Shown: positions 1-64,000 of the stretch, piece after piece
How positions within the stretch are numbered: position 1 is the stretch's first letter
Layout: each line of letters begins with the position of its first letter
Assembly: GCF_001625365.1 (NCBI RefSeq)
Contig: NZ_LJJF01000001.1
Coordinates: 5,884,501-5,948,500 of the forward strand
Direction: 5' to 3'
Length of the DNA stretch: 64,000 nt
DNA from: Streptomyces sp. MJM8645
GTDB taxonomy: Bacteria; Actinomycetota; Actinomycetes; Streptomycetales; Streptomycetaceae
Notes under the pieces: generated by a model
Databases searched by the model: none
Seen by the model: only the letters and a program-made list of their open reading frames with translations
What the model was told of the DNA's origin: nothing
Program-made: the position numbers and the translations under genes

Positions 1-2
1 CG

Positions 3-2096
3 TCCAAGGCCGAGGCCGCCGAGTACCGGCCCGAGCACGGCCGCGACCACGAACTGCGCGAGGCCGTCACCACCCTCCTGCCCGACGTCGCCTGCTTCGG
101 CCCCAACTGGGGCGACGGAGACCGGTGGAGGGTGCTCAACAACCTGCGCGCCGTCACCGCCGTCCTGGCCGACCCGCCGGCCGCCACCGGCGAGGGCTGG
201 AGCACCCCGGCCACCGTCACCCTGCAACACGGCGACACCCACCACGGCTGGCTCCACCTGCTCGGCCGTCTCGACACCCTCGCCTACGCGGTGGCAGCCC
301 CGCTCACCGAACCGGCCCACCGCTCCAGCCTCGTGCTGCTCCTCGGCGAACTGACCGAGGGAGTGCTCGCCGACCGCGGCGCCACCCTGCGCGAGATCGT
401 CCTCGGCGAACCCGCCGACCGCGCCAACCGCCACCAGCCCGCCGTCCCCCGCGAGGGGCAGGTGCTGCGCCACGGCGACCGCACCGTCGTCATCCTCGGC
501 CACCGCCGGCACCACGAGGGCACCGAGCAGTGGTACGCCGTCGACCACGACCCGAGCGGCGCGTTCGGGCCCGTCGCCCACTTCACCACCGTCAAGGAAC
601 GCGGCACCGAGGAGCGGGTCGGCGCCGCCTGGATCGCCGCGTTCCGGCAGGTGGCCGCGCTGCACGGAGGCGCCCCCTGGCAGCTCGACCGCGCCACCGC
701 CTTCGGCGGGCTCACCGGGATCGGCGCCGCCCGCGCCGCCCTGCTGCTCAGCCCGCCGCCCGGGCTCTTCCAGTGGCACAGCGCCGTGCTGCCCGCCGAC
801 CGGCTCGCCGAGTACGGCCTCAAGTCCACCGAGGCCAAGGCCGCCCGGGACTGGCTGCGCGGCCGCGACCGGGCCGCCCTCGCCGACGTCTGGGGCGCCC
901 TGCTCCCCGCCGACCCGAAGACCCTCTGGGCGGAGGGCCCCGACCTCGACGCCGGCGCCGCCGCCTGGATCCGGCACTTCGGCCGGCTCGTCACCCTCCC
1001 CGAGGCCGCCCAGGCCACCGTCAAGGGCGCGCAGATCGAACACATCGAGGCGGTGCTCAACCCCGCACAGACCCCCTGGCTGACCGGCACCACGGCCTTC
1101 CGGCTCAGCGACGGCGGCGGGTCCACCCCCCAGCTGCTCGCCGAGGACCAGAGCGCCGCACCCGCCTCCGGCGACCTCGGCCGCGCCGTCGACGCCCTGC
1201 GCTGGCTCGCCTACCACCTGCCCGCCGACAGCCCGCTGCGCCCGCTGCTGCCCGCGGCCGCCGCCGCGCTGCGAAGCCGCCTCGCCGACCCCGACCTGCT
1301 GCTCGACTTCCACCTCGTCCACACCACCAAGGGCGCCTCGATGTCGGCCGTCCTGCGCACCCACTTCGGCCTGCCGGCCGCGGGCGGAGCCGACCCGAAC
1401 GGACTGGTCGACTGCGGCCCGGCCCTCGTCCTGACGCCCTACCACGACGAGTACGAGCGGGTCTGGCTGCGCCCGGCCGGGCTCACCGGCCCCGACGACC
1501 CGGTGCTCGAACTGCTCGGCGGGCTGGGGGCCAGCTACTGGCTGGAAATCGAGCGGGGCGCCATCGAGGCCGTCCTGCGCGGCGAAGTGGAGCGCCTGAC
1601 AGCCGCCGCCACCGAGGCGGTGGTGGCCGCCGACGGCCAGGCCTGGCTACAGCACCCGCAGCTCACCGTCCCCGACCTGGTCGCCGAGGCGGCCCGGGCC
1701 CACGGCCTCGGCGAGGACGCCGCGGTGCTCTACCTCCAACTGCTGGCCCTGCCCGACCCCACCGACCGCAACGTCGCCCGCTGGACGGGCTGGAAGCCGG
1801 CCAGGCTCAAGCGCGCCCGCGTCGAACTCGCCGCCACCGACCTGGTGCTGGAGGCCAAGCGGGCCCGGGCCGGCCGCACCCTCTTCCTGCCCGGCGGCTG
1901 GCAGGAGGCCAAGGCCCCCGCCCTGCCCGCCGAGACGTGGAAGGCCGCCCTCTACGAACTGCCCACCCACCGCGTCCCGCTGCCCCACCTGCCCGTCCCG
2001 GAGCTGTTCGCCCGGGCCTGGCAGCGGACCCTCGACGGCGACGCCCCCGGCTACGAAGAGCTCCAGACCAGCAAGCGCAGGAAGGCCCGCCGATGA
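3..2096 (+). CDS. Large protein of a MoxR/vWA/SWIM cluster, 5' end missing
   Basis: The reading frame is open from the first bases of the window, so the gene starts upstream; about 697 residues are visible. I do not recognise a named domain with confidence. The last 100 residues look like a winged helix: a helix pair around DRNVARWTGWKPARLKRAR followed by a short beta wing (RAGRTLFLPGGW) and a basic tail (SKRRKARR). The stop overlaps the start of the MoxR ATPase gene as ATGA, so the two are translationally coupled. In E. coli the related yeh locus carries a large protein (YehI, DUF4132) beside a MoxR ATPase, a DUF5682 protein, a vWA protein and a SWIM protein. By position this gene could be the YehI counterpart, but that is inference. 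No signal peptide or membrane segment is visible in the part present. Confidence 0.75.
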   Translation, partial: SKAEAAEYRPEHGRDHELREAVTTLLPDVACFGPNWGDGDRWRVLNNLRAVTAVLADPPAATGEGWSTPATVTLQHGDTHHGWLHLLGRLDTLAYAVAAPLTEPAHRSSLVLLLGELTEGVLADRGATLREIVLGEPADRANRHQPAVPREGQVLRHGDRTVVILGHRRHHEGTEQWYAVDHDPSGAFGPVAHFTTVKERGTEERVGAAWIAAFRQVAALHGGAPWQLDRATAFGGLTGIGAARAALLLSPPPGLFQWHSAVLPADRLAEYGLKSTEAKAARDWLRGRDRAALADVWGALLPADPKTLWAEGPDLDAGAAAWIRHFGRLVTLPEAAQATVKGAQIEHIEAVLNPAQTPWLTGTTAFRLSDGGGSTPQLLAEDQSAAPASGDLGRAVDALRWLAYHLPADSPLRPLLPAAAAALRSRLADPDLLLDFHLVHTTKGASMSAVLRTHFGLPAAGGADPNGLVDCGPALVLTPYHDEYERVWLRPAGLTGPDDPVLELLGGLGASYWLEIERGAIEAVLRGEVERLTAAATEAVVAADGQAWLQHPQLTVPDLVAEAARAHGLGEDAAVLYLQLLALPDPTDRNVARWTGWKPARLKRARVELAATDLVLEAKRARAGRTLFLPGGWQEAKAPALPAETWKAALYELPTHRVPLPHLPVPELFARAWQRTLDGDAPGYEELQTSKRRKARR

Positions 2097-3277
2097 GCAC
2101 CACGCCGACGAACAGCACACCGACGGGCAACACACCGGCGAGTGCCGACACCGCCCCCGCGAGCCGGCAGATCATCCCGCCCGAGGAGAAGCACGCCGCC
2201 GAACTGGAGTTCCTGGCCGCGTACGACAGCGGCCCGCGCCCGCCCGGCTGGCGGCTCACCCCGCGCGCCGTCGTCACCTTCGTCATGGGCAGCGACGGCG
2301 AGAAGCTCAAGGCCGGCCGCCGCGGCCTCGCCATCGAGCAGAAGTTCGTCGGCGAGCGCGCCCTCGTCGAACGCTGCGTCGTCACCCTCGCCGGGGAGCG
2401 CGGCCTGCTGCTCGTTGGCGAGCCCGGCACCGCCAAGTCCATGCTCTCCGAACTGCTCGCCGCCGCCGTCTGCGGCACCAGCGCGCTCACCGTCCAGGGC
2501 ACCGCCGGTACCACCGAGGACCAGCTCAAGTACGGCTGGAACTACGCCCTCCTGCTCGCCAAGGGGCCCAGCCGGGATGCCCTGGTGCCCTCCCCGGTGC
2601 TCACCGCGATGACCACCGGGGCGGTGGCCCGCGTCGAGGAGGTGACCCGCTGCCTGCCCGAGGTGCAGGACGCGCTGGTCTCCCTGCTCTCCGAACGGCG
2701 GCTCTCCGTACCCGAGTTGGCCGGCACCCCGGACGGACAGCTGCACGCCGCCGCCGGCTTCACCCTGATCGCCACCGCCAACCTGAGGGACAAGGGCGTC
2801 AGCGAGATGTCCGCGGCGCTCAAGCGGCGGTTCAACTTCGAGACGGTCGGCCCGATCGCCAGCCTCGCCGCCGAGGTCGAACTCGTCCGCCGGCAGTCGA
2901 CCGTCGCCGTCGCCCGCGCCGGAGCCCCCTACGCGGTGGACGACGCCGTCCTGGAGGCCCTCGTCACCGCCTTCCGTGACCTGCGCACCGGCCGTTCCAC
3001 CGAAGGCTGGGACGTCGAGCGCCCGTCCACCGTGATGAGCACGGCAGAGGCCGTCTCGGTCGCCACCGCGCTCGGGGTCACCGCCGCCTACCTGCCCGAC
3101 GGCGGCGACCTGCTCGGCCGCCTTCCCGGCCAACTCATCGGTGTCGTCCGCAAGGACGACCCGGCCGACGCGGCACGGCTGCTCGGCTACTGGGACGGGC
3201 CGGTCCGCCGGCGCGCCGAACAGGGCGCCGGCACCTGGCGCACCCTGTGGGACCTCCGCTCGGCCCTGGAGGCATGA
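2093..3277 (+). CDS. MoxR-family AAA+ ATPase
   Basis: This is a 394-residue cytosolic AAA+ ATPase of the MoxR type. Such proteins act as chaperone-like remodelling ATPases together with a von Willebrand A (vWA) protein. Visible motifs are a Walker A loop GEPGTAKS (residues 109-116), a Walker B-like ARVEEV segment, a sensor-1 region TLIATANLRD and an arginine-finger region LKRRF. The first 25 residues are Thr/Pro/Ser-rich and probably disordered. The start ATG overlaps the upstream stop (ATGA), and the next gene begins 5 bases after this stop, so ATPase, partner protein and vWA fusion are one operon. The Walker B acidic pair reads EE instead of DE. It corresponds to E. coli YehL by motifs and neighbours. 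Confidence in the family is high; the client is unknown. Confidence 0.9.
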   Translation: MSTTPTNSTPTGNTPASADTAPASRQIIPPEEKHAAELEFLAAYDSGPRPPGWRLTPRAVVTFVMGSDGEKLKAGRRGLAIEQKFVGERALVERCVVTLAGERGLLLVGEPGTAKSMLSELLAAAVCGTSALTVQGTAGTTEDQLKYGWNYALLLAKGPSRDALVPSPVLTAMTTGAVARVEEVTRCLPEVQDALVSLLSERRLSVPELAGTPDGQLHAAAGFTLIATANLRDKGVSEMSAALKRRFNFETVGPIASLAAEVELVRRQSTVAVARAGAPYAVDDAVLEALVTAFRDLRTGRSTEGWDVERPSTVMSTAEAVSVATALGVTAAYLPDGGDLLGRLPGQLIGVVRKDDPADAARLLGYWDGPVRRRAEQGAGTWRTLWDLRSALEA

Positions 3278-3281
3278 GGCG

Positions 3282-6200
3282 ATGACCAGCACGGTGACGC
3301 CCGCCCCGGCCGGCCCCGATCACCAGGCCGGCCGCGACCACCAGGACGGCCCCGTCCGTCCGCTCCGCCCCGGCCACCTGGACGGCCTAGACGACCCGCG
3401 CCCGGCCGTCCGGGCCGAGGCCGAGCGGCTGGCCGCCTCCGGCACCGGCCGGCCCGGGCCCTACCTGATCGGCGTGCGGCACCACGCGCCGTCGCTCAGC
3501 GCGGTCCTCCCCGCGCTGCTCGACGCCGTCAAGCCCGAGGTGGTGCTGGTCGAACTCCCCACCGAGTTCCAGCCCTGGCTCGGCTGGCTGGCGGACGAGG
3601 ACACCCAGGCCCCCGTCGCCCTCGCGGCCGCCCCGGCCGGCCGCGAGGGCGGCCGGGGCCCCGCCGCCGACTCCGGCCCCGGCCGGCTCGCCTTCTACCC
3701 GTTCGCCGACTTCTCCCCGGAGCTGGTCGCCCTGCGCTGGGCCCGGCGCAACGGCGTCGAGACACTCGCCTGCGACCTCCCGCTCGCCCACCGCACCACG
3801 CCCCACGAGGAACAACAGCCCGCCCCCGGTGCCCCCGGCGCCCCCGGTGTCGCCGACGCGCTGCGCCACCGCCTCACCGGGCGCGATTCCGACGACGACC
3901 TGTGGGACCGCCTCGTCGAGACCGCAGCCCCCGGCTCCACCCCCGACGCCGTCCGGCGCGCCGCCCTGCTGGTCGGCTGGGCGCTGCGCCGCGACGCCGA
4001 GACCGGCCCCGGCGTCGACCCGTACGACCTACGGCGCGAAGCCTGGATGCGCGCCCGGATCCGGGCCGCGGCGGCCGGCGGGCGCCGGGTCGCCGCCGTC
4101 GTCGGCGCCTTCCACGCGCCCGCCCTGCTCGACGGGCCCGCCGCCACCGAGGAACCGCCGCACCCGGACCACCTCGGGCACGCCCTCTCCCTGATCCCCT
4201 ACACCTACCCGCTGCTCGACGCCCGCTCCGGCTATCCGGCGGGCATCCGCGATCCTGAGTGGCAGCACACCGTCCTCGACGCCGGCGGCGACCCCGACCG
4301 CCTCACCCGGGCCCTCACCACCACCGCCGTCCGGATCTGCGAAGCACTGCGCAGCCAGGACCACCCCTCCGGCCCGGCCGACGCCCGCGAGATCGTCCGC
4401 CTCGCCGGAGACCTCGCCCGCCTGCGCGGCCACGCCGCCCCCGGCCGCGGCGAACTCGTCGAAGCCGTCCAGACCGTCCTCGCCCAAGGCGAACCCCTCG
4501 GCCGCGGCCGGGCCGTCGCCCGCGCCCTCGAACGCGTCCTGGTCGGCACCCGAACCGGCCGCGCCACCCCCGCGGCCCCGCGCAGCGGGCTCGCCCCCGC
4601 CGTCGAAGCCCTCCTCGCCGACCTCGGCCTCCCCGGCCCCGCCGACCCCGAGCCCCGCGAACTCCGCCTCGATCCGCTGCGCACCCCCCTCGACCGCCGC
4701 CGCGAGATCCTCCTCCACCGCCTCACCGCCTGCGGGGTCCCCTACGCCGACCCCGTCACCACCACCGGCGCGGGCGGCACCGAAGCCATCGGCACGCGCT
4801 GGCGCCTCCACTGGACCCCGGCCGCTGCCGCGATGCTCACCGTCGCGGGCGCCCGAGGCGTCACCCCCGCGCAGGCCGCCGAAGGCACCCTGCGCGAACG
4901 CCTCCGCCGTGAACAGCAGGCCGACGGCCCCACCGCCCGCGAGGTCCTCCAAGGCCTCACCGACGCGGCCGCCTGCGGCCTCCCGGCCCTCGCGGACACC
5001 CGCCTCACCCAACTCGCCACCGTCCTCCCGTCCTCCGGCACCCTCCCCGAACTCCTCGACGCCCTGGCCCTCCTCGACCGCCTCGCCGCTGGCCACCTCC
5101 CGGGCTACCCCCCACCCGACGTCCCCGACACCCCCGGCGCCCCCGGGGCTCTCGCGTCGTCGCCCGAGCTGGGCGCCGCCCCCGGCCGGCAGGAGCCGGC
5201 GCACCTCGCCGCGTTCCCCGACGGCTCCGCGCCGTTGCCCGGTGCGGGCGGGGCGTCGGCCGGGCCGGCGGGGCGGTTGGGGGCGGTGGGCGAGGTGTTG
5301 ACCGTGGCGGCCGTGCGGCAGTTGGAGGGGTTGGGCGGGTCGGACGATCCGGCGGATGCACGGGCGCTGGTGGAGCTGGCGCGGCGGGCGGATCTGGACG
5401 GCGGGTTGCGGCTGGGGCACGTGCTGGCCGAACTCGCGGACCGGGGGAGTCCGTTGGTGCGAGGCGCAGCCGGAGCGGTGCGGGTGCTGCTGGGGCGGGA
5501 GCGGGCGGAGGCGCTGGGCGGGCGGGCGGCTTCGTGGGTGGACGGGGCGACCGGCCCGGAGGCCCGGCACGCGCTCGGGCGGGGGCTGGTCGGCCTGCTG
5601 ACGGCAGCGGAGGGCCTGTTCGCCACCGCGCCGGAGGCGCTGGAGCCCGTGCTGGAGCGGATCACCTCGCTGCCCGACGCCGCCTTCCTGGACCGGCTGC
5701 CGGCGTTGCGCGGGGGCTTCGACACGCTCAGCCCGGCCGCCCGGGACCGGTTGCTGCTCCTGGTCGAGGAACGCCTGGGCACCCGGCTCGCGGGCCTGCC
5801 CGAGGAGGTCCCGCCGGCGGTGGTGGCCGGCTGGGTCCGCGCGGATCTGGCCGCCCGCGCGGCGCTGGCCCGGCGCGGCCTGCTGCCGGAGCCCGGGGGC
5901 GATCCGGCGTCCGAGCCACCGCACCGCGTCGAGCCGCTCCCTTCCGCATCCGTCGCCACGCGGCACGCCCTCGCCCCGGCCGAGCGCTGGCGGCTGCTCC
6001 TCGGCCGCCCCGGCAGCAGTGGCCTGAGCGGGCGGTGCGCCCGACTCGCCACCGCCCTGGACGAGTTGTACGGCAGCGGGCGAGGCGAGGGCTCCGGCCC
6101 GGGCCTGGACGGGCGGTCCGGGCGGGGCGGCCGCGAGGCGCCCTTCCCGGGGGTGCGGGAGTGGGCCGAGGAACTGTCGGCGCTGTTCGGGCCGGGCGTC

Positions 6201-7076
6201 CGGGAGGAGGTGCTGGCGGCCGCCGTGGCGCAGGGCCGGACGGACGTCCTGGAGGCGATCGAGCCGGGTGCCGTCCGCCCGTCGGTCGACTTGCTGCGCA
6301 CGGTGTTGGAGCATGCGGGCGGCCTGCCGGAGGCGAGGGTGGCTCGGCTGCGTCCGCTGGTGCGGCGTCTGGTGGACGAGTTGACGCGCGCGTTGGCGAC
6401 CAGGCTGCGTCCGGCGCTGACCGGGATCAGAGTGCCGCGGCCGACGCGTCGGCCGGGTGGCGGACTGGACCTGGACCGGACCATTCGCGCCAATCTCGCC
6501 ACGGCCCGCCCGTCGGGGGACGGCGGCACACTCATCGTGCCCGAGCGTCCGGTGTTCCGGACCAGGGCCCGGCAGGCGGCCGACTGGCGGCTGATCCTGG
6601 TCGTGGACGTCTCCGGGTCGATGGAGGCCTCGACGGTCTGGGCGGCGCTGACGGCGTCGATCCTGGCCGGGGTGCCTTCGCTGAGCACCCACTTCGTGGC
6701 GTTCTCCACCGAGATCGTCGACCTGACCGAGCGGGTGGAGGATCCGCTGAGTGTGCTGCTGGAGGTGCGGATCGGTGGTGGCACCAGCATCGCGGGCGGG
6801 CTGCGGTATGCGCGGAAGCTGGTGACGGTGCCGTCCCGGACGCTGGTCGTGGTGGTCAGCGACTTCGAGGAGGGCGGCCCGGTGGGCGGGCTGCTGGCCC
6901 AGACCCGGGCACTGGTGGATTCCGGTGTGCACCTGCTCGGCTGCGCCGCGCTGGACGACACGGGGACGGCCCGCTATTCGAAGGCGGTCGCGGGCCAGTT
7001 GGTCGCGGCCGGCATGCCCGTGGCGGCGTTGAGTCCGCTGGAACTGGCCCGCTGGGTGGGGGAGAAGGTGCGATGA
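3282..7076 (+). CDS. DUF5682 domain fused to a C-terminal vWA domain
   Basis: The predicted protein has 1264 residues. The N-terminal part carries the DUF5682 hallmark IGVRHHAPS (about residues 63-71) and EVVLVELPTEF, and runs to roughly residue 580. After a Pro/Ala/Gly-rich linker comes a helical region. The last 170 residues form a vWA domain with an intact metal-binding MIDAS: DVSGS (D1109), GGGTS and a VSDFEEG segment. In E. coli DUF5682 (YehM) and vWA (YehP) are separate proteins; here they are one chain, and the summed lengths agree with a fusion. ATG 3282 is chosen because GGAGG lies 9 bases upstream. The stop overlaps the SWIM gene (ATGA). Synonymous codon choice changes abruptly near 5100-5250, from C-ending to G-ending codons, close to the linker. 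A role as the vWA partner of the MoxR ATPase is inferred from family knowledge and gene order. Confidence 0.85.
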   Translation: MTSTVTPAPAGPDHQAGRDHQDGPVRPLRPGHLDGLDDPRPAVRAEAERLAASGTGRPGPYLIGVRHHAPSLSAVLPALLDAVKPEVVLVELPTEFQPWLGWLADEDTQAPVALAAAPAGREGGRGPAADSGPGRLAFYPFADFSPELVALRWARRNGVETLACDLPLAHRTTPHEEQQPAPGAPGAPGVADALRHRLTGRDSDDDLWDRLVETAAPGSTPDAVRRAALLVGWALRRDAETGPGVDPYDLRREAWMRARIRAAAAGGRRVAAVVGAFHAPALLDGPAATEEPPHPDHLGHALSLIPYTYPLLDARSGYPAGIRDPEWQHTVLDAGGDPDRLTRALTTTAVRICEALRSQDHPSGPADAREIVRLAGDLARLRGHAAPGRGELVEAVQTVLAQGEPLGRGRAVARALERVLVGTRTGRATPAAPRSGLAPAVEALLADLGLPGPADPEPRELRLDPLRTPLDRRREILLHRLTACGVPYADPVTTTGAGGTEAIGTRWRLHWTPAAAAMLTVAGARGVTPAQAAEGTLRERLRREQQADGPTAREVLQGLTDAAACGLPALADTRLTQLATVLPSSGTLPELLDALALLDRLAAGHLPGYPPPDVPDTPGAPGALASSPELGAAPGRQEPAHLAAFPDGSAPLPGAGGASAGPAGRLGAVGEVLTVAAVRQLEGLGGSDDPADARALVELARRADLDGGLRLGHVLAELADRGSPLVRGAAGAVRVLLGRERAEALGGRAASWVDGATGPEARHALGRGLVGLLTAAEGLFATAPEALEPVLERITSLPDAAFLDRLPALRGGFDTLSPAARDRLLLLVEERLGTRLAGLPEEVPPAVVAGWVRADLAARAALARRGLLPEPGGDPASEPPHRVEPLPSASVATRHALAPAERWRLLLGRPGSSGLSGRCARLATALDELYGSGRGEGSGPGLDGRSGRGGREAPFPGVREWAEELSALFGPGVREEVLAAAVAQGRTDVLEAIEPGAVRPSVDLLRTVLEHAGGLPEARVARLRPLVRRLVDELTRALATRLRPALTGIRVPRPTRRPGGGLDLDRTIRANLATARPSGDGGTLIVPERPVFRTRARQAADWRLILVVDVSGSMEASTVWAALTASILAGVPSLSTHFVAFSTEIVDLTERVEDPLSVLLEVRIGGGTSIAGGLRYARKLVTVPSRTLVVVVSDFEEGGPVGGLLAQTRALVDSGVHLLGCAALDDTGTARYSKAVAGQLVAAGMPVAALSPLELARWVGEKVR

Positions 7077-9064
7077 GCGTGGCGGAGCGGACGAGCGGCT
7101 GGCCGGCGGTCCGGCCGGAGGTGGTCGCGGAGGTGGTGGCCGGGTTGAGCGCCCGGTTGCAGAAGCGGCTGGACGGCGCGGCGGCGAAGCTGGCGGAGCG
7201 GCCGGTGACCCGTTGCGGTGACGAGTGGCGGGTGGAGGTGGACGAGGAGACGGCGCTCGTGCTGCACGCCCCGGGCGCGGTGGTCGCGGATGCGGCCGGC
7301 GTCCGCTGCGGCTGCCTGCTGGCCCCGGCCTGCGTGCACCGGGCCGCTGCGGTCATGCTCTGCCCGTTGGCCGAGCTGGCGGAGGAGCCCGGGGAGCCCG
7401 AGGAGGTCACGCCGACCGAGGCGGCCTCAGCGCCCTCGGAGGAGCCGCAGGAGCGACGGGAGCCACGGGAGTCACAGAAGTCACAGGAGGCGCAGCCCGA
7501 GGCCGGGCCCACCCCGGTGGAGGTGGCGGCGGCCCGCCACCTCCACCGGGCCGGGTGCGCCGTGCTGGCCGCCGGGGTGAGCGGCGCGGGGGCGGTCGCG
7601 CAGGCTGAGTTGCTGCGGGCGGCCCACCGGGCGCGGCTGGCGGGGTTGTACCGCCCGGCCGCGGCGGCGGTCGCGGTGGTGACGAGGGTGCGCGCGGCCC
7701 GGTCCGGGGCGCCGGAGCACCGGCTGGCGGACCTGGTGGCCGGTCTGCGCGAGCTGCTGGACCTCACCACCGCCCTGAGCACCGGCTCCGGCCCGGTCGC
7801 CGAGCTGCGCGGCACCGCCCGCCAGGCGTACGGCGAGGAGGGCGGTTTGCGGCTGTACGGGCTGTTCACCGAGCCGGTGCTGACGGCCACGCATGCGGGG
7901 GTGGTGAGTTGGGCGGTGGACGCCGGGGGCCGGCTCAGTACGGTGGCCGAGGTGATGCCGCACGGTGACGCGGCGGCCGCCGCCCCGCAGGCGGTCGGGG
8001 CGGGCAACCGGACGGTCCGGCTGGGGGAGGCCCCGCTCAGCCACAGGGAGTTCAGCCGTGCCGGGCTGGCCGTCCAGGGCGCCACCCGGTCCGCCGCCGG
8101 GCGGCTGGGCGCGGGTGCTTCCGTCCGGGCGGTCCGGGCGGCGGGCGCGGCGTGGACGGCGGAGCCGGTGGCCGCGCTCTGGGCCGAACCGGCGGCCGCC
8201 CAGGTGGCGCGGGCGCTCGCGGCGGAGTCGCTGCCGTACGAGGGCCGCCCGGCCGGGAGTGACCTGCTGTTCCTGGACGTGACTCTGCTGGGCCCGGCTC
8301 CGGTCGGCCCGGGCGGGGCGCCGAGGCTGCTGGCGCGCTGCGAGGGCGGTGCCGACGGTGCCGATGGTGCCGACGGCGGCTTGGTGGTCGGTCTGTGCAC
8401 GGGGCACGAGCACCCGGGCCTGGCCTTCCGGGCGAACCTCGCACTGCTCGCCACCACGCCCGGCCTGCGGCTGCGGGTGATCGGCCGTCTGGAGCGATCG
8501 GACCGTCCGGAGCTTCGCCTGCTCGCGATCGGCACACCCCCGGAGCCCTCGACGGCCCCCGAGGCCCCCGGCCTTCCCTCGCTCGCCGTCCCCGCGGACC
8601 GGGCCGACCGGGTCAATCTCGGCCTCGAACGCCTCCAGACCGCCGACCTGCGGACCACCGACCTCCAGACCGCCACCGCCACCGATGCCGTGCCCGGCTT
8701 CCCGGTCGGTCTCCCGAGCGAGGCCCCGTACGGGCCGCCCGTCCACGTGCTCGGCCGCCGGGTCGAGCAGGCGGTCACCACCGGGCGCCATGCCCTGGCC
8801 CCGAGCGCGGCCACGGCGGCCGCCGACGGGAGCCTGCTGCGCGCCGCCGGGCTGGTGACGGCCGCCGAGCTCCTGGACGCACTGCGGGCCGCCGCGGCCG
8901 ACCGGCGCCGCGACGTGTTCGGCCGGGTCGTCCCGGACGACCATGACGCCTTCGCCGGGTCCTGGCTGGCGGCCGCCTGCTACACGGAGGAACTGGCCGC
9001 CGCGCTCTGCGCCGCCGCCTGGGCCGGGGAGCCCGCCATGGACCGGCATCGAGGGGAGGTATAA
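7073..9064 (+). CDS. SWIM zinc-finger protein
   Basis: The product has 663 residues. A SWIM zinc-binding motif of the form CxCx5CxH is clear at residues 79-89 (C79, C81, C87, H89). It is followed by an acidic, Ser/Glu/Gln-rich linker (about residues 105-145) and a long Ala/Leu-rich region without recognised domains. SWIM fingers bind DNA or protein. In the E. coli yeh locus the SWIM protein YehQ stands next to the vWA and MoxR genes, as here. The ATG overlaps the stop of the vWA fusion gene (ATGA), so this is the fourth gene of the coupled operon. The C-terminus ends at a TAA just before an AT-rich promoter-like stretch. Function is unproven; it may be the nucleic-acid- or target-recognising arm of the system. 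Confidence 0.85.
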   Translation: MSVAERTSGWPAVRPEVVAEVVAGLSARLQKRLDGAAAKLAERPVTRCGDEWRVEVDEETALVLHAPGAVVADAAGVRCGCLLAPACVHRAAAVMLCPLAELAEEPGEPEEVTPTEAASAPSEEPQERREPRESQKSQEAQPEAGPTPVEVAAARHLHRAGCAVLAAGVSGAGAVAQAELLRAAHRARLAGLYRPAAAAVAVVTRVRAARSGAPEHRLADLVAGLRELLDLTTALSTGSGPVAELRGTARQAYGEEGGLRLYGLFTEPVLTATHAGVVSWAVDAGGRLSTVAEVMPHGDAAAAAPQAVGAGNRTVRLGEAPLSHREFSRAGLAVQGATRSAAGRLGAGASVRAVRAAGAAWTAEPVAALWAEPAAAQVARALAAESLPYEGRPAGSDLLFLDVTLLGPAPVGPGGAPRLLARCEGGADGADGADGGLVVGLCTGHEHPGLAFRANLALLATTPGLRLRVIGRLERSDRPELRLLAIGTPPEPSTAPEAPGLPSLAVPADRADRVNLGLERLQTADLRTTDLQTATATDAVPGFPVGLPSEAPYGPPVHVLGRRVEQAVTTGRHALAPSAATAAADGSLLRAAGLVTAAELLDALRAAAADRRRDVFGRVVPDDHDAFAGSWLAAACYTEELAAALCAAAWAGEPAMDRHRGEV

Positions 9065-9074
9065 GGAAAACTAT

Positions 9075-9110
9075 TTGCATAGACAGCTAATCCGCGTCGG
9101 CTGGCATACT
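9075..9110 (+). promoter_or_regulatory. Candidate promoter/operator of the MarR gene
   Basis: This is a short AT-rich island in very GC-rich DNA, directly after the SWIM stop and 55-90 bases before the MarR start. A TAGACA -35-like box (9080-9085) is followed after 19 bases by CATACT (9105-9110). The half-site TTGCATAG (9075-9082) is identical to one arm of the perfect palindrome in front of the PadR gene at 57.7 kb. Spacing is longer than ideal, so confidence is low. Confidence 0.35.
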
Positions 9111-9164
9111 TGTCCCAGGGAAGACGTCACGAGACGTGCAGGGAAGTGGAAGGGAAGGCGAGCG

Positions 9165-9644
9165 ATGGGTATCCGCGACGACGCGGCCGAGGTCCGGGCC
9201 CGTGGCTGGCGGACTCTCGCCGCGCTGCACGGGCTGATCGACGCGGCGCTGGAGAAGGCGCTGCAGGCGGAGCACCGGCTCTCGGTGGTCGAGTACACGG
9301 TGCTGGACGCCCTGTCGCGGCAGGACGGGTGGCACATGCGGATGCAGCAGCTGGCCCGCGCCGCGGCGCTGAGCAGCAGCGCGACGACCCGCCTGGTGAC
9401 CAGGCTGGAGGACCGCGGGCTGCTCAGCCGCTACCTCTGCGCCGACGACCGGCGCGGGATCTACACCGAGCTGACGCCGGAGGGCCGCACCCTGCTGACG
9501 GCCGCCCGCCCGGTGCACGACGCCACCCTGGAGGCGACCCTGGCGCAGGCCGCCGAGGTGCCGGAGCTGGCGCCGCTGGTCCACGCGCTCTCCGGACTCG
9601 ACGACCCGGCCGGGCTCACCGGCCGCCCCCCGACCAACGCCTGA
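9165..9644 (+). CDS. MarR-family transcriptional regulator
   Basis: The product is a 159-residue winged-helix regulator. A dimerisation helix leads into the helix-turn-helix QQLARAAALSSSATTRLVTR (about residues 60-79), then the wing DDRRGIYTELTPEGR with the conserved DxRxxxxxLT pattern. MarR proteins bind palindromes as dimers and usually sense small aromatic or oxidising compounds. The start ATG 9165 lies behind GGAAGGGAAGG-like purine-rich sequence. The gene stands alone after the SWIM operon and converges on the conservon operon. Its target is not obvious; autoregulation through the AT-rich region upstream is plausible. Confidence 0.9.
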   Translation: MGIRDDAAEVRARGWRTLAALHGLIDAALEKALQAEHRLSVVEYTVLDALSRQDGWHMRMQQLARAAALSSSATTRLVTRLEDRGLLSRYLCADDRRGIYTELTPEGRTLLTAARPVHDATLEATLAQAAEVPELAPLVHALSGLDDPAGLTGRPPTNA

Positions 9645-9690
9645 ACCCCGGCCAACGCCTGAACCCCGGCCAACGCCTGAACCCCGGCCC
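9641..9690 (+). repeat. 18-bp tandem repeat over the MarR stop codon
   Basis: The 18-bp unit CTGAACCCCGGCCAACGC occurs at 9641-9658 and 9659-9676, and a partial copy continues to 9690. The first copy contains the TGA stop of the MarR gene. It lies in the gap between convergent genes. Confidence 0.85.
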
Positions 9691-9754
9691 CGACCTCGAC
9701 ATCAAGTCCGGCGCCGGCCCCGGTGACCCCGCGCGGCCCGCACGGCCCGGACGC

Positions 9755-10330
9755 TCAACGCCGCCCGGCGGACAGGGCGTTGCGGTGCACCTGGTCGAGC
9801 AGGGCGAGCAGCAGCTCCTTGCTGGACGCCCGCTCCCGCACGTCGCAGAGCACGATCGGGACCTCGGGGCCGAGGTCGAGGGCGCGCCGGACGTCCTCGG
9901 GGCTGGCGTCGCGGCGGCCGTGGAAGCAGTTGACGCCGATCGCGAACGGGATGCCGCGCTGCTCGAAGAAGTCCACGGCGGCGAAGCTGGATTCGAGCCG
10001 CCGGGTGTCGGCGAGGACGATCGCTCCGAGGGCGCCGAGCGCGAGGTCGTCCCACATGAACCAGAACCGGAACTGGCCGGGTGTGCCGAACAGGTAGAGC
10101 ACCAGGTCCTCGCGGACGGTGATCCGCCCGAAGTCCATCGCCACGGTGGTGGTGGACTTGCCCTGGACGCCGTCGAGGCTGTCGACCCCGATGCTGGCGC
10201 GGGTCATCCGCTCCTCGGTCTGCAGCGGTTCGATCTCACTGACCGAGCCGACCATGGTGGTCTTGCCGACGCCGAAGCCGCCGGCGACGAGGATCTTGAC
10301 CGCGCCCGGCACCAGGCTCTGGGTCGTCAA
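9755..10330 (-). CDS. cvnD: Conservon small GTPase-like protein CvnD
   Basis: The product is a 191-residue Ras-like GTP-binding protein of the actinobacterial conservon family. The G1 loop GGFGVGKT is at residues 17-24. The G3 region is the family variant LYLFGTPGQ, and the usual NKxD is replaced by VNCF, as in other CvnD proteins. It is the last gene of the cvnA-B-C-D cluster, 53 bases after cvnC. The start is taken as TTG 10330 because an AGGAG site lies 8 bases upstream and the family core begins shortly after; no ATG fits. Conservons are thought to form membrane-associated complexes resembling eukaryotic G-protein systems, in which CvnD is the switch protein. The signal and output of this copy are unknown. 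Confidence 0.88.
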   Translation of the reverse strand: MTTQSLVPGAVKILVAGGFGVGKTTMVGSVSEIEPLQTEERMTRASIGVDSLDGVQGKSTTTVAMDFGRITVREDLVLYLFGTPGQFRFWFMWDDLALGALGAIVLADTRRLESSFAAVDFFEQRGIPFAIGVNCFHGRRDASPEDVRRALDLGPEVPIVLCDVRERASSKELLLALLDQVHRNALSAGRR

Positions 10331-10383
10331 TTCGGGTCTCCTGGAGTGGGACTGAGAGGTGCGGGGCGGTCGGGTCCGCCGGG

Positions 10384-10764
10384 TCAGAGCCGGCGGACGC
10401 CCTCGATCACGGCCTGGATCAGCGAGATGTCCGGCGCCTCGGCGAGCTGGACCGGGGCGCGGGTGAGGATCAGCCGGGCCTCGGCGAGGTCGTCGAGCAG
10501 CACCTTGACGACGCTGACGGGCAGGTCGAGGGTGGCCGCGATCTCGGCCACGGCCAGCGGGCGTTCGCGGCACAGGTCGAGGATCGCGGCCGGTTCGGGC
10601 GTGAGCCGGCTGGTGTCGGTGCGCGGGTCGGAGGTGACCACCAGGGTGATCAGCGCGAATCCGTCACGGACCGGGCCGGTGCGCCCGTTGGTGATCGCGT
10701 AGGGGCGGACCAGATGGCCTGCGTCCTTGTCGTAGAACCAGGCCTCCTCGGCGTCGGCGGTCAC
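10384..10764 (-). CDS. cvnC: Conservon DUF742 protein CvnC
   Basis: The product has 126 residues and is a DUF742 protein. It contains the opening AWFYDKDAGHLVRPYAIT motif and a winged-helix-like C-terminal half (VAEIAATLDLPVSVVKVLLD). The family is found almost only in conservons, between the roadblock protein and the GTPase. The GTG start at 10764 overlaps the cvnB stop (GTGA), showing translational coupling. The protein ends with the typical LIQAVIEGVRRL. It is expected to be a cytosolic adaptor; no enzymatic motif is visible. Confidence 0.9.
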   Translation of the reverse strand: MTADAEEAWFYDKDAGHLVRPYAITNGRTGPVRDGFALITLVVTSDPRTDTSRLTPEPAAILDLCRERPLAVAEIAATLDLPVSVVKVLLDDLAEARLILTRAPVQLAEAPDISLIQAVIEGVRRL

Positions 10765-11192
10765 GCACCGCCACCCGCGCCGGCCTGGCCTGCGTCGCTG
10801 CGCGGTGCCGCGGTGAGGTACTGGCCGACCTGCTTGACCAGCATGTTGATCTCGTAGGCCATCAGCCCGGCGTCCACCTGCTCGCTGGTGAGGACGGCGA
10901 GCCGGGCGCCCTGCCCGGCGGTGGTGACGAACAGGAACAGCTGGTCCATCTCGACCACGGTCTGCCGGACCCGGCCGCCGTTGAAGCGGTGGCCGGCGCC
11001 GCGGGCGAGGCTCTGCAGACCGGAGGCGACGGCGGAGAGGTGTTCGGCGTCGGCCCGGTCGAGGCCCTGGGACATGCCGACCAGCAGGCCGTCCTCGGAG
11101 AGGACGATGGCGTGCCGGGTCTCGGGTACCCGCGCCACCAGCTGGTCCAGCAGCCAGTTGAGGTCGCGCGGGGTGTCGGTGTGCTGCGTCAT
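10761..11192 (-). CDS. cvnB: Conservon roadblock/LC7 protein CvnB
   Basis: The product has 143 residues and is a roadblock/LC7 domain protein. The family pattern is clear: LNWLLDQLVARVPETRHAIVLSEDGLLV, then AEHLSAVASGLQSLARG, then the FLFVTTAGQGARLAVLT strand. Roadblock proteins regulate small GTPases, here presumably CvnD. The ATG at 11192 shares one base with the cvnA stop (TGATG), behind AAGGA; a GTG three bases earlier is also possible. The Ala/Gly-rich tail runs into cvnC through a GTGA overlap. Confidence 0.9.
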   Translation of the reverse strand: MTQHTDTPRDLNWLLDQLVARVPETRHAIVLSEDGLLVGMSQGLDRADAEHLSAVASGLQSLARGAGHRFNGGRVRQTVVEMDQLFLFVTTAGQGARLAVLTSEQVDAGLMAYEINMLVKQVGQYLTAAPRSDAGQAGAGGGA

Positions 11193-13351
11193 CACTGCTG
11201 TTCCTTGGCTTCCTGAACGGCGGAGGCCTCCCAGGCGGCGGAAGGTGCGGCCGGGAGGTGGGGCGCGGCGGGCGCCTGGGGGGCGGTGGGGGTGGTCGGC
11301 GCGTCGGGGTCGGCCGCGCGGGCGGTCCGGGTGCCGCGCTGGATGGCGGCCATGGTGGTGCGGGAGCGCTGTGGCGACGGGTCGTCGGCCCTGGCGGCCC
11401 AGGTTCCTCCGGTGGCCCCGGTTTGTCCGGTGGCCCCGGCGGCTCCGTGCCAGGGCCCGGCCTGGGGTGGCGGGCCGACCACGGGGGGCAGCATGGCGCC
11501 GGGAGCGTGGGCCTCGCGGAGCTGCTCGGCGAGGCTGGCGTTGCGGACCCGCTGCGGCAGGACCCGCGGGGTGCGCAGTTCGCCGTCCGGGCCGTGGTCC
11601 GAGTGCTCCCTCTGGGCACGTTCGTGGGCGGGCGCAGGAGGCTCGGCGGTGGCACCGTCGAAGGGCCCGGTCGTGGGCCCGGTCGTGGTTCCGGCCGGCA
11701 CGTCCGCAGCACAGCCGTCGGCCGGCGGCCCACCGGGCGGGATGTCGGACGGGACCTCGTACGGGCGCGGGAAGACGGGCCGGGGGACGACCACGGCCCC
11801 GGGCAGACCGGGTATCTCGGCGCCGACCGGCAGACCGCCGTTGGCCGGGCCGGGGGCGGTTCCCTCGGCCGGGCCGCCGTCCAGGGGGTACTGGGCGAGC
11901 AGCTCGCCGATGATCACACCGCTGCCACCCGCACCGGGAACACCAGGTCCCCCGGGAACACCAGGCACCACCAGGCCACTGGCCACACCACCAGCCCCGG
12001 GCCCGGGCCCGCCGGGCGCACCCGGCTCGGCCCCGGGCGTCGGAGCGCCCGGCCCGGTGCCGATCAGCCCGCCGAGCACTCCGGCGAGCGCGCCGGTCAG
12101 CCCCCCGTCCAGCCCGCCGTCCGGACTGCCGGGGTCGTTGCCGCCCGCCGCCCGCACGGGCTCGGGGACAGGGGTCCGGGTGACCCGCGCGCCGGACGGC
12201 AGTCCGGCCATGGCGGCCGGCTGGTCGGCCTGCTCCAGCAGCACCGACGGCACCAGCACCACGGCCCGGGTGCCGCCGTAGGGCGAGGGCCGCAGGGTGA
12301 CCTGGATGTCGTGCCGGGCGGCCAGCCGTGCGACGACGAACAGGCCGAGGCGCAGGTCGTCGCCGAGGGCGGAGACGTCCAGCTCGGGCGGGTTGGCCAG
12401 GTAGTCGTTGAGCCGCTCGTACTCGTCCTCACCCATGCCGAGGCCGCGGTCCTCGACCTCGACCGCCAGGCCCTTGGGGACTTCCTGCGCGGAGACCTGC
12501 ACCTGGGTGTACGGCGGGGAGAAGGTGGTGCCGTTCTCGATGAGTTCGGCGATCAGGTGGATGACGTCGGCGACGGCCTGTCCGCTGAGTGAGGCGCGCG
12601 GCACGCCCTGGACGACGACGCGGGCGTAGTTCTCGGTCTCGGAGACGGCGCTGCGCAGCACGTTGACCATGGGCACGGCGTTGCGCCAGCGCCGGGCGGG
12701 CAGGGCGCCGCCGAGGATGACGAGGTTCTCGGCGTTGCGCCGCATCCGGGTGGCGAGGTGGTCGACCGCGAACAGTTCGCGCAGCAGCTCGGGTTCCTCG
12801 TGCTCGCGCTCCAGGGCGTCGAGCATGCTGATCTGTCGGTGGATCAGGATCTGGGTGCGGCGGGCGATGTTGAGGAAGACCTTCTTCGTCCCCTCGCGGC
12901 CCTGGGCCTGGTGGATGATGGCGGCGACGGCGGCCTGGCGGACGGCGGCGAGGCCGTCGGAGGTCTGCTGGACCTCGTCGCCGGTCCGGCGGGACGGTGA
13001 CCAGGCGGGCGGTGTGGGTACGGGCTCCCCGGCGCGCAGCCGTCCGACGACCTCGGGGATCTCGTCCTGGGCGAGCGCGAGGGTGTCGGTGCGCAGTGCG
13101 CCGAGGCGGGCGGACAGGGCCCGCGCGGTCCGGATGCCGTGGGCCAGGCTGATCAGCAGGACCAGGGCGACAGCGGCGCTTCCGGCGATCAGGGCGGTGC
13201 GGTGTTCGGTGCCGCGCAGCAGGTAGGCGGCGTAGCCCCAGGCGGCGGCGAGGCCCAGGCTGGGCACCAGTACGAGGGCGAGGAGCGAGCTGCGGAGCGA
13301 GCCGGACCGGCCGGCGCGGTGGGCCGTGCGGGGGGCCGATATGCCTGGCAT
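11192..13351 (-). CDS. cvnA: Conservon sensor histidine-kinase-like protein CvnA
   Basis: The predicted protein has 719 residues. Two transmembrane helices (about 21-45 and 51-71) are separated by only about five residues, so there is almost no extracellular loop. A dimerisation segment with IHRQISMLDALE follows. The HATPase domain has an N box AELIENG (268-274), a G1 box EDRGLGMGE (300-308) and DLRLGLFVVARLA. The last 330 residues are Gly/Pro/Ala-rich and low complexity. CvnA proteins usually carry a nitrate-sensor-like extracellular domain between the two helices; here it is missing. The gene is first in the operon and has AAGGAA before its ATG. It probably senses a membrane or cytosolic state. 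Confidence 0.88.
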   Translation of the reverse strand: MPGISAPRTAHRAGRSGSLRSSLLALVLVPSLGLAAAWGYAAYLLRGTEHRTALIAGSAAVALVLLISLAHGIRTARALSARLGALRTDTLALAQDEIPEVVGRLRAGEPVPTPPAWSPSRRTGDEVQQTSDGLAAVRQAAVAAIIHQAQGREGTKKVFLNIARRTQILIHRQISMLDALEREHEEPELLRELFAVDHLATRMRRNAENLVILGGALPARRWRNAVPMVNVLRSAVSETENYARVVVQGVPRASLSGQAVADVIHLIAELIENGTTFSPPYTQVQVSAQEVPKGLAVEVEDRGLGMGEDEYERLNDYLANPPELDVSALGDDLRLGLFVVARLAARHDIQVTLRPSPYGGTRAVVLVPSVLLEQADQPAAMAGLPSGARVTRTPVPEPVRAAGGNDPGSPDGGLDGGLTGALAGVLGGLIGTGPGAPTPGAEPGAPGGPGPGAGGVASGLVVPGVPGGPGVPGAGGSGVIIGELLAQYPLDGGPAEGTAPGPANGGLPVGAEIPGLPGAVVVPRPVFPRPYEVPSDIPPGGPPADGCAADVPAGTTTGPTTGPFDGATAEPPAPAHERAQREHSDHGPDGELRTPRVLPQRVRNASLAEQLREAHAPGAMLPPVVGPPPQAGPWHGAAGATGQTGATGGTWAARADDPSPQRSRTTMAAIQRGTRTARAADPDAPTTPTAPQAPAAPHLPAAPSAAWEASAVQEAKEQQ

Positions 13352-13811
13352 CTGATTCCTTGTTGCAGGGCCGAGTCGCTGGGCCGAACGGCGGGCCGGC
13401 CTGTACGCGGTCCGGCCGGGGCTTCAGGGCGCCGCGGCCGGGGTGGCCGGACGGGGTGACGCGGTGTCATCGTCCGGGCGGGGGTGCAGCACGGCCGCCG
13501 ACGGCAGGAACGCTATCAGTCCCAGGTGCCCTCATCGCAACATCAACTGACGATCTGTGGACGGGTGGTGACGATGGTGGAGGAGCCCGGGGGGAGTGTC
13601 CGCCGGCGGAAAGCCGCAGCTCACGTCGGTCGCGGGTGGCGCGTGGACGGCGCGTGGACGGCTCTCCGGGGGCCGGGAGAACCTCCCGGAGAGTCGTCAG
13701 GAACAGGTCAAGTCGCCGCCGTGCCGAACGTTCGCCCTCTCGGTTCGGGTGCCCGGCTCCGAGGGTGCCCGGCACCAAGGGCGTCCGGCTCCGAGGGCGC
13801 GCAGTACCGAT
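13352..13811. other. Gap between cvnA and the acyl-CoA dehydrogenase gene
   Basis: This gap holds the leader of cvnA on the - strand and the 3' flank of the acyl-CoA dehydrogenase gene. A weak promoter-like pair for cvnA may lie near 13511-13540 on the - strand (TTGCGA, 16 bases, TGATAG). A strong hairpin is at 13662-13693. Imperfect repeats of GGTGCCCGGC and CGGCTCCGAGGG lie around 13750-13800. No convincing gene is present. Confidence 0.5.
13662..13693 (-). terminator. Hairpin downstream of the acyl-CoA dehydrogenase gene
   Basis: CTCTCCGGG (13662-13670) is a perfect inverted repeat of CCCGGAGAG (13685-13693). Inside, CCGGGAG (13673-13679) can pair with CTCCCGG (13683-13689), so two hairpins compete for the same right arm. 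There is no T-run. Its place about 120 bases past the stop fits a terminator for the - strand gene. Confidence 0.55.
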
Positions 13812-15086
13812 TCAGCCCGCCAGCGGTATCGGTACCACCTGCCCGCCCCCGATGGCCTGCAGCTCCACCGCGGCCTCCCGCTGGGACAGTTCGCTCCACG
13901 CCCAGCTCGCCAGGTCGGACAGCTCCGCCGACCACTGCTTGCCGTAGGTGCCGGAGGCGACCTGCCCGAGCCGCAGCCGCTGGACGTCCGAGGTCCCGGC
14001 CGGCGGGTAGACGTGGGTGGCGTCGCGCAGGTAGCGCTCGATGCGGAACTCGGCTTGCAGGCCCCGGGCGGCGTGGATCTCCATGGCGTTGCGCGCGGAG
14101 TCCAGCGCGTACTCGGTGTTGATGAGTTTGGCGTTCATCAACTCGGCGTCGCAGGCCTTGCCGTGGTCGAGCAGGTGCGAGGCGTGGTAGGCGGCCAACT
14201 TGGCCGTCATCAGCCTGGACTGCATCTCGCCGAGCTTCAGCGCGATGTTGGGCAGTTGGTTGATCGGCTTGCCGTAGAGCACCCGCTCCTCGGCGAAGCG
14301 CGCGGTGTCCTGGACGATCGCGGTGTGGATCCCGAGCGCGACGGCGGCGAGGTTGAGCCGGCCGTAGAGGGTGGAGGAGGAGTAGGCGACGTCCAGGCCC
14401 TGGCCCTCCAGGCCCAGCCGGTTGCCGACGGGGATGCGGCAGTCCTCGAAGACGATCTCGCCGAAGCTGAAGCCGTGCAGGCCGCTCTGCGAGCCGAGTT
14501 CGCCGACGCGGAAGCCGGGGCGCTCGCTCTCGACCAGGAACGCGGACAGGCCCCTGCTGCCCTCGCCGGTGCGGAAGACCACGCCGTGCACGTCGCCGAT
14601 GTGGGAGTTGCCGACGAACCACTTGCGGCCGTTGAGCACGTACTGGTCGCCCTCGCGGCGGGCGGTGCCGGACATGCCGAGCACGTGGCCGCCGCACTCC
14701 GGTTCCGTGACGGCGATGGTCGGCAGCGACTCGCCGGAGGCGAACCTCGGCAGCCACTTGCGCCGTTGGGCGTCCGAGCCGAAGTGGATGACCTTGGCGA
14801 CTCCGAGCTGTGAGGCCTGCGCCATCGCACCCATGGCGCCGCTGATCCGGGCGAGTTCCTCCACGATGATGGTCTTGGCGAGGTGCCCCAGTCCCAGTCC
14901 GCCGAATTCGCGCGGAATGGTCACCCCGATCCAGCCCCGCCGGGCGATCTCCCGCGACAGTTCGAACTCGACGGTCCGTTCGGCCTCCATTCGGGCCACG
15001 TGCGGGCGTACCTCCTTCTCCGCGAACTCCCGGACCTCCGCTCGGAGACTCTCGTGGCGCTCGTCGGTGAAGTAGTCCATCGCCAT
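13812..15086 (-). CDS. Acyl-CoA dehydrogenase-like flavoprotein lacking the usual catalytic Glu
   Basis: The product has 424 residues with the complete acyl-CoA dehydrogenase fold: an N-terminal helical domain, a middle beta domain (AVTEPECGGHV, GRKWFVGNSHIGD) and a C-terminal helical domain with RVLYGKPINQLPNIALKLGEM. In most members the base is the Glu of a YEGT motif near the C-terminus. Here that segment reads PPAGTSDVQR, with Ala in place of Glu. The alternative Glu used by isovaleryl-CoA dehydrogenase also seems absent (LYGRLNLAAVALG). FAD binding looks intact. The gene is alone on the - strand. It may use another base, or catalyse something other than alpha,beta-dehydrogenation. The substrate is unknown. 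Confidence 0.85.
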   Translation of the reverse strand: MAMDYFTDERHESLRAEVREFAEKEVRPHVARMEAERTVEFELSREIARRGWIGVTIPREFGGLGLGHLAKTIIVEELARISGAMGAMAQASQLGVAKVIHFGSDAQRRKWLPRFASGESLPTIAVTEPECGGHVLGMSGTARREGDQYVLNGRKWFVGNSHIGDVHGVVFRTGEGSRGLSAFLVESERPGFRVGELGSQSGLHGFSFGEIVFEDCRIPVGNRLGLEGQGLDVAYSSSTLYGRLNLAAVALGIHTAIVQDTARFAEERVLYGKPINQLPNIALKLGEMQSRLMTAKLAAYHASHLLDHGKACDAELMNAKLINTEYALDSARNAMEIHAARGLQAEFRIERYLRDATHVYPPAGTSDVQRLRLGQVASGTYGKQWSAELSDLASWAWSELSQREAAVELQAIGGGQVVPIPLAG

Positions 15087-15485
15087 GCTGGGGTCCTCTC
15101 TTGTCAGTGGATGTGCCGTGCCTCCGTCCGTGCTGTCGAAGTCGCTCCAGCCGCTCCCCGGGAATGAGTGGGGGTTCGAGGTGGTGGCGGCCGACTGCCC
15201 CTTTGCAATCGGTGCATGCGGAACTCGGGGCGTCCTCCCCGGGGTTGGGAATGCCGCCCGTGTCTTCGGCAGGGCTCATTGTCGTATGGGCCTCCTGTGC
15301 TGACCCAGAGTCGATCTTGGATTGGCGGAAATCGGCCCGTCCTTACGCTGAGGAGTTTTGCCATGGCTCTGAGTGGGAAGTGATCTTGCCCCGCCGTGGC
15401 AACCTGCTGAGCGGCCGCTCACATGCGGCTTTGACTGTCCATCAGCAACGGTGATGAGCCGGACCGGGAGCACCGAACCGCCCGG
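15087..15485. other. Divergent promoter region between acyl-CoA dehydrogenase and GAF/PAS genes
   Basis: This 399-base divergent gap is less GC-rich than its flanks. A good -35-like TTGACT stands at 15431-15436 on the + strand, but no clear -10 follows (the best fit is TGATGA near 15452). Short open frames occur, but their composition and lack of ribosome sites do not support genes. It should contain promoters for both flanking genes. Confidence 0.5.
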
Positions 15486-16580
15486 ATGTCTGATTACATG
15501 TGCGCCATGACTGATGTGATGAGCACTCAAGGCCAGTTCCCGGGTGCCGCCGGGGAGTCCGAGCGGACCCGCAGGCTGCGCAGCCTTGGTCTCAACGAAC
15601 CGTCCGCGGACGAGGCCTTCGACCGCTTCGCCCACCTGGCCGCCAGCATCACCCGCGCTCCCATCGCGATGGTCAACTTCATCAACGACGAGCGCCAGAT
15701 GTTCCGGGGGCTCTACATTCCGCCAAACTCGAACGACGTCGCGGTCGACGAAGGCGCTTCCTGGGCCGATCGGGGCATCGCCTTCGACCTTCCCACCCGT
15801 CAGATGCCGCTGAGTCACGGCTTCTGCCCGCATGTCGTCGCCCAGCGATCCCCCCTCGCGCTCGACGACATCCTCGCCTACCCCCGGTTCTCCGGAAACC
15901 CGGTCGTCGACGAACTGGGCGTGCGCGCCTACCTCGGCGCCCCGCTCGTCGACGACACCAACACCGTCATCGGCACCGTCTGCGTCCTCGACCGGGAACC
16001 CCGGCAGTGGGGGCGCGAGCGGCTGCGCGACATCCAGCACCTCGCCGAGGCACTGCTCTCCGAGATCCGGCTGCGCGACAACCTGCTCGCCCAGCAGCAG
16101 GAGATGTTCGCCGCCTTCGACGGCTCCCCGTTCCCCATCATGCTGACCGACGGCCCCGGTCAGGAGATCCGCTACGCCAACGCCCAGCACGCCGACACCT
16201 TCGGCGCCCCGGTGGCGTACGGCGCGATCGGCCTGGCCTACCCGCAGCTCGGCGCCGCCGGCCTCCAGCAGGTCATCGTCGAGGCCTACCACACCGGGCG
16301 CAGCACCGTCCTCAACGACGTCCGGATCCAGTCAGGCCGCCCCGACGCCCAGCGCGGCCAGCAGATCTTCAGTTTCACCTGCACCCCGCTGCGGGCCGCG
16401 CGCACCGGCCAGGTCAACGGTGTCCTCACCGTCGGCATGGACGTCACCGCGCAGTCCCGCACGGAGGAGGAACTCGGCACGCTGGCCGCCCTGCTGGTCG
16501 ACCGGCTCCAACAGAACGGTGCCACCCCCGTCGGCCGCCCGGGCATCGCCGGGGAGTCCGGTCTCGTCCTGCCGAGCTGA
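15486..16580 (+). CDS. GAF-PAS sensory protein
   Basis: The protein has up to 364 residues. A GAF domain covers about residues 25-190 (ITRAPIAMVNFINDERQMFRG, SHGFCPHVV, YLGAPLVDDTNTVIGTVCVLD). A PAS-like domain follows (residues 205-335: FPIMLTDGPGQEIRYANAQH ending in NGVLTVGMDVTAQ). No kinase, phosphatase or cyclase domain follows, so it must signal through a partner or be a stand-alone sensor. The GAF type resembles those binding small molecules or haem in actinobacterial redox sensing. Four in-frame ATGs (15486, 15498, 15507, 15519) are possible and none has a good ribosome site. A long hairpin follows the stop. Confidence 0.85.
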   Translation: MSDYMCAMTDVMSTQGQFPGAAGESERTRRLRSLGLNEPSADEAFDRFAHLAASITRAPIAMVNFINDERQMFRGLYIPPNSNDVAVDEGASWADRGIAFDLPTRQMPLSHGFCPHVVAQRSPLALDDILAYPRFSGNPVVDELGVRAYLGAPLVDDTNTVIGTVCVLDREPRQWGRERLRDIQHLAEALLSEIRLRDNLLAQQQEMFAAFDGSPFPIMLTDGPGQEIRYANAQHADTFGAPVAYGAIGLAYPQLGAAGLQQVIVEAYHTGRSTVLNDVRIQSGRPDAQRGQQIFSFTCTPLRAARTGQVNGVLTVGMDVTAQSRTEEELGTLAALLVDRLQQNGATPVGRPGIAGESGLVLPS

Positions 16581-16664
16581 GCCGCCGACCCGCCGTCCGC
16601 GTGCGGCGTCGCCGTCCCCCTCCGCACCACTGCTCGTCGATCCGTACCACCGCGCACCACCCAC

Positions 16665-16715
16665 CACCGTGGCGGGGCGCCTCTCACCCCCGAGGAGAGG
16701 CTCCCCGCCACGGTG
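16665..16715 (+). terminator. Strong hairpin after the GAF/PAS gene
   Basis: CACCGTGGCGGGG (16665-16677) pairs with CCCCGCCACGGTG (16703-16715). Inside, CCTCTC (16680-16685) pairs with GAGAGG (16695-16700) around a 9-base loop. That gives 19 paired bases with only two small interruptions. There is no T-run, as is usual in streptomycete terminators. Confidence 0.8.
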
Positions 16716-16807
16716 CCGTCCGGGGGCGGGCCCGAGCGGGTGAACCGTCCCCGCCCGCGCCCCGGCCGCGTCCCGCCCGGCGGCCGCCGATGGTAGGCAT
16801 GGGCCGC

Positions 16808-18397
16808 ATGGACTGGTTCGCCGCCCCCGACTACTGGTTGAGCCGACTGCTCGTCCAACGCCTGCTCGCCGGCCTCTACCTGATCGGATTCCTCGCCGCC
16901 GCCGCACAGTTCCGCGCGCTCATCGGCAGCGACGGCATGCTGCCGGTGCCCCGCTTCACCGCCCGGGTCCCGTTCCGCCACTCGCCCGGACTGTTCCACC
17001 TCCACTACAGCGACCGCTTCTTCGCCGCCGTCGCCTGGAGCGGCGCCGCGCTCGCCGCCGCCGTGACCGCCGGACTCGGTGACGCCGTCCCGCTCTGGGC
17101 GTCCGTCCTGCTGTGGGCGGTGCTCTGGGGGCTCTACCTCTCGATCGTCAACGTCGGACAGACCTGGTACTCCTTCGGCTGGGAGTCGCTGCTGCTCGAA
17201 GCGGGCTTCCTCGCCGCCTTCCTCGGCAACGCCGACACCGCCCCGCCCACCCTGGTGCTCTGGCTGATGCGCTGGCTGGTCTTCCGGGTCGAGTTCGGCG
17301 CCGGACTGATCAAACTGCGCGGCGACCGCTGCTGGCGCGACCTCACCTGCCTGCGCTACCACCACGAGACCCAGCCCATGCCCGGACCGCTCAGCTGGTT
17401 CTTCCACCACCTGCCCGACCCGCTGCACCGCGTCGAGGTCGCCGCCAACCACTTCGTCCAACTCGTCGTCCCCGTCGGCCTCCTCCTCCCGCAGCCGGTC
17501 GCGAGCTACGCCGCCTGCGCCGTCGTCGCCACCCAGCTGTGGCTGATCGCCTCGGGCAACTTCGCCTGGCTCAACTGGCTCACCATCACGCTCGCCCTCG
17601 CCGCCGTCGACCCGGCCCGCGTCGGACTGCCCGTCCACGCCCGCGTCCACCCCGCCACGCCCGTCTGGTTCGAGGCGCTGGTGATCGCCCTGACCGCAGC
17701 CGTCGCCGTCCTGAGCTACTGGCCGGTCCGCAACCTCGTCTCCCGCCGCCAGGCCATGAACCGCTCCTTCAACCGGCTGCACCTCGTCAACACCTACGGC
17801 GCCTTCGGCAGCATCAGCCGCATCCGCCAGGAGGTCGTCGTCGAAGGCACCGACGAAGCGACCCTCACCCCGCACACCGTCTGGCACGAGTACGGCTTCA
17901 AGGGCAAACCCGGCGACGTGCGCCGGCTCCCGCGCCAGTACGCCCCCTACCACCTGCGGCTCGACTGGCTGATGTGGTTCGCCGGCATCTCACCCGCCTA
18001 CGCCCGCCCCTGGTTCCTGCCCTTCATCGCCCGCCTGCTCGCCGGCGATCCCGCCACCCTTCGCCTGCTGCGCCACAACCCCTTTCCCGGCACCCCGCCG
18101 ACCCACGTCCGGGCGACCCTCTACCTCTACCGGTTCACCAGTTGGCGCGAACTGCGGGAAACCGGCGCATGGTGGCACCGCACCGCGCTCCACGAGTACC
18201 TCGCGCCGGTCGACCTCACCACCCTCGGCCGCGCCGGATACCGCCCACCCCTCGGCCGACGGCTCCGCACCGTCCCGCTGGACCGGCCGCGGCGGCCCGG
18301 GGCCCGCCCGGAGAGCCCGCCCGCCCGGCCCGACGGCCGTGCGCCCCAGTACCCGTCCGGCCCAACGCCCCACCACCCGTGCGGCCCTCCCGGGTAG
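16808..18397 (+). CDS. Lipase maturation factor-like membrane protein
   Basis: This is a polytopic membrane protein of about 529 residues resembling lipase maturation factor 1 (LMF1). Family hallmarks are DYWLSRLLVQRLLAGLYLI, FHLHYSDRFF, WYSFGWESLLLEAGFLAAFLG, LIKLRGDRCWRDLTCLRYHHETQPMP (in pieces) and a soluble C-terminal domain with YGAFGSISRIRQEVVVEGT and WHEYGFKGKPG. Animal LMF1 helps lipases fold in the ER; the bacterial role is not known. Start ATG 16808 (MDWF...) is preferred because family members begin there; ATGs at 16790 and 16799 are alternatives, and no ribosome site is strong. The Pro-rich tail after about residue 490 is probably disordered. Confidence 0.82.
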   Translation: MDWFAAPDYWLSRLLVQRLLAGLYLIGFLAAAAQFRALIGSDGMLPVPRFTARVPFRHSPGLFHLHYSDRFFAAVAWSGAALAAAVTAGLGDAVPLWASVLLWAVLWGLYLSIVNVGQTWYSFGWESLLLEAGFLAAFLGNADTAPPTLVLWLMRWLVFRVEFGAGLIKLRGDRCWRDLTCLRYHHETQPMPGPLSWFFHHLPDPLHRVEVAANHFVQLVVPVGLLLPQPVASYAACAVVATQLWLIASGNFAWLNWLTITLALAAVDPARVGLPVHARVHPATPVWFEALVIALTAAVAVLSYWPVRNLVSRRQAMNRSFNRLHLVNTYGAFGSISRIRQEVVVEGTDEATLTPHTVWHEYGFKGKPGDVRRLPRQYAPYHLRLDWLMWFAGISPAYARPWFLPFIARLLAGDPATLRLLRHNPFPGTPPTHVRATLYLYRFTSWRELRETGAWWHRTALHEYLAPVDLTTLGRAGYRPPLGRRLRTVPLDRPRRPGARPESPPARPDGRAPQYPSGPTPHHPCGPPG

Positions 18398-18450
18398 CGG
18401 CCAGGCGGGGGGTATGGCACACGACACCCGCCCGTCGGGCGGTGGGTGCG

Positions 18451-18479
18451 TGCAAGGCTCGAACGGGCACCCGTATTCT
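18451..18479 (+). promoter_or_regulatory. Candidate promoter of the repeat-protein gene
   Basis: TATTCT (18474-18479) is a fair -10 box. A poor -35 (TGCAAG, 18451-18456) lies 17 bases before it. A 6-bp CCGCCC/GGGCGG hairpin just upstream (18428-18442) may end the preceding transcript. Confidence 0.3.
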
Positions 18480-18602
18480 GGGCGTCCACAACCGGCGGCC
18501 CGCCCGCGCGCCCCCCAGCCCCGCCCCCGGGGCACCCCGCGCAACCGGTCCGCCGCCCCCTCGCCGCCAGCCCCGCCGTCGTCGCCCAGAACCGGACCTC
18601 AC

Positions 18603-20858
18603 ATGACAGTGCTTCACTCGCGCAACGCCGACGCAGCCGACCCGGCGGACGTCGCCGACGCCGCAGACGTCAAGGACCCCCAGGACGCCAAGGCCACCAC
18701 GGCGGAGACCGACCTCCGCGAGGACCTCGGCCGCTACGCCGAACTCGGGGCCTTCACCCTCACCGCCGACACCCACGCCTGGTACGCGGCCGTCGACACC
18801 GTCGCCACCCCCGAGGACGCCCGGGCCGCCTCCACCGCCCTCGCCGAACTGCGCGGCCGCGACCTCCGCCAGACCTGGGACGCCGTCACCGTCCTCGCCG
18901 CCGCCGCCAAGCTCGACGAACCCGACACCGTCGCCAAGGCCGCACTCCTCGTCGAGATGCTCCAGCGCGTCCACCGCACCTCCGCCACCCTCACCACCGC
19001 CGCCTACGACGCCGACCTCGGCGCCCTCGCCGCCGCCACCGCCGACGGCACCTGGCGCCGCGAGAACGGCGTCAAGTTCTCCTGGCTGCGCGCCCGCTCC
19101 CTGCGCAAGCAGGCCACGGCCCTCGCCACCGACCGCCGCATCCGCCGCGAGGACCTGCACGAGGCACTCGCCTCCGCCGAGGTCGAACGCCGCGCCTGGG
19201 CCGCCCTCGCCCCCGCCGGCACCCTGCCGGTCGTCCCCGCCGACGGCGCCCTGGTCGAGCGCACCGCCCAGGCCTTCGAGGCGATCAACACCGGCCTGCG
19301 CGGCCTCGCCCGGATGTTCCCCGACCACGACCTCGACGGGCTGGCCTTCGCCGAGCTCGTCGACCTCGTCGAGCGGCTCGCCGCCGACGAGGGCACGCTC
19401 TACCGCCTGCCCACCATCCGCGGGCTGCGCACCACCCTTGAGGAGGCCGGCCTCGGCGACCTGCTCACCGAACTGGCCGCCGCCCGGGCCGACCGCCGCT
19501 CCGCCGAAGCCGCGTTCGCCGCCCGCCAGGCCCTGGCCGGCGGCCAGCGCGACGGGCTCGCGGGGGAGGGCAGCGCCGTCGAGGCTTCGGCTTCGGTTCC
19601 GACTCCGGCTTCGGTCGAGGAGACGGTGACCGACGCGGACGCGGACGCGGAAGCAGACTCGGGCGACGCTGAGGCTGCGGCCGTGGTCAAGACGGCCGAG
19701 GCAGCCGAGGAAGAGGCGACGGAGGAAGCCCCGTCCGCTGTCGTGGTCTCCCTCCCGGCGCCGTCCCCGGCCGCCGATGACCTGGTGGCCGCCGCGACCG
19801 CCGCCCTGGCGGAGGCCGCGGAAACCACGGAGGCCGAGGCCGTCGTCGAGGTTTCCGCTGTCGAGGTCGAGGTCGAAGCCAAGGCCGAGGTCGAGCTTGC
19901 GGAGGAGGCGCCGGTCCTGGAGGACGCGCCCGTCGTCGAGCCGGAGACGACCGAGGAGGCTGCGGAGCCCGAGACGGTCGCCGAGGTCGCCGCGGTCGAG
20001 GCTCCCGTGGCTGAGGTCGAGCCGATCGCTGAGCCCGCCGCCGTCGTCGTGGAGCCGGTGGCTGAGGTGGAGCCGGCTGCGGAGCCTGCCACGGTCGAGG
20101 CTCCCGTGGCAGAGGCGGACGAGCCGGTGGCTGAGGTAGAGCCGATCGCTGAGCCCGTCGCTGTCGTCGTGGAGTCGGTTGAAGCGACCGAGGCCATTGA
20201 GGACGTGCAGCCGGTGGTCGAGGTTGAGGTCGTCGAGGAGGCGCCTGCCGCCGTCGTCGTGGAGCCGGTGGCTGAGGTCGAGCCGGCTGCGGAGCCTGAG
20301 ACGGTCGCCGAGGTCGACGCGGTCGAGGCTCCCGTGGCAGAGGCGGACGAGCCGGTGGCTGAGGTCGAGCCGATCGCTGAGCCCACAGTTGTCGTGGAGC
20401 CGGTGGTCGAGGTTGAGGCCGTCGAGGAGGCGCCCGCCGCTGTCGTCGTGGAGTCGGTCGAAGCGACCGAGGCCATTGAGGACGTGCAGCCGGTGGTCGA
20501 GGCCGAGCCGGTTGTTGAGCCCGCCGTCGTCGTGGAGCCGGTGGCTGAGGTCGAGGCCGTCGAGGAGGCGCCCGCCGTTGTTGCGGAGCCGGTGGCCGAG
20601 GTCGTCGAGGTCGAGGTCGTCGAGTCCGCGCCCGTCGCCGCCGGTCGGCCCGAGAAGCCGGACTTCACGCCCGGCCGGCCCGTGACCGCCTACTCGGCCG
20701 ACGAGCTGCTCGCCGTCGTCCGGTGGGTGGACGGTGACGGTGTGGAGCGTACGGAGGAGGAACTGCTGCGGGCGGCGATGAAGGAGCTGGGCTTCGCCCG
20801 CCTCGGGCCGCGGATCAAGGAGGCGCTGGGCGCCGCCGTCACCGCCGCGCGGGGCTGA
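18603..20858 (+). CDS. Val/Glu/Ala/Pro repeat protein with helicase-like flanking regions
   Basis: The product has 751 residues in three parts. Residues 1-320 are helical and resemble the coiled insert region of the very large DUF4011/DUF3320 helicases (for example LAADEGTLYRLPTIRGLR and LGDLLTELAAARADRRSAE). Residues about 320-680 are low-complexity, acidic Val/Glu/Ala/Pro repeats (VAEVEPIAEP, VVVEPVAEVE). The last 60 residues (DELLAVVRWVDGDGVERTEE, LLRAAMKELGFARLGPRIKE) resemble the C-terminal DUF3320-type tail of those helicases. No Walker motifs are present. It looks like a helicase whose ATPase core was lost or replaced by a flexible repeat. The repeats contain long near-identical DNA duplications, so length is probably variable between strains. 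Function is unknown. Confidence 0.75.
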   Translation: MTVLHSRNADAADPADVADAADVKDPQDAKATTAETDLREDLGRYAELGAFTLTADTHAWYAAVDTVATPEDARAASTALAELRGRDLRQTWDAVTVLAAAAKLDEPDTVAKAALLVEMLQRVHRTSATLTTAAYDADLGALAAATADGTWRRENGVKFSWLRARSLRKQATALATDRRIRREDLHEALASAEVERRAWAALAPAGTLPVVPADGALVERTAQAFEAINTGLRGLARMFPDHDLDGLAFAELVDLVERLAADEGTLYRLPTIRGLRTTLEEAGLGDLLTELAAARADRRSAEAAFAARQALAGGQRDGLAGEGSAVEASASVPTPASVEETVTDADADAEADSGDAEAAAVVKTAEAAEEEATEEAPSAVVVSLPAPSPAADDLVAAATAALAEAAETTEAEAVVEVSAVEVEVEAKAEVELAEEAPVLEDAPVVEPETTEEAAEPETVAEVAAVEAPVAEVEPIAEPAAVVVEPVAEVEPAAEPATVEAPVAEADEPVAEVEPIAEPVAVVVESVEATEAIEDVQPVVEVEVVEEAPAAVVVEPVAEVEPAAEPETVAEVDAVEAPVAEADEPVAEVEPIAEPTVVVEPVVEVEAVEEAPAAVVVESVEATEAIEDVQPVVEAEPVVEPAVVVEPVAEVEAVEEAPAVVAEPVAEVVEVEVVESAPVAAGRPEKPDFTPGRPVTAYSADELLAVVRWVDGDGVERTEEELLRAAMKELGFARLGPRIKEALGAAVTAARG
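20099..20500 (+). repeat. Long near-identical duplications inside the repeat-protein gene
   Basis: A block of about 57 bases starting GCTCCCGTGGCAGAGGCGGA at 20099 recurs at 20329. A second block of about 50 bases containing GCGACCGAGGCCATTGAGGA at about 20171 recurs at 20451. The spacings are 230 and 280 bases. They keep the reading frame only approximately in phase with the protein repeat and suggest recent recombinational expansion. Confidence 0.8.
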
Positions 20859-20880
20859 CGTACGAGCGGGGAACATCGGC

Positions 20881-20918
20881 GAAGGGCCCGGGACGCGGGA
20901 TCGCGTTCCGGGCCCTTC
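20881..20918. terminator. Bidirectional terminator between convergent genes
   Basis: GAAGGGCCCGG (20881-20891) pairs with CCGGGCCCTTC (20908-20918). The stem continues through one G-U pair and ACGCG/CGCGT to a 4-base loop, 17 pairs in all. It lies between the stop of the repeat-protein gene and the stop of the lipoprotein gene. Confidence 0.9.
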
Positions 20919-20946
20919 CGCTGTCCCGCGCGGGTTCGGGGGTTTG

Positions 20947-21981
20947 TCAGCCCGTCTTGGTCCACGGCTGGCCGGTCATCAGCGCCTTGACGTTGGCCAC
21001 GTACCCCGGGTTGGGGATGACCAGGCTGCCGACGACCTGGCCGGTGGCCGGGTCGGTGACGGTGTTGTAGTGCACGTTGCCCGCCCCGGCGTTGTACGCG
21101 GAGATGACGAGGTCGAGCAGCGGCGTCTTGCCGGTGGCCGGGTCGGGGGAGAGGTCGTACTTGCCGTCGAAGGAGGAGTCGCCGTAGTAGGCGACCAGCC
21201 AGTCGAGCAGCTGGGTGCCGAGCTGGACGTTCCCGGGGAGGGTCTTCGCGTCGGAGTTGGTGCCGAACTTGCTGTTCATCCAGCTGATCGTGTTCGGCAT
21301 GATCTGCATGGTGCCGATCCCGCCGTCGCAGGCGAGGATGCCGGACTGCCAGCCGCTCTCCTGCCAGGCGATCGCCTTGACCAGGTTGACGGGCAGCGGC
21401 GGGAGCTTGTCGGTGCCGCCGCTGCTGAGGTTGAGCGTGCGGGCCTGGCCGGCGGCGGTGGCGAGGGCCGCGCCGACGGTCTCCTTGGGCTCGTCGGGCT
21501 GGGGCTTGCTGGGCTGGCAGCTGCTCTGCAGCGGCGGGACGTGCGGGGTCGGCGGCGCGGGCGGCGGCGGGGGAGCGACCGGGCCGGGCTTGGTGACCGG
21601 CACGGGGGCCACGACGGCGGGCTTGGCGACCGGGGGCGGCGTGGCGGGCGCGGCGGGCGGGCTGCTCGGGGCGCCGGGCTTGGTGCTGGCGGCGGTCGGG
21701 GCCGGGGTGGTCGGGGCGGGCTTGCTGGACTTGCTCGCGGACGGGTTCGGGCTGTGGGAGGCGCTGGCCGTCGGGGAGGCGGTCGGCGTCGGGGTGGCGG
21801 TCGCGGACGGGCTCGCACTCGGCGTCTCGGTCGGCGTCCCGGTGGCGGCGACCGCCGTGGTGTCCGGCGCGCTGTTCTGGTGGTTGTCGGCGTGCTTGGT
21901 GCCGCAGCCGGCCAGGACGGCCGTCGAGACCGCTGCGGCCGACACCATGACCAGTGCTCTCCGGGATGCGCTCACTGCCAC
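20947..21981 (-). CDS. Lytic transglycosylase-like lipoprotein
   Basis: The product is a secreted lipoprotein of about 344 residues. A signal peptide ends in a lipobox VLAGC. It is followed by about 130 residues of Thr/Ser/Pro/Ala-rich linker, typical of wall-spanning stalks. The C-terminal 170 residues form an SLT (soluble lytic transglycosylase) domain: the catalytic Glu in AIAWQESGWQ, GGIGTMQIMP, and the AYNAGAGNV segment. Such enzymes cleave peptidoglycan between MurNAc and GlcNAc. GTG 21981 is chosen because GGGGGA sits six bases upstream; a GTG at 21996 is possible. The gene is followed by the strong hairpin at 20881-20918. Confidence 0.87.
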   Translation of the reverse strand: MAVSASRRALVMVSAAAVSTAVLAGCGTKHADNHQNSAPDTTAVAATGTPTETPSASPSATATPTPTASPTASASHSPNPSASKSSKPAPTTPAPTAASTKPGAPSSPPAAPATPPPVAKPAVVAPVPVTKPGPVAPPPPPAPPTPHVPPLQSSCQPSKPQPDEPKETVGAALATAAGQARTLNLSSGGTDKLPPLPVNLVKAIAWQESGWQSGILACDGGIGTMQIMPNTISWMNSKFGTNSDAKTLPGNVQLGTQLLDWLVAYYGDSSFDGKYDLSPDPATGKTPLLDLVISAYNAGAGNVHYNTVTDPATGQVVGSLVIPNPGYVANVKALMTGQPWTKTG

Positions 21982-22030
21982 TGTGGTTCCCCCCACTCGT
22001 CACCGGCGGTCCCGGTGAGTGGCGGTCATC

Positions 22031-22837
22031 CTACGATGTGATGTTCATGCCCCCTGTGAACGGGTGGTCCAACGCGTGCGCGAGGACCGTCGGCGCCGTC
22101 ACCAGGGACGGTCCGTACCAGGTCAGGTGGCGTCCGCTGACCAGCGCCGCCGGGACGCCGGGGAACGCCTCGGGGCCGTCCTGTGCCGTGAAGCGGTACG
22201 GCTCGTCCGGGAGGACCACCAACTCGGGTCGGCAGGCGAGCAGTTCGGGCAGCGGAACGGCCGGGTAGCGCTCGGCGTGTCCGGCGTGGACGAGCCGGAG
22301 GCCGAGGCGGCGCAGCAGGTCCCCGGCGAAGGTGTCGCGGCCCAGGACCATCCACGGGCGGCGCCAGACCGGAACGATCGCCCGCGGGCCGTCCGGCGGG
22401 CGCCGGACCGGGGCCCACGCTGCCTCGGCCTGGTCCAGCCAGTCCGGGCGCGGGAGCGCGCAGGCGGCGGTGAGCAGCCGGTCGAGCGAGCGGAACGCGT
22501 CGTCCAGGGTGCGGATGTCGGTGACCCAGACCGGCAGGCCGGCCGCCCGCAGCGCGTCCAGGTCGGGGCGCCGGTTCTCCTCGTCGTTGGCGAGGACGAG
22601 GTCCGGGGCGAGGGCGAGGATGCCGGGCACGTCCGGGTTCTTGGTGCCGCCGATCCTGGTGACCGCCAGGTCGGCCGGATGGCTGCACCAGTCGGTGGCG
22701 CCGACCAGCAGCCCGGGGGCGGTGGCGGCGACCGCCTCGGTCAGCGACGGCACCAGCGACACCACCCGGCGCGGCGGGCGCGGGCCGAACCGGACGGGCA
22801 GGTCGAGATCGTCCCGCAGGACGGTGGGATCGGCCAT
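22031..22837 (-). CDS. Cytosolic BtuF-like helical-backbone metal receptor protein
   Basis: The product has 268 residues with the fold of BtuF/FhuD-type binding proteins: RVVSLVPSLTEAVAA, LLVGATDWCSHPAD, KNPDVPGILALAPDLVLANDEEN and RPWMVLGRDTFAGDLLRRLG. These proteins normally bind cobalamin or siderophores outside the membrane. Here no signal peptide or lipobox is present, so it should be cytosolic. It is encoded divergently from a complete ABC importer of the same superfamily, about 400 bases away. It may chaperone or store the imported ligand; this is inference. It lies 50 bases upstream of the lipoprotein gene on the same strand. Confidence 0.82.
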   Translation of the reverse strand: MADPTVLRDDLDLPVRFGPRPPRRVVSLVPSLTEAVAATAPGLLVGATDWCSHPADLAVTRIGGTKNPDVPGILALAPDLVLANDEENRRPDLDALRAAGLPVWVTDIRTLDDAFRSLDRLLTAACALPRPDWLDQAEAAWAPVRRPPDGPRAIVPVWRRPWMVLGRDTFAGDLLRRLGLRLVHAGHAERYPAVPLPELLACRPELVVLPDEPYRFTAQDGPEAFPGVPAALVSGRHLTWYGPSLVTAPTVLAHALDHPFTGGMNITS

Positions 22838-23234
22838 CCGGCCACCCTACGCCGGGGGTCCGCGGACGGGCATCGGACGGGCGGCACGGGCATCGGACGG
22901 GCGATGGTCGGGCGGCGAACGGGCGGCGGATGGCGGGCGGGCGGACGGCGGGTGAACGGGCACCGGGCGGTGCGGAAATCCCCGGGAACCCCCCGGACGG
23001 TCCGGCCGACTACCTGGTCCGGGTTCGCACGACGGGCCCCTATGGCGTGTCTGACAATTCCCGCCGGGCGCGCGACGCCGGGCATCCCGCCTGGACGCAC
23101 CGGCGAAACGTCCAAGTACGACCCAGTACGAGGACGCTTCGCCGGCGCGCCCAGCCGGGCGCCCAACGCCGCGCGCTGATCCGCCGCGAATTGTCAGACA
23201 CGCCCTGGCACGATCACCCACCAGGAGAATTGTC
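22838..23234. other. Divergent control region of the ABC importer
   Basis: The gap separates the BtuF-like gene (- strand) from the importer operon (+ strand). Its left part has repeated GGGC(G/A) sequence, including an exact 18-bp repeat (ACGGGCATCGGACGGGCG at 22866 and 22886). Its right part is the 161-bp near-palindrome described separately. AGGAGA lies six bases before the lipoprotein ATG. No B12 box or other known riboswitch signature was found. Confidence 0.6.
23044..23204. repeat. 161-bp near-palindrome with 17-bp terminal inverted repeats (MITE-like)
   Basis: GGCGTGTCTGACAATTC (23044-23060) is an exact inverted copy of 23188-23204. Inside, further segments pair in order: GCGCGCG (23068-23074) with 23170-23176, CCGGCGAA (23100-23107) with 23138-23145, CGTCC with GGACG, and GTAC with GTAC around a 6-base centre. 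The whole element can fold into one long imperfect hairpin. It contains no gene and has no obvious target-site duplication. It ends 30 bases before the importer start codon, so it may be a small transposon derivative, a regulatory structure, or both. Confidence 0.8.
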
Positions 23235-24347
23235 ATGCGCCCTCGCGTTGTCTGCGGAATCGCGGCCGCCGTCGCCCTGTTCGCCACGGCCTGCGGAAGC
23301 GGCGCCGGAAGCGGTGCCGGAAACGGCGGCGGGGGAGGCGGAGAGCGCGGCGCGGCCGGCGCCGCCCAGACCGCCCCGGCCGGCGGCTACCCCGTCAAGG
23401 TGGCCGACTGCGCGGACCGGGAGACCACCATCGCCAAGGCCCCCGCCAAGATCGTCACCAGCAATGCCGCCGCCCTGGAGATACTGCTCCAACTCGGCGC
23501 GGGCGACCGGGTGATCGGTACCGGCTTCCCGCCCGGCAAGGGCACCCTCCCGCCGGCCCTGGCCGAACAGGGCGCCAAGGTGCCGGTGCTCGGCGACAAG
23601 ACGATCCCCAAGGAGAAGCTGCTCGGCTCCGGCGCCGACCTCTACGTCGACACCTTCGGCGCGATGCCGATGATGGGCGGCGGCGCCACCGGGCCCAGCG
23701 AGGAGGAGTTCGCGGCAGCCGGCATCCAGCACGTCTATCTCCTCTCGACCGCCTGCGCCGGCACCCCCAAGGCCGCCAAGGCGCCGCGCACCGACCTGTC
23801 CGGGGTCGAGAACGACATCCGCCGCCTCGGCGCGGTCACCGGCACGGCCGCCCGCGCGGAGGAACTCGTCACCGGGATGGAGAAGCAGGTCGGCGAGGTG
23901 CGCACCGCCCTCGCCGGCGTCGCGCAGGCGCAGCGGCCCGGCTACTTCGTCTTCGACTTCGACGCCGGCACCAAGCAGCCGGTGGCGGTCTGCGGCCGGC
24001 AGGTCGCCAACGCGGTGATCACCCAGGCCGGCGCCCGCAACGTGTTCGCCGACTGCGACGCCGACTTCAAGCCCGGCTCCTGGGAGGACGTCGTCGCCAA
24101 GAACCCGGACTGGATCCAGCTCGCCGTCCGCAACCGGGGCAGCGAGGAGGCCACCCGCAAGGCCTTCGACGACGCCGAGGCGTTCCTGCGCGGGTTCCCC
24201 GCGACCCAGGGCCTGAAGGCCGTCCAGGAGGGCCACTTCGTGCGGCTCGGCTCCGAGGTCACCACCATCGCGGGCGTGCGCAACGCCGACGCCGTCCGGC
24301 AGATCGCCGCCACCGTCCACCCCGACCTCGTCAAGAACGGGCAGTAG
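23235..24347 (+). CDS. ABC importer substrate-binding lipoprotein (metallophore/cofactor type)
   Basis: The product is a 370-residue lipoprotein. The signal peptide ends at C20 (FATAC) and a Gly/Ser-rich linker follows. The binding domain is of the FhuD/BtuF/FepB class: APAKIVTSNAAALEILLQLG, DRVIGTGFPPG, KEKLLGSGADLYVDTFG and GSWEDVVAKNPDWIQLAV. Unusually, a Cys occurs in STACAGTP and more in VADCADRE and FADCDADF. It captures the ligand outside the membrane for the permease and ATPase encoded directly downstream (3-base gap, then GTGA overlap). Close families carry iron-siderophores, cobalamin or, by proposal, the F420 precursor. The sequence does not decide among them. The start is supported by AGGAGA six bases upstream. 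Confidence 0.88.
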   Translation: MRPRVVCGIAAAVALFATACGSGAGSGAGNGGGGGGERGAAGAAQTAPAGGYPVKVADCADRETTIAKAPAKIVTSNAAALEILLQLGAGDRVIGTGFPPGKGTLPPALAEQGAKVPVLGDKTIPKEKLLGSGADLYVDTFGAMPMMGGGATGPSEEEFAAAGIQHVYLLSTACAGTPKAAKAPRTDLSGVENDIRRLGAVTGTAARAEELVTGMEKQVGEVRTALAGVAQAQRPGYFVFDFDAGTKQPVAVCGRQVANAVITQAGARNVFADCDADFKPGSWEDVVAKNPDWIQLAVRNRGSEEATRKAFDDAEAFLRGFPATQGLKAVQEGHFVRLGSEVTTIAGVRNADAVRQIAATVHPDLVKNGQ

Positions 24348-24350
24348 ACG

Positions 24351-25439
24351 GTGACGTCGGCCGTCTCCGCCGAACGGCGCGAGGAGCCCCGCCCGGCCCG
24401 CACCCTGCGGGCCGGGCCGCTGGCCGTCGCGCTGACCGCCGCCCTGGTGCTCGCGCTGACCGCCGCCGTGTCGTTCGGCGCGGTGGACATCCCGCCCGGC
24501 GAGGTCTGGTCGGTGGTCGCCCACCACCTCACCGGGCGGGCCCCCGAACCCGGCACCCGCGACCTCATCGTCTGGCAACTGCGCGTCCCGCGCGCCCTGC
24601 TGGCGGCGACGGTCGGGGCCGGGCTCGGCCTGGTCGGCACGGCCGTGCAGGCCCTGGTCCGCAACCCGCTCGCCGATCCCTACCTGCTCGGCATCTCCTC
24701 CGGCGCCTCCCTCGGGGCGGTCGCGGCGATCGTCCTCGGCACCTCGCTCGGCCTCGACCTCGCCTTCGGCAGCGCGCTCGGCCTCACCGTCTCCCTGGCG
24801 GCCTTCGCCGGCGCGCTCGCCGCGTTCTCCCTGGTCTGGCTGGCGGCCCGGCGCGGCGGCGGCTTCTCCCCGCTGCGCCTGGTCCTCGCGGGCATCGCCA
24901 TCGCCCAGTTCCTCGGCGGCATCACCAGCTACCTCGTCCTGCAGACCCGCGACGAGCAGCAGACTCGTGGCGTGCTGTTCTGGCTGATGGGTAGTCTCGG
25001 CGGCGCGGTCTGGGCCCAACTCGCTGTCCCCGCCGTCGCGGTGGTGCTCGGGCTGGCCCTGCTCCAGGCCCGTGCCCGCGGGCTCAACGCGATGCTCATG
25101 GGCGACGAGACGGCCGCCGGGCTCGGCGTGGACGTCACCCGGCTGCGCTGGGAGGTCTTCGTCGTCACCAGCGTGCTGACCGGCGTGCTGGTCGCGGTCT
25201 CCGGCGCGATCGGCTTCGTCGGACTGATGGTGCCGCACGTCTGCCGCCTGCTCGTCGGCGGCGACCACCGGCGCCTGCTGCCGCTGTCCGCGCTCACCGG
25301 CGCACTGCTGCTGGTCGTGGTCGACACCGTGGCCCGCACCGCGCTGGACGGCCAGGAACTGCCGATCGGCGTGGTCACCGCCGTCCTCGGCGCCCCCACC
25401 CTGCTCTACCTGCTGGACCGACGACTGGAGCGCACGTGA
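24351..25439 (+). CDS. FecCD-family ABC importer permease
   Basis: The product is a 362-residue integral membrane protein of the BtuC/FecCD family with about ten transmembrane helices. The family motif RNPLADPYLLGISSGAS is intact, as are GFVGLMVPHVCRLLVGGDHR and the C-terminal GAPTLLYLLDRRL. It forms the membrane channel, normally as a homodimer, for the ligand delivered by the lipoprotein. The GTG start is 3 bases after the lipoprotein stop. The stop overlaps the ATPase start (GTGA), so all three importer genes are one translational unit. Confidence 0.92.
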   Translation: MTSAVSAERREEPRPARTLRAGPLAVALTAALVLALTAAVSFGAVDIPPGEVWSVVAHHLTGRAPEPGTRDLIVWQLRVPRALLAATVGAGLGLVGTAVQALVRNPLADPYLLGISSGASLGAVAAIVLGTSLGLDLAFGSALGLTVSLAAFAGALAAFSLVWLAARRGGGFSPLRLVLAGIAIAQFLGGITSYLVLQTRDEQQTRGVLFWLMGSLGGAVWAQLAVPAVAVVLGLALLQARARGLNAMLMGDETAAGLGVDVTRLRWEVFVVTSVLTGVLVAVSGAIGFVGLMVPHVCRLLVGGDHRRLLPLSALTGALLLVVVDTVARTALDGQELPIGVVTAVLGAPTLLYLLDRRLERT

Positions 25440-26338
25440 GGATCGCCGTCGAGGACCTGAGCGTCACCCTGTCCGGGCGGGCGGTGGTGGCCGGCGTCCA
25501 CCTGGTCGCCGAGGAGGGGGAGATCGCCGGCCTGGTCGGGCCCAACGGCAGCGGCAAGTCCAGCCTGCTGCGCACCGTCTACCGGCACCTGCGGCCGAGC
25601 GCCGGGCGGGTGCTGCTGGCCGGGCGCGACCTGGCCGGGCTGCGCCCCGCGCAGTCCGCCCGGCACATCGCCGCGCTGCCGCAGGAGCGGGGCGGGGACT
25701 TCGAGTTGAGCGTCCGCGAAGTGGTCGCGATGGGCCGCACCCCCTACAAGCGGTCGTTCGCCGGCGACGACGCCGAGGACCACCGGATCACCGCCGACGC
25801 GCTGGCACGGGTCGGCATGGCGGACGCCGCCGACCGCCGCTTCGCCCAACTGTCCGGGGGCGAACGGCAACGGGTGCTGCTGGCCCGCGCGCTGGCCCAG
25901 CAGCCGGACGTCCTGGTGCTGGACGAGCCGACCAACCACCTGGACGTCCGGCACCAGGTCGAACTCCTCGCCCTGCTGCGGGACCAGCGCCGCACCACCC
26001 TGGTCGCGCTGCACGACCTCAACGCGGCCGCCTCCGTCTGCGACCGGCTGCACGTCCTGCACCGCGGCGCCCTGGTGGCCTCCGGGGCGCCGCGCGAGGT
26101 GCTGACCGCGGAGCTGCTGGCCGAGGTGTTCGGCGTCCGGGCGGCAGTGGTCGAACACCCGCTCACCGGTGACCCGTTGATCGCCTTCGACCACCGAACC
26201 CCGGCCGCCCCGACCCCGGCCGTCCCGACCGCCCCGGCTCCGGTGGAGGGTGCCGGGGCCGGGGCGGATGCTGGTGGGGCGGGGTTCGTCGGGTTGGACG
26301 CCGCCGGGGTGGAGCCCGCGCGTCAGAGCGCCTCGTAG
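25436..26338 (+). CDS. ABC importer ATP-binding protein (FecE/BtuD type)
   Basis: The product has 300 residues. Walker A is GPNGSGKSS, the signature is LSGGERQR, Walker B is VLVLDEPT and the switch His lies in ALHDLN. It powers the FecCD permease. About 60 C-terminal residues (Ala/Pro/Gly-rich, ending in VEPARQSAS) extend beyond the usual fold and are low complexity. The last 16 bases overlap the end of the convergent isonitrile synthase gene, so both transcripts must run through each other. No terminator separates the two operons. Confidence 0.92.
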   Translation: MRIAVEDLSVTLSGRAVVAGVHLVAEEGEIAGLVGPNGSGKSSLLRTVYRHLRPSAGRVLLAGRDLAGLRPAQSARHIAALPQERGGDFELSVREVVAMGRTPYKRSFAGDDAEDHRITADALARVGMADAADRRFAQLSGGERQRVLLARALAQQPDVLVLDEPTNHLDVRHQVELLALLRDQRRTTLVALHDLNAAASVCDRLHVLHRGALVASGAPREVLTAELLAEVFGVRAAVVEHPLTGDPLIAFDHRTPAAPTPAVPTAPAPVEGAGAGADAGGAGFVGLDAAGVEPARQSAS

Positions 26339-27345
26339 TGGCTCGGCCGGCCGTCGAGTTCGACCAGCCGGCCGCGCTGCGCGGCGTCCTCGCTGCGCAG
26401 CAACTCCCAGTCCCCGTCGGCGCGGTGGAGTACCGAGGAGTGCCAGGGCGTCATCCAGGCGTCGGCGGCCTCCAGCAGCCGGATGCCGAACTTCGGTGCG
26501 CCCGCCGGCTGCGGGTGGATGGACAGCCGGACCGACCGGGGGTGCTGCTCGGCGATCAACTCGCCCCAGGCGCGGCTGCGCTGGATCACCCCGTACGCGC
26601 GGCGGCGGCAGTCGCGCTGCAGGGCGGAGCGGGTGCCGGTGAAGCCGACGGTGTCGTCGGTCAGGAAGCGGGTGATGCCGCGGTAGAGCCGCAGGGTCTC
26701 CTCGTCCGTCAGCACCTGCTCGCGCAACTCCTCGACGCTCGGCGCGTACTGGGCGTGCACCCGGGCGCGCTTGTCGTCGTACGGCAGGTCGCCGAGGACG
26801 TCCCGCAGGTCGAAGGTGGCGAGGTGGGCGAGTTCCTCGCGGGCGATCATCGCCGTCAACTCGTCGGAGTACTCGTCGATGTGGTCGTCGGGGACGTGGA
26901 CGAGGTCGCCGAAGATGTGCCCGTCCGAGCAGATCAGGATCCGCGCGCCGGGCTCGTAGTACCCGCCGATCTCCGCGCAGAGCCCGTCGAGGAAGGTGAG
27001 CGACAGCCGTTCGCCCTCGTCGGGCAGGTGGCTGAGCACCTTCGCGGGGTTCGGCGACTTGCAGGGGAAGCCGGGCAGGGTGAAGAGGATCGGGTCGCCG
27101 GCGGTGATGAAGTCCTTCAACTGGGCCAGCTGGAACGGGAAATGCTCGGGCTTGGCGTCCAGCCCCGGGTCGGAGGCGCGGCGGTGCGGCAGCAGCAGGC
27201 CGAGGATCCGGGCGGCGAGCCGTGCGGCGTCCTGCTGGTCGGTGCCGCCCCCGGTGTTCGCGGGCTCCGGTGCGGGCTCCGGCGCGGGCGTGGGCGCAGG
27301 TGCGGTGTGGTGGTGGCGGGTGGAAACGGTGCCGGCGGGCGGCAT
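26323..27345 (-). CDS. Isonitrile (isocyanide) synthase, PvcA/IsnA/Dit1 family
   Basis: The product has 340 residues. After a 35-residue disordered Pro/Ala/His-rich start, the DIT1_PvcA domain fills the chain: HFPFQLAQLKDFITAGDPI, LPGFPCKSPNPAKVLSHLPD, LSLTFLDGLCAEIGGYYEPG, ILICSDGHIFGDLV and RSVRLSIHPQP. Known members convert the amino group of L-Tyr or L-Trp to an isonitrile using ribulose-5-phosphate as the carbon source; yeast Dit1 starts dityrosine formation. The start has GGAGG six bases upstream. It is followed upstream in the same direction by a P450 and an MFS exporter, which together make a small biosynthetic cluster. The amino-acid substrate cannot be read from the sequence; tyrosine is the likeliest. 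Confidence 0.9.
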   Translation of the reverse strand: MPPAGTVSTRHHHTAPAPTPAPEPAPEPANTGGGTDQQDAARLAARILGLLLPHRRASDPGLDAKPEHFPFQLAQLKDFITAGDPILFTLPGFPCKSPNPAKVLSHLPDEGERLSLTFLDGLCAEIGGYYEPGARILICSDGHIFGDLVHVPDDHIDEYSDELTAMIAREELAHLATFDLRDVLGDLPYDDKRARVHAQYAPSVEELREQVLTDEETLRLYRGITRFLTDDTVGFTGTRSALQRDCRRRAYGVIQRSRAWGELIAEQHPRSVRLSIHPQPAGAPKFGIRLLEAADAWMTPWHSSVLHRADGDWELLRSEDAAQRGRLVELDGRPSHYEAL

Positions 27346-27461
27346 GGTGGTCCTCCGTGGAAGGTGGTGCGGGCGTGGAGCGGACGCCGGGCCGACGTCG
27401 GGCGGACGTCGGCGGGCGGGCGCGGCCGCGGGGTGTTCGCAGGGTGGCCGAGGGCCCCGGC

Positions 27462-28832
27462 TCAGGCGCGCCGGTCGTAGCCGACGGGCAGCCGGTTGAC
27501 CCCGCGCGCCAGGACGGCGGGGATCCAGGCGAGGGAGTCCAGGTCCTCGTCGGCAGCCTCGGACGGGCGCAGTCCGGGCAGCCGGGTGAGCAGGGTGGCG
27601 ACGGCGGTCTGGAGTTCGGCCCGGGCCAGGGCGGCGCCGGGGCAGTAGTGGATGCCGTGGCCGAAGGCGAGATGGGCGTTGGGCGTGCGGTCGAGGTCGA
27701 GGCGGTCCGCGTCCGGGAACCGCGTCTCGTCCCGGTTGGCGGCGCACAGCGAGACGATCACCGAGTCGCCGGCCGGGACGGTGGTCCCGAACAGGTCTCC
27801 GTCCTCGGCGAGGAACCGCCAGGTGGTGAGCTCGAACGCGGCGTCGTGGCGCAGCAGTTCCTCCACCGCGCGGGCCAACAGGCCGGGGTCGTGGGCGGGC
27901 CCCTCGGAGAGGGAGTCGCGCAGCCGGGCGAGCTGGTCGGGGTGGCGCAGCAGCGTGATCAGCATGGTGGTGATCTGGTTGGTGACCGGCTCCTGGCCCG
28001 CGACCAACAGCTGGAACACCATGGAGTCCAGCTCCTCGCGGCTCAACTCGCCCGCGTCGTGGGCGGCGACGAGCCGGCCCAGCAGGTCGGCGCCGGCCGT
28101 GTCCGGGTCGTGCCGGTCGTGGCCATCGGAGGGGTTCCCGGCGCGCTTGTGGGCGACCACGTCGGCGATGTACGTCTGGAGGCCGCGCAGCCGCGCCTCG
28201 TACGCCGGACGGCCCGGATCGTGCGGGCCGACGGGCTGCACGACCTTGCCCCAGTCGCGGTCGAACCGCACCGCCAACTCGGCTGGCAGGCCGATCACTT
28301 CGGCGAGCACCCGGAACGGGAAGTGCGCCGCGAAGCCGGCCACCAGATCGGCGCCGCCGGTCTCGGGCAGTTCGTCGACCAGCGCGTCGGCCAGCTCCTG
28401 GAAGCGCGGGCGCAACGACTCCACCCGGCGCGGCGCGAAGGCGTCCAGGACGAGCCGGCGCATCGTGGTGTGCTTGGGCGGGTCCTGGTGCAGCAGGTGG
28501 ACCTGCAACTGGGAGTGCTGCGGCTCGGGCATGATCGACGCCAGCTTGTGCCAGTTCTCGTTGCCCAGTGCGTGGTTCTTGCCGAACCTGGGGTCGTTGA
28601 GGGTCTCGTGGGCGGCCTGGTAGCCGGTGACCAGCCAGGCGTGGATGCCGCTCGGGAACTCCACCCGGTGCACCGGCCCGGCCTCGCGCATCCGCCGGTA
28701 GAGCGGGTACGGGTCGCTCTTGTACGCGGGGCCGTACAGCGGTATGGGGTCCGGGAGTTGGTCGTACCCGTACGGGCAGCGCGGTTCGTCCGCCGGGTGG
28801 GCCGGCGCCGGATCGTGGACGGTGTCGGTCAT
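27462..28832 (-). CDS. Cytochrome P450 of the isonitrile cluster
   Basis: The product has 456 residues and is a soluble bacterial P450. The haem ligand is C397 in FGHGIHYCPGAALAR; the K-helix ExxR is EELLR. The I-helix reads VAGQEPVTNQ, with Pro where nearly all P450s have the oxygen-activating Thr (Thr252 of P450cam). Such loss is known in P450s with unusual chemistry, such as oxidative coupling. The gene lies between the isonitrile synthase (116 bases) and the MFS gene (118 bases) on one strand, and GGAGGA precedes its ATG. In yeast, Dit1 works with the P450 Dit2; in fungi, isonitrile synthases pair with P450s in xanthocillin clusters. It probably modifies or couples the isonitrile product. 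Confidence 0.9.
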   Translation of the reverse strand: MTDTVHDPAPAHPADEPRCPYGYDQLPDPIPLYGPAYKSDPYPLYRRMREAGPVHRVEFPSGIHAWLVTGYQAAHETLNDPRFGKNHALGNENWHKLASIMPEPQHSQLQVHLLHQDPPKHTTMRRLVLDAFAPRRVESLRPRFQELADALVDELPETGGADLVAGFAAHFPFRVLAEVIGLPAELAVRFDRDWGKVVQPVGPHDPGRPAYEARLRGLQTYIADVVAHKRAGNPSDGHDRHDPDTAGADLLGRLVAAHDAGELSREELDSMVFQLLVAGQEPVTNQITTMLITLLRHPDQLARLRDSLSEGPAHDPGLLARAVEELLRHDAAFELTTWRFLAEDGDLFGTTVPAGDSVIVSLCAANRDETRFPDADRLDLDRTPNAHLAFGHGIHYCPGAALARAELQTAVATLLTRLPGLRPSEAADEDLDSLAWIPAVLARGVNRLPVGYDRRA

Positions 28833-28950
28833 CTGCGGTGTTCCTCCGGTGGTGCGGGCATGGCGGGGTGCGGGCTCTCGGGTATGGGCTCTGGGGTACG
28901 GGCTCTGGGCATGCGGGCGTTGGGAGTTGGGGAGGCGCGGTCCGGCGGGC

Positions 28951-30324
28951 TCAGGTCCGTGGACGGCGGTGCAGGGCGAGCAGGGCCACGGCCGTCGCCG
29001 CGACCAGGGCGGCCAGGGCGATGCCCGTCCGGGTGCCGGTGGTGGCGCGGTCGCCGGCCAGCGCGGCGGCGCCGGCCAGGGCCGGGCCGAGGGCGAAGCC
29101 CAGGCTGCGGGCCAGTTGGACGGCGGAGCCCGCGGTGGCGAGCTTCCCGGGGGGCGAGGCGGTCATCACCAGGGCCTGGGTGGGGCCACCGTTGAGGCCC
29201 ATCCCGACACCGGCCAGGGCGAGCCGCCAGGCGATGTCGGCGGCGGACCAGCCGGTGTCCAGCGGGACGAGCAGCGCCAGGCCGAGGGTGGTGACGGCGG
29301 CGCCGGCGAGCGCGGTCGGGCGGGCGCCCCAGCGGTCGGCCAGCCGTCCGCCGACCCGGCCGGCCAGCACCATGCCGAGCGGGAAGGCCAGCATGGTGAG
29401 CGCGGTGGCGGTGGCGCTCTCGCCGCCCGGACCGCGCAGGTGCTGGGCGAGCAGGTAGTGGCAGGCCGCGAAGCCGGCGGCGAGGGCCAGCACCGACGCG
29501 TTGACCCCGACGGTTCCGGCGGCCCGCAGCACCTCGGCGACCGGCCTGCCCCCGGGGCGGCGCAGCCAGACCAGCACCAGAGGGGCGGCGGGCAGCGCCA
29601 GCAGCAGCCACAGCGGCGCCTCCGGGGCCAGGGTCAGTGCGAGCAGCACGGCGGCGACGGCCGCGCCTATCAGGGCGGCGTCGCCGAGCGACGCCCGGTC
29701 GGGCGGGCGCAGGCGGCCTCGCCGCGGGGCGTACCGGCGCACGATCAGCACGGCGGCCAGGCAGACCGGCAGCTTGATCAGGAAGACCGCCCGCCAGCCG
29801 AAGTGGTCCAGTAGCAGGCCGCCGATGACCGGCCCGGTGACGGCGCCGAGCGGGCCGAGCGTCGCCGGGATGCTCATCGCCCGTCCGCGCGATTCGGGGC
29901 GGACGGAGGTGGCGGCCAGCACCGGCATCAGGACGAACAGCACCGCGCCGAAGGCGCCCTGGAGTAGTCGGGCGGCGATCAGCCAGCCCGCCCAGGGGGC
30001 GAGGGAGGCCAGCACGCTGCACGCGGCGAAGCAGCTGACGGCGAGCAGCAGCGCCGAGCGGGTGCCCACCTGGTCCAGCCAGCGCCCGGCGGGCAAGAGG
30101 AGTGCCACCAGCGGGAGTTGGTAGCCGAGGGTGGCCCACTGGGCGACCCCGGCGGACACGTGCAGGCTGGCCGAGATGTCGGTGAGGGCCAGGTTGACCA
30201 CGTTCATGTCGAGCATCGCGACGAACGAGAGCAGCCCGGCGGCCACGACCAGGATCCACCGGTCTGCCGGTTCTGCCTGACTGTCCATCAACGTAGCGGC
30301 GGTCAGCGGCTGTTGCGCTGCCAT
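28951..30324 (-). CDS. MFS exporter of the isonitrile cluster
   Basis: The product is a 457-residue major facilitator of the drug:H+ antiporter type with about 12-14 helices. Motif A-like GRWLDQVGTRSAL and the N-terminal MLDMNVVNLALTDISA, which marks this exporter group, are present. ATG 30324 is chosen because GGAGGG precedes it by five bases. It is the promoter-proximal gene of the three-gene set (MFS, P450, isonitrile synthase) and probably exports the product or gives self-protection. The yeast dityrosine cluster also contains an MFS transporter, Dtr1. Its start lies about 150 bases from the heptamer repeat element at 30472-30540. Confidence 0.88.
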   Translation of the reverse strand: MAAQQPLTAATLMDSQAEPADRWILVVAAGLLSFVAMLDMNVVNLALTDISASLHVSAGVAQWATLGYQLPLVALLLPAGRWLDQVGTRSALLLAVSCFAACSVLASLAPWAGWLIAARLLQGAFGAVLFVLMPVLAATSVRPESRGRAMSIPATLGPLGAVTGPVIGGLLLDHFGWRAVFLIKLPVCLAAVLIVRRYAPRRGRLRPPDRASLGDAALIGAAVAAVLLALTLAPEAPLWLLLALPAAPLVLVWLRRPGGRPVAEVLRAAGTVGVNASVLALAAGFAACHYLLAQHLRGPGGESATATALTMLAFPLGMVLAGRVGGRLADRWGARPTALAGAAVTTLGLALLVPLDTGWSAADIAWRLALAGVGMGLNGGPTQALVMTASPPGKLATAGSAVQLARSLGFALGPALAGAAALAGDRATTGTRTGIALAALVAATAVALLALHRRPRT

Positions 30325-30471
30325 GAAGTCCCTCCGTTGCCCGACTGCTGTCCCGGACACCGCCTCGGCGGCGGGGTCCGGTACAGCAGTCGGAGGCGCG
30401 GGGGCTCCAGTTCCGAACATGTGAAGGAATTTTCGGACGGACAGACGGGGGCGGCGGACGGATGGCAACCG

Positions 30472-30540
30472 ACAGCAGACAACTAACAACTAACAACTAA
30501 CAGATTTCGAAATCTGTTATCTGTTAGTTGTCATCTGTTA
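30472..30540. repeat. Heptamer-array hairpin A at the 3' end of the sigma factor gene
   Basis: The left arm has five 7-bp units (ACAGCAG, ACAACTA three times, ACAGATT). The right arm has four (ATCTGTT, ATCTGTT, AGTTGTC, ATCTGTT). The core AACAGATTTCGAAATCTGTT (30499-30518) is a perfect 20-bp palindrome. It is strikingly AT-rich and lies 19 bases past the sigma factor stop. It belongs to the same family as the elements at 41271, 48796 and 57064, and probably terminates transcription. Confidence 0.85.
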
Positions 30541-30558
30541 CCCGCTACCTGCCCCCGC

Positions 30559-31122
30559 TCAGCAGGCCGCTGCGAGTTCCCCGCCCTCGGCCGCGCGGAG
30601 CCGGGCTATCAGCTCCTCCCGGGCGCGGGCGACTCGGGAGCGCACGGTGCCGATCGGGCAGCCGGCGACCTCGGCCGCCTCGGCGTAGCTCAGGCCGACC
30701 ATCTGGGTGAGGACGAAGGCCTCCCGCCGCTGGGCGGGCACCCGGTCGAGCAGGTCCCCGAGCGCGACGCCGTCCTCGAACCCGGCTGCCGGTTCGGCCC
30801 CCTGCCGCTCCGCCGCCTCCTGCCAGTCCGGCAGCGCCGCGCAGCGCGGTCGGGCGGCGGCCGTCCGGTACCGGTCGATCACCGTGCGCCGGGCGATCGA
30901 CAGCAGCCAGGTGCGGGCCGAGGAGCGGCCGGCGAACGCGGGCAGGCCGCGCAGCGCGCGCAGGAAGGTCTCCTGCGCGAGGTCGTCGGCGGACTGGACG
31001 TCGGTGAGGTGGGCGACGAACCGCCAGACGTCCCGCTGGGTGGCGCGGACGAAGGCCTCGACGTCCGGGGCCCGGCCCGCGCGGGCGGTCAGTGCGAGCG
31101 CGGTGAGCTGCTCGTCATCCAC
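30559..31122 (-). CDS. ECF-type RNA polymerase sigma factor
   Basis: The product has 187 residues. Region 2 carries DVWRFVAHL, SADDLAQETFLRALRGL and RTWLLSIARRTVIDRYR. Region 4 carries the helix-turn-helix GLSYAEAAEVAGCPIGTVRSRVARAREEL. GTG 31122 is preferred because GGGAGG lies five bases upstream; longer starts lack a ribosome site. The zinc-finger anti-sigma gene is divergent, with only 55 bases between the starts, instead of downstream as in most such pairs. The C-terminal Cys is the last residue. Targets are unknown; the Met/His-rich membrane protein nearby suggests a metal or envelope response. Confidence 0.92.
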   Translation of the reverse strand: MDDEQLTALALTARAGRAPDVEAFVRATQRDVWRFVAHLTDVQSADDLAQETFLRALRGLPAFAGRSSARTWLLSIARRTVIDRYRTAAARPRCAALPDWQEAAERQGAEPAAGFEDGVALGDLLDRVPAQRREAFVLTQMVGLSYAEAAEVAGCPIGTVRSRVARAREELIARLRAAEGGELAAAC

Positions 31123-31177
31123 GGTGGCCTCCCACCCGGCCGGTCCCACCGTGAGGGCAGTGCGGGACGATGGTCGT

Positions 31178-31447
31178 ATGAGATGCGCGCAGTTCCGTAC
31201 CGCCCTGTCGGCCCGGCTCGACGGCGAACCGACCGGACTGTCGGGTGGCCGGCTGGACGGGCACGTCGCGCGCTGCGCCGGTTGCCGTGCGTGGCTGGAG
31301 CGGGCCGAGCAACTGCGCGGCCGCGTCCGGGCGAGCGCCGCCGTCGGCCCGTCGGACGAGTGGTCGGCCCGCTTGCTGGACGGACTCGGCGTGCGGGGGC
31401 TCGGGGGCGGTCAGGCTCCGGACGGGCCGGAGGCCGTGGAGCGGTAG
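31178..31447 (+). CDS. Zinc-finger (zf-HC2) anti-sigma factor
   Basis: The product is a short soluble protein of 89 residues. It has the zinc-binding anti-sigma pattern: C3 near the N-terminus and HVARCAGCRAWL (HxxxCxxC) around residues 29-40. No membrane helix follows, so this is the cytosolic, redox- or metal-responsive kind, like RsrA. It should bind the ECF sigma factor encoded divergently and release it when zinc is lost or the cysteines are oxidised. The ATG at 31178 is weakly supported by the purine-rich GGGACGATGG upstream. Confidence 0.85.
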   Translation: MRCAQFRTALSARLDGEPTGLSGGRLDGHVARCAGCRAWLERAEQLRGRVRASAAVGPSDEWSARLLDGLGVRGLGGGQAPDGPEAVER

Positions 31448-31753
31448 GACGGTGGCGCCGGCCCAAGCCGGTGCGCCGTCGTAGTCAGGCATGCGAAGGT
31501 CCTGAGGGGAGGGCTGGGAGCGGCGCCACCCGAGGCGGCGCCGCCGGCGTCCATGGGACTTCCGCGCGGCCCGCGGCGCCTCCACGGAGGAGGCGGCGGG
31601 CGGGCGCGGGTCCGGGCCCTGGCGGCACGGCGGCGAAGGCGCGGCCGAGCGGCAGGGCGACCTGCCCGCCGAGCGAACCCCGTGGGCCCTGCGGTCCCCG
31701 GCGGCGGTGGGCTGCCGGGGGCGGTAGGCGCAGGAGTGGGGACGGCGGGCGCG
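31448..31753. other. Convergent gap after the anti-sigma gene
   Basis: This 306-base gap lies between two convergent stops. It contains one good hairpin (31454-31477) and many short GC palindromes such as GGCGGCGCCGCC. No supported gene is present. Confidence 0.5.
31454..31477. terminator. Hairpin after the anti-sigma gene
   Basis: GGCGCCGGC (31454-31462) pairs with GCCG and GCGCC (31467-31477) around a CCAA loop, with a two-base bulge on the right side. It starts 7 bases past the anti-sigma stop. Confidence 0.6.
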
Positions 31754-32731
31754 TCAGCAGGCGAGGGCGAGCGCCGGCGGGCCGCGCCGGACCACGGCAT
31801 GGGTGAGCAGCACCGACCGGGATGGCCGGGTCCGGCCGCCGGTGGGCCGGGGTGCAGCCGGCGGGCGGTAGCCGAAGGGGCGCGCGAACAGCGCCAGCAG
31901 CGGGAGCACCAGCACTCCCGCGACCACGGTGCCGAGCGCGCCGAGCAGGTCGAAGAGCCGGACCAGCGCGGCGTCACCGCGCCACAGCAGCAGCGCGCAG
32001 GCCAGCGCGGCGAGCGCGTGGGCGGCGATCATCCCGAAGGACATCCCGTGCGCCATGTCGTGTGCCATGCCGTGTGCCGTCCCGGAGGGCATCCCGTGTG
32101 CGGCGGATGCTCCGGACAGGCCCGACGTACCCGGCATGCCGGGCATCCCCGCCATCCCGGCCGCGTCCAGCGCCGTCCCATCGGCCGAAGCCGAAACCGA
32201 AGCCGAAGCCGAAGCGGACGCGGACCCGGAGACCGACGCGGACGTGGATACCGATACCGGGGCGGAAACCACACCTGCCGCCGTCCCGTGGTGCATGCCC
32301 GCCATGGTGTGCAGGCCGTTGGCGGCGGGCGGGACGTCCGGGTCGAGGCCCGCCATCCGGGCCAGCTCGGCGGGGGAGAGCCCGCCGGGGATCCGCTCGG
32401 GGTTGCAGAGCAGCAGCGCGGCCCAGTCCGTGGTGGCGAGCCGGCCGAGACCGCCGCCTCCCCGGCCGAGCGCCGCGGCCTGTTCGAACAGCAGGTGCAG
32501 CGCGCTCTGGGCCGCGACCATCCAGGCGCTGATCGCGCCGAGCCCGCGCCGCTTGCCGGCGAGCAGCCAGGTCAGACCGAGGACGGCCCCGAACGCGCCG
32601 ATCAGCACCGGTGGTGAGACCCCGGCTCCGGCCATGGCGACGTGCGCCGCGGCGGCCAGCGCCACGCACAGCGCGGCGAAGACCACGGCGCGCAGCAGGC
32701 GGATCCGGTCGGTCATCACGATGGCACTCAT
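31754..32731 (-). CDS. Met/His-rich integral membrane protein (possible copper handling)
   Basis: The product has 325 residues. Three N-terminal transmembrane helices (LLRAVVFAALCVALAAAAHV, PPVLIGAFGAVLGLTWLLAG and an ISAWMVAAQSALHLLFEQ segment) are followed by a large loop. A C-terminal pair of helices begins at IAAHALAALACALLLW. The loop has two Met/His clusters: HTMAGMHHG, and a longer run with MAGMPGMPG and HGMAHDMAHGMSFGM. Between them is a Ser/Ala/Val repeat. Clusters of Met and His of this kind bind copper in CopA/CopC/PcoA-type proteins. It resembles DUF5134-type proteins, but I do not claim the family firmly. ATG 32731 is used; 32716 is possible. It is near the sigma/anti-sigma pair, which could control it. 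Confidence 0.78.
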   Translation of the reverse strand: MSAIVMTDRIRLLRAVVFAALCVALAAAAHVAMAGAGVSPPVLIGAFGAVLGLTWLLAGKRRGLGAISAWMVAAQSALHLLFEQAAALGRGGGGLGRLATTDWAALLLCNPERIPGGLSPAELARMAGLDPDVPPAANGLHTMAGMHHGTAAGVVSAPVSVSTSASVSGSASASASASVSASADGTALDAAGMAGMPGMPGTSGLSGASAAHGMPSGTAHGMAHDMAHGMSFGMIAAHALAALACALLLWRGDAALVRLFDLLGALGTVVAGVLVLPLLALFARPFGYRPPAAPRPTGGRTRPSRSVLLTHAVVRRGPPALALAC

Positions 32732-32973
32732 CGTCGCACCCGCCCCGCCCGGCCCGGACCGCACCCTCCGGTATTGGCCGGTTCCACCCCGTGAGACCAT
32801 GCCCGGCCCCGTGCCTCCGTGTGTCGAGAGTCCGGCCCGGCCGCCGAACCAACCCGTTCGTACGACCATCGACGCGGTTTGACATCACCCCCCGCTTGCT
32901 CACTAAATGTGCACACCCCGGTACCGATAGTGGTTGCCGGGCGGACGCCGAACGCGAAGCAGGAGGCCCGGCC

Positions 32974-34224
32974 ATGGAGACCTCGACCGGCTTGGCGGCC
33001 CCCGCCGCCGACCTCGCCGACCCCCGCTTCTGGCAGCTGCCCGCCCCCGCCCGCGCGGCCGCCTTCGCCGAACTGCGTCGACGCCCCGCGCCGGTGTTCT
33101 TCGGCGATCCCGCCGCCGGCCGGGGCTTCCACGCGCTGGTCCGCCACGCCGACGTGGTCGAGGCCAGCCGGACCCCCGCGGTGTTCCTCAGCGGCCCCGG
33201 CGTCACCACCCCGGAACCGCCCCGCTGGGTCCGGCTGGTGTTCGGCGACTCGATGGTCAACCTCGACGACCCCCGGCACGCCCAACTGCGCAGGATCGTC
33301 TCGCGAGCCTTCACCCCCCGGCTGCTCGGCCAGGTCGAGGAGGACATCCGCCGCGTCGCCACCCGCCTGGTCGACGACGTCGAGCGGCGGCGGCCGGAGG
33401 ACTTCGTCACCTCCGTGGCCGCCGAGCTCCCCTTCCAGGTGATCTGCACCATGATGGGGATCCCGGAACATCCGCGCCGAATGATCCTGGACCAGGTCAA
33501 CCACGCCTCCGAGAACATCGGCGTGGCCCGCCCGCTGCGCCGCCGGATCCGGATGCCCGGGCGCGGGCTGCTGGCGCTGGCCCGCATGCAGGGCATGGTC
33601 GCCTCGATCGGTCGTGAGCGTCGCCGCCGGCCCACCGAGGACCTGATCTCAGCCCTGGTCACCGCCGACGTGGACGGCCGCCGGCTCACCGGACGCGAAC
33701 TCGGCGCGTTCTTCTCCCTGCTGCTGGTCGCCGGCGTGGAGACCACCCGCAACGCGCTCGCCCACGGCCTGCACCTGCTGACCGCGCACCCGGAGCAGCG
33801 CGCCCTGCTGCTCGCGGACCTCGACGGGGGGCTCGGCGGTGCGGTCGACGAGATCATCCGCCACGCCACGCCGATCATCCACTTCCGCCGGACCCTCGCC
33901 GTCGACCACGAGCTCGGCGGCCTCGGGGGCCCGCTGCTGCGCGCGGGGGAGAAGGTCGCCCTGTTCTTCGGCTCGGCCAACCGGGACGAGACGGTCTTCC
34001 CCGACCCGGACGCGTTCGACATCACCCGCACGCCCAACCCCCACCTCGGCTTCGGCGGCGGAGGGCCGCACTACTGCATCGGGGCGCACCTGGCCCGGCA
34101 GGAGATGAAGGTGCTGTTCCGCGAGCTGTTCGCCCGGCTGCCCGAGGTGCGGTCGGTCGGCGAGCCGGACATCGTGCCGTCCAACTTCGACCACCGGGTC
34201 CGGTCGCTGCGCTTCACGTTCTGA
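32974..34224 (+). CDS. Cytochrome P450 (CYP124/125/142-like)
   Basis: The product has 416 residues. The haem ligand is C368 in FGGGGPHYCIGAHLAR. The I-helix VAGVETTRNA has the normal acid-alcohol pair and the TTRN extension seen in mycobacterial CYP124/CYP125-type enzymes, which oxidise the ends of sterol or methyl-branched lipid chains. The ATG has AGGAGG seven bases upstream. No redox partner gene is adjacent. A flavin cholesterol oxidase is encoded 27 kb away, but nothing else from sterol catabolism is present, so the substrate remains open. The gene converges on the lactonase-like gene with a small hairpin between them. Confidence 0.9.
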   Translation: METSTGLAAPAADLADPRFWQLPAPARAAAFAELRRRPAPVFFGDPAAGRGFHALVRHADVVEASRTPAVFLSGPGVTTPEPPRWVRLVFGDSMVNLDDPRHAQLRRIVSRAFTPRLLGQVEEDIRRVATRLVDDVERRRPEDFVTSVAAELPFQVICTMMGIPEHPRRMILDQVNHASENIGVARPLRRRIRMPGRGLLALARMQGMVASIGRERRRRPTEDLISALVTADVDGRRLTGRELGAFFSLLLVAGVETTRNALAHGLHLLTAHPEQRALLLADLDGGLGGAVDEIIRHATPIIHFRRTLAVDHELGGLGGPLLRAGEKVALFFGSANRDETVFPDPDAFDITRTPNPHLGFGGGGPHYCIGAHLARQEMKVLFRELFARLPEVRSVGEPDIVPSNFDHRVRSLRFTF

Positions 34225-34225
34225 A

Positions 34226-34291
34226 CCCTCCGAGTCCTCTGAGCACTCTGAACTCTCAGAGCCTCCGAGCCTCCGAGCCTCCGGACCCCCT
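34226..34291. terminator. Repeat-built hairpin between convergent genes
   Basis: CTCTGAG (34237-34243) pairs with CTCAGAG (34255-34261). The segment is built of degenerate 8-9-bp units (CTCTGAGCA, CTCTGAACT, TCCGAGCC twice). It lies between the stops of the P450 and the lactonase-like gene. Confidence 0.6.
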
Positions 34292-34318
34292 GAACTGTGC
34301 CTGGCCCGGCCGTTGGCC

Positions 34319-35014
34319 CTATCCGACCGGTTCCCAGACCGCGTGGTCGTGCGCGAACAGAACCCGGCGCGGCCCGTACTCCGCCACCCGGTCCAGCCAG
34401 GCCCGGTAACCGGGCAGCGGCGCGGCCACGCCCTCGCGCGACGCCCGCCGGGCGAGCACCGCCTGGCCGTACTCGGACGCGAAGTCGTACGCCTGCCCGG
34501 CCAGCATCACCGCGCCGCCGCCGGGCCGCTCGACCACCAGTGACTGGTGGCCGCCGGTGTGCCCGGGCGTCGGCAGCACCCGTACGCCCGGCCAGACCTC
34601 CGTCTCGCCGTCCAGTTCGCGGTAGTCGGCGCCGGGGAAGTCGACCAGCGCGTCGATGGTGTACGCGCCGCGCCGGGCGGCGGCCAGTTCGGCCGCCTGG
34701 ACGAGGACGGGCGTGCCGGCGAGCAGCGGATTGCCGCCGCAGTGGTCGAAGTGGAGGTGGCAGTTGACCACCAGGTCGATGTCGGCGCAGGCGACGCCGA
34801 CGGCCGCGAGCGCCTCCGTCAGCGGGCGGCGGACCGGGCGGTAGTGCGCTTCGGTCTCGGGCTCGCCTGCGCCGATCCCGGTGTCGAACAGCAGCAGCCC
34901 CTCCGGGCGGCGGACCAGGTACGCGAGGACCGGCTCCACCCGCGGCTCCGGGCCGCCCACCTCGGACGCAGGCCGGACGAAGTACCCGAGATCGAGGCGG
35001 CGGACCGCGTGCAT
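34319..35014 (-). CDS. Metallo-beta-lactamase-fold hydrolase, AHL-lactonase-like
   Basis: The product has 231 residues. The dinuclear metal motif HLHFDH is intact, and PTPGHTGGHQ and a late His in FAHDH are present. At the place of the bridging Asp the sequence reads LAGQAYDF, so Gln appears in its position, with an Asp three residues on. The closest family by pattern is the N-acyl homoserine lactonase group. It may open lactone rings of signals or natural products; this is inferred from the family. An Lrp-type regulator gene lies 60 bases upstream on the same strand. Confidence 0.82.
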   Translation of the reverse strand: MHAVRRLDLGYFVRPASEVGGPEPRVEPVLAYLVRRPEGLLLFDTGIGAGEPETEAHYRPVRRPLTEALAAVGVACADIDLVVNCHLHFDHCGGNPLLAGTPVLVQAAELAAARRGAYTIDALVDFPGADYRELDGETEVWPGVRVLPTPGHTGGHQSLVVERPGGGAVMLAGQAYDFASEYGQAVLARRASREGVAAPLPGYRAWLDRVAEYGPRRVLFAHDHAVWEPVG

Positions 35015-35074
35015 GGAGCTCCCTTTGTCGCGCTGTCCCCCGTACGGGCGGCCGCGGCGGCCCCCGTTCGCAGC

Positions 35075-35533
35075 CTACCCGCCGATCGGCAACCCTCGGT
35101 CGGCCTTCACCTGCTTCATCGTCAGATGCGAGTTGACCTGCGCGATCCCCGGCAGGCCCGAGAGCACGTCGGTGATGAAGCGCTCGTACGCGGCGATGTC
35201 GGCCACCGCGATGCGCAGCAGGTAGTCGGGTTCCCCGAAGAGGCGGTGCGCCTCCACCACTTCCGGCAGCTCCGCCACCCGGCGTTCGAACTCGGCGACC
35301 GTCACCTGATCCTCGTGACGCATGGTGATCGTGACGAAGGGTTGGAAGCCGCGTCCGACCGCCGTGCCGTCCAGGAGCGCCCGGTAGCCGCGGATCACGC
35401 CGTCCTGCTCCAGTTGTCGGACCCGGCGCAGGCAGGGGGAGGGGGTGAGGTCCACCCGGGCGGCCAGGTCGGCGTTGGTCAGGCGGCCGTCCTGCTGGAG
35501 CTCGCGGAGGATTCTGCGGTCGATTCGGTCCAT
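35075..35533 (-). CDS. Lrp/AsnC-family transcriptional regulator
   Basis: The product has 152 residues. The N-terminal helix-turn-helix (DRIDRRILRELQQDGRLTNA, DLAARVDLTPSPCLRRVRQLE) is followed by a C-terminal RAM ligand-binding domain (FVTITMRHED, PEVVEAHRLFGEPDYLLRIA). Lrp proteins form octamers and respond to amino acids. It is divergent from a LysE-type exporter, the usual arrangement for amino-acid-controlled export. The short AT-rich stretch over its start (CAATATTCTGCCAAAAG, 35538-35554) is a likely site for autoregulation. ATG 35533 begins at the conserved MDRIDR. Confidence 0.92.
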   Translation of the reverse strand: MDRIDRRILRELQQDGRLTNADLAARVDLTPSPCLRRVRQLEQDGVIRGYRALLDGTAVGRGFQPFVTITMRHEDQVTVAEFERRVAELPEVVEAHRLFGEPDYLLRIAVADIAAYERFITDVLSGLPGIAQVNSHLTMKQVKADRGLPIGG

Positions 35534-35700
35534 GGCGCAATATTCTGCCAAAAGGCGGGCCGGACCAGCAGGAAGTGGCCATCGCGTGCCAGGGCTATCC
35601 GGCTACCTTCAGTGACCGAACGCACCGGACAGGTGCCGCGAGGATCACCGGACCAACGGCCGGGACCCGCCCGAACGAGCACGACAGGTCACCGCCACCC
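35534..35700. promoter_or_regulatory. Divergent control region of lrp-like and lysE-like genes
   Basis: The region between the divergent starts contains AATATT followed by GCCAAAAGG (35539-35556), the only AT-rich block here and Lrp-site-like in character. No clear -35/-10 pair was found. Confidence 0.4.
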
Positions 35701-36330
35701 ATGGACACCCACGCCCTCCTTCTCTTCCTCGGAGTCGACCTGCTGCTGGTCTGCACACCGGGGCCCGACTGGCTCTACATCGCCGCCCGAGGCCTCGGCC
35801 AGGGTCGGCGCGCCGCCTTCATCGCGGTCGGCGGCGTCTGCGCCGGCTACGCCGTCCACACCCTGCTCTCCAGCGCCGGCCTGGCCGCCGCGCTGCGTGC
35901 CGTCCCCGCCGCCCTGCCCGTCCTGCGCCTCACCGGCGCCGCGTACCTGCTGGTGCTGGCCGTCACCATGCTGCTCGCGCTGCGCAAGGGCGGGGGCGCC
36001 ACGGCCCTCACCGAGCCCAAGCCGCAGCCCACCGCGACCGTGCTGCGTCAGAGCATGCTGACCGCCCTGCTCAACCCCAAGGGGCTGCTGCTCTACCTCT
36101 CCCTGGTGCCGCAGTTCGTCGAGCCGGGCGCCGCGCTGCCGGTCGGCGGGCAGGTGCTCGCCCTCGGCTCGCTCAACGTGCTGGCCTGCGCCGTCGTGTA
36201 CGGGCTGGTCGCGCACGCCAGCGGACGCTTGGGCGGCCGGCTCGGCGGCACCCCGCGTGCGGCGCGCCGGATGACCCTCGTCTCGGCGGTGCTGCTGATG
36301 CTGGTGGCGGGCGTCACGGCGAGCGCCTGA
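35701..36330 (+). CDS. LysE/RhtB-family amino-acid exporter
   Basis: The product is a 209-residue membrane protein with about six helices. The family signature is clear: LLLFLGVDLLLVCTPGPDWL at the N-terminus, then RAAFIAVGGVCAGYAVHTLL and LLNPKGLLLYLSLVPQFV. It should export amino acids or related small molecules. The divergent Lrp regulator probably controls it. The ribosome site is weak (AGGTCACCG). The CoA-transferase gene begins 13 bases after its stop on the same strand and may be co-transcribed. Confidence 0.9.
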   Translation: MDTHALLLFLGVDLLLVCTPGPDWLYIAARGLGQGRRAAFIAVGGVCAGYAVHTLLSSAGLAAALRAVPAALPVLRLTGAAYLLVLAVTMLLALRKGGGATALTEPKPQPTATVLRQSMLTALLNPKGLLLYLSLVPQFVEPGAALPVGGQVLALGSLNVLACAVVYGLVAHASGRLGGRLGGTPRAARRMTLVSAVLLMLVAGVTASA

Positions 36331-36343
36331 GAACGGGAGCACA

Positions 36344-37843
36344 ATGCCGGGCATGACAGAGCGTCCGACCTTCCCCGGCACCTGGCCCGCCGATCAGCCC
36401 GCGTCCGGCGATCAGCCCGCGTCCACCGAACAGCCCGCCGCCGGAGGGGAACCTGCGGACCGGCCCACCGCCGACCTCTGGGCCGCCCTCGGCGGATCGG
36501 CCGAGCTGCTGGGGCGGGTCTCCTTCCACGGCCCCGGTGACGTCCTGGCCTCCGGCCTGCCGGTGCGCAGGCTCGCCCGGGCCACCGTGGCCGCCTGCTC
36601 GCTGGCCGCCGCCGAACTCGCCGCCCACCGCGCCGGCGGCCCGGTCCCCGCCGTCCGGGTGGACCAGGGCGCCGTCGCCACGGCCTTCGTCAGCGAACGC
36701 CACCTGACCGTCGATGGCCGCACGCCCGTCAGCTTCGCCCCGCACTCCGGCTTCTGGCGCGCCGCCGACGGCTGGGTCCGCACCCACGCCAACTACCCGC
36801 ACCACCGCACCCGACTGCTCGCCGCCCTCGACCTGCCCGCCGACGCCGGGCCCGAAATGCTCGCCAAGCTGCTGGGCGAACTGCCGGCGGAGCAGGTCCA
36901 GGAGCGGGCGTTCGAAGCGGGGGCGCTCGCCGTAGCCGTCGCGCCGGTGAGTGCCACCGTGCACCCCCTGATGGAGAGCCGGGTGACCGGCACCGCGCCC
37001 GTCCGCCCGCTCGGCGACGCCGGCCCGGAGCGGCCCGCCGCCGGGATCCGCGTCCTCGACCTCACCCGGGTCATCGCCGGCCCGGTCGCCACCCGCACCC
37101 TCGCCCTGCTGGGCGCCGACGTCCTGCGCGTCGACCCGCCCCACCTCCCCGAGGCCGACGACGCCCACGCCGACACCGGCTTCGGCAAGCGCTCCACCCG
37201 CCTCGACCTCACCGATCCCGCCGACCGCGCCGTCTTCGACGGCCTGCTCGCCACCGCCGACGTCCTCGTCACCGGCTACCGCCCCGGCGCCCTCGACGCG
37301 CACGGCCTCGCCCCCGACGCACTGTCGGCCCGCCACCCCGGCCTGATCGTCGCGCAGCTCTGCGCCTGGGGCTGGACCGGCCCCTGGGCCGGCCGTCGCG
37401 GCTTCGACAGCCTCGTCCAGGCCGGCGTCGGCATCGCCGCCCACGAGGCCGGCCCCGACGGCCGCCCGGGCGTACTGCCCGCCCAGGCCCTCGACCACGG
37501 CACCGGCTACCTCGTCGCCGCCGCCGTCCTGCGCGCCCTCACCGAGCAGCGCACCGGCCGGCCCGGCGGCCGGCACCTGCGGTTCTCCCTCGCCGGTACG
37601 GCCTCGTGGCTGCTGCACGGCATCCCGCCCGAGGCGCCCGCCCCTGCTGCCCCGGCGGACGGCGCTCCGGCGGACGGTGCTCCGGACACCGGGGCGTACG
37701 ACCCGGCCCGGTGGCTCGCCGAGACCGACTCCGCCTACGGACGGCTGCGCCACGCCCTGCCGCCCATCGCCTACACCGGCGCGCCCACCGACTGGTCCCG
37801 CCCGCCGGGGCGCTGGGGGACGGACGCGCCGGTCTGGCTCTGA
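36344..37843 (+). CDS. Class III CoA transferase (CaiB/BaiF family)
   Basis: The product has 499 residues. The second half carries the class III CoA-transferase pattern: GIRVLDLTRVIAGPVATRTLALLGADVLRVD, GKRSTRLDL, ADVLVTGYRPGAL, and the catalytic Asp in RRGFDSLVQAG. The first 220 residues form a second, degenerate half-domain (LPVRRLARATVAACSLAAAE), so the chain resembles two fused CaiB units. Enzymes of this family move CoA between carboxylic acids. A GGGAG site lies four bases before ATG 36344. A Pro/Ala-rich insert occurs near residue 430. The acyl substrate is unknown. Confidence 0.85.
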   Translation: MPGMTERPTFPGTWPADQPASGDQPASTEQPAAGGEPADRPTADLWAALGGSAELLGRVSFHGPGDVLASGLPVRRLARATVAACSLAAAELAAHRAGGPVPAVRVDQGAVATAFVSERHLTVDGRTPVSFAPHSGFWRAADGWVRTHANYPHHRTRLLAALDLPADAGPEMLAKLLGELPAEQVQERAFEAGALAVAVAPVSATVHPLMESRVTGTAPVRPLGDAGPERPAAGIRVLDLTRVIAGPVATRTLALLGADVLRVDPPHLPEADDAHADTGFGKRSTRLDLTDPADRAVFDGLLATADVLVTGYRPGALDAHGLAPDALSARHPGLIVAQLCAWGWTGPWAGRRGFDSLVQAGVGIAAHEAGPDGRPGVLPAQALDHGTGYLVAAAVLRALTEQRTGRPGGRHLRFSLAGTASWLLHGIPPEAPAPAAPADGAPADGAPDTGAYDPARWLAETDSAYGRLRHALPPIAYTGAPTDWSRPPGRWGTDAPVWL

Positions 37844-37903
37844 GGACGCCACGCAACCGCCGCCCCGGCCGGCGGTGTCACAGGCAGCTGGCAGCATCGG
37901 CGC

Positions 37904-38539
37904 ATGACTGCACACGCCACCGACTACACCTGGTTCGAGCAGCGCTACCCCATCCCCGGGGCGGCCCACTGCCTGACGCTGGTCGAGGGGATCACCGCCG
38001 ACGAACTGCTGCGCCGCTTCGGCGCCCTGCCCGGTCGGGAGGTCACCGGCCTGGACGCCGTGGTCGCCGCCTGGGAGACCTTCGACGACGGGGAGGACGA
38101 GGAGGCGGAGGCCCGGATCGAGCCGGAGGACGACCGGCTGCTCGTCGCCGTCACCGAACTCGACGGGTGGGCCGTCGTCGTCGAGGTCTTCGGCTACCTC
38201 GGCAGCCTGCCCGACGTCATCCGCCGCCTCGCCGACGGCACCCGGCTGGTCTCGCACTTCCGGAACGCCGTCGCGGTGGACCACTTCAACTGGTGGGAGC
38301 AGGGCAGCTGCCGGCTCCAGTTCGAGCCGCTGTTCCCCACCCAGCGGCACGGTTCGGACGCCGACGCCCCCGGTGTCCCCGCGCTGCTGACGGCCTGCGG
38401 CTTCCAGCTCGACGGGGAGGGTCACGACCTGCACACCGAGGCCGCGTTCGCGCTGGCCGAGCGGCTGACGGACGTCCGGCTCACGCCGGAACGGCTGGAG
38501 GCCGCCACGTTCCGGATCGGCTACGCGCCGACGCGCTAG
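37904..38539 (+). CDS. DUF6461-like protein
   Basis: The product has 211 residues and is cytosolic. It contains the pattern of a streptomycete family I associate with DUF6461: YTWFEQRYPIPGAAHCLTLV, GITADELLRRFGALPGRE, WAVVVEVFGYLGS, SHFRNAVAVDHFNWWEQG and LQFEPLFPTQRHG. No catalytic motif can be named. The gene sits 60 bases after the CoA-transferase gene. Its stop is followed by 14-bp tandem repeats shared with the convergent gene end. Function unknown. Confidence 0.7.
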   Translation: MTAHATDYTWFEQRYPIPGAAHCLTLVEGITADELLRRFGALPGREVTGLDAVVAAWETFDDGEDEEAEARIEPEDDRLLVAVTELDGWAVVVEVFGYLGSLPDVIRRLADGTRLVSHFRNAVAVDHFNWWEQGSCRLQFEPLFPTQRHGSDADAPGVPALLTACGFQLDGEGHDLHTEAAFALAERLTDVRLTPERLEAATFRIGYAPTR

Positions 38540-38543
38540 CTAC

Positions 38544-38598
38544 GGAGTGAGACCCGTGGAGTCAGGCCCGTGAGGTCAGGCCGTGGAGTCAGACCCCC
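38544..38598. repeat. 14-bp tandem repeat at a convergent gene junction
   Basis: Units GGAGTGAGACCCGT, GGAGTCAGGCCCGT, GAGGTCAGGCCGT (13 bp) and GGAGTCAGACCCCC follow each other. The last unit contains the TCA that is the stop of the HdeD-like gene. The period is twice seven, like the heptamer elements. Confidence 0.75.
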
Positions 38599-39188
38599 GC
38601 CGGGATCTGCTTGGCCCGGCCGCGCATCTGGAGGGCCGTCACGATCTCGATCAGTCCGAGGATCACCAGCCAGCAGCCGGCCAGGACGGCCAACGCGGCG
38701 ATCGAACCGACCGGCCAGACCAGCAGCAGCACACCGGCCACCGTGTTGGCCACGCCTGCGAAGGCCTGCCAGCCACGGGCCGGCATCGCCGGGTCGGAGA
38801 CCGCGGCGGCGAGCTGGGTGATGCCCCGGAACAGCCAGCCGATGCCGATCCAGATCGCCAGCAGGAGCAGCGACTGCGCCGCGCTGCGGAAGCAGAGCAG
38901 CCCCAGCAGGACGCAGATCGCCCCGCTGATGAAGGCCAGCACCCGCAGCGCGGTGGTCGCGTGGGTGCCGAACGCGGCGATCAGCTGCACGATGCCGATG
39001 ACCAGCAGGTAGAGGCCGAACAGCACGCCCACCACCAGCAGGGTCTCCTTCGGCCAGACGAAGACGACGATTCCGAGGGCCAGCGAGACGATTCCGGCGA
39101 GCAGCAGGACCTGCCAGGCTGCCTTGGCGAGTTGGCCGAGCGGACCCTGGACCGGGGAACCGTCGGGGGTGATGATCGGGGAAACCAC
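38589..39188 (-). CDS. HdeD-like (DUF308) membrane protein
   Basis: The product is a 199-residue membrane protein with six predicted helices in two similar halves, the pattern of HdeD/DUF308 proteins (LLLAGIVSLALGIVVFVWP, GLYLLVIGIVQLIAAF, GWLFRGITQLAAAV). HdeD of E. coli is linked to acid resistance; actinobacterial copies are uncharacterised. GTG 39188 is chosen because GAGGAG lies nine bases upstream. No operon partner is visible. Confidence 0.85.
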   Translation of the reverse strand: MVSPIITPDGSPVQGPLGQLAKAAWQVLLLAGIVSLALGIVVFVWPKETLLVVGVLFGLYLLVIGIVQLIAAFGTHATTALRVLAFISGAICVLLGLLCFRSAAQSLLLLAIWIGIGWLFRGITQLAAAVSDPAMPARGWQAFAGVANTVAGVLLLVWPVGSIAALAVLAGCWLVILGLIEIVTALQMRGRAKQIPAGV

Positions 39189-39279
39189 GGTGGTGTACTC
39201 CTCGGGGCCGGGGACGGGCAGGGGCCGAACCCCAGCCTGGCCGGGCCACCGTCGACCGGCGCGTCGGGTACGGCCGTTC

Positions 39280-39359
39280 GGGGGACGGAGACAAGAGAGG
39301 GGGGAGAGGAAGCGGAGGGGGACGGAAGGGGGATGGGAGAGGGCGTGCGGAGGAGACGA
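39280..39359. other. Polypurine tract upstream of the HdeD-like gene
   Basis: About 80 bases are almost entirely G and A on the + strand, with few pyrimidines. They lie between the divergent HdeD-like and RCK genes. Such tracts can form triplex structures; here it may also hold purine-rich leader sequence. No gene fits. Confidence 0.6.
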
Positions 39360-39442
39360 ATGTTCGATGGAGTGGCTCCGGTGGCCTTCCGGTCGCCGGA
39401 ACGACACCGTCCGGCCACCTGCCGTCGATATCATCCGGCGGT

Positions 39443-41257
39443 ATGACTTCTGAAGGGTGGGGGACCCGTTCGGTAGAGCCGGTCAGTCAGCACTACATCG
39501 TCTGCGGGGGCAACGCGCTTGCCCACCGGCTGGTCCTGGAACTCGTCGAGCACTACGAGGTCCCGGTCGTCGTCCTGGTCGCCGATCGCACCCGCGACCA
39601 CGCGCCGCAGATCGAGCAACTCCCCGGCGTCGCCGCCGTCGTCGAGTACGCCAGCATCACCGACGAGGCGCTGCGCGAGGTGTCGATCGACACCGCCCGC
39701 GGCCTCGCCCTCGTCGAGGGCAGCGACCAGGACAACATCCACGCCGCGCTCAGCGCCCAAGGCCACAACCCGGACATCCGGATCGTGCTCCGGATGTTCA
39801 ACCAGCGCCTCGGTGAGAACATCGAACGGCTGCTCAGGAACGGTGCCGCGCTCTCCGGATCCGCCACCGCCGCACCCGCCTTCGCCGCGGCGGCGCTCGG
39901 GCGGCCCAACTCGGTCGAGATCGGTGGACGCTTCCTGCACATCGCCTTCGACGAGGCCATCACCTCCGACCGGATCTGCGTGGTCGCCGACCACATCGAC
40001 CGCCAGGACCTCAGCAAGATCCGCCTGCTGCCCGAACAGCGCGGCGACTCGGCCGACTTCGTCCGGCTCGCCAGCGAGTTCGGCGACGACGGGCCGGTCC
40101 GCCCCGGTGGCGTCCGCCGCGAAGCGGAACCGGAGCCGGTGCCCGAGGAGGAGCCGGACGGCGTGGCCGCCCTCCAAGCGCTGCGCATCGAACCCAGGGA
40201 ACCGATCAGCTGGGCGCGGCGGGCGCGCTGGCGGCTGCTCGACATGATGCGCTTCTTCACCAGCGCCCGGATGCGGCTGGTGCTGCTCACCGCCCTCGCC
40301 GCGGTGCTGATGGCCTTCGGCGTTCTCTGGTACCTGAACCGGAACTTCGGCTGGACCCTCTACATCTCGCTGCTCGACCTCGCGGGCGCCGCCCAGCCCG
40401 ACCAACTCGCCGACATCGCCGCCGGGACCGGGACGGGCGGGCTGTGGCAGCGGGTGGCGCAGGTGGTGATCACCATCTGCGGGATCACCTTCGCCCCGGT
40501 CGCCACCGCCATCGCGGTCGAGGTGCTCGGCTCCGGGCGGCGCGGGCAGCCCCGCAACCCCGGGGCCGGCACCCGGGACCACGTGATCGTCGTCGGCCTC
40601 GGCAACGTCGGCACCCGGGTCGCGGCCCAACTGCACGAACTGGGCGTGCCGGTGGTCTGCATGGAGCGTGACCCGCAGGCCCGGGGCATCGCCGCCGCCC
40701 GGGCGCTCGGCATCCCGGTGGTGCTGGGCGACGGCCCGTTCGAGGAGCAGTTGCGTCGCGCCCGGTTGAAGCACAGCCGGGCGCTGGTCGCGGTCAGCGG
40801 CGACGACGCCACCAACCTGGAGGCGGCCCTGGAGGCGCGCCACGGGAATCCCGAAGTCCGTGTGGTGGTGCGGCTGTTCGACGACAACTTCGCCGGGCAC
40901 TTCTACGCGACGCTGGACAACGCGGCCTCGCGTTCGGTCTCGTACCTGGCCGCACCCGCCTTCGCCGCCGCCCTGATGGGGCGCGAGGTGCGCGGGATGC
41001 TGTCGGTGTTCCGGCACGTGCTGCTGATCGCCGAGTTGACGGTCGAGGACGGCAGCGGGCTGATCGGCATGAACCGGCACGACCTGGAGGACCCGGGCGG
41101 CGTCCGGGTGATCGCCGTCCGGTTCGCCCGCAGTGCGCAGTTGCAGTGGAACTTTCCCGACCGCACCCGGCGCCTCACCCCGGGCGACCAGATCGTGGTC
41201 GCCGCCACCCGTAGCGGGCTCGCCCGGCTCAACACGGCGCTGGTGGACGAGGTGTGA
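39443..41257 (+). CDS. Two-RCK potassium-channel-like protein without a canonical filter
   Basis: The product has 604 residues. An N-terminal NAD-binding RCK/TrkA domain (HYIVCGGNALAHRLV, about 17-31) is followed by two transmembrane helices (about 277-297 and 336-360) and a second RCK domain (HVIVVGLGNVGTRVAAQL, from about 379) with TrkA-C-like tail. Between the helices one expects a potassium selectivity filter such as TVGYG; instead the segment reads SLLDLAGAAQPDQLADIA. The layout recalls CASTOR/POLLUX-type channels more than KtrB/TrkH systems. It may pass another ion or act as a nucleotide-sensing membrane protein. A heptamer-array hairpin follows the stop. Confidence 0.85.
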   Translation: MTSEGWGTRSVEPVSQHYIVCGGNALAHRLVLELVEHYEVPVVVLVADRTRDHAPQIEQLPGVAAVVEYASITDEALREVSIDTARGLALVEGSDQDNIHAALSAQGHNPDIRIVLRMFNQRLGENIERLLRNGAALSGSATAAPAFAAAALGRPNSVEIGGRFLHIAFDEAITSDRICVVADHIDRQDLSKIRLLPEQRGDSADFVRLASEFGDDGPVRPGGVRREAEPEPVPEEEPDGVAALQALRIEPREPISWARRARWRLLDMMRFFTSARMRLVLLTALAAVLMAFGVLWYLNRNFGWTLYISLLDLAGAAQPDQLADIAAGTGTGGLWQRVAQVVITICGITFAPVATAIAVEVLGSGRRGQPRNPGAGTRDHVIVVGLGNVGTRVAAQLHELGVPVVCMERDPQARGIAAARALGIPVVLGDGPFEEQLRRARLKHSRALVAVSGDDATNLEAALEARHGNPEVRVVVRLFDDNFAGHFYATLDNAASRSVSYLAAPAFAAALMGREVRGMLSVFRHVLLIAELTVEDGSGLIGMNRHDLEDPGGVRVIAVRFARSAQLQWNFPDRTRRLTPGDQIVVAATRSGLARLNTALVDEV

Positions 41258-41270
41258 CGGCGGCTGACGC

Positions 41271-41369
41271 ATAACAGCTGACAGATAACAGCTAACAGAT
41301 TTCAGATGACGAAATCTGTTAGCTGTTATCTGTTACTTGTCAGCTGTTATGCGTCAGCCGTCAGCCGTA
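41271..41369. repeat. Heptamer-array hairpin B between convergent genes
   Basis: The left arm has ATAACAG, CTGACAG, ATAACAG, CTAACAG and ATTTCAG. The right arm has eight units: ATCTGTT, AGCTGTT, ATCTGTT, ACTTGTC, AGCTGTT, ATGCGTC, AGCCGTC, AGCCGTA. The period is exactly 7 bp. It starts 13 bases after the RCK gene stop and ends 10 bases before the enoyl-CoA hydratase stop, so it can end both transcripts. Confidence 0.88.
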
Positions 41370-41379
41370 AGCGGCCAGG

Positions 41380-42165
41380 TCACCGGTTGGTGAAGGACGG
41401 CGGGCGCTTCTCCGCGAACGCCGCCATGCCCTCCTTCTGGTCCGCCGTGGCGAACGCCGCGTGGAACAGCCGACGCTCGAAGCGCACGCCCTCGGCGAGG
41501 GTCGTCTCGAAGGCGCGGTTGACGCTCTCCTTGAGCATGACCGCCGCCGGGGTGGACATCGCCGCGACGGTCTCGGCCACCGTCAGGGCCTCGGCCAGCA
41601 GCTGGTCCGCCGGGACGATCCGGGAGACCAGGCCGGCCCGCTCGGCCTCCTCGGCGCCCATCATCCGGCCGGTCAGGCACAGTTCCATCGCCTTCGCCTT
41701 GCCGACCGCCCGGGTCAGCCGCTGCGAACCGCCGATGCCCGGGATGACACCGAGCTTGATCTCCGGCTGCCCGAACTTCGCGGTGTCCGCCGCCAGCAGG
41801 ATGTCGCACAGCATCGCCAGCTCGCAGCCGCCGCCCAGCGCGAACCCGGCCACCGCCGCCACGACCGGCTTGCGCAGCGCGCCGAGCCGGTCCCAGGGGC
41901 CCAGCCAGTCGTCCAGGTAGACGTCCGGGAACCGGTTGCCCTGCATCTCCTTGATGTCGGCGCCGGCCGCGAACGCCTTCTCCGAGCCGGTGATCACCAG
42001 ACAGCCGATCTCCGGGTCCCGGTCGAAGGCGGTGGCGGCCGCGACCACCTCGTTCATCAGCTGGGTGTTCAACGCGTTGAGTGCCTTCGGCCGGTTGAGC
42101 GTGATCAGCCCCACCCGGCCCTTGCGCTCGACCAGGATCGTCTCGTAGGTCTCGGTCTCGGTCAT
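41380..42165 (-). CDS. Enoyl-CoA hydratase (crotonase family)
   Basis: The product has 261 residues. Both catalytic glutamates of true hydratases are present: E115 in [11 protein letters not shown] and E135 in [13 protein letters not shown]. The oxyanion-hole region [11 protein letters not shown] and [13 protein letters not shown] are typical. It adds water across trans-2-enoyl-CoA in fatty-acid beta-oxidation. ATG 42165 has GGGAG ten bases upstream; longer starts lack support. It stands alone between a heptamer element and the terminator of the pyruvate dehydrogenase gene. Confidence 0.92.
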
Positions 42166-42277
42166 CGCCGTTGACTCCCATTCCGCTGCTCGGCGCCGCG
42201 CGGGCGCGCCCTGACCATCCAACGATCTACGACGCGCCCCGCCTCGCGCCAGTCTTGGTATGCGAGACGGTCGTCAC

Positions 42278-42310
42278 GGGCCCGGCTCCTTCGCTGCGGA
42301 GCCGGGGCCC
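42278..42310 (-). terminator. Terminator of the pyruvate dehydrogenase gene
   Basis: GGGCCCGGCTCC (42278-42289) pairs with GGAGCC-GGGGCCC (42298-42310), 12 pairs with one bulged base and an 8-base loop. It lies 28 bases beyond the stop of the - strand gene. Confidence 0.8.
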
Positions 42311-42337
42311 AGGGCTCCGGACGCGGGGAGTCAGGGG

Positions 42338-45064
42338 TCAGAAGCGGACCCCGTAGCGCTCGGCCGCCTGCCGGACGGTCTCCGCCTTGACCTCGCCCCG
42401 GCGCGCCAGCGCGGCCAGCGCCGCCACCGCGACCGACTGGGCGTCCACGCCGAAGTGCCGCCGCGCCGCGTCCCGGCTGTCGGAGAGGCCGAAGCCGTCC
42501 GTGCCCAGCGACGTCCAGTCCTGCTCCACCCACGGGCGGATCTGGTCCGGTACCGCGCGCATCCAGTCGCTGACCGCCAGCACCGGCCCGGGCGCCCCTG
42601 CCAGTGCCCGCGTCACGTAGGGGACGCGCGCCGCCGCGCCCGTACCGGCCGCCGCCTGCGCCAGGTTGGCCGCGTCGCAGTCCAGCGCCTCCCGGCGCAG
42701 CTCCGTCCAGGAGGGTGCCGACCAGACGTCCGCCGCCACGCCCCAGTCCTCGCCGAGCAGTTGCTGGGCGGCGAGCGCCCAGCGCACGGCGGTGCCCGAG
42801 GCGAGCAGCTGGAGCCGCGGGGCGTCGCCGCCCGGCGAGGGCTCCGCCTGGCGGTAGCGGTACAGCCCGCGCAGGATGCCGTCGGTGACGTCAGCGACGG
42901 CAGTAACGTCGGTGACATCCGTGCCGGTCGGCAGCGGCGGCTGTGGCAGCGCCTCGTTGTAGACGGTCAGGTAGTAGAACACGTCCTCGCCGTACGGGTG
43001 TTGGGGGCTGCTGCCGTACATCCGGCGCAGGCCCTCGCGGACGATCACCGCGACCTCGTACCCGAAGGCGGGGTCGTAGGACAGCGCCGCCGGGTTGGTG
43101 GAGGCGATCAACTGCGAGTGGCCGTCGGCGTGTTGCAGGCCCTCGCCGGTCATCGTGGTGCGTCCGGCGGTGGCGCCGATCAGGAAGCCTCGGCCCAACT
43201 GGTCGGCCAGGGCCCACATCTGGTCGGCGGTGCGCTGCCAGCCGAACATCGAGTAGAAGATGTAGAACGGGATCACCGGCTCGCCGTGGGTGGCGTACGC
43301 GGTCGCGGCGGCGGTCAGCGAGGCCATCGAACCGGCCTCCGTGATGCCCTCGTTGAGGATCTGGCCGGTCGCCGACTCCTTGTAGTGGAGCAGCTGGTCG
43401 CGGTCGACCGGGTCGTAGGTCTGCCCCAGCGGCGAGTAGATGCCGGCGCTCGGGAAGAGCGACTCCATGCCGAAGGTGCGCGCCTCGTCCGGGACGATCG
43501 GGACCCAGCGGCGGCCGGTGGCCTTGTCCCGCATCAGGTCCTTGACCAGCCGGACGAACGCCATGGTGGTCGCGATCTCCTGCGTGCCGGAGCCCTTGAG
43601 CAGCGTCTCGAAGGGTTTCGCGGGCAGCTCGGGCAGCGGGGTGAAGCGCACCCGGCGGGCGGGCGCGGGGCCGCCCAGCGCGGCGCGCCGCTCCCGGAGG
43701 TAGCGGGCCTCCGGGGAGTCCGGGCCCGGGTGCGCGTACGGGACCAGCTCGCCGGTCAGGGCACTGTCGGGAATGGGGAGTTCGAGCAGGTCGCGCATCG
43801 CCCGGAACTCCGCCCCGGAGAGCTTCTTCATCTGGTGGTTGGCGTTGCGGGCCTCGAAGCCGCGGCCGAGCGTCCAGCCCTTGACCGTCTGCACCAGCAC
43901 CACCGTGGGGGCGCCCCGGTGCTCCAGCGCCGCCCGGTAGGCGGCGTACACCTTGCGCGGTTCGTGTCCGGCCCGGGAGGTCGCGACGATCTCCAACAGC
44001 CGCTGGTCGTCCACGGTTTCGGCGATTGCCCGGAGTTCGGGCGAGGCCTGGAACAGGTGCTCGCGGACGTAGCGGGCGTCGGAGGCGGCGTAGGTCTGGA
44101 ACTGTCCGTCCGGCACCGTGCCGAGCCGGCGCACCAGCGCGCCCGTGGTGTCGCGGGCCAGGAGGTCGTCCCAGGCTTCGCCCCACAGCGACTTGACGAC
44201 GTTCCAGCCGGCGGCGCGGAACTGGCGCTCCAGCTCCTGGGCGATCTTGCCGTTGCCGCGCACCGGTCCGTCCAGGCGCTGGAGGTTGCAGTTGACCACG
44301 AAGGTGAGGTTGTCCAGCCCCTCGCGGGCGGCGAGGGCGAGCGCGGCGGTCGACTCCGGCTCGTCCATCTCCCCGTCGCCGAGGAACGCCCAGACGTGCG
44401 AGCCGGACGTGTCCTTGATGCCGCGCGCGGTCAAGTACCGGTTGAACCGGGCCTGGTGGATGGCCGACAGCGGTCCGAGGCCCATGGACACGGTCGGGAA
44501 CTCCCAGAACCACGGCAGCCGGCGCGGGTGCGGGTACGAGGGCAGGCCGTCGCCGCCGGCCTCCTGCCGGAAGCGGTCCAACTGGGCCTCGCCGATGCGC
44601 CCTTCGAGGAAGGCGCGGGCGTAGACGCCGGGCGCGGCGTGGCCCTGGACGTACAGCTGGTCGCCGGAGCCGTCGGCCTCCTTGCCGCGGAAGAAGTGCT
44701 GGAAGCCGACCTCGTACAGCCAGGCGGCGGACGCGTACGTGGCCATGTGCCCGCCGAGGCCGCCGCGGTGGTTGCCCCTGGTCACCATGGCGGCGGCGTT
44801 CCAGCGGTTCCAGGCGGTGATCCGCCGCTCCATCGCCTCGTCGCCGGGGAACTCGGGCTCGGCGCCGGTCGGGATGGTGTTGACGTACGGGGTGTCCAGG
44901 AGCGGCGGGACGTCGAGCCGGCGCAGTTCGGCGTGTTCGACGAGGCGGCGCAGCAGGTGGGCGGCGCGGTGCGCTCCGCCGAAGTCGCGGGCGGCGTCCA
45001 GGGAGGCGCGCCACTCCGCGACCTCTTCGGGGTCGTGGTCGGGAAGCTGGTCGAGCTGGGACAC
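42338..45064 (-). CDS. aceE: Pyruvate dehydrogenase E1 component, homodimeric type
   Basis: The product has 908 residues, the usual length for single-chain E1. The thiamine diphosphate motif is GDGEMDEPES (229-238) ending in NCN (258-260). GHAAPGVYARAFLEGR, GLPSYPHPRRLPWFWEFPTVSMGLGP (in part) and FYIFYSMFGWQR are diagnostic. It decarboxylates pyruvate and acetylates the lipoyl E2 of the pyruvate dehydrogenase complex; E2 and E3 are not here. A short TDVTDVTAVADVTDG repeat near residue 750 is unusual. GTG 45064 follows AAGGGGA. A GntR regulator gene lies upstream in the same direction, recalling the pdhR-aceE order of E. coli, and palindromes occupy the gap. Confidence 0.93.
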   Translation of the reverse strand: MSQLDQLPDHDPEEVAEWRASLDAARDFGGAHRAAHLLRRLVEHAELRRLDVPPLLDTPYVNTIPTGAEPEFPGDEAMERRITAWNRWNAAAMVTRGNHRGGLGGHMATYASAAWLYEVGFQHFFRGKEADGSGDQLYVQGHAAPGVYARAFLEGRIGEAQLDRFRQEAGGDGLPSYPHPRRLPWFWEFPTVSMGLGPLSAIHQARFNRYLTARGIKDTSGSHVWAFLGDGEMDEPESTAALALAAREGLDNLTFVVNCNLQRLDGPVRGNGKIAQELERQFRAAGWNVVKSLWGEAWDDLLARDTTGALVRRLGTVPDGQFQTYAASDARYVREHLFQASPELRAIAETVDDQRLLEIVATSRAGHEPRKVYAAYRAALEHRGAPTVVLVQTVKGWTLGRGFEARNANHQMKKLSGAEFRAMRDLLELPIPDSALTGELVPYAHPGPDSPEARYLRERRAALGGPAPARRVRFTPLPELPAKPFETLLKGSGTQEIATTMAFVRLVKDLMRDKATGRRWVPIVPDEARTFGMESLFPSAGIYSPLGQTYDPVDRDQLLHYKESATGQILNEGITEAGSMASLTAAATAYATHGEPVIPFYIFYSMFGWQRTADQMWALADQLGRGFLIGATAGRTTMTGEGLQHADGHSQLIASTNPAALSYDPAFGYEVAVIVREGLRRMYGSSPQHPYGEDVFYYLTVYNEALPQPPLPTGTDVTDVTAVADVTDGILRGLYRYRQAEPSPGGDAPRLQLLASGTAVRWALAAQQLLGEDWGVAADVWSAPSWTELRREALDCDAANLAQAAAGTGAAARVPYVTRALAGAPGPVLAVSDWMRAVPDQIRPWVEQDWTSLGTDGFGLSDSRDAARRHFGVDAQSVAVAALAALARRGEVKAETVRQAAERYGVRF

Positions 45065-45200
45065 GGATGGTTCCCCTTTGCCGGTGCTTCAGAGTGCCGA
45101 TTCCGGGATGCGGAATGGCATTTCTCTCCATGGAAGGTCTCTATGGACGGTAGGGAGTGGTCCGGCGACGCGTCAACCGCTACTGGAGGGTAATGTGAGC

Positions 45201-45232
45201 GATGATCGATCATCTTGGTGCGAACCATGGTG
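45201..45232 (-). promoter_or_regulatory. Candidate operator upstream of aceE
   Basis: GATGATCGATCATC (45201-45214) is a perfect 14-bp palindrome. It is followed by TGGTGCGAACCA (TGGT, 4 bases, ACCA), similar to the FadR/PdhR-type site TGGTnnnACCA, and by ACCATGGT. These lie 137-170 bases before the aceE start and just past the GntR stop. A GntR/FCD regulator could bind here. Confidence 0.5.
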
Positions 45233-45259
45233 CCGCACCGGGACCCCGCCCGGATCCGC

Positions 45260-45922
45260 TCAGGCGGAGCGGTCGGCGTACTCCAGGACGTGTTCCGCCA
45301 ACAGCCGCCCGACCTCCGGATCCCGCCGCCGGAAGGCCTCGATCAGCGGAGCGTGGTCGGCCGCGTTCTCGTGCAGCTCCGGGCGGACCCGGTGCAGCGA
45401 CAGCACCGTCCACACCTCCACGCCCAGCCCCTCCCAGGTCCGCAGCAGTGCCCCGTTGCCGGCGGCGGCCACGATCTCGCGGTGGAAGGCCACGCCGTGC
45501 CGGGCCTGCCCGAGCGCGTCACCCGCCCCGGCCGCCGCCGCCATCCGTTCCGCGTGCCGCTCCAGGGCGGCGGTGTCCCCGGCCAGGCGGACGACCGCCG
45601 CCTCGGCGGCCAGCCGCTCCAGCGCGGCCCGCACCTGGTAGACCTCCCGCAGTTCGGCCGGGCTGATCTCGCGCACCCGCACGCCCCGGTTGGGCTCGGC
45701 GTCGAGCAGCCCGAGCGACTGCAGTGAGCGCAGCGCCTCGCGCACCGGCGCCTGGCTGACGTTCAACTCGGCGGCTAGGCGCCGTTCCACGATCCGGTCG
45801 CCGGGCTGCCAGCGCCCGTTCAGCAGGCCCTCCAGCAGCAGTCCGCGCACCTGCTCGCCGAGCGGCACCCGGGACAGCGGGTCGGCGTCCCCGGCGGGCG
45901 GCAGCGGGATCGGGCGGGTCAT
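45260..45922 (-). CDS. GntR-family (FCD) transcriptional regulator
   Basis: The product has 220 residues. The N-terminal winged helix (LGEQVRGLLLEGLLNGRWQPG, VERRLAAELNVSQAPVREALR, GLLDAEPNRGVRV) is followed by an all-helical FCD ligand domain with the metal-site histidines (HGVAFHREIVAAAG, LLAEHVLEY). FCD regulators of this kind sense organic acids or acyl-CoA. ATG 45922 has AAGGAG six bases upstream. The gene precedes aceE on the same strand, so it is the obvious candidate regulator. Its leader contains a 14-bp tandem repeat. Confidence 0.92.
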   Translation of the reverse strand: MTRPIPLPPAGDADPLSRVPLGEQVRGLLLEGLLNGRWQPGDRIVERRLAAELNVSQAPVREALRSLQSLGLLDAEPNRGVRVREISPAELREVYQVRAALERLAAEAAVVRLAGDTAALERHAERMAAAAGAGDALGQARHGVAFHREIVAAAGNGALLRTWEGLGVEVWTVLSLHRVRPELHENAADHAPLIEAFRRRDPEVGRLLAEHVLEYADRSA

Positions 45923-45936
45923 GCGGGCTCCTTGAT

Positions 45937-46006
45937 CGTGGTTCACGACTCGTGGTTCACGACTCGTGGTTCACGACTCGTGGTTCACGACTCGTGGTTC
46001 ATGGCG
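45937..46006. repeat. 14-bp tandem repeat between HIBCH and GntR genes
   Basis: The unit CGTGGTTCACGACT occurs four times exactly (45937, 45951, 45965, 45979) and once partially (45993). Each junction contains CACGACTCGTG, a 5-1-5 inverted repeat, so the array is a chain of small hairpins. It lies 15 bases before the GntR start and 32 bases after the stop of the upstream gene. Confidence 0.92.
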
Positions 46007-46037
46007 CGTGGTGATGCGGGGCCGCGGCGCAGCCCGG

Positions 46038-47084
46038 TCAGGCCAGGCCCAACTCGTCGCCCACGCGCGGGGCGAGGAAGCGGGCGACGTCCGCCTCCCC
46101 GACCTCGGCGAGCGCGGCCGGGGACCAGCGCGGGGTGCGGTCCTTGTCGATCACCTGGGCGCGGATGCCCTCGACCAGGTCAGGCCCGCTCAGCGCGGCG
46201 CAGGAGACGCGGTACTCCTGGTCGAGCACGGCCTCCAAGGAGGGGAGCGTGCGGGCCCGGCGCAGTGCGGCGAGGGTCACCGTGACGGCCGTGGGGGAGT
46301 TGCCGAGGACCAGCTCCGCGGCCTCCTTCGCCTCCGCCACGCCGGAGTTCAGCAGTCGTTCGACGATCTCCTCGACGGTGTCGGCCGTGTAGCAGGCGTC
46401 GATCCAGCCTCGCTGCTCCGCGAGCGCGGACCCTGGCGCGGGCTCGGCGTGCGAGGCGACGGCGGCGGCGGGGGCGGGGCTCTCGGCCAGGGCGTCGAGC
46501 AGCGCCGCGATCCGTGTCGAGGGGACGAAGTGGTCGGCGAACCCGCACAGCAGCGCGTCACCGGGGCCCATCGAGGCCGAGGTGAGTCCGAGGTGGGTGC
46601 CCAACTCGCCCGGGGCGAGCGCGAGCAGTCGACTGCCGCCGACGTCCGGGACCAGCCCGATCCGGGTCTCGGGCATCGCGACGGTGGAACGTTCGGTGAC
46701 GATCCGGAGCGCGCCGTGGGCGGACAGGCCGATGCCGCCGCCCATGGTGATGCCGTCCATCACCGCGACGTACGGCTTCGGGTAGTGGGCGATCAGCGCG
46801 TTCAGCCGGTACTCGTCGCGGAAGAAGGCCCGGGCGCCGGCCCCGCCGGCCTTGGCGTCGTCGTGCAGTGCGCGGAGGTCGGCCCCGGCGCAGAGGCCGC
46901 GCTCGCCGGCGCCGGTCAGGACGACGGTGCGCACCCGGTCGTCCGCGGCCCACTCGGTCAGCGTCGCGTGGACGGTGGTGATCATGCCGTGGGTCAGCGA
47001 GTTGAGCGCCCGCGGCCGGTTCAGCACGATCCGCCCGGCCCCGCCGTCCAGGGAGACCTGGACCTCCGCCACCTCTGCGTTCAT
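46038..47084 (-). CDS. 3-Hydroxyisobutyryl-CoA hydrolase
   Basis: The product has 348 residues and is a crotonase-superfamily hydrolase. It is longer than a hydratase and has the pattern of the HIBCH group: GRIVLNRPRALNSL, LCAGADLRALHDDAKAG, MGGGIGLSAHGALRI, MPETRIGLVPDVGGSRLLA, and a C-terminal domain with LDQEYRVSCAALSGPDLVEGIRA. It hydrolyses 3-hydroxyisobutyryl-CoA in valine breakdown. Enoyl-CoA hydratase side activity is possible. The product is cytosolic. Its 3' flank contains the 14-bp tandem repeat. Confidence 0.9.
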   Translation of the reverse strand: MNAEVAEVQVSLDGGAGRIVLNRPRALNSLTHGMITTVHATLTEWAADDRVRTVVLTGAGERGLCAGADLRALHDDAKAGGAGARAFFRDEYRLNALIAHYPKPYVAVMDGITMGGGIGLSAHGALRIVTERSTVAMPETRIGLVPDVGGSRLLALAPGELGTHLGLTSASMGPGDALLCGFADHFVPSTRIAALLDALAESPAPAAAVASHAEPAPGSALAEQRGWIDACYTADTVEEIVERLLNSGVAEAKEAAELVLGNSPTAVTVTLAALRRARTLPSLEAVLDQEYRVSCAALSGPDLVEGIRAQVIDKDRTPRWSPAALAEVGEADVARFLAPRVGDELGLA

Positions 47085-47097
47085 CGGGTCCGTTCCC

Positions 47098-47238
47098 GTC
47101 GTTCGGTCGTTCGGTCGTTCCTCGGTCTTGACGACTCCTGTCGTCCACCGTACCGGGGCGACGCGGAGCCGTGATCACCCGACCGGGCAGCGGGCCGTCC
47201 TCACGGCGGACCGGCGGACCGTCCTCACGGCGGACCGG
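47098..47238. repeat. Short repeats in the TetR 3' flank
   Basis: GTCGTTCG is repeated three times (47098-47121, last base changed). GTCCTCACGGCGGACCGG occurs at 47197-47214 and again at 47221-47238. Both lie between the hydrolase start and the TetR stop. Confidence 0.7.
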
Positions 47239-47261
47239 CCGGCTGGGCCCGGTTCGGGTCC

Positions 47262-47873
47262 CTACGGCCAGGCGCGCAGGGCGAGTTCGGCGGTCCGGGC
47301 CAGGTCGGCGGCGGTGGCGCCGTCCCGGGCCTGCTGCGACATGCCCTGGATGACCGTGCCGAAGTAGCCGGCCAGCGCGTGCGGGTCGGCGTCGGGCGGG
47401 AGTTCGCCGTCCGCCTGGGCCGTGCGCAGCCTGGTCTCGAAGACGTGGAGGTTGCGGTTGCGCAGGTCACGCAGGTGGGCCTGGACCTCGGCGTCCTGCG
47501 GGGAGACGTTGGTGGCGGCGCTGATCACCAGGCAGCCGGCCGGGTGCGAGGGGTCGGGGTAGATGGCCGCCGCCTCCCGCAGGATCCGGGCGAAGGCCGC
47601 GTACGCGCTGGTCTCCTCGCGCAGGGCGGCCCCCGCGAACGCGCCGACGGGGGAGTGCCCGTAGTGGCGGACGACCTCCTCGAAGAGCGAGCGCTTGTCG
47701 CCGAACGCGGCGTAGAGGCTGCCGGGCCGGATGCCCATGGCGGTGGTCAGGTCGGTGACGGAGGTGGCCTCGTAGCCGCGTTCCCAGAACAGCCGGGTCG
47801 CCGCCGTCAGCGCCTCGTCCCGGTCGAAGGTCGGCGGTCGTCCGCGTCGGGGCCGCGTCGGGTTCTCGGTCAT
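47262..47873 (-). CDS. TetR-family transcriptional repressor
   Basis: The product has 203 residues. The DNA-binding part is typical (FDRDEALTAATRLFWERGYE, ATSVTDLTTAMGIRPGSLYAAFGDKRSLF), followed by a ligand-binding domain with PAGCLVISAATNVSPQD, a pattern of regulators that control short-chain dehydrogenases or redox enzymes. It is divergent from an SDR gene with 97 bases between starts. That gap contains repeated CTCAACAA half-sites and a perfect 16-bp inverted repeat, so it very likely represses the SDR gene and itself. Confidence 0.93.
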   Translation of the reverse strand: MTENPTRPRRGRPPTFDRDEALTAATRLFWERGYEATSVTDLTTAMGIRPGSLYAAFGDKRSLFEEVVRHYGHSPVGAFAGAALREETSAYAAFARILREAAAIYPDPSHPAGCLVISAATNVSPQDAEVQAHLRDLRNRNLHVFETRLRTAQADGELPPDADPHALAGYFGTVIQGMSQQARDGATAADLARTAELALRAWP

Positions 47874-47886
47874 GCCGGAATTTTAG

Positions 47887-47943
47887 AACACCCGCTCAAC
47901 AAGTGTGTTAGCTTCTTTCTTGAGTGAGCACTCAACAAATGTG
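47887..47943. promoter_or_regulatory. TetR operator region
   Basis: TTGAGTGAGCACTCAA (47920-47935) is a perfect inverted repeat. CTCAACAAGTGTG (47895) and CTCAACAAATGTG (47931) are near-identical direct copies 36 bases apart. AACAC and GTGTT flank the first copy. The block is AT-rich and lies between the divergent TetR and SDR starts. Confidence 0.75.
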
Positions 47944-47970
47944 GTGGGCGAAGCAGGAAGGGGCTCAGTC

Positions 47971-48744
47971 ATGGGCACGCAGGCACTCAAGGGCAAGACC
48001 GCGCTGGTCACCGGGGGTAGCAGGGGGATCGGCCGGGCGATCGCCCGCAGGCTCGGCCGCGACGGCGCCACCGTCGCCGTCGGCTACGCCCGCGATCAGG
48101 AGGCGGCGGGCGAGGTCGTCGCGGGCATCCGCGCCGACGGCGGCCGGGCCTTCGCGCTGCACGCCGAACTCGGCCGGCACGGGGACGCGGCCGCGCTGTG
48201 GGAGGCGTTCGATGCCGGGATCGGCGCGCACGCGCCCGACGGCGGCGTCGACATCATCGTGAACAACGCCGGGATCGGGCGCAGTGCCGACCTCGCCGCG
48301 CTCACCGAGGAGGGCTTCGACGAGGTCTTCGCCGTCAACGTCCGCGCGCCGTTCTTCGTCGTCCAGCACGGCCTGCACCGGATGCGCGACGGCGGCCGGA
48401 TCATCAACGTCTCCAGTGGCGCGGCCCGCCTCGCCATGCCGGAGATCATCGCCTACGGCGCGACCAAGGGGGCGCTCGACACCTTCACCCTCAACCTCGC
48501 CAAGCAGCTCGGCCCGCGCGGGATCACCGCCAACTCGGTCGCGCCGGGTGTCGTCGACACCGACGTCAACGCCGGCTGGCTGCGCGGCAACACGGAGGCG
48601 GAGGCCCATGCGGCCTCGCTCGCGGCCCTCGGCCGGGTCGGGCAGCCGGAGGACATCGCGGACATCGTCGCCTTCCTCGCCTCGGACGACGCCCGCTGGG
48701 TCACCGGCCGGGTCATCGACGCCACCGGAGGGGCGGGCCTGTAG
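47971..48744 (+). CDS. Short-chain dehydrogenase/reductase
   Basis: The product has 257 residues and is a classical SDR. The nucleotide-binding motif is TGGSRGIG (14-21), NNAG is at 98-101, and the catalytic residues are S148/S149, Y162 and K166 (YGATK). The C-terminus VTGRVIDATGGAGL is typical of 3-oxoacyl-ACP reductase-like SDRs. The Arg/Tyr after TGG-loop residues suggests NADPH preference. The substrate is unknown. ATG 47971 has GAAGGGG upstream. It is controlled in all likelihood by the divergent TetR repressor. Confidence 0.93.
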   Translation: MGTQALKGKTALVTGGSRGIGRAIARRLGRDGATVAVGYARDQEAAGEVVAGIRADGGRAFALHAELGRHGDAAALWEAFDAGIGAHAPDGGVDIIVNNAGIGRSADLAALTEEGFDEVFAVNVRAPFFVVQHGLHRMRDGGRIINVSSGAARLAMPEIIAYGATKGALDTFTLNLAKQLGPRGITANSVAPGVVDTDVNAGWLRGNTEAEAHAASLAALGRVGQPEDIADIVAFLASDDARWVTGRVIDATGGAGL

Positions 48745-48795
48745 GCGTGGTGCGTTCGGCGCGGGGGGAGTTCGGGGAGGGGGCGGGGGTAACGG

Positions 48796-48866
48796 ATAGC
48801 AGCTGACAGATGATGAAATCTGTCAGCTGTTATCTGTCGTCTGTTATCTGTTTGCCGTCAGTTGTC
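48796..48866. repeat. Heptamer-array hairpin C between convergent genes
   Basis: The left arm has ATAGCAG, CTGACAG and ATGATGA. The right arm has seven units: ATCTGTC, AGCTGTT, ATCTGTC, GTCTGTT, ATCTGTT, TGCCGTC, AGTTGTC. It lies between the SDR stop and the stop of the fumarylacetoacetase gene, 20 bases from the latter. Confidence 0.88.
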
Positions 48867-48886
48867 GGCCGGCGGCTGCGGGCCCG

Positions 48887-50110
48887 CTACGGCTGGACCC
48901 GCCCCGTCACCTCGCCGAACCCGATGACGGCGCCCTCCGGCCCCGGCGCGGTGGCGGTGATGGTGACCTCGTCGCCGTCCTCCAGGAACGTCCGGGTGGT
49001 GCCGTCCGGGAGCTTCAGCGGCTCCTCGCCGTTCCACGTCAGCTCGATCAGCGCGCCGCGGGTTTCCGGCTCCGGCCCGCTGACGGTGCCCGAGGCGAAC
49101 AGGTCGCCGGTGCGCAGCGAGGCACCGTTGACCGTCATGTGGGTGAGCTGCTGCTGCGCCGTCCAGTACATCGAGGCGAACGGCGGCCGGGACACCAGGT
49201 GCCCGTTCAGCCGGACTTCCAGCGCCAGGTCCAGTCCCCACGGCTCGCCGTCGCGGTCGTCCAGGTACGCCAGCGGCTCGACGTCGCGCTCGGGCGGCGC
49301 GACCCGGGCATGCTGCAGGGCGTCCAGCGGGACGATCCACGGGGAGACGGAGGTGGTGAAGGACTTGCCGAGGAACGGGCCGAGCGGCACGTACTCCCAG
49401 GCCTGGATGTCGCGCGCGGACCAGTCGTTGACCAGGCAGACGCCGAACACGTGCTCGCGGAAGTCGTCCAGGACGACCGGCCGGCCCAGCTCGGACGGGG
49501 TGCCGACGACGAAGCCGACCTCCGCCTCGATGTCCAGCCTCCGGGTCGGCCCGAACGACGGCGCCGGGTCGGCGGGCGCCTTGCGCTGCCCGTGGGGCCG
49601 CACCACCGGGGTGCCGGAGACGACCACCGTGCCGGCCCGCCCGTGGTAACCGATGGGCAGGTGCTTCCAGTTGGGGGTGAGCGGCTCCGAGCCCGGGCGG
49701 AAGATCCGGCCCAGGTTGGTGGCGTGGTGCTCGGAGGCGTAGAAGTCGACGTAGTCGGCGACCTCGAACGGCAGGTGCAGCTGGACCTCGCCCGCCGGCA
49801 GCAGCGCAGGCGACAGCGCCTCGCGGTAGGACTCGTCCGTCAGCCATCGGGTGAGGTCGGCCCGGACCTGCGTCCAGGTCGAACGCCCTGCCGCCAGCAG
49901 CGGGTTGAGCGAGTCCGCGGCCAGCAGCACGGACGGCGCCCCGGCGGCCCGGGCGGCCGCCGCGGCGTCCAGCACGAAGTCCCCGACGCGCACGCCGATC
50001 CGGCGCCGGCCGGGCTGGTCGGCGGCGGTGAACACGCCGTACGGCAGGTTGTGCACGCCGAACGGCGAGTCCTGGGCGCTGGCGAGCCAGCTGCGGGGGG
50101 TGGTGCTCAA
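48887..50110 (-). CDS. fahA: Fumarylacetoacetase
   Basis: The product has 407 residues. The active-site segments of FAH are present: YVDFYASEHHATNLG (metal Asp and catalytic His), DIEAEVGFVVG (two metal Glu), VNDWSARDIQAWEY and GPFLGKSFTTSVSPW. It splits fumarylacetoacetate to fumarate and acetoacetate, the last step of tyrosine degradation. The start is TTG 50110, overlapping the upstream stop (TTGA) and preceded by AGGAGG at four bases. It is the third gene of the hmgA operon. A heptamer element follows the stop. Confidence 0.92.
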   Translation of the reverse strand: MSTTPRSWLASAQDSPFGVHNLPYGVFTAADQPGRRRIGVRVGDFVLDAAAAARAAGAPSVLLAADSLNPLLAAGRSTWTQVRADLTRWLTDESYREALSPALLPAGEVQLHLPFEVADYVDFYASEHHATNLGRIFRPGSEPLTPNWKHLPIGYHGRAGTVVVSGTPVVRPHGQRKAPADPAPSFGPTRRLDIEAEVGFVVGTPSELGRPVVLDDFREHVFGVCLVNDWSARDIQAWEYVPLGPFLGKSFTTSVSPWIVPLDALQHARVAPPERDVEPLAYLDDRDGEPWGLDLALEVRLNGHLVSRPPFASMYWTAQQQLTHMTVNGASLRTGDLFASGTVSGPEPETRGALIELTWNGEEPLKLPDGTTRTFLEDGDEVTITATAPGPEGAVIGFGEVTGRVQP

Positions 50111-50988
50111 CGGTCCTCCTGGGGCTGTGACGTGGACGGCAGCAGGCCGAGCGCGGCCAGGTCGTCCAGGGGCTCGGCGATGCTGCACGTGCCGAACGCG
50201 GTGAACGAGTTCCGGATCACCGTAACCTGACGGTCGGTCAGTGCATGGGCGGCCTTGGCCAGCGCCGCGCCGTCGCGCTCCGCCAGTATCGCCGCTGCTG
50301 CGGCCCGGTCGGTCTCCTGCGCGGCCAGCAGCACGTTGAGGAAGCCGTGGTGCTCGAAGCCGGTGGCCGGGTCGGTGTGCCGGACGGCGTTGTGCAGTCC
50401 GGCGGTGCACTTGTACGGCAGTCCGCGCAGGGCGCAGCCGGTGAGGAAGGCGGCTAGCTCCTCCTCGTCCGGGAACGCCTCGGCCACCACCCCGCCGGTG
50501 CGGAACTTCGCCCGGTAGGGGCTGTCGACGAGCACGTCCAGCACCTCGTCCAGGCCGTCGCCGCGCAGGAGTTCGCGCGGCAGCTCGACGGCGGCCGGGA
50601 CGTCCGGCGGCAGCAGCCGGTCCAGGGCGGCGACCGCCTCGGCGGCGTCCCGGACGGCGAGTTCGACGCCGACCACCTCGAAGGGTGCGGCGGCGGCGAG
50701 CGCCGGGCCGAGCTCGGCACTGCCCCCCGGCAGTACGAGCCCGACCCTGAGCGGCGCGCCGCCCGAAGCCGCCGCGGCCAACTCGCCCAGCCGGCCCGCC
50801 CCGCACAGGAGCGGACCGACCGCCTCGGCGTACCAGGCCGCGCGGTGCCCGCGGTGCGCGGGCACCGCCTCGGCGACCGGCAGGTTCCCCGGGGGGAACA
50901 CCGCGGCGTCGTCGAAGAGCCCGTGGAACAGCTCGGGGATCGCCCCGGGGCCCGTCCGGTTGGTCACGGCGGACGAGGCGGCGCTCAT
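50107..50988 (-). CDS. Conserved protein of the tyrosine operon, function unknown
   Basis: The product has 293 residues and is probably cytosolic. I do not recognise a named family. Alternating strands and helices (VGLVLPGG, VVGVELAVRDAAEAV, VPAAVELP, AKFRTGGVVAEAFPDEEELA, LPYKCTAGLHNAVR, GFLNVLLAAQETD) suggest a TIM-barrel-like fold. The KFRTGG and KCTAGLHN segments at strand ends could be an active site. The gene overlaps hmgA upstream (ATGA) and fahA downstream (TTGA), so all three are made together. Between homogentisate dioxygenase and fumarylacetoacetase the pathway needs a maleylacetoacetate isomerase, and none is otherwise visible. That this protein does the job is inference. Confidence 0.85.
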   Translation of the reverse strand: MSAASSAVTNRTGPGAIPELFHGLFDDAAVFPPGNLPVAEAVPAHRGHRAAWYAEAVGPLLCGAGRLGELAAAASGGAPLRVGLVLPGGSAELGPALAAAAPFEVVGVELAVRDAAEAVAALDRLLPPDVPAAVELPRELLRGDGLDEVLDVLVDSPYRAKFRTGGVVAEAFPDEEELAAFLTGCALRGLPYKCTAGLHNAVRHTDPATGFEHHGFLNVLLAAQETDRAAAAAILAERDGAALAKAAHALTDRQVTVIRNSFTAFGTCSIAEPLDDLAALGLLPSTSQPQEDR

Positions 50989-52211
50989 CGCCCGGGCCCC
51001 CGACCGGCCCAGGTCCAGGCGTAGTTGCCGTCCTCGCCGGCCCGGCCGCCCTCGCCGAGCTCCAGCGGGCGGAACGTGTCCACCATGACGGCGAGTTCGT
51101 CGAAGAACTCCACGCCGATGCTGCGCTCGTACGCGCCCGGCTGCGGCCCGTGGGTGTGCCCGCCGGGGTGCAGCGAGATCGAGCCCTGGCCGATGCCCGA
51201 GCCCTTGCGGGCCGCGTAGTCGCCGCCGCAGTAGAACATGACCTCGTCGCTGTCCACGTTGGCGTGGTAGTACGGCACCGGGATCGACAGCGGGTGGTAA
51301 TCCACCTTGCGGGGAACGAAGTTGCAGATCACGAAGCCGTTGCCCTCGAACACCTGGTGGGCCGGCGGCGGCTGGTGGACCCGGCCGGTGATCGGTTCGA
51401 AGTCCCGGATGTTGAAGGCGTACGGGTACAGGCAGCCGTCCCAGCCGACCACGTCGAAGGGGTGGTGCGGCACGGTGTAGCGGGTGCCCGAGACACCGTT
51501 CGGGCCGCGGTGCTTGACCAGCACGTCGACGTCTCCGGAGGCGTCTCCAGCGGCATCCCCGTCGGCGTCGACGACCAGCGGGCCGACCGGGCCGCGGAAG
51601 TCCCGCTCGCAGTACGGCGCGTGCTCCAGCAGCTGCCCGTACTTGGAGAGGTAGCGCTTGGCCGGGGTGATGTGGCTGTTCGCCTCGATGCAGTACGCGC
51701 GCAGCGGTTCGTCCCCGGCCGGCACCCAGCGGTGGGTGGTGGCGCGCGGGATGATCACGTAGTCGCCCTGGCCGACCTCGATCGAGCCGAAGACCGTCTC
51801 GACCGTGCCGGAGCCGGACTCCACGTACACGCACTCGTCACCGAGCCCGTTGCGGTACAGCTCGCTCGGGGCCCCGGCGGCGACGTACGAGATCCGCACG
51901 TCGCCGTTGCCGAGGACCAGGCGGCGGCTGCCGACGACGTCCGCGGACTTCCATTCCTGGTCCGCGAACAGCTCGTGCAGCTTGAGGTGGCGGGGGAGCA
52001 GGGGGTGGTTGGGCACCGTGGACTGGTCCGGCAGCTCCCACGGCACCGCGTTCACCACGGCCGAGGGGATACCCCGGTGGTAGAGCAGCGAGGAGTCCGA
52101 CGAGAACCCCTCCTCGCCCATCAACTCCTCGTAGTACAGCCCGCCTTCGGGTGTGCGGTGCTGGGTGTGCCGCTTGGGCGGGATGCTGCCCAGCTGCCGG
52201 TAGTACGCCAT
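50985..52211 (-). CDS. hmgA: Homogentisate 1,2-dioxygenase
   Basis: The product has 408 residues. Iron ligands are recognisable: His and Glu in YYHANVDSDEVMFYCGG and His in LHPGGHTHGPQPG. PFDVVGWDGCLYPYAFNIRDFEP is diagnostic. It cleaves the aromatic ring of homogentisate to maleylacetoacetate. An Asp/Gly/Ala-rich insertion lies near residue 220 (DADGDAAGDASGDVD). The ATG follows GAGGAGCAGGGAG. It leads the coupled operon hmgA-unknown-fahA; hppD lies just upstream in the same direction. Confidence 0.94.
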   Translation of the reverse strand: MAYYRQLGSIPPKRHTQHRTPEGGLYYEELMGEEGFSSDSSLLYHRGIPSAVVNAVPWELPDQSTVPNHPLLPRHLKLHELFADQEWKSADVVGSRRLVLGNGDVRISYVAAGAPSELYRNGLGDECVYVESGSGTVETVFGSIEVGQGDYVIIPRATTHRWVPAGDEPLRAYCIEANSHITPAKRYLSKYGQLLEHAPYCERDFRGPVGPLVVDADGDAAGDASGDVDVLVKHRGPNGVSGTRYTVPHHPFDVVGWDGCLYPYAFNIRDFEPITGRVHQPPPAHQVFEGNGFVICNFVPRKVDYHPLSIPVPYYHANVDSDEVMFYCGGDYAARKGSGIGQGSISLHPGGHTHGPQPGAYERSIGVEFFDELAVMVDTFRPLELGEGGRAGEDGNYAWTWAGRGPGR

Positions 52212-52227
52212 CTCCCTGCTCCTCCTC

Positions 52228-52372
52228 GACCGTGCTCAGCCGACCGTCCTCACGGTACGCCCGACCGTGCTCAGAGTTCCCCGGTGCTCAGAGCTTCTCA
52301 GTGTTCAGAGCTGCTCAGCGCCCGGGGTTCCCCCCGTGTTCAGGACTCCCCGTGCTCAGGGCTCCCCGGCAC
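52228..52372. repeat. GTGCTCAG repeats between hppD and hmgA
   Basis: Nearly the whole gap consists of related units: CGACCGTGCTCAGC and CGACCGTCCTCACG (14 bp each), GTACGCC (7 bp), CGACCGTGCTCAGA (14 bp), then units of 16-18 bp containing GTGCTCAGAG, GTGTTCAGAG or GTGCTCAGGG. CTCAGAG/CTCTGAG-type hairpins can form. It directly follows the hppD stop. Confidence 0.75.
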
Positions 52373-53754
<1,382 letters not shown>

Positions 53755-53793
53755 CATTCAGCTGCGCAAAATGTGCTGCCGGTCGAGGCCGGT

Positions 53794-55155
53794 TCACGGG
53801 GTCCGCGACACCGGCTCCTGGACGGTCCCGGGCGGTGCGAGGTGGCGCAGGAACCAGGCCCCGGCGAGCTCGGCGACCTGGTCCAACGTGCCCGGCTCCT
53901 CGAACAGATGGCCCGCACCCGGCACCACCGCCAGTTCGCTCACGCAGTGCAGCCGGGCCCGGGCCCGCCGGTTCAGGTCGATCACGGTGGTGTCCAGGCC
54001 GCCGACCACGAGCAGCGTCGGGGCGCTCACCCGGTCCAGGACGTCGGGACCGGCGAGGTCGGGGCGCCCGCCGCGGGAGACCACCGCGCCGACGGCGGGC
54101 CCGAGCGAGGTGGCGGTGTGCAGGGCGGCGGCGGTGTGCAGCGCGGCCGCGGCGCCGGTGCTGGCGCCGAAGAGGCCGAGCGGCAGGCCGCGGGTCTCCT
54201 CCAGCCGGCCCAGCTCCTCGGCGACGGCGGTCAGCCGGTCACCGAGCAGACCGACGTCGAACACCTTGCGGCGGTCCGGCTCCTCCGCCTCGGTGAGCAG
54301 GTCGAACAGCAGCGTGGCCAGCCCGGAGCGGTTCAGGTACCGGGCGACGTGCCGGTTGCGCGGGCTGCGCCGGCCGCTGCCGCTGCCGTGCGCGAAGAGC
54401 ACGATGCCGCTCGGTGCGGCGGGGACGGTCAGCCGGCCGGCGAGGCGCACACCGGCGGCGCGCAGGACCAGCTCGCGGTCCACGCCCACCGGCCCTGGCA
54501 CGCGCCCGCCCGCGGCCTCGGCGAGCAGCCGCAGGACCTCCTCGTCGCCGGTCTGCGCGAAGTCCCCGTAGAACTCGCCGATCGAGAAGAACGGCGACGG
54601 CGTACCGACGCAGACCAGCTCGTCGGCGACCTCGGACAGGCGCTGCGTCCAGTCCGCCGGGGCCACCGGGACGGCGAGCACCACCCGGGCCGCGCCCCGG
54701 GCCCGGACGATCCGGCAGGCGGCCCGGGCGGTGGAGCCGGTGGCGACGCCGTCGTCCACCACGATCACCGTGCGGCCGCGCAGGTCGGCGGGCGGGCGGC
54801 CGCCCCGGTAGCGGCGGGCCCGGCGCTCCAACTCGGTGCGCTCGCGCCGCTCCACGGCGGCCAGCTGGTCGTCGCCGACCCCGGCCAGCCGGATGACCTG
54901 CTCGTTCAGCACCCGGACGCCGTCCTCGCCGATCGCCCCCATGCCCAGCTCGGGTTGGTAGGGCACGCCGAGCTTGCGGATCACGCAGATGTCCAGCGGC
55001 GCGCCGAGCGCGGCCGCCACCTCGGCGGCCACCGGAACCCCGCCCCTGGGCAGGGCCACCACCACGGTGTCGGCGCCGCCCAAGTGGCCCACGCGGGCGG
55101 CCAGCCGCCGGCCCGCGTCGGTCCGGTCGGTGAAGTGGGTCCCGGTGCCGTGCAT
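53794..55155 (-). CDS. Phosphoribosyltransferase-alpha/beta-hydrolase fusion
   Basis: The product has 453 residues in two domains. Residues 1-215 are a type I phosphoribosyltransferase with the PRPP loop VIVVDDGVATGST (130-142). Residues 225-450 are a dienelactone-hydrolase-like alpha/beta hydrolase with a GASTG nucleophile elbow (S332), an oxyanion AHGSGSG and a C-terminal GAGHLFEEPG His. A short duplication (AAALHTAAALHTAT) follows the elbow. The fusion of these two activities is seen in actinobacteria, but its reaction is not known. GGAGGG lies five bases before ATG 55155. Confidence 0.88.
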   Translation of the reverse strand: MHGTGTHFTDRTDAGRRLAARVGHLGGADTVVVALPRGGVPVAAEVAAALGAPLDICVIRKLGVPYQPELGMGAIGEDGVRVLNEQVIRLAGVGDDQLAAVERRERTELERRARRYRGGRPPADLRGRTVIVVDDGVATGSTARAACRIVRARGAARVVLAVPVAPADWTQRLSEVADELVCVGTPSPFFSIGEFYGDFAQTGDEEVLRLLAEAAGGRVPGPVGVDRELVLRAAGVRLAGRLTVPAAPSGIVLFAHGSGSGRRSPRNRHVARYLNRSGLATLLFDLLTEAEEPDRRKVFDVGLLGDRLTAVAEELGRLEETRGLPLGLFGASTGAAAALHTAAALHTATSLGPAVGAVVSRGGRPDLAGPDVLDRVSAPTLLVVGGLDTTVIDLNRRARARLHCVSELAVVPGAGHLFEEPGTLDQVAELAGAWFLRHLAPPGTVQEPVSRTP

Positions 55156-55205
55156 GACGCGCCCTCCGTGTTCCACGGTACGTCCGGGCGGCGTCGGGCG
55201 GGGCA

Positions 55206-55277
55206 CCGAGGGCGCGGGCCTGGGGTGCGGGCCGGGGGGCCGAGGGCGCGGCCCGTGCCCCAGGCCCGCACCCTCGG
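55206..55277 (-). terminator. 28-bp hairpin after the acyl-CoA oxidase/dehydrogenase gene
   Basis: Positions 55206-55233 pair with 55250-55277 over 28 bases with three imperfect positions; both arms contain GGGCCTGGGG or its complement. The loop has 16 bases. It starts 26 bases after the stop of the - strand gene. Confidence 0.8.
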
Positions 55278-55302
55278 GCTCGTTCCTCGTTCTGCGCGGC
55301 GG

Positions 55303-57003
55303 CTACGGCCGCATCTCGTACGCGCCCGACAGCTCCTCGACCCGGGCCCACACGGCGGCGGCCCGCTCCGCGTTGGCGACCGGCCGGCGCACGTTCGCCA
55401 ACGCCCAGGCGGCCTGCTCCGGGGTCGTCGAGGCCTTGCCGTGCAGCTCGGTCGCGTGCGCGGAGAAGTCGCGGACCAGCGCGTCGAAGATCTGGTCCAG
55501 GACGTCCTCGTCCAGGCCGGTCAGCTCCGCCTGCTCCAGCACCAGCTGGCCGTAGACGATCAGTGCGAACAGCTGGCCGATCTCCAGCAGGAAGTCCAGG
55601 TCCGCCTGCTGCTCCTTGCTCGGTGCGTGGCTGAGGAGCAACTCGCAGAAGCCGTCGGCCTGTTCGCGGAATCGGGCGACGTTCGGCAGCTGGGTGTGGC
55701 GGTCGTACGCGGTGCGCCAGTCGTGGAAACGGATCGCGCCGAGGCCGCGTGCCGCACCCTGGCGGAACAGGAAGGCGTCATCGGTGGCGTCCAGCCGGGT
55801 CGGCACCGGGGCGTAGTCGCTCGGGGCGAACAGGTAGTTGCCCATGAACTTGAGGATCAGCGCCAGGTTGACGTGGACGGTGCCCTCCAGCTTCGGCAGG
55901 CCGCGGATGTCCTTCGCCGCCTTGTCGAAGTAGGTGTCCGCCTCGAAGCCCTTGGCCGCGATGACGTCCCACATCAGGTCGATGACCTTCTCGCCCTCGG
56001 TGGTGACCTTCATCTTGGTCATCGGGTTGAACAGCAGGTAGCGGCGGTCCTCGGGGGAGGCGGTGCGGAAGTAGTCCACGGCCCGCGCACTGAACATCTT
56101 CATCGCCACCAGGCGGGCGTACGCGTCGGTCAACTCCCGCCGCACGTGGGGGAAGTCGGTGACCTTCCGGCCGTACAGTACCCGGTTGTGGGCGTGCGTG
56201 ACGGCCTCGTACATCGCGTGCTCGCAGATGCCGACCGAGGCCGTGCAGAGGTTGAACTTGCCGACGTTGACGGTGTTCAGCGCGGCGTCGAAGGCGGCCT
56301 GCCCGGTGTGCAGCACGTCCTCGGCGCGCACCGGATAGCCCTCCAGCCGGAACTCGCTGACGTACATCTGGGCGTTCACGACGTTCTTGACCAGGTGGTA
56401 CGCGTCGTGGCGGCTGTCGGCGGCGAAGAAGACGTAGCCCTCGGGGCCCTCGACGTCGGAGCGGCGGCCGAACACCGAGACCAGGCCGGCCACGTTGCCG
56501 TTGCCGATGTAGTACTTGGAGCCGGTCGCGGTGAAACCGCCCTCGCCGTCCGGGGTGAGGATCATGTCGGTGGAGTAGATGTCGGCGCCGTGGGTGCGCT
56601 CGGAGAGCCCGAACGCCATGACGTGACCCTCCGTCAGGAGCTTGGCGGCGCGGGCCCGGACGGCCTCGTTCTTGCTCTGCCAGACCGGCCCGAGGCCGAG
56701 GATGGTGACCTGCCAGGTGTACCAGTAGCCGAGACCGTAGAAGCCCAGGATCTCGTTCAGTTCGGTGATCCGGGAGGTGTCCCAGCGCTTGCCCGGGTCG
56801 GCCGCGGACGGGGTCAGGAACTCCGCGAACAGGCCCTCCGCGGCGGCGAATTCGAGGAAGTCGGCGTACCAGGTGCGGTCGACGTAGGTGTCGATCAGCG
56901 CCTTCTTGCCGCGGGACTCGAACCAGTCCACGGTCGCGCGCAGCAGCCGGCGGGTCGGCTCGTCGAACTGCGCGGGGTCGTACGTACGCGGGTTGAAGAG
57001 CAT
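55303..57003 (-). CDS. Acyl-CoA dehydrogenase/oxidase family enzyme
   Basis: The product has 566 residues, longer than classic acyl-CoA dehydrogenases and nearer to acyl-CoA oxidases. FAD-binding segments are HVMAFGLSERTHGADIYST and TATGSKYYIGNGNVAG. The likely catalytic Glu is kept in GLPKLEGTVHVN. Two helical C-terminal domains follow. It introduces the double bond into an unknown acyl-CoA. ATG 57003 has GGGAG six bases upstream. The PadR regulator gene lies upstream on the same strand, separated by the heptamer element D, and could control it. Confidence 0.87.
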   Translation of the reverse strand: MLFNPRTYDPAQFDEPTRRLLRATVDWFESRGKKALIDTYVDRTWYADFLEFAAAEGLFAEFLTPSAADPGKRWDTSRITELNEILGFYGLGYWYTWQVTILGLGPVWQSKNEAVRARAAKLLTEGHVMAFGLSERTHGADIYSTDMILTPDGEGGFTATGSKYYIGNGNVAGLVSVFGRRSDVEGPEGYVFFAADSRHDAYHLVKNVVNAQMYVSEFRLEGYPVRAEDVLHTGQAAFDAALNTVNVGKFNLCTASVGICEHAMYEAVTHAHNRVLYGRKVTDFPHVRRELTDAYARLVAMKMFSARAVDYFRTASPEDRRYLLFNPMTKMKVTTEGEKVIDLMWDVIAAKGFEADTYFDKAAKDIRGLPKLEGTVHVNLALILKFMGNYLFAPSDYAPVPTRLDATDDAFLFRQGAARGLGAIRFHDWRTAYDRHTQLPNVARFREQADGFCELLLSHAPSKEQQADLDFLLEIGQLFALIVYGQLVLEQAELTGLDEDVLDQIFDALVRDFSAHATELHGKASTTPEQAAWALANVRRPVANAERAAAVWARVEELSGAYEMRP

Positions 57004-57063
57004 CACGGGCTCCCGGGGGTCGAGGGTGAGGGGCGGCGGGTGGTGGCTGCTGGGTGGCGGCGA

Positions 57064-57138
57064 ACAGCGAACAGCGAACAGATAACAGATGACAACTAAC
57101 AGATTTCAGATTCTGTTATCTGTTACCTGTTGTCTGTC
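57064..57138. repeat. Heptamer-array hairpin D overlapping the end of the PadR gene
   Basis: The left arm has ACAGCGA twice, ACAGATA, ACAGATG, ACAACTA and ACAGATT. The right arm has TTCTGTT, ATCTGTT, ACCTGTT and GTCTGTC. The PadR stop codon (57106-57108) is inside the element, and its last ten residues (DRQQVTDNRI) are encoded by the right arm. The period is 7 bp. Confidence 0.88.
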
Positions 57139-57681
57139 ACCCGCGGCGAGGCGGTGCAGGGTGGCGAGCACGTCGTCGAGCCAGGCGAGGGTCATCCGCT
57201 CGTACTCGATGCCGCCGCGCAGCACCACGTGCTGGAGCTCCTGCCGGGTGTCGAGCGCGGTGAGGTCGGGGAAGTCGCGCTGCTCGCCGTGCAGGTAGCG
57301 GGCGAGCAGGGCGGCGTGGCCCTCGCGGTGCCGTTCGACCTCGGAGATCAGCGCGGCCGGGTCGTCGAAGGCGGCGGCGCGGATCTTGACCGCGAGCTCG
57401 TGTCGGACGGACTCCGGCTCGACCGGTTCGCGCAGCCAGTCGGCGAGCACGGCCCGTCCGGCGTCGGCCGCCGAGTAGACCTTCTTGTCCGGCCGGCCGT
57501 CCTGGGCGACCTCCTCGGCGGCGACCCAGCCGTCGGCCTCCATCCGCCGCAGCACCTTGTAGATCTGCTGGTGGGTGGCGGTCCAGAAGCGCCCGATGGA
57601 GCGGTCGAAGCGCCGGGCCAGTTCGTAGCCCGAGCCCGGCTGCTCCAGCAGTGAGACGAGGATCGCGTGCTCCAGTGCCAT
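57106..57681 (-). CDS. PadR-family transcriptional regulator
   Basis: The product has 191 residues. The winged helix is typical of PadR (LEHAILVSLLEQPGSGYELA, FWTATHQQIYKVLRRMEADGW, VYSAADAGRAVLADWL), followed by a Vir-type helical dimerisation domain. Members repress operons for phenolic acids or drug efflux. ATG 57681 is chosen at the conserved MALEHA; ATG 57690 is possible. A perfect 8-4-8 palindrome lies 14 bases upstream and probably serves autoregulation. The C-terminal ten residues come from the heptamer repeat, so they are likely not functional. Confidence 0.9.
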   Translation of the reverse strand: MALEHAILVSLLEQPGSGYELARRFDRSIGRFWTATHQQIYKVLRRMEADGWVAAEEVAQDGRPDKKVYSAADAGRAVLADWLREPVEPESVRHELAVKIRAAAFDDPAALISEVERHREGHAALLARYLHGEQRDFPDLTALDTRQELQHVVLRGGIEYERMTLAWLDDVLATLHRLAAGDRQQVTDNRI

Positions 57682-57694
57682 GTCCCGCATCCTG

Positions 57695-57714
57695 CTATGC
57701 AACGAATTGCATAG
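57695..57714. promoter_or_regulatory. PadR operator
   Basis: CTATGCAAcgaaTTGCATAG is a perfect 8-4-8 inverted repeat, AT-rich, directly before the PadR start. The half-site TTGCATAG recurs at the MarR promoter (9075-9082). Confidence 0.75.
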
Positions 57715-57867
57715 GCAATGGGGGTCCGGAGTGGTGAGACGCAGGTCACCGGCGTGATCGGATGGTTATCGATCATTTGTGGCCAAAGGGCGCAAATCAT
57801 CGGATAAGCGCCAGAATGGGTACGGGGCAAGAGCCCTCCATGTTCCGAACCATAGGAGGTGGTATCG

Positions 57868-58338
57868 GTGTCTACCCAGATTCCGATGGGCATGGAGCAT
57901 CACCCGGACATCGTCGAACTCCGGGAGCACTACGAGCGGATCACCTCGACCCCGCGCGCCCAGGCCACGGAGGCCCTGGCCGTGCTGGCCGGCCTGTTCC
58001 TGGCGGCATCGCCATGGATCGTCGGCTTCACCGCCTTCAACACGCTGACCGTGACCTGCCTGATCGTCGGCCTGGCCTACTGCGTGCTGATGGCGGGATA
58101 CGGGTCGGCCTACGAGCGCACCCACGCGAGGGCCTGGGCGGCCACCGTGCTCGGCGCGTGGACGATCGTCTCTCCCTGGCTCGTCTCCGGATCGGCCGCG
58201 CAGGGCAGGAACATCGTCACCTGCGTCATCGTCGGTGCCGTGATGTTCCTGCTCGGTCTCGCGGCGATCTCGATGGCCACGATCACGGCGAACGGAGCAG
58301 CGATGCGGCTCGGCCGGGCCGGCCGCGCCAAGGGCTGA
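57868..58338 (+). CDS. SPW-repeat membrane protein
   Basis: The product has 156 residues, with four transmembrane helices in two similar halves. Each half has the SPW signature (ASPWIVGF and VSPWLVSG), which defines the SPW-repeat family of bacterial membrane proteins of unknown role. GTG 57868 is chosen because a perfect AGGAGGT lies seven bases upstream. A GGGTAC (57818-57823) resembles a sigma-B-type -10 box, which would fit a stress role, but no -35 match was found. A bidirectional hairpin follows the stop. Confidence 0.88.
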   Translation: MSTQIPMGMEHHPDIVELREHYERITSTPRAQATEALAVLAGLFLAASPWIVGFTAFNTLTVTCLIVGLAYCVLMAGYGSAYERTHARAWAATVLGAWTIVSPWLVSGSAAQGRNIVTCVIVGAVMFLLGLAAISMATITANGAAMRLGRAGRAKG

Positions 58339-58357
58339 CGTCACTGACAGTCCGCGT

Positions 58358-58395
58358 CCGGGGCGTGGAGGGCCGAACCGTCCTCCGCGCCCCGG
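58358..58395. terminator. Bidirectional hairpin between SPW and fumarase genes
   Basis: CCGGGGCGTGGAGG (58358-58371) pairs with CCTCCGCGCCCCGG (58382-58395), 14 pairs including one G-U, around a 10-base loop. Confidence 0.85.
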
Positions 58396-58418
58396 CGCAC
58401 GTCGTCAGGGAGCCGCGG

Positions 58419-58476
58419 CCGTCATGGGCGGGTCGTTGGCCGTCATGGGCGGGTGGGTGGCCGTCACGGGCGGGTC
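58419..58476. repeat. 21-bp tandem repeat at the end of the fumarase gene
   Basis: Units start at 58419, 58440 and 58461 with CCGTCATGGGCGGGT (third copy CCGTCACGGGCGGGT). The period is 21 bp, three times seven. The third copy runs into the stop of the fumarase gene. Confidence 0.8.
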
Positions 58477-59870
58477 ATCCGCAGGACGTCCAGCGCCTCG
58501 TCGAGCTGTTCCCGGGTGAGCTTGCCCTGTTCCACGTAGCCGTGCTCCAGCACGACCTGTCGGATCGTCTTCCGCTCGGCCAGCGCCTGCTTGGCGACCT
58601 TCGCCGCCTCCTCGTACCCGAGGTAGCGGTTCAGCGGGGTGACCACCGAGGGGGAGGACTCCGCGTACTCCCGGGCCCGTTCGACGTTGGCGGTGATGCC
58701 GTCCACCGTCCGGTCCGCCAGCAGTCGGGCGCTGTTGGCGAGCAGCCGCACCGACTCCAGCACGTTGCGGGCGAGCACCGGGAGCATCACGTTCAGCTCG
58801 AAGTTGCCGCTCGCGCCGGCCAGGGTGACCGTCGCGTCGTTGCCGACCACCTGGGCGGCGACCATCAGCACCACCTCGGGGAGCACCGGGTTCACCTTGC
58901 CCGGCATGATCGACGAACCGGGTTGCAGGTCCGGCAGGTTGATCTCGCCGAGGCCGGTGCGCGGGCCCGAGCCCATCCACCGCAGGTCGTTCGCGATCTT
59001 CGTGAAGCCGACGGCCACCGTGCGCAGTTGCCCGCTCAGCTCGACCAGGGCGTCGCGGGCGCCCTGCGCCTCGAAGTGGTCCCGGGCCTCGGTCAGCGGC
59101 AGGCCGGTGGTGCGGGCGACCTCCTCGATCACCGCCGCCGGGAAGCCCGGCGGGGTGTTGATCCCGGTGCCCACCGCCGTGCCGCCGAGGGGCAGTTCGG
59201 CGACCCGGGGGAGCGTCGCCAGCAGCCGCTCCCGCCCGTGCCGCACCTGAGCGGCGTAGCCGCCGAACTCCTGGCCGAGGGTGACCGGCGTGGCGTCCAT
59301 CAGGTGCGTCCGGCCCGACTTGACCACCTGCGCGAACTCGGCGGCCTTGCGTTCCAGCGCCTCCGCCAGGTGCTCCAGCGCCGGGATCAGGTCGTGCGTG
59401 ACGGCGGCGGTGGCGGCGATGTGGATCGAGGACGGGAAGACGTCGTTGGACGACTGGCTGGCATTCACGTGGTCGTTCGGGTGGACCGGGCGGCCCAGCC
59501 GCTCGGCGGCCAGGGTGGCGATCACCTCGTTGGCGTTCATGTTGGACGAGGTGCCCGAACCGGTCTGGAACACGTCCACCGGGAACTCGTCGTCCCACCG
59601 TCCTTCGGCGACCTCCTCGGCCGCCGCCGCGATCGCCGCCGCCGTGTCCTCGTCCAGGACGCCGAGACGGGCGTTCACCCGGGCCGCGGCGGCCTTGATC
59701 CCGGCCAGCGCGGCGATGTGCGCGCGCTCCAGCCGCTGTCCGGACACCGGGAAGTTCTCCACCGCCCGCTGCGTCTGCGCCTGCCACTTCGCGGCGGCCG
59801 GCACCCGGACCTCGCCCATCGAGTCGTGCTCGACGCGGTACTCCCGCTGGTTCTCCTGCTCGTCACCCAT
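58464..59870 (-). CDS. fumC: Class II fumarate hydratase
   Basis: The product has 468 residues and belongs to the fumarase/aspartase superfamily. The signature [11 protein letters not shown] and the segments [34 protein letters not shown] and [19 protein letters not shown] are complete. The TGSGTS and [11 protein letters not shown] patterns favour fumarase over aspartase or argininosuccinate lyase. It interconverts fumarate and malate; fumarate is also a product of the tyrosine pathway encoded 10 kb away. ATG 59870 or GTG 59873 follow AGGAGG. The C-terminal domain is complete. Confidence 0.93.
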
Positions 59871-59957
59871 CACGCGCTGCACCTCCTGAACGGGCCGGTG
59901 GTCCGGCCCCGAGCGGTCTCCGATCACCACAGCCGCGCGCGGGCCCCGGGTATTTCC

Positions 59958-60072
59958 GCCCGGCCGCATCCGGTGTTGCAGCCCGGCCACGCTCGCCGTT
60001 CCGGCCCGGCCGCATCCACGGTTACGGCCGGGCCGCGCCCGTCGTTGCCGCCGGGTCCGCCCGGCCGCATCC
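59958..60072. repeat. Dispersed repeats after the nitrilase gene
   Basis: GCCCGGCCGCATCC occurs at 59958, 60004 and 60059 within imperfect units of about 46-55 bases; GGTCGTTACCG also recurs at 60073-60100. They fill the gap between the fumarase start and the nitrilase stop. Confidence 0.7.
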
Positions 60073-60096
60073 GGTCGTTACCGTCGCGTCCGGTCG

Positions 60097-60855
60097 TTAC
60101 CGCCGGGGCAGCTCGGCGCGGACCAGTTCGCCCGGCGCGGTGCCGGCCTGGGCGACCAGGGCGCCGCCCGGCGCCCAGAAGCCGGAGCCGCCCGAGGTCT
60201 GCGGCTGCTCGCCGCTCGCCCCGGCGGAAGTGGCCAGCACGGCCCACACCCCGTGGGTGGCGGCGCGGTCGCGGAGGTGCCCGTCCCGGCGGGCGGCCTG
60301 CGCGGGCCCCGCGCCGTACAGGGTGGAGGCGACGTAGGCGTCGATGCCGAGCGCGGCGGTCTCCTCGGCGTGCGCGGGATCGGCGGCGTCGGCGCAGATC
60401 GCGAGGCCGAACCGCAGGCCGTCCAGTTCCAGGACGGCGGGCCCGTGGCCGGGGGTGAACCGGTCGTGCTCGGCGCCGTGCAGCCGCGTCTTCCGACACA
60501 CGACGACGGCGCCTTCGCCGGTGACGGCCAGGGTGGCGATGGACTCGCCCCCGTCGGGCTCGGTGACCGGCGCGCCGACCAGGGCGGTCGTGCCGGTCGC
60601 GGCGCAGGCGGCGACCAGCGGGGCGAGGCGCGGATCGGCCGGGCCGAGCGCGGGTGCGGCCAGGTCGTAACCGGTCAGGGACAGCTCGGGGAACACCACC
60701 AGGCGCGCGGCGGCCTCCCGTACGGCCTGCGCGTGCCGTTCGACGTTCACGGCCACGGTGTCCGGGCGGCCGGCGTCGGCGCAGGCGGGCTGGGCGACGG
60801 CCACGGTGACGGTGGCAGTGGGGGTGGTGGTGGCGGCGATCAGGGGTGCGGGCAT
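60097..60855 (-). CDS. Nitrilase-superfamily carbon-nitrogen hydrolase
   Basis: The product has 252 residues. The catalytic Glu-Lys-Cys triad is clear: Glu in VVFPELSLTGYDL, Lys in CRKTRLHG and Cys in GLAICADAADP. The pattern fits an aliphatic amidase/omega-amidase-like branch, but the substrate is not known. ATG 60855 has GGAG eight bases upstream and a reasonable promoter 34-63 bases away. The gene is alone on its strand between fumarase and the cholesterol oxidase gene. Confidence 0.9.
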   Translation of the reverse strand: MPAPLIAATTTPTATVTVAVAQPACADAGRPDTVAVNVERHAQAVREAAARLVVFPELSLTGYDLAAPALGPADPRLAPLVAACAATGTTALVGAPVTEPDGGESIATLAVTGEGAVVVCRKTRLHGAEHDRFTPGHGPAVLELDGLRFGLAICADAADPAHAEETAALGIDAYVASTLYGAGPAQAARRDGHLRDRAATHGVWAVLATSAGASGEQPQTSGGSGFWAPGGALVAQAGTAPGELVRAELPRR

Positions 60856-61204
60856 GGCGGTGGCTCCGGGCACGAGGTGGAAAAGATCAACGTATGCGCA
60901 GGTCCGGGCGGTGGACAAGGGTTTCGCGTGGCAGCCGGGACGGAGCCGCCCGGGGCGGACGCACGCACCGCTCCGCGCTGCGCCCGGAGCGGCCGCGGCC
61001 CGGAACATGATCACCCGAATGGATGAATAGCTGCGTGGAGTGCTTCAAACTGCCGTACGCCACTTCGTACGCTCCTGCCCAGGCCGGATTCACACCGGCC
61101 CCACCCGGATCGCCGCTGCTCGGCATCACTGCTGCTGCTCGGCATCATCGCTGCGCGGCATCACCGCCGCTCGGCGCGGGTGACCGGCTAGTGGGGGCGG
61201 ACTC
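60856..61204. other. Divergent gap between nitrilase and cholesterol oxidase genes
   Basis: The nitrilase promoter candidate is at its left end. Two CGTACG palindromes (61054-61059 and 61066-61071) six bases apart lie 135-150 bases before the cholesterol oxidase start and could be a regulator site. A small open frame from 61023 was considered and not accepted. Confidence 0.5.
60889..60918 (-). promoter_or_regulatory. Candidate promoter of the nitrilase gene
   Basis: Read on the - strand, TTGTCC (60918-60913) is followed after 18 bases by TACGTT (60894-60889), about 34 bases before the ATG. Both boxes keep the most conserved positions. Confidence 0.5.
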
Positions 61205-63205
61205 ATGACGACGACAGGGCGGGGCATGACCGGGGGCACGGAAGACCGCGGGGGGACGGGCCCGGGGACGGAGTCGGGGACGGAGCCGAGGACGGCTCCG
61301 GACGCGGTCCCGGACGCGGGGAACGGGCGCGGGAAGGTTCGTGGAAACGCCAGGGGCGGCGGCCTCACCAGGCGGCAGATGCTCGGCGCCTCGGCCGCCC
61401 TGGGCGGCGCGGCCTGGCTGCTGCGCGGCACCATCGGCCCGGACAGCGCCGAGGCGGCCACCCCGGTGCCGCCCGGCCTGCCCGCCGGCACCGAGTTGTA
61501 CCAGCGGGTCTTCCAGAACTGGTCCGGCGAGATCCGCACCGACCAGCTGTGGACCTGCGCGCCCCGCACGCCCGAGGAGGTGCCGGCGCTCGCCGACTGG
61601 GCGCACGCCAACGGCTGGCGCCTGCGCGCCACCGGCTACCGGCATACCTGGGCGCCGCTCACCGTCGCCAACGGGACCCCGGACAGCGCCCGCGTCCTGC
61701 TCGTGGACACCAGCCGCCACCTCACCGCGATGACCGCCGACTCGCCGACCACCGTCCGGGTCCAGACCGGCGCCACCATGGAGGACCTGCTCGCCCACCT
61801 GGCCGGCCGGGGCCTTGGCCTGACCGCGTGCCCGGCACCCGGCGAACTCACCGTCGGCGGGGTGCTCGCCATCGGCGGCCACGGCACCGCCGTACCCGCC
61901 GCCCACGAACTCCGGCCGGAGGGGCACGGCTACGGCTCGGTCAGCAACCAGGTCGTCCGGCTCACCGCCGTCGTCCTCGACCCGGCCACCGGCCGCTACA
62001 CCCTGCGCACCTTCGAGCGCGCGGAGGCCGACAGCGCCGCCTTCCTGGTGCACCTGGGCCGCGCCTTCCTCACCGAGGTCGTGCTGCGGGCCGGCGCGGA
62101 CCGGCCGCTGCGCTGCGTCAGCCGTCTCGACATCCCTGCCAGCGAACTGTTCGCCCGCCCCGGCACCGGAGGCGGCGGCGGGATCCTGGGCGGCGGCGGG
62201 CTCCTGGGTGGCCTGCTCGGCGGTGGCGGCCCGCGCACCCTCGCCGACTTCGTCGAGCGCGACGGCCGGGTCGAGGCGATCTGGTTCGCCTACACCGAGT
62301 ACCCCTGGCTGAAGACCTGGAGTGTCGCCCCGGCCAAGCCGCTGGGCTCCCTGCCCGTCGACCAGCCCTACAACTACCCCTTCTCGGACAGCATTCCGGA
62401 ACCGGTCGCCCGGCTCGCCGGCCAGATCCTTGCCGGCGCCTGGGGATCGGCCCCGTTGTTCGGCCAACTCCAGTACCTGATCGCCAAGGTGGCGCTCACC
62501 GGCGACCTCACGGACGTCCTCCTCTCCGGCGGACTGCTGCGCGACCTGCTCAGCGGCGACCTGATCACCCACCTGCTCGCCGGTGGCCTGCGCTCCGACC
62601 TCTGGGGCCCGTCGCGCAGCCTGCTGCAGTACGTCCGGCCCACCACCCTGCGGGTGACCGCCAACGGTTACGCGGTCCTCGCCAAGCGTGCCGACCTCCA
62701 GTGGGTGGTCAGCGAATTCGCCTCCTACTACCGGAAGTTGCTGGCCGACTACCAGGCCCGGGGGGAGTTCCCGGTGAACGGCGCGGTGGAGATCCGGGTC
62801 ACCGGCGTGGACGACCCGACCTCCTCCGGCGTCCCCGGCGCGCGGCCGCCGCTGCTGTCCGCGCTGCGTCCTCGGGCGGACCGCCCGGAGTGGGACACCG
62901 CGATCTGGCTCGACGTCCTGGCCTTCCCCGGCACCCCGGGGCTGGAGCGTTTCGCCCGCGACCTGGAGCAGTGGTTGCTGCGCACCTTCGACGGCACCCG
63001 GGCGGGCCTGCGGGTCGAGTGGTCCAAGGGCTGGGCGTACACCGCCGACGCGGCCTGGTCCGACCCGGACCTGCTCGGCCGGGTCATCCCCGCGAGCCTG
63101 CGCGACGGCGGCGGGCCGGGCTGGGACGAGGCGGTCGCCGTCCTGGACCGGCACGACCCGCACCGGGTGTTCGGAAACCCCTTCCTGGACGGGCTGTTGA
63201 AGTAG
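61205..63205 (+). CDS. Tat-exported flavin cholesterol oxidase (VAO type)
   Basis: The product has 666 residues. A twin-arginine signal (TRRQMLGASAALGGAAWLL, Arg56-Arg57) follows a long Gly/Thr-rich leader. The FAD-binding PCMH domain comes next, with GYRHTW containing H147, the likely covalent FAD attachment, and GVLAIGGHGTAVPA. The second half matches the cholesterol-oxidase substrate-binding domain (LVHLGRAFLTEVVLRAG, FAYTEYPWLKTWSV, VNGAVEIRVTG, ending HDPHRVFGNPF). Type II cholesterol oxidases oxidise and isomerise 3-beta-hydroxysteroids. Two Gly/Leu-rich inserts (about residues 323-345 and 438-460) are unusual. No partner genes are adjacent; an XRE-cupin regulator gene converges on it. 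Confidence 0.88.
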   Translation: MTTTGRGMTGGTEDRGGTGPGTESGTEPRTAPDAVPDAGNGRGKVRGNARGGGLTRRQMLGASAALGGAAWLLRGTIGPDSAEAATPVPPGLPAGTELYQRVFQNWSGEIRTDQLWTCAPRTPEEVPALADWAHANGWRLRATGYRHTWAPLTVANGTPDSARVLLVDTSRHLTAMTADSPTTVRVQTGATMEDLLAHLAGRGLGLTACPAPGELTVGGVLAIGGHGTAVPAAHELRPEGHGYGSVSNQVVRLTAVVLDPATGRYTLRTFERAEADSAAFLVHLGRAFLTEVVLRAGADRPLRCVSRLDIPASELFARPGTGGGGGILGGGGLLGGLLGGGGPRTLADFVERDGRVEAIWFAYTEYPWLKTWSVAPAKPLGSLPVDQPYNYPFSDSIPEPVARLAGQILAGAWGSAPLFGQLQYLIAKVALTGDLTDVLLSGGLLRDLLSGDLITHLLAGGLRSDLWGPSRSLLQYVRPTTLRVTANGYAVLAKRADLQWVVSEFASYYRKLLADYQARGEFPVNGAVEIRVTGVDDPTSSGVPGARPPLLSALRPRADRPEWDTAIWLDVLAFPGTPGLERFARDLEQWLLRTFDGTRAGLRVEWSKGWAYTADAAWSDPDLLGRVIPASLRDGGGPGWDEAVAVLDRHDPHRVFGNPFLDGLLK

Positions 63206-63206
63206 T

Positions 63207-63239
63207 GGAGCACATCTGACTGATCGTCAGATGTGCTCC
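63207..63239. terminator. Bidirectional terminator overlapping the regulator's last codons
   Basis: GGAGCACATCTGAC (63207-63220) and its exact complement (63226-63239) form a 14-bp stem with a 5-base loop. The right arm encodes the last residues and stop (EHI-stop) of the XRE-cupin protein, so the left arm is an inverted copy of that coding end. Confidence 0.9.
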
Positions 63240-63817
63240 ATGACGATCACCGCGAGGGTGTCCGGAGCCAGTGCGCGGAAGACGTGCGGGGCGTCGCCCG
63301 GGTAGCTCACGTAGTCGCCCGGGCCCAGCTCGACCGGGGCCTCCGTCGGTCCGGCCAGCGCCCGGCCCGAGCCGACCAGCACGTGCTCGACGGTGCCGGG
63401 CATGTGCGGGTCGGAGGCCCGGGTCTCGCCCGGCTGCGCCTCGATCCGGTAGATGTCGCGCCGGGCGTTCGGCGGGCAGGAGGACAGTACGGTCGCCGCG
63501 TAGTCGGCGCGCTCGGAGTGGGTCACCGGGCCCTCGCCGGCCCGGATCACCCTGACCGCCGGGCGCGGGGGGTCGACCAGGCGGCTGAACGGTACGTTCA
63601 GCGCGACGGCGAGGGCCCAGAGCGTCTCCACGCTCGGGTTGCCCGCGCCCGACTCCAGCTGGGAGAGCGTCGACTTGGCGATGCCCGCGCGCCGGGCCAG
63701 CTCCGCCATCGACAGCCCGCCGCGTTCGCGCTCGCGCCGGATGGAGACGGAGATCAGGCCGATCAGATCCGCGCCGGAACCCGCGCTCGGGGTGGTCCGG
63801 TCACTCATGCTTGCCAC
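63227..63817 (-). CDS. XRE-family regulator with cupin domain
   Basis: The product has 196 residues. An XRE helix-turn-helix (LSMAELARRAGIAKSTLSQL, ESGAGNPSVETLWALA) is followed by a cupin sensor domain (PHMPGTVEHVLVGSGRA, LGPGDYVSYPGDAPHVF). Such regulators often control an adjacent exporter or catabolic gene and themselves. GTG 63817 is preferred because GGAGAG stands seven bases before it; ATG 63808 is possible. A perfect 12-bp inverted repeat lies upstream, between this gene and a probable divergent gene that leaves the window. Confidence 0.9.
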   Translation of the reverse strand: MASMSDRTTPSAGSGADLIGLISVSIRRERERGGLSMAELARRAGIAKSTLSQLESGAGNPSVETLWALAVALNVPFSRLVDPPRPAVRVIRAGEGPVTHSERADYAATVLSSCPPNARRDIYRIEAQPGETRASDPHMPGTVEHVLVGSGRALAGPTEAPVELGPGDYVSYPGDAPHVFRALAPDTLAVIVMEHI

Positions 63818-63901
63818 TCACGCTCTCTCCTGGTTCCTTCTCCGGCCCCCGTGCGGCTGGTGCCGTTCATGCTGCCACTCGTGAGGGCGGCTGTCCGCAT
63901 C

Positions 63902-63952
63902 TGCCCGCCGTTCGCCCTGTCGGTCCAATCGTTCGCCTTGACGAACGGCGGG
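63902..63952. promoter_or_regulatory. Inverted repeat in the divergent region at the right edge
   Basis: GCCCGCCGTTCG (63902-63913) and CGAACGGCGGGC (63941-63952) are exact inverted copies 27 bases apart. CGTTCGCC also recurs in between. A -35-like TTGACG (63937-63942) overlaps the right arm, so the XRE-cupin protein bound here could block the rightward promoter. Confidence 0.65.
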
Positions 63953-63974
63953 CGATGGGTTCACGCTGGTGGAC

Positions 63975-64000
63975 ATGCGTTCGCTACTCCGAGCACTGGA
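63975..64000 (+). CDS. Possible start of a gene cut by the window edge
   Basis: ATG 63975 opens MRSLLRAL with GGTGG upstream and a TTGACG-containing repeat before it. Only 26 bases are visible, so nothing can be said of the product. Position suggests the target of the divergent XRE-cupin regulator. Confidence 0.35.

What the first reader, a model, noticed from the sequence alone, without database searches (positions are those of the whole stretch)
26323..30324. Compact isonitrile synthase-P450-MFS cluster resembling yeast DIT1-DIT2-DTR1
Seen: three same-strand genes encode a PvcA/Dit1-family isonitrile synthase, a P450 and a drug-antiporter-type MFS protein. Known: yeast uses Dit1 plus the P450 Dit2 and the MFS protein Dtr1 for dityrosine; fungi pair isonitrile synthases with P450s for xanthocillin-type products. 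Inference: this is a minimal bacterial isocyanide cluster without the usual PvcB oxygenase, possibly coupling two aryl isonitriles.
Basis: partly seen in the sequence, partly recalled or inferred. Interest (0 to 1): 0.82.

Follow-up and report, generated by a model that had tools for sequence, protein, structure and literature searches.

The report
Copper-scavenging isonitrile gene set, hazimycin type
A soil bacterium's three genes for making and exporting a tyrosine-based isonitrile turn out to be part of a probable copper-gathering system, in which a neighbouring importer, a distant helper enzyme and a copper pump share one promoter sequence that probably answers to a copper-starvation switch.

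Summary
The three genes are real: isonitrile synthase (ICS), P450 and MFS exporter, in a Kitasatospora-type genome. The "minimal three-gene" reading is too narrow. A convergent SBP-FecCD-ATPase importer abuts the synthase; a SigC-like ECF sigma gene, a zinc-finger anti-sigma gene and a Met/His-rich membrane protein gene lie upstream. Among 106 PF05141 loci, 87 carry the P450, always next to the ICS; 76 of these carry the importer and 72 the sigma gene. A strict promoter, GGAAC-N17-CGACT, precedes MFS in 49/60 and SBP in 65/72 upstream regions (controls 5/488). It also precedes an unlinked AsnB amidotransferase (6 of 6 unlinked copies examined) and, in this genome, a copper ATPase-PCuAC pair. 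[quoted passage not shown] I infer a hazimycin-type diisonitrile chalkophore: tyrosine isonitrile, P450 coupling, amidation by AsnB in trans, export by MFS, re-import by ABC, copper-starvation control. Chemistry and sigma-promoter recognition are inferred. I did not find the shared promoter, split amidotransferase or covarying leader hairpin in print, but the key paper could not be read.

The parts
26323..27345 (-). isonitrile (isocyanide) synthase, PvcA/Dit1 family
   Evidence: PF05141 256 bits; PvcA 3e59 E 1.4e-80; only PF05141 match in the genome
27462..28832 (-). cytochrome P450, proposed phenol-coupling enzyme; I-helix AGQEP where relatives have AGxET
   Evidence: PF00067; alignment to 5cje shows Pro at the Thr position; AGQ[ED]PVT in 84 of 87 loci, 3 not matched by the expression used
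28951..30324 (-). MFS exporter, DHA2/EmrB type
   Evidence: PF07690 156 bits; EmrB model 128 bits, below cut-off 230
30347..30387 (-). leader hairpin at the predicted 5' end of the MFS-P450-ICS transcript
   Evidence: fold -34.6 kcal/mol for 30325-30388, z -2.65; covariation on all 49 distinct leaders: 63 double-change cells against 25.6 shuffled, 0/500 shuffles reach it
30388..30414 (-). ECF-type promoter GGAAC-N17-CGACT of the MFS-P450-ICS operon
   Evidence: same motif upstream of MFS in 49 of 60 upstream regions, controls 5 of 488
22985..23011 (+). ECF-type promoter GGAAC-N17-CGACT of the importer operon
   Evidence: upstream of SBP in 65 of 72 upstream regions
23235..24347 (+). substrate-binding lipoprotein of the importer (proposed Cu-chalkophore receptor)
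   Evidence: PF01497 66 bits; in 45/45 ICS+ and 3/25 ICS- genomes of the genus
24351..25439 (+). FecCD-type permease
   Evidence: PF01032 323 bits
25436..26338 (+). ABC ATPase; its end overlaps the end of the ICS gene by 16 bases, convergent
   Evidence: PF00005 115 bits; coordinates
30559..31149 (-). ECF sigma factor, SigC-like (start 31149 or 31122)
   Evidence: SigC model NF007231 196 bits (cut-off 219, not reached); next best in the genome 61 bits
31178..31447 (+). zinc-finger anti-sigma factor (Hx3Cx2C), divergent from the sigma gene
   Evidence: zf-HC2 PF13490 32.1 bits, cut-off 22.2; similar stretch divergent within 200 nt of sigma in 50 of 87 loci
31754..32731 (-). Met/His-rich membrane protein, candidate copper sensor partner (function inferred; start could be 32869)
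   Evidence: no Pfam family; cluster 7, taken by position and tblastn to be its relatives, in 59 of 87 loci

Best explanation
The genes make, export and recover a hazimycin-type copper-binding diisonitrile (a chalkophore). Steps: (1) the PvcA-type synthase converts the amine of tyrosine to an isonitrile; (2) the P450 joins two phenol rings, like Dit2 in logic; (3) an AsnB-type amidotransferase encoded elsewhere in the genome (G000:C2:757948-759756) turns carboxylates into amides, in an order not known; (4) the MFS protein exports the product; (5) outside, the two isonitriles bind copper; (6) the lipoprotein-FecCD-ATPase importer brings the complex back; (7) both operons, the distant AsnB gene and a Cu P-type ATPase-PCuAC operon share the promoter GGAAC-N17-CGACT, most likely read by the adjacent SigC-like sigma factor when copper is scarce and held back by the divergent zinc-finger anti-sigma, perhaps with the Met/His-rich membrane protein as sensor. 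Shown here: gene identities, co-conservation, shared promoter sequence, AsnB in trans with that promoter, conserved leader hairpin. Inferred: substrate, coupling, amidation, copper as the metal, sigma-promoter pairing and the sensing step.
For: Families. Co-conservation: 87 of 106 PF05141 loci have the P450 and in 87 of 87 it is adjacent to the ICS; ATPase + FecCD in 76 of 87 (84 permease genes: 64 downstream on the opposite strand, 18 upstream on the same, 2 upstream opposite; some may be paralogues); sigma in 72; MFS in 64; AsnB in 36; Cu ATPase or PCuAC in 35. Phyletic pattern over 70 genomes of the genus: SBP 45/45 ICS+ against 3/25 ICS-, sigma 44/45 against 5/25, AsnB of this type 20/45 against 0/25 (Fisher 2.7e-15, 6.2e-12, 2.2e-5, uncorrected for phylogeny). 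Promoter: 49/60 MFS, 65/72 SBP, 5/488 controls, spacer 17 only; 165 matches in 1658 kb of P450-type loci against 2 in 307 kb of the 16 other ICS loci and 0 in 8 further loci, and 29 in the 9.23 Mb genome. Unlinked AsnB has the motif in 6 of 6 genomes examined. The fourth site in this genome precedes a Cu P-type ATPase (TIGR01511 460 bits, cut-off 397) and PCuAC. The sigma is the genome's only strong SigC-like protein. Precedent: M. tuberculosis SigC prevents copper starvation and is held to transcribe ctpB and the isonitrile lipopeptide operon directly (PMC7924339, abstract and passages); C. glutamicum sigma-C regulon is activated by copper deprivation (PMC7337898, passages). [quoted passage not shown]
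Against: No metabolite or copper-binding data here. The Matsuda 2024 paper was not held; its content and the hazimycin structure are recalled. The importer's best or near-best NCBIfam models are 'F420-0' transporters, all below cut-off, and one solved SBP relative is a haem binder, so metal and ligand are not fixed by homology. AsnB of this type is absent at the cut-off used from 25 of 45 ICS+ genomes, among them the closest relative G159, so amidation is not universal. The window sigma falls below the SigC model's cut-off, and no motif lies upstream of the sigma genes themselves (0 of 70). A test in four unnamed, mycobacterial-type genomes did not link this promoter to isonitrile genes: in three it precedes a PPE gene of what looks like an ESX-3-type locus, and the copper ATPases found there lack it. 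8 of 87 loci show no importer gene within the stretch held, one of them only 3.7 kb long. One ICS of 61% identity (L193) has the motif and copper genes but no P450 nearby. Some copies look broken (L187/L017, L188, L195, L196).
Confidence: 0.77

Rival explanations
1. A bacterial counterpart of yeast DIT1-DIT2-DTR1: a dityrosine-type material for the spore wall, with the MFS protein moving the precursor.
For: Same Pfam family as Dit1, a P450 partner and an MFS partner; [quoted passage not shown]
Against: A conserved importer and sigma factor in most relatives, copper genes in many; promoter shared with a Cu ATPase and PCuAC; nearest solved P450s are bacterial CYPs; 25 of 70 genomes of this genus, sporulating by general knowledge, lack the ICS.
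Confidence: 0.06
2. An isonitrile antibiotic cluster; the neighbouring importer is an unrelated siderophore, B12 or F420-0 transporter that happens to lie close by.
For: Importer models 'F420-0' and B12 score among the highest, though all below cut-off; isonitriles are often antibacterial (general knowledge).
Against: Importer kept near the ICS in 76 of 87 loci through rearrangement; SBP in 45/45 ICS+ against 3/25 ICS- genomes; the same promoter motif on both operons.
Confidence: 0.1
3. A metallophore for a metal other than copper (iron, zinc, nickel).
For: FecCD-type importers mostly serve iron complexes or B12 (model names; general knowledge); the same motif precedes an ESX-3-like locus, a metal-linked system by recall, in three mycobacterial-type genomes.
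Against: Cu P-type ATPase and PCuAC share the promoter in this genome and the neighbourhood in 35 of 87 loci; SigC precedents concern copper (PMC7924339, PMC7337898, passages); hazimycins are titled chalkophores.
Confidence: 0.07
4. Same pathway, but in the window strain the product stays a free di-acid because no amidotransferase is in the cluster.
For: No AsnB beside the cluster; G159, the closest relative, has none at the cut-off used.
Against: The window genome has the pathway-type AsnB at 79% identity (next paralogue 51%) on another contig, about 90-115 nt behind the exact shared promoter.
Confidence: 0.15

Closest known systems
Hazimycin biosynthetic cluster of actinobacteria (Matsuda et al. 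2024, J Antibiot 77:228; reference entry seen, text not held)
   Same: By title an actinobacterial chalkophore pathway; recalled: diisonitrile of a 3,3'-bityrosyl diamide, found in Kitasatospora, importer and exporter genes around the biosynthetic genes.
   Different: Not comparable gene by gene here. In the window genome the AsnB is unlinked; whether the published cluster has AsnB, the sigma factor or the promoter I could not check.
SigC regulon and isonitrile lipopeptide (nrp) chalkophore system of Mycobacterium tuberculosis (PMC7924339, abstract and passages)
   Same: SigC-type sigma factor, isonitrile metal chelator, Cu P-type ATPase in one regulon.
   Different: There the isonitrile is made by an NRPS-type pathway, not PvcA-P450; a shared promoter sequence was not shown.
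Yeast DIT1-DIT2(-DTR1)
   Same: Dit1/PvcA-family enzyme plus a P450, with ring coupling of tyrosine in logic.
   Different: P450 nearest to bacterial CYPs, DHA2-like exporter, importer and copper-type neighbours; no spore-wall evidence.
PvcA-PvcB clusters (paerucumarin, rhabduscin type; recalled)
   Same: PvcA-type synthase.
   Different: No PvcB oxygenase among the neighbours scanned; P450 instead.
Fungal xan (xanthocillin) clusters
   Same: [quoted passage not shown] P450 partner and dimeric aryl diisonitrile recalled.
   Different: Different ICS clade (same passage) and host kingdom; fungal regulation.
SF2768 diisonitrile chalkophore of Streptomyces thioluteus (mentioned in PMC7924339)
   Same: Isonitrile chalkophore in an actinomycete.
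   Different: NRPS-type pathway (recalled).

Membership tests
Hazimycin-type chalkophore cluster | PvcA-type isonitrile synthase adjacent to a P450 (expected from the recalled structure) | tested here: met
   adjacent in 87 of 87 P450-type loci and in the window
Hazimycin-type chalkophore cluster | Amide-forming enzyme (AsnB type; need for it inferred from the recalled diamide structure) | tested here: met
   met only in trans: G000:C2:757948-759756, 79% identity, shared promoter
Hazimycin-type chalkophore cluster | Exporter and importer genes beside the biosynthetic genes (recalled from the abstract) | tested here: met
   MFS and SBP-FecCD-ATPase
Hazimycin-type chalkophore cluster | Protein-by-protein orthology with the published cluster | not testable with these tools
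   paper not held; its sequences not identified
Hazimycin-type chalkophore cluster | Product is a diisonitrile that binds copper | not testable with these tools
   needs chemistry
L-tyrosine isonitrile synthase PvcA (NF045653) | Score over the curated cut-off of 600 bits | tested here: not met
   282 bits: same family, not that equivalog
DIT1_PvcA (PF05141) | Score over the gathering cut-off | tested here: met
   256 against 26.4 bits
SigC (NF007231) | Score over the curated cut-off of 219 bits | tested here: not met
   196 bits, but best in the genome by 135 bits; described as SigC-like
SigC regulon | Promoter read by SigC | tested here: inconclusive
   the motif co-occurs with the sigma gene; the mycobacterial-type comparison gave no isonitrile target
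Yeast DIT cluster | P450 orthologous to Dit2 (CYP56) | not tested
   Dit2 sequence not used; best solved relatives are bacterial CYPs
Yeast DIT cluster | DTR1-type exporter | tested here: inconclusive
   best model is DHA2/EmrB, 128 bits, below its cut-off; Dtr1 as DHA1 is recalled
PvcA-PvcB clusters | PvcB-type Fe/2-oxoglutarate oxygenase beside PvcA | tested here: not met
   none among the 10 neighbouring proteins scanned

The most novel reading that the evidence does not exclude
A copper-starvation regulon defined by one strict promoter (GGAAC-N17-CGACT) and run by a SigC-like sigma factor with a zinc-finger anti-sigma and a Met/His-rich membrane sensor unites, across Kitasatospora and Streptomyces, synthesis, export and import of a PvcA-P450 chalkophore with, in some genomes, an amidotransferase encoded far from the cluster and, in this one, a Cu ATPase-PCuAC pair. 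The biosynthetic mRNA begins with a conserved hairpin, mostly 15-18 bp, that may set its stability or translation. Some relatives keep only sigma and importer, so they may take up the chalkophores of neighbours.
Probability: 0.5. Interest if true: 0.72.

Novelty: new member of a known kind. Interest (0 to 1): 0.55.

Why it matters
It turns a 'cryptic isonitrile cluster' into a testable copper-acquisition circuit: a predicted sigma factor, a predicted promoter, a predicted importer and a predicted missing enzyme, all named by coordinate. The promoter finds pathway parts that neighbourhood-based cluster mining misses (the unlinked AsnB). If the sigma factor proves to read it, SigC-like factors would govern chemically unrelated isonitrile chalkophores in different actinobacteria.

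Tried and rejected
Yeast-like spore-wall role: rejected as main reading because of the importer, copper genes and shared promoter. Mtb-type SigC consensus (recalled SSSAAT/CGTSSS): not enriched upstream of MFS, SBP or sigma genes. Sigma autoregulation: no motif upstream of sigma genes (0 of 70). Copper ATPases found in those genomes lack the motif within one mismatch on the right side of the gene (one one-mismatch hit lies inside the gene on the other strand). Rfam: no match at gathering threshold in 22000-33000. The AT-rich inverted repeat at 30479-30538 was taken to be the end of the sigma transcript, not an operator; not tested. First covariation count used 25 chosen leaders (24 of 49 MFS leaders plus 1 AsnB leader), leaving out 9 near-duplicates, 5 imperfect stems and 11 more distant leaders; repeated on all 49 MFS leaders with a weaker but clear result. 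The 5' hairpin count against mononucleotide shuffles (44 of 49 against 91 of 245) is only moderately discriminating; SBP leaders gave 49 of 63 against 110 of 315, P450 leaders 5 of 20 against 30 of 100, AsnB leaders 1 of 4 against 8 of 20, and the window's own SBP leader folds no better than shuffles (z -0.44). Not run: predicted structures and fold searches, judged not decisive. The row list was cut in the output; counts come. The ICS+ count of 45 of 70 in the genus is my own count of the same-genus rows.


Full report
OBSERVATION. The three genes exist as described, on the minus strand: isonitrile synthase 26323-27345, P450 27462-28832, MFS 28951-30324. The synthase scores 256 bits against PF05141 (cut-off 26.4) and matches PvcA 3e59 at E 1.4e-80 over residues 55-338 of 340. 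It is the only PF05141 match in the genome. The window lies in a 9.23 Mb genome; the two best named matches of the synthase are in Kitasatospora records.

A lipoprotein-FecCD-ATPase importer (23235-26338, plus strand) runs convergently into the synthase; the ends of the two genes overlap by 16 bases. Upstream of the MFS gene lie an ECF sigma gene (30559-31149, minus), a divergent zinc-finger anti-sigma gene with an Hx3Cx2C motif (31178-31447, plus; zf-HC2 32.1 bits, cut-off 22.2) and a Met/His-rich membrane protein gene (31754-32731, minus). The sigma factor is the genome's best match to the SigC model by a wide margin, 196 bits against 61 for the next, though below that model's curated cut-off of 219. 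I call it SigC-like.

CO-CONSERVATION. In one search, 97 of 394 Streptomycetaceae genomes had PF05141; class-wide it was 17 of 394. I fetched 100 regions around hits and added six named loci, 106 in all, after dropping 11 duplicates. 87 of 106 contain a close relative of the P450 (over 400 bits), and in 87 of 87 it is adjacent to the synthase on the same strand. Three more have the synthase at a contig edge or broken. The remaining 16 have synthases of 38-49% identity and no such P450; one P450-type locus, L018, also has a synthase of only 48%. Among the 87: ATPase plus FecCD in 76, sigma gene in 72, MFS in 64, the Met/His-rich membrane protein cluster in 59, an AsnB-type amidotransferase in 36, a Cu P-type ATPase or PCuAC in 35. 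Of 84 permease genes in these loci, 64 lie downstream on the opposite strand, 18 upstream on the same strand and 2 upstream on the opposite strand (some may be paralogues), so the importer has been kept through rearrangement. In a different family (G714, locus L186) the order is sigma-AsnB-P450-ICS followed by FecCD-ATPase, with two motif copies. An exception is L193, a synthase at 61% identity with motif, sigma and copper genes but no P450 found. Some copies look broken.

PRESENCE AND ABSENCE. Over 70 genomes of the genus, 45 have the synthase by my count. The importer SBP (E <= 1e-60) is in 45 of 45 with it and 3 of 25 without. The sigma factor (E <= 1e-30) is in 44 of 45 and 5 of 25; in some, such as G087, G163 and G205, it lies away from the synthase. 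The AsnB of the cluster type (79-100% identity) is in 20 of 45 and 0 of 25. Fisher values are 2.7e-15, 6.2e-12 and 2.2e-5; they ignore shared ancestry. G014 and G111 keep sigma and importer but no synthase, which could be import-only strains; G081 has an importer in pieces.

A SHARED PROMOTER. A count of all five-plus-four-base dyads in upstream regions gave GGAAC-N17-CGAC as the top pair for both MFS and SBP (I had looked at one GGAAC/CGAC site by eye before). With the full motif GGAAC-N17-CGACT: MFS 49 of 60, SBP 65 of 72, P450 14 of 63, AsnB 4 of 21, Cu ATPase 1 of 28, sigma 0 of 70, controls 5 of 488; no other spacer from 14 to 20 gives any hit for MFS or SBP. The P450-type loci hold 165 copies in 1658 kb, 84 of 87 loci at least one and 67 two or more; the 16 other ICS loci hold 2 in 307 kb, and 8 further loci none. 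In the whole window genome there are 29 copies, fewer than the reversed control (40), so the motif is not common in itself. By a simple gene finder 11 of the 29 are intergenic. Four of these stand before: the importer operon (window 22985-23011), the MFS-P450-ICS operon (window 30414-30388), an AsnB gene on another contig (C2:759871-759897; gene C2:757948-759756), and a small Met/His-rich gene followed by a Cu P-type ATPase and PCuAC (C1:516651-516677). The other seven intergenic copies have no evident pathway gene. Five further genomes of the genus have the AsnB unlinked; with the window genome, 6 of 6 carry the exact motif 66-125 nt upstream of the AsnB match (114 nt for the window genome by the match). 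This is the strongest evidence that the window's pathway includes an amidotransferase encoded elsewhere.

LEADER HAIRPIN. The predicted MFS transcript begins with a hairpin just after the -10 element and before the ribosome-binding site (window 30387-30347). The stretch 30388-30325 folds at -34.6 kcal/mol, z -2.65. Among 49 distinct MFS leaders 44 have a 5' hairpin of at least 12 bp (shuffled 91 of 245). On all 49 leaders 84.2% of cells pair (shuffled 75.9%) and 63 cells carry double changes (shuffled 25.6), with 0 of 500 shuffles as high on either. A chosen set of 25 gave 95.5%. No Rfam family matches. Its role (mRNA stability or translation) is a guess.

CHEMISTRY. The P450 has Pro in place of the usual I-helix Thr: AGQ[ED]PVT in 84 of 87, 3 not matched by the search expression; the alignment to 5cje shows Thr to Pro. 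This fits a phenol-coupling rather than a classical oxygen-inserting P450 but does not prove it. The unlinked AsnB is above the asparagine synthase cut-off (464 against 267 bits). From memory, hazimycins are 3,3'-bityrosyl diisonitriles with two carboxamides; this would need exactly ICS, coupling P450 and amidotransferase. That structure comes from no call.

LITERATURE. The reference list of PMC11085572 (read as found passages) cites Matsuda et al. [quoted passage not shown] The paper is not held; from memory its abstract reports the pathway in a Kitasatospora strain, copper binding and nearby importer/exporter genes. So the class is known. PMC7924339 (abstract and passages): M. tuberculosis SigC prevents copper starvation; ctpB and the isonitrile lipopeptide operon are held to be its direct targets. 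PMC7337898 (passages): the C. glutamicum sigma-C regulon responds to copper deprivation. PMC10153163 (passages): fungal ICS clusters, xan and crm up under copper starvation; dit makes dityrosine. PMC6338062 (passages) gave nothing on the SigC consensus. In the listings I saw no title or abstract opening that describes a sigma-controlled promoter for such clusters; these cover only the held open-access library, and (chalkophore + ECF sigma + Streptomyces) returned PMC7924339 alone.

RESULTS AGAINST. Of the 55 copies in those genomes only the 30 with a fetched locus were looked at. So that SigC itself reads this motif is unproven. 8 of 87 loci have no importer gene in the stretch held. AsnB of this type is missing at the cut-off from 25 of 45 ICS+ genomes of the genus, including the closest relative.

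VERDICT. A real, well-conserved gene set, best read as a hazimycin-type copper chalkophore system with its own importer and a SigC-like copper-starvation control. The class is known; the promoter-defined regulon with an unlinked amidotransferase and the leader hairpin are what I would test next.

Noticed in passing
G000:C2:757948-759756 (L154:8949-10784 -): Pathway-type AsnB far from the cluster, between genes that look by eye like a nitrilase and an XRE-type regulator, with the exact shared promoter; unlinked also in G181, G161, G073, G201, G189 (L204-L208).
   Followed up: yes
G000:C1:516651-519698 (L198:4652-7699 +): Shared motif before a small Met/His-rich protein, a Cu P-type ATPase and PCuAC.
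   Followed up: yes
L199 (G014), L201 (G111): Genomes with sigma factor and importer but no isonitrile synthase: possible import-only strains. The exact motif stands before the importer in L199, none was found in L201.
   Followed up: partly
L202 (G102): Synthase-less genome with the sigma gene, a Cu ATPase-PCuAC pair and a Met/His-rich protein; motif copies lie upstream of the Met/His-rich gene, of the Cu ATPase and of an ABC-type gene.
   Followed up: partly
L193:9380-10619: Synthase (61% identity) without a P450 but with two motif copies upstream, next to Cu ATPase, PCuAC and sigma.
   Followed up: partly
L239, L240, L241: In three mycobacterial-type genomes the motif lies before a PPE gene heading what looks like an ESX-3-type locus; in two of them metal-importer-like genes lie upstream (by eye).
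   Followed up: partly
L242:5565-6917 +: In one mycobacterial-type genome the SigC frame is open upstream into a zinc-finger-like, hydrophobic, Met/His-rich stretch, recalling the separate anti-sigma and Met/His-rich proteins of the window.
   Followed up: no
L196:8427-9858: Remnants of a window-type MFS-ICS cluster in G143, which also has another cluster with AsnB.
   Followed up: no
L123, about 6108-6326 - (13476-13694 in my reversed copy): 72-residue Cys-rich protein (CGNCNCGCP) family in 10 of 87 loci, no Pfam or NCBIfam match.
   Followed up: no
22031-22837: TroA-like helical backbone metal receptor gene (NF038402, 335 bits) divergent from the importer, kept in 20 of 87 loci.
   Followed up: no
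32974-34224: Second P450, about 33-37% identical to the cluster P450, kept in close Kitasatospora loci; probably plain synteny.
   Followed up: no
30479-30538: 30-base AT-rich inverted repeat between the sigma gene end and the MFS promoter.
   Followed up: no
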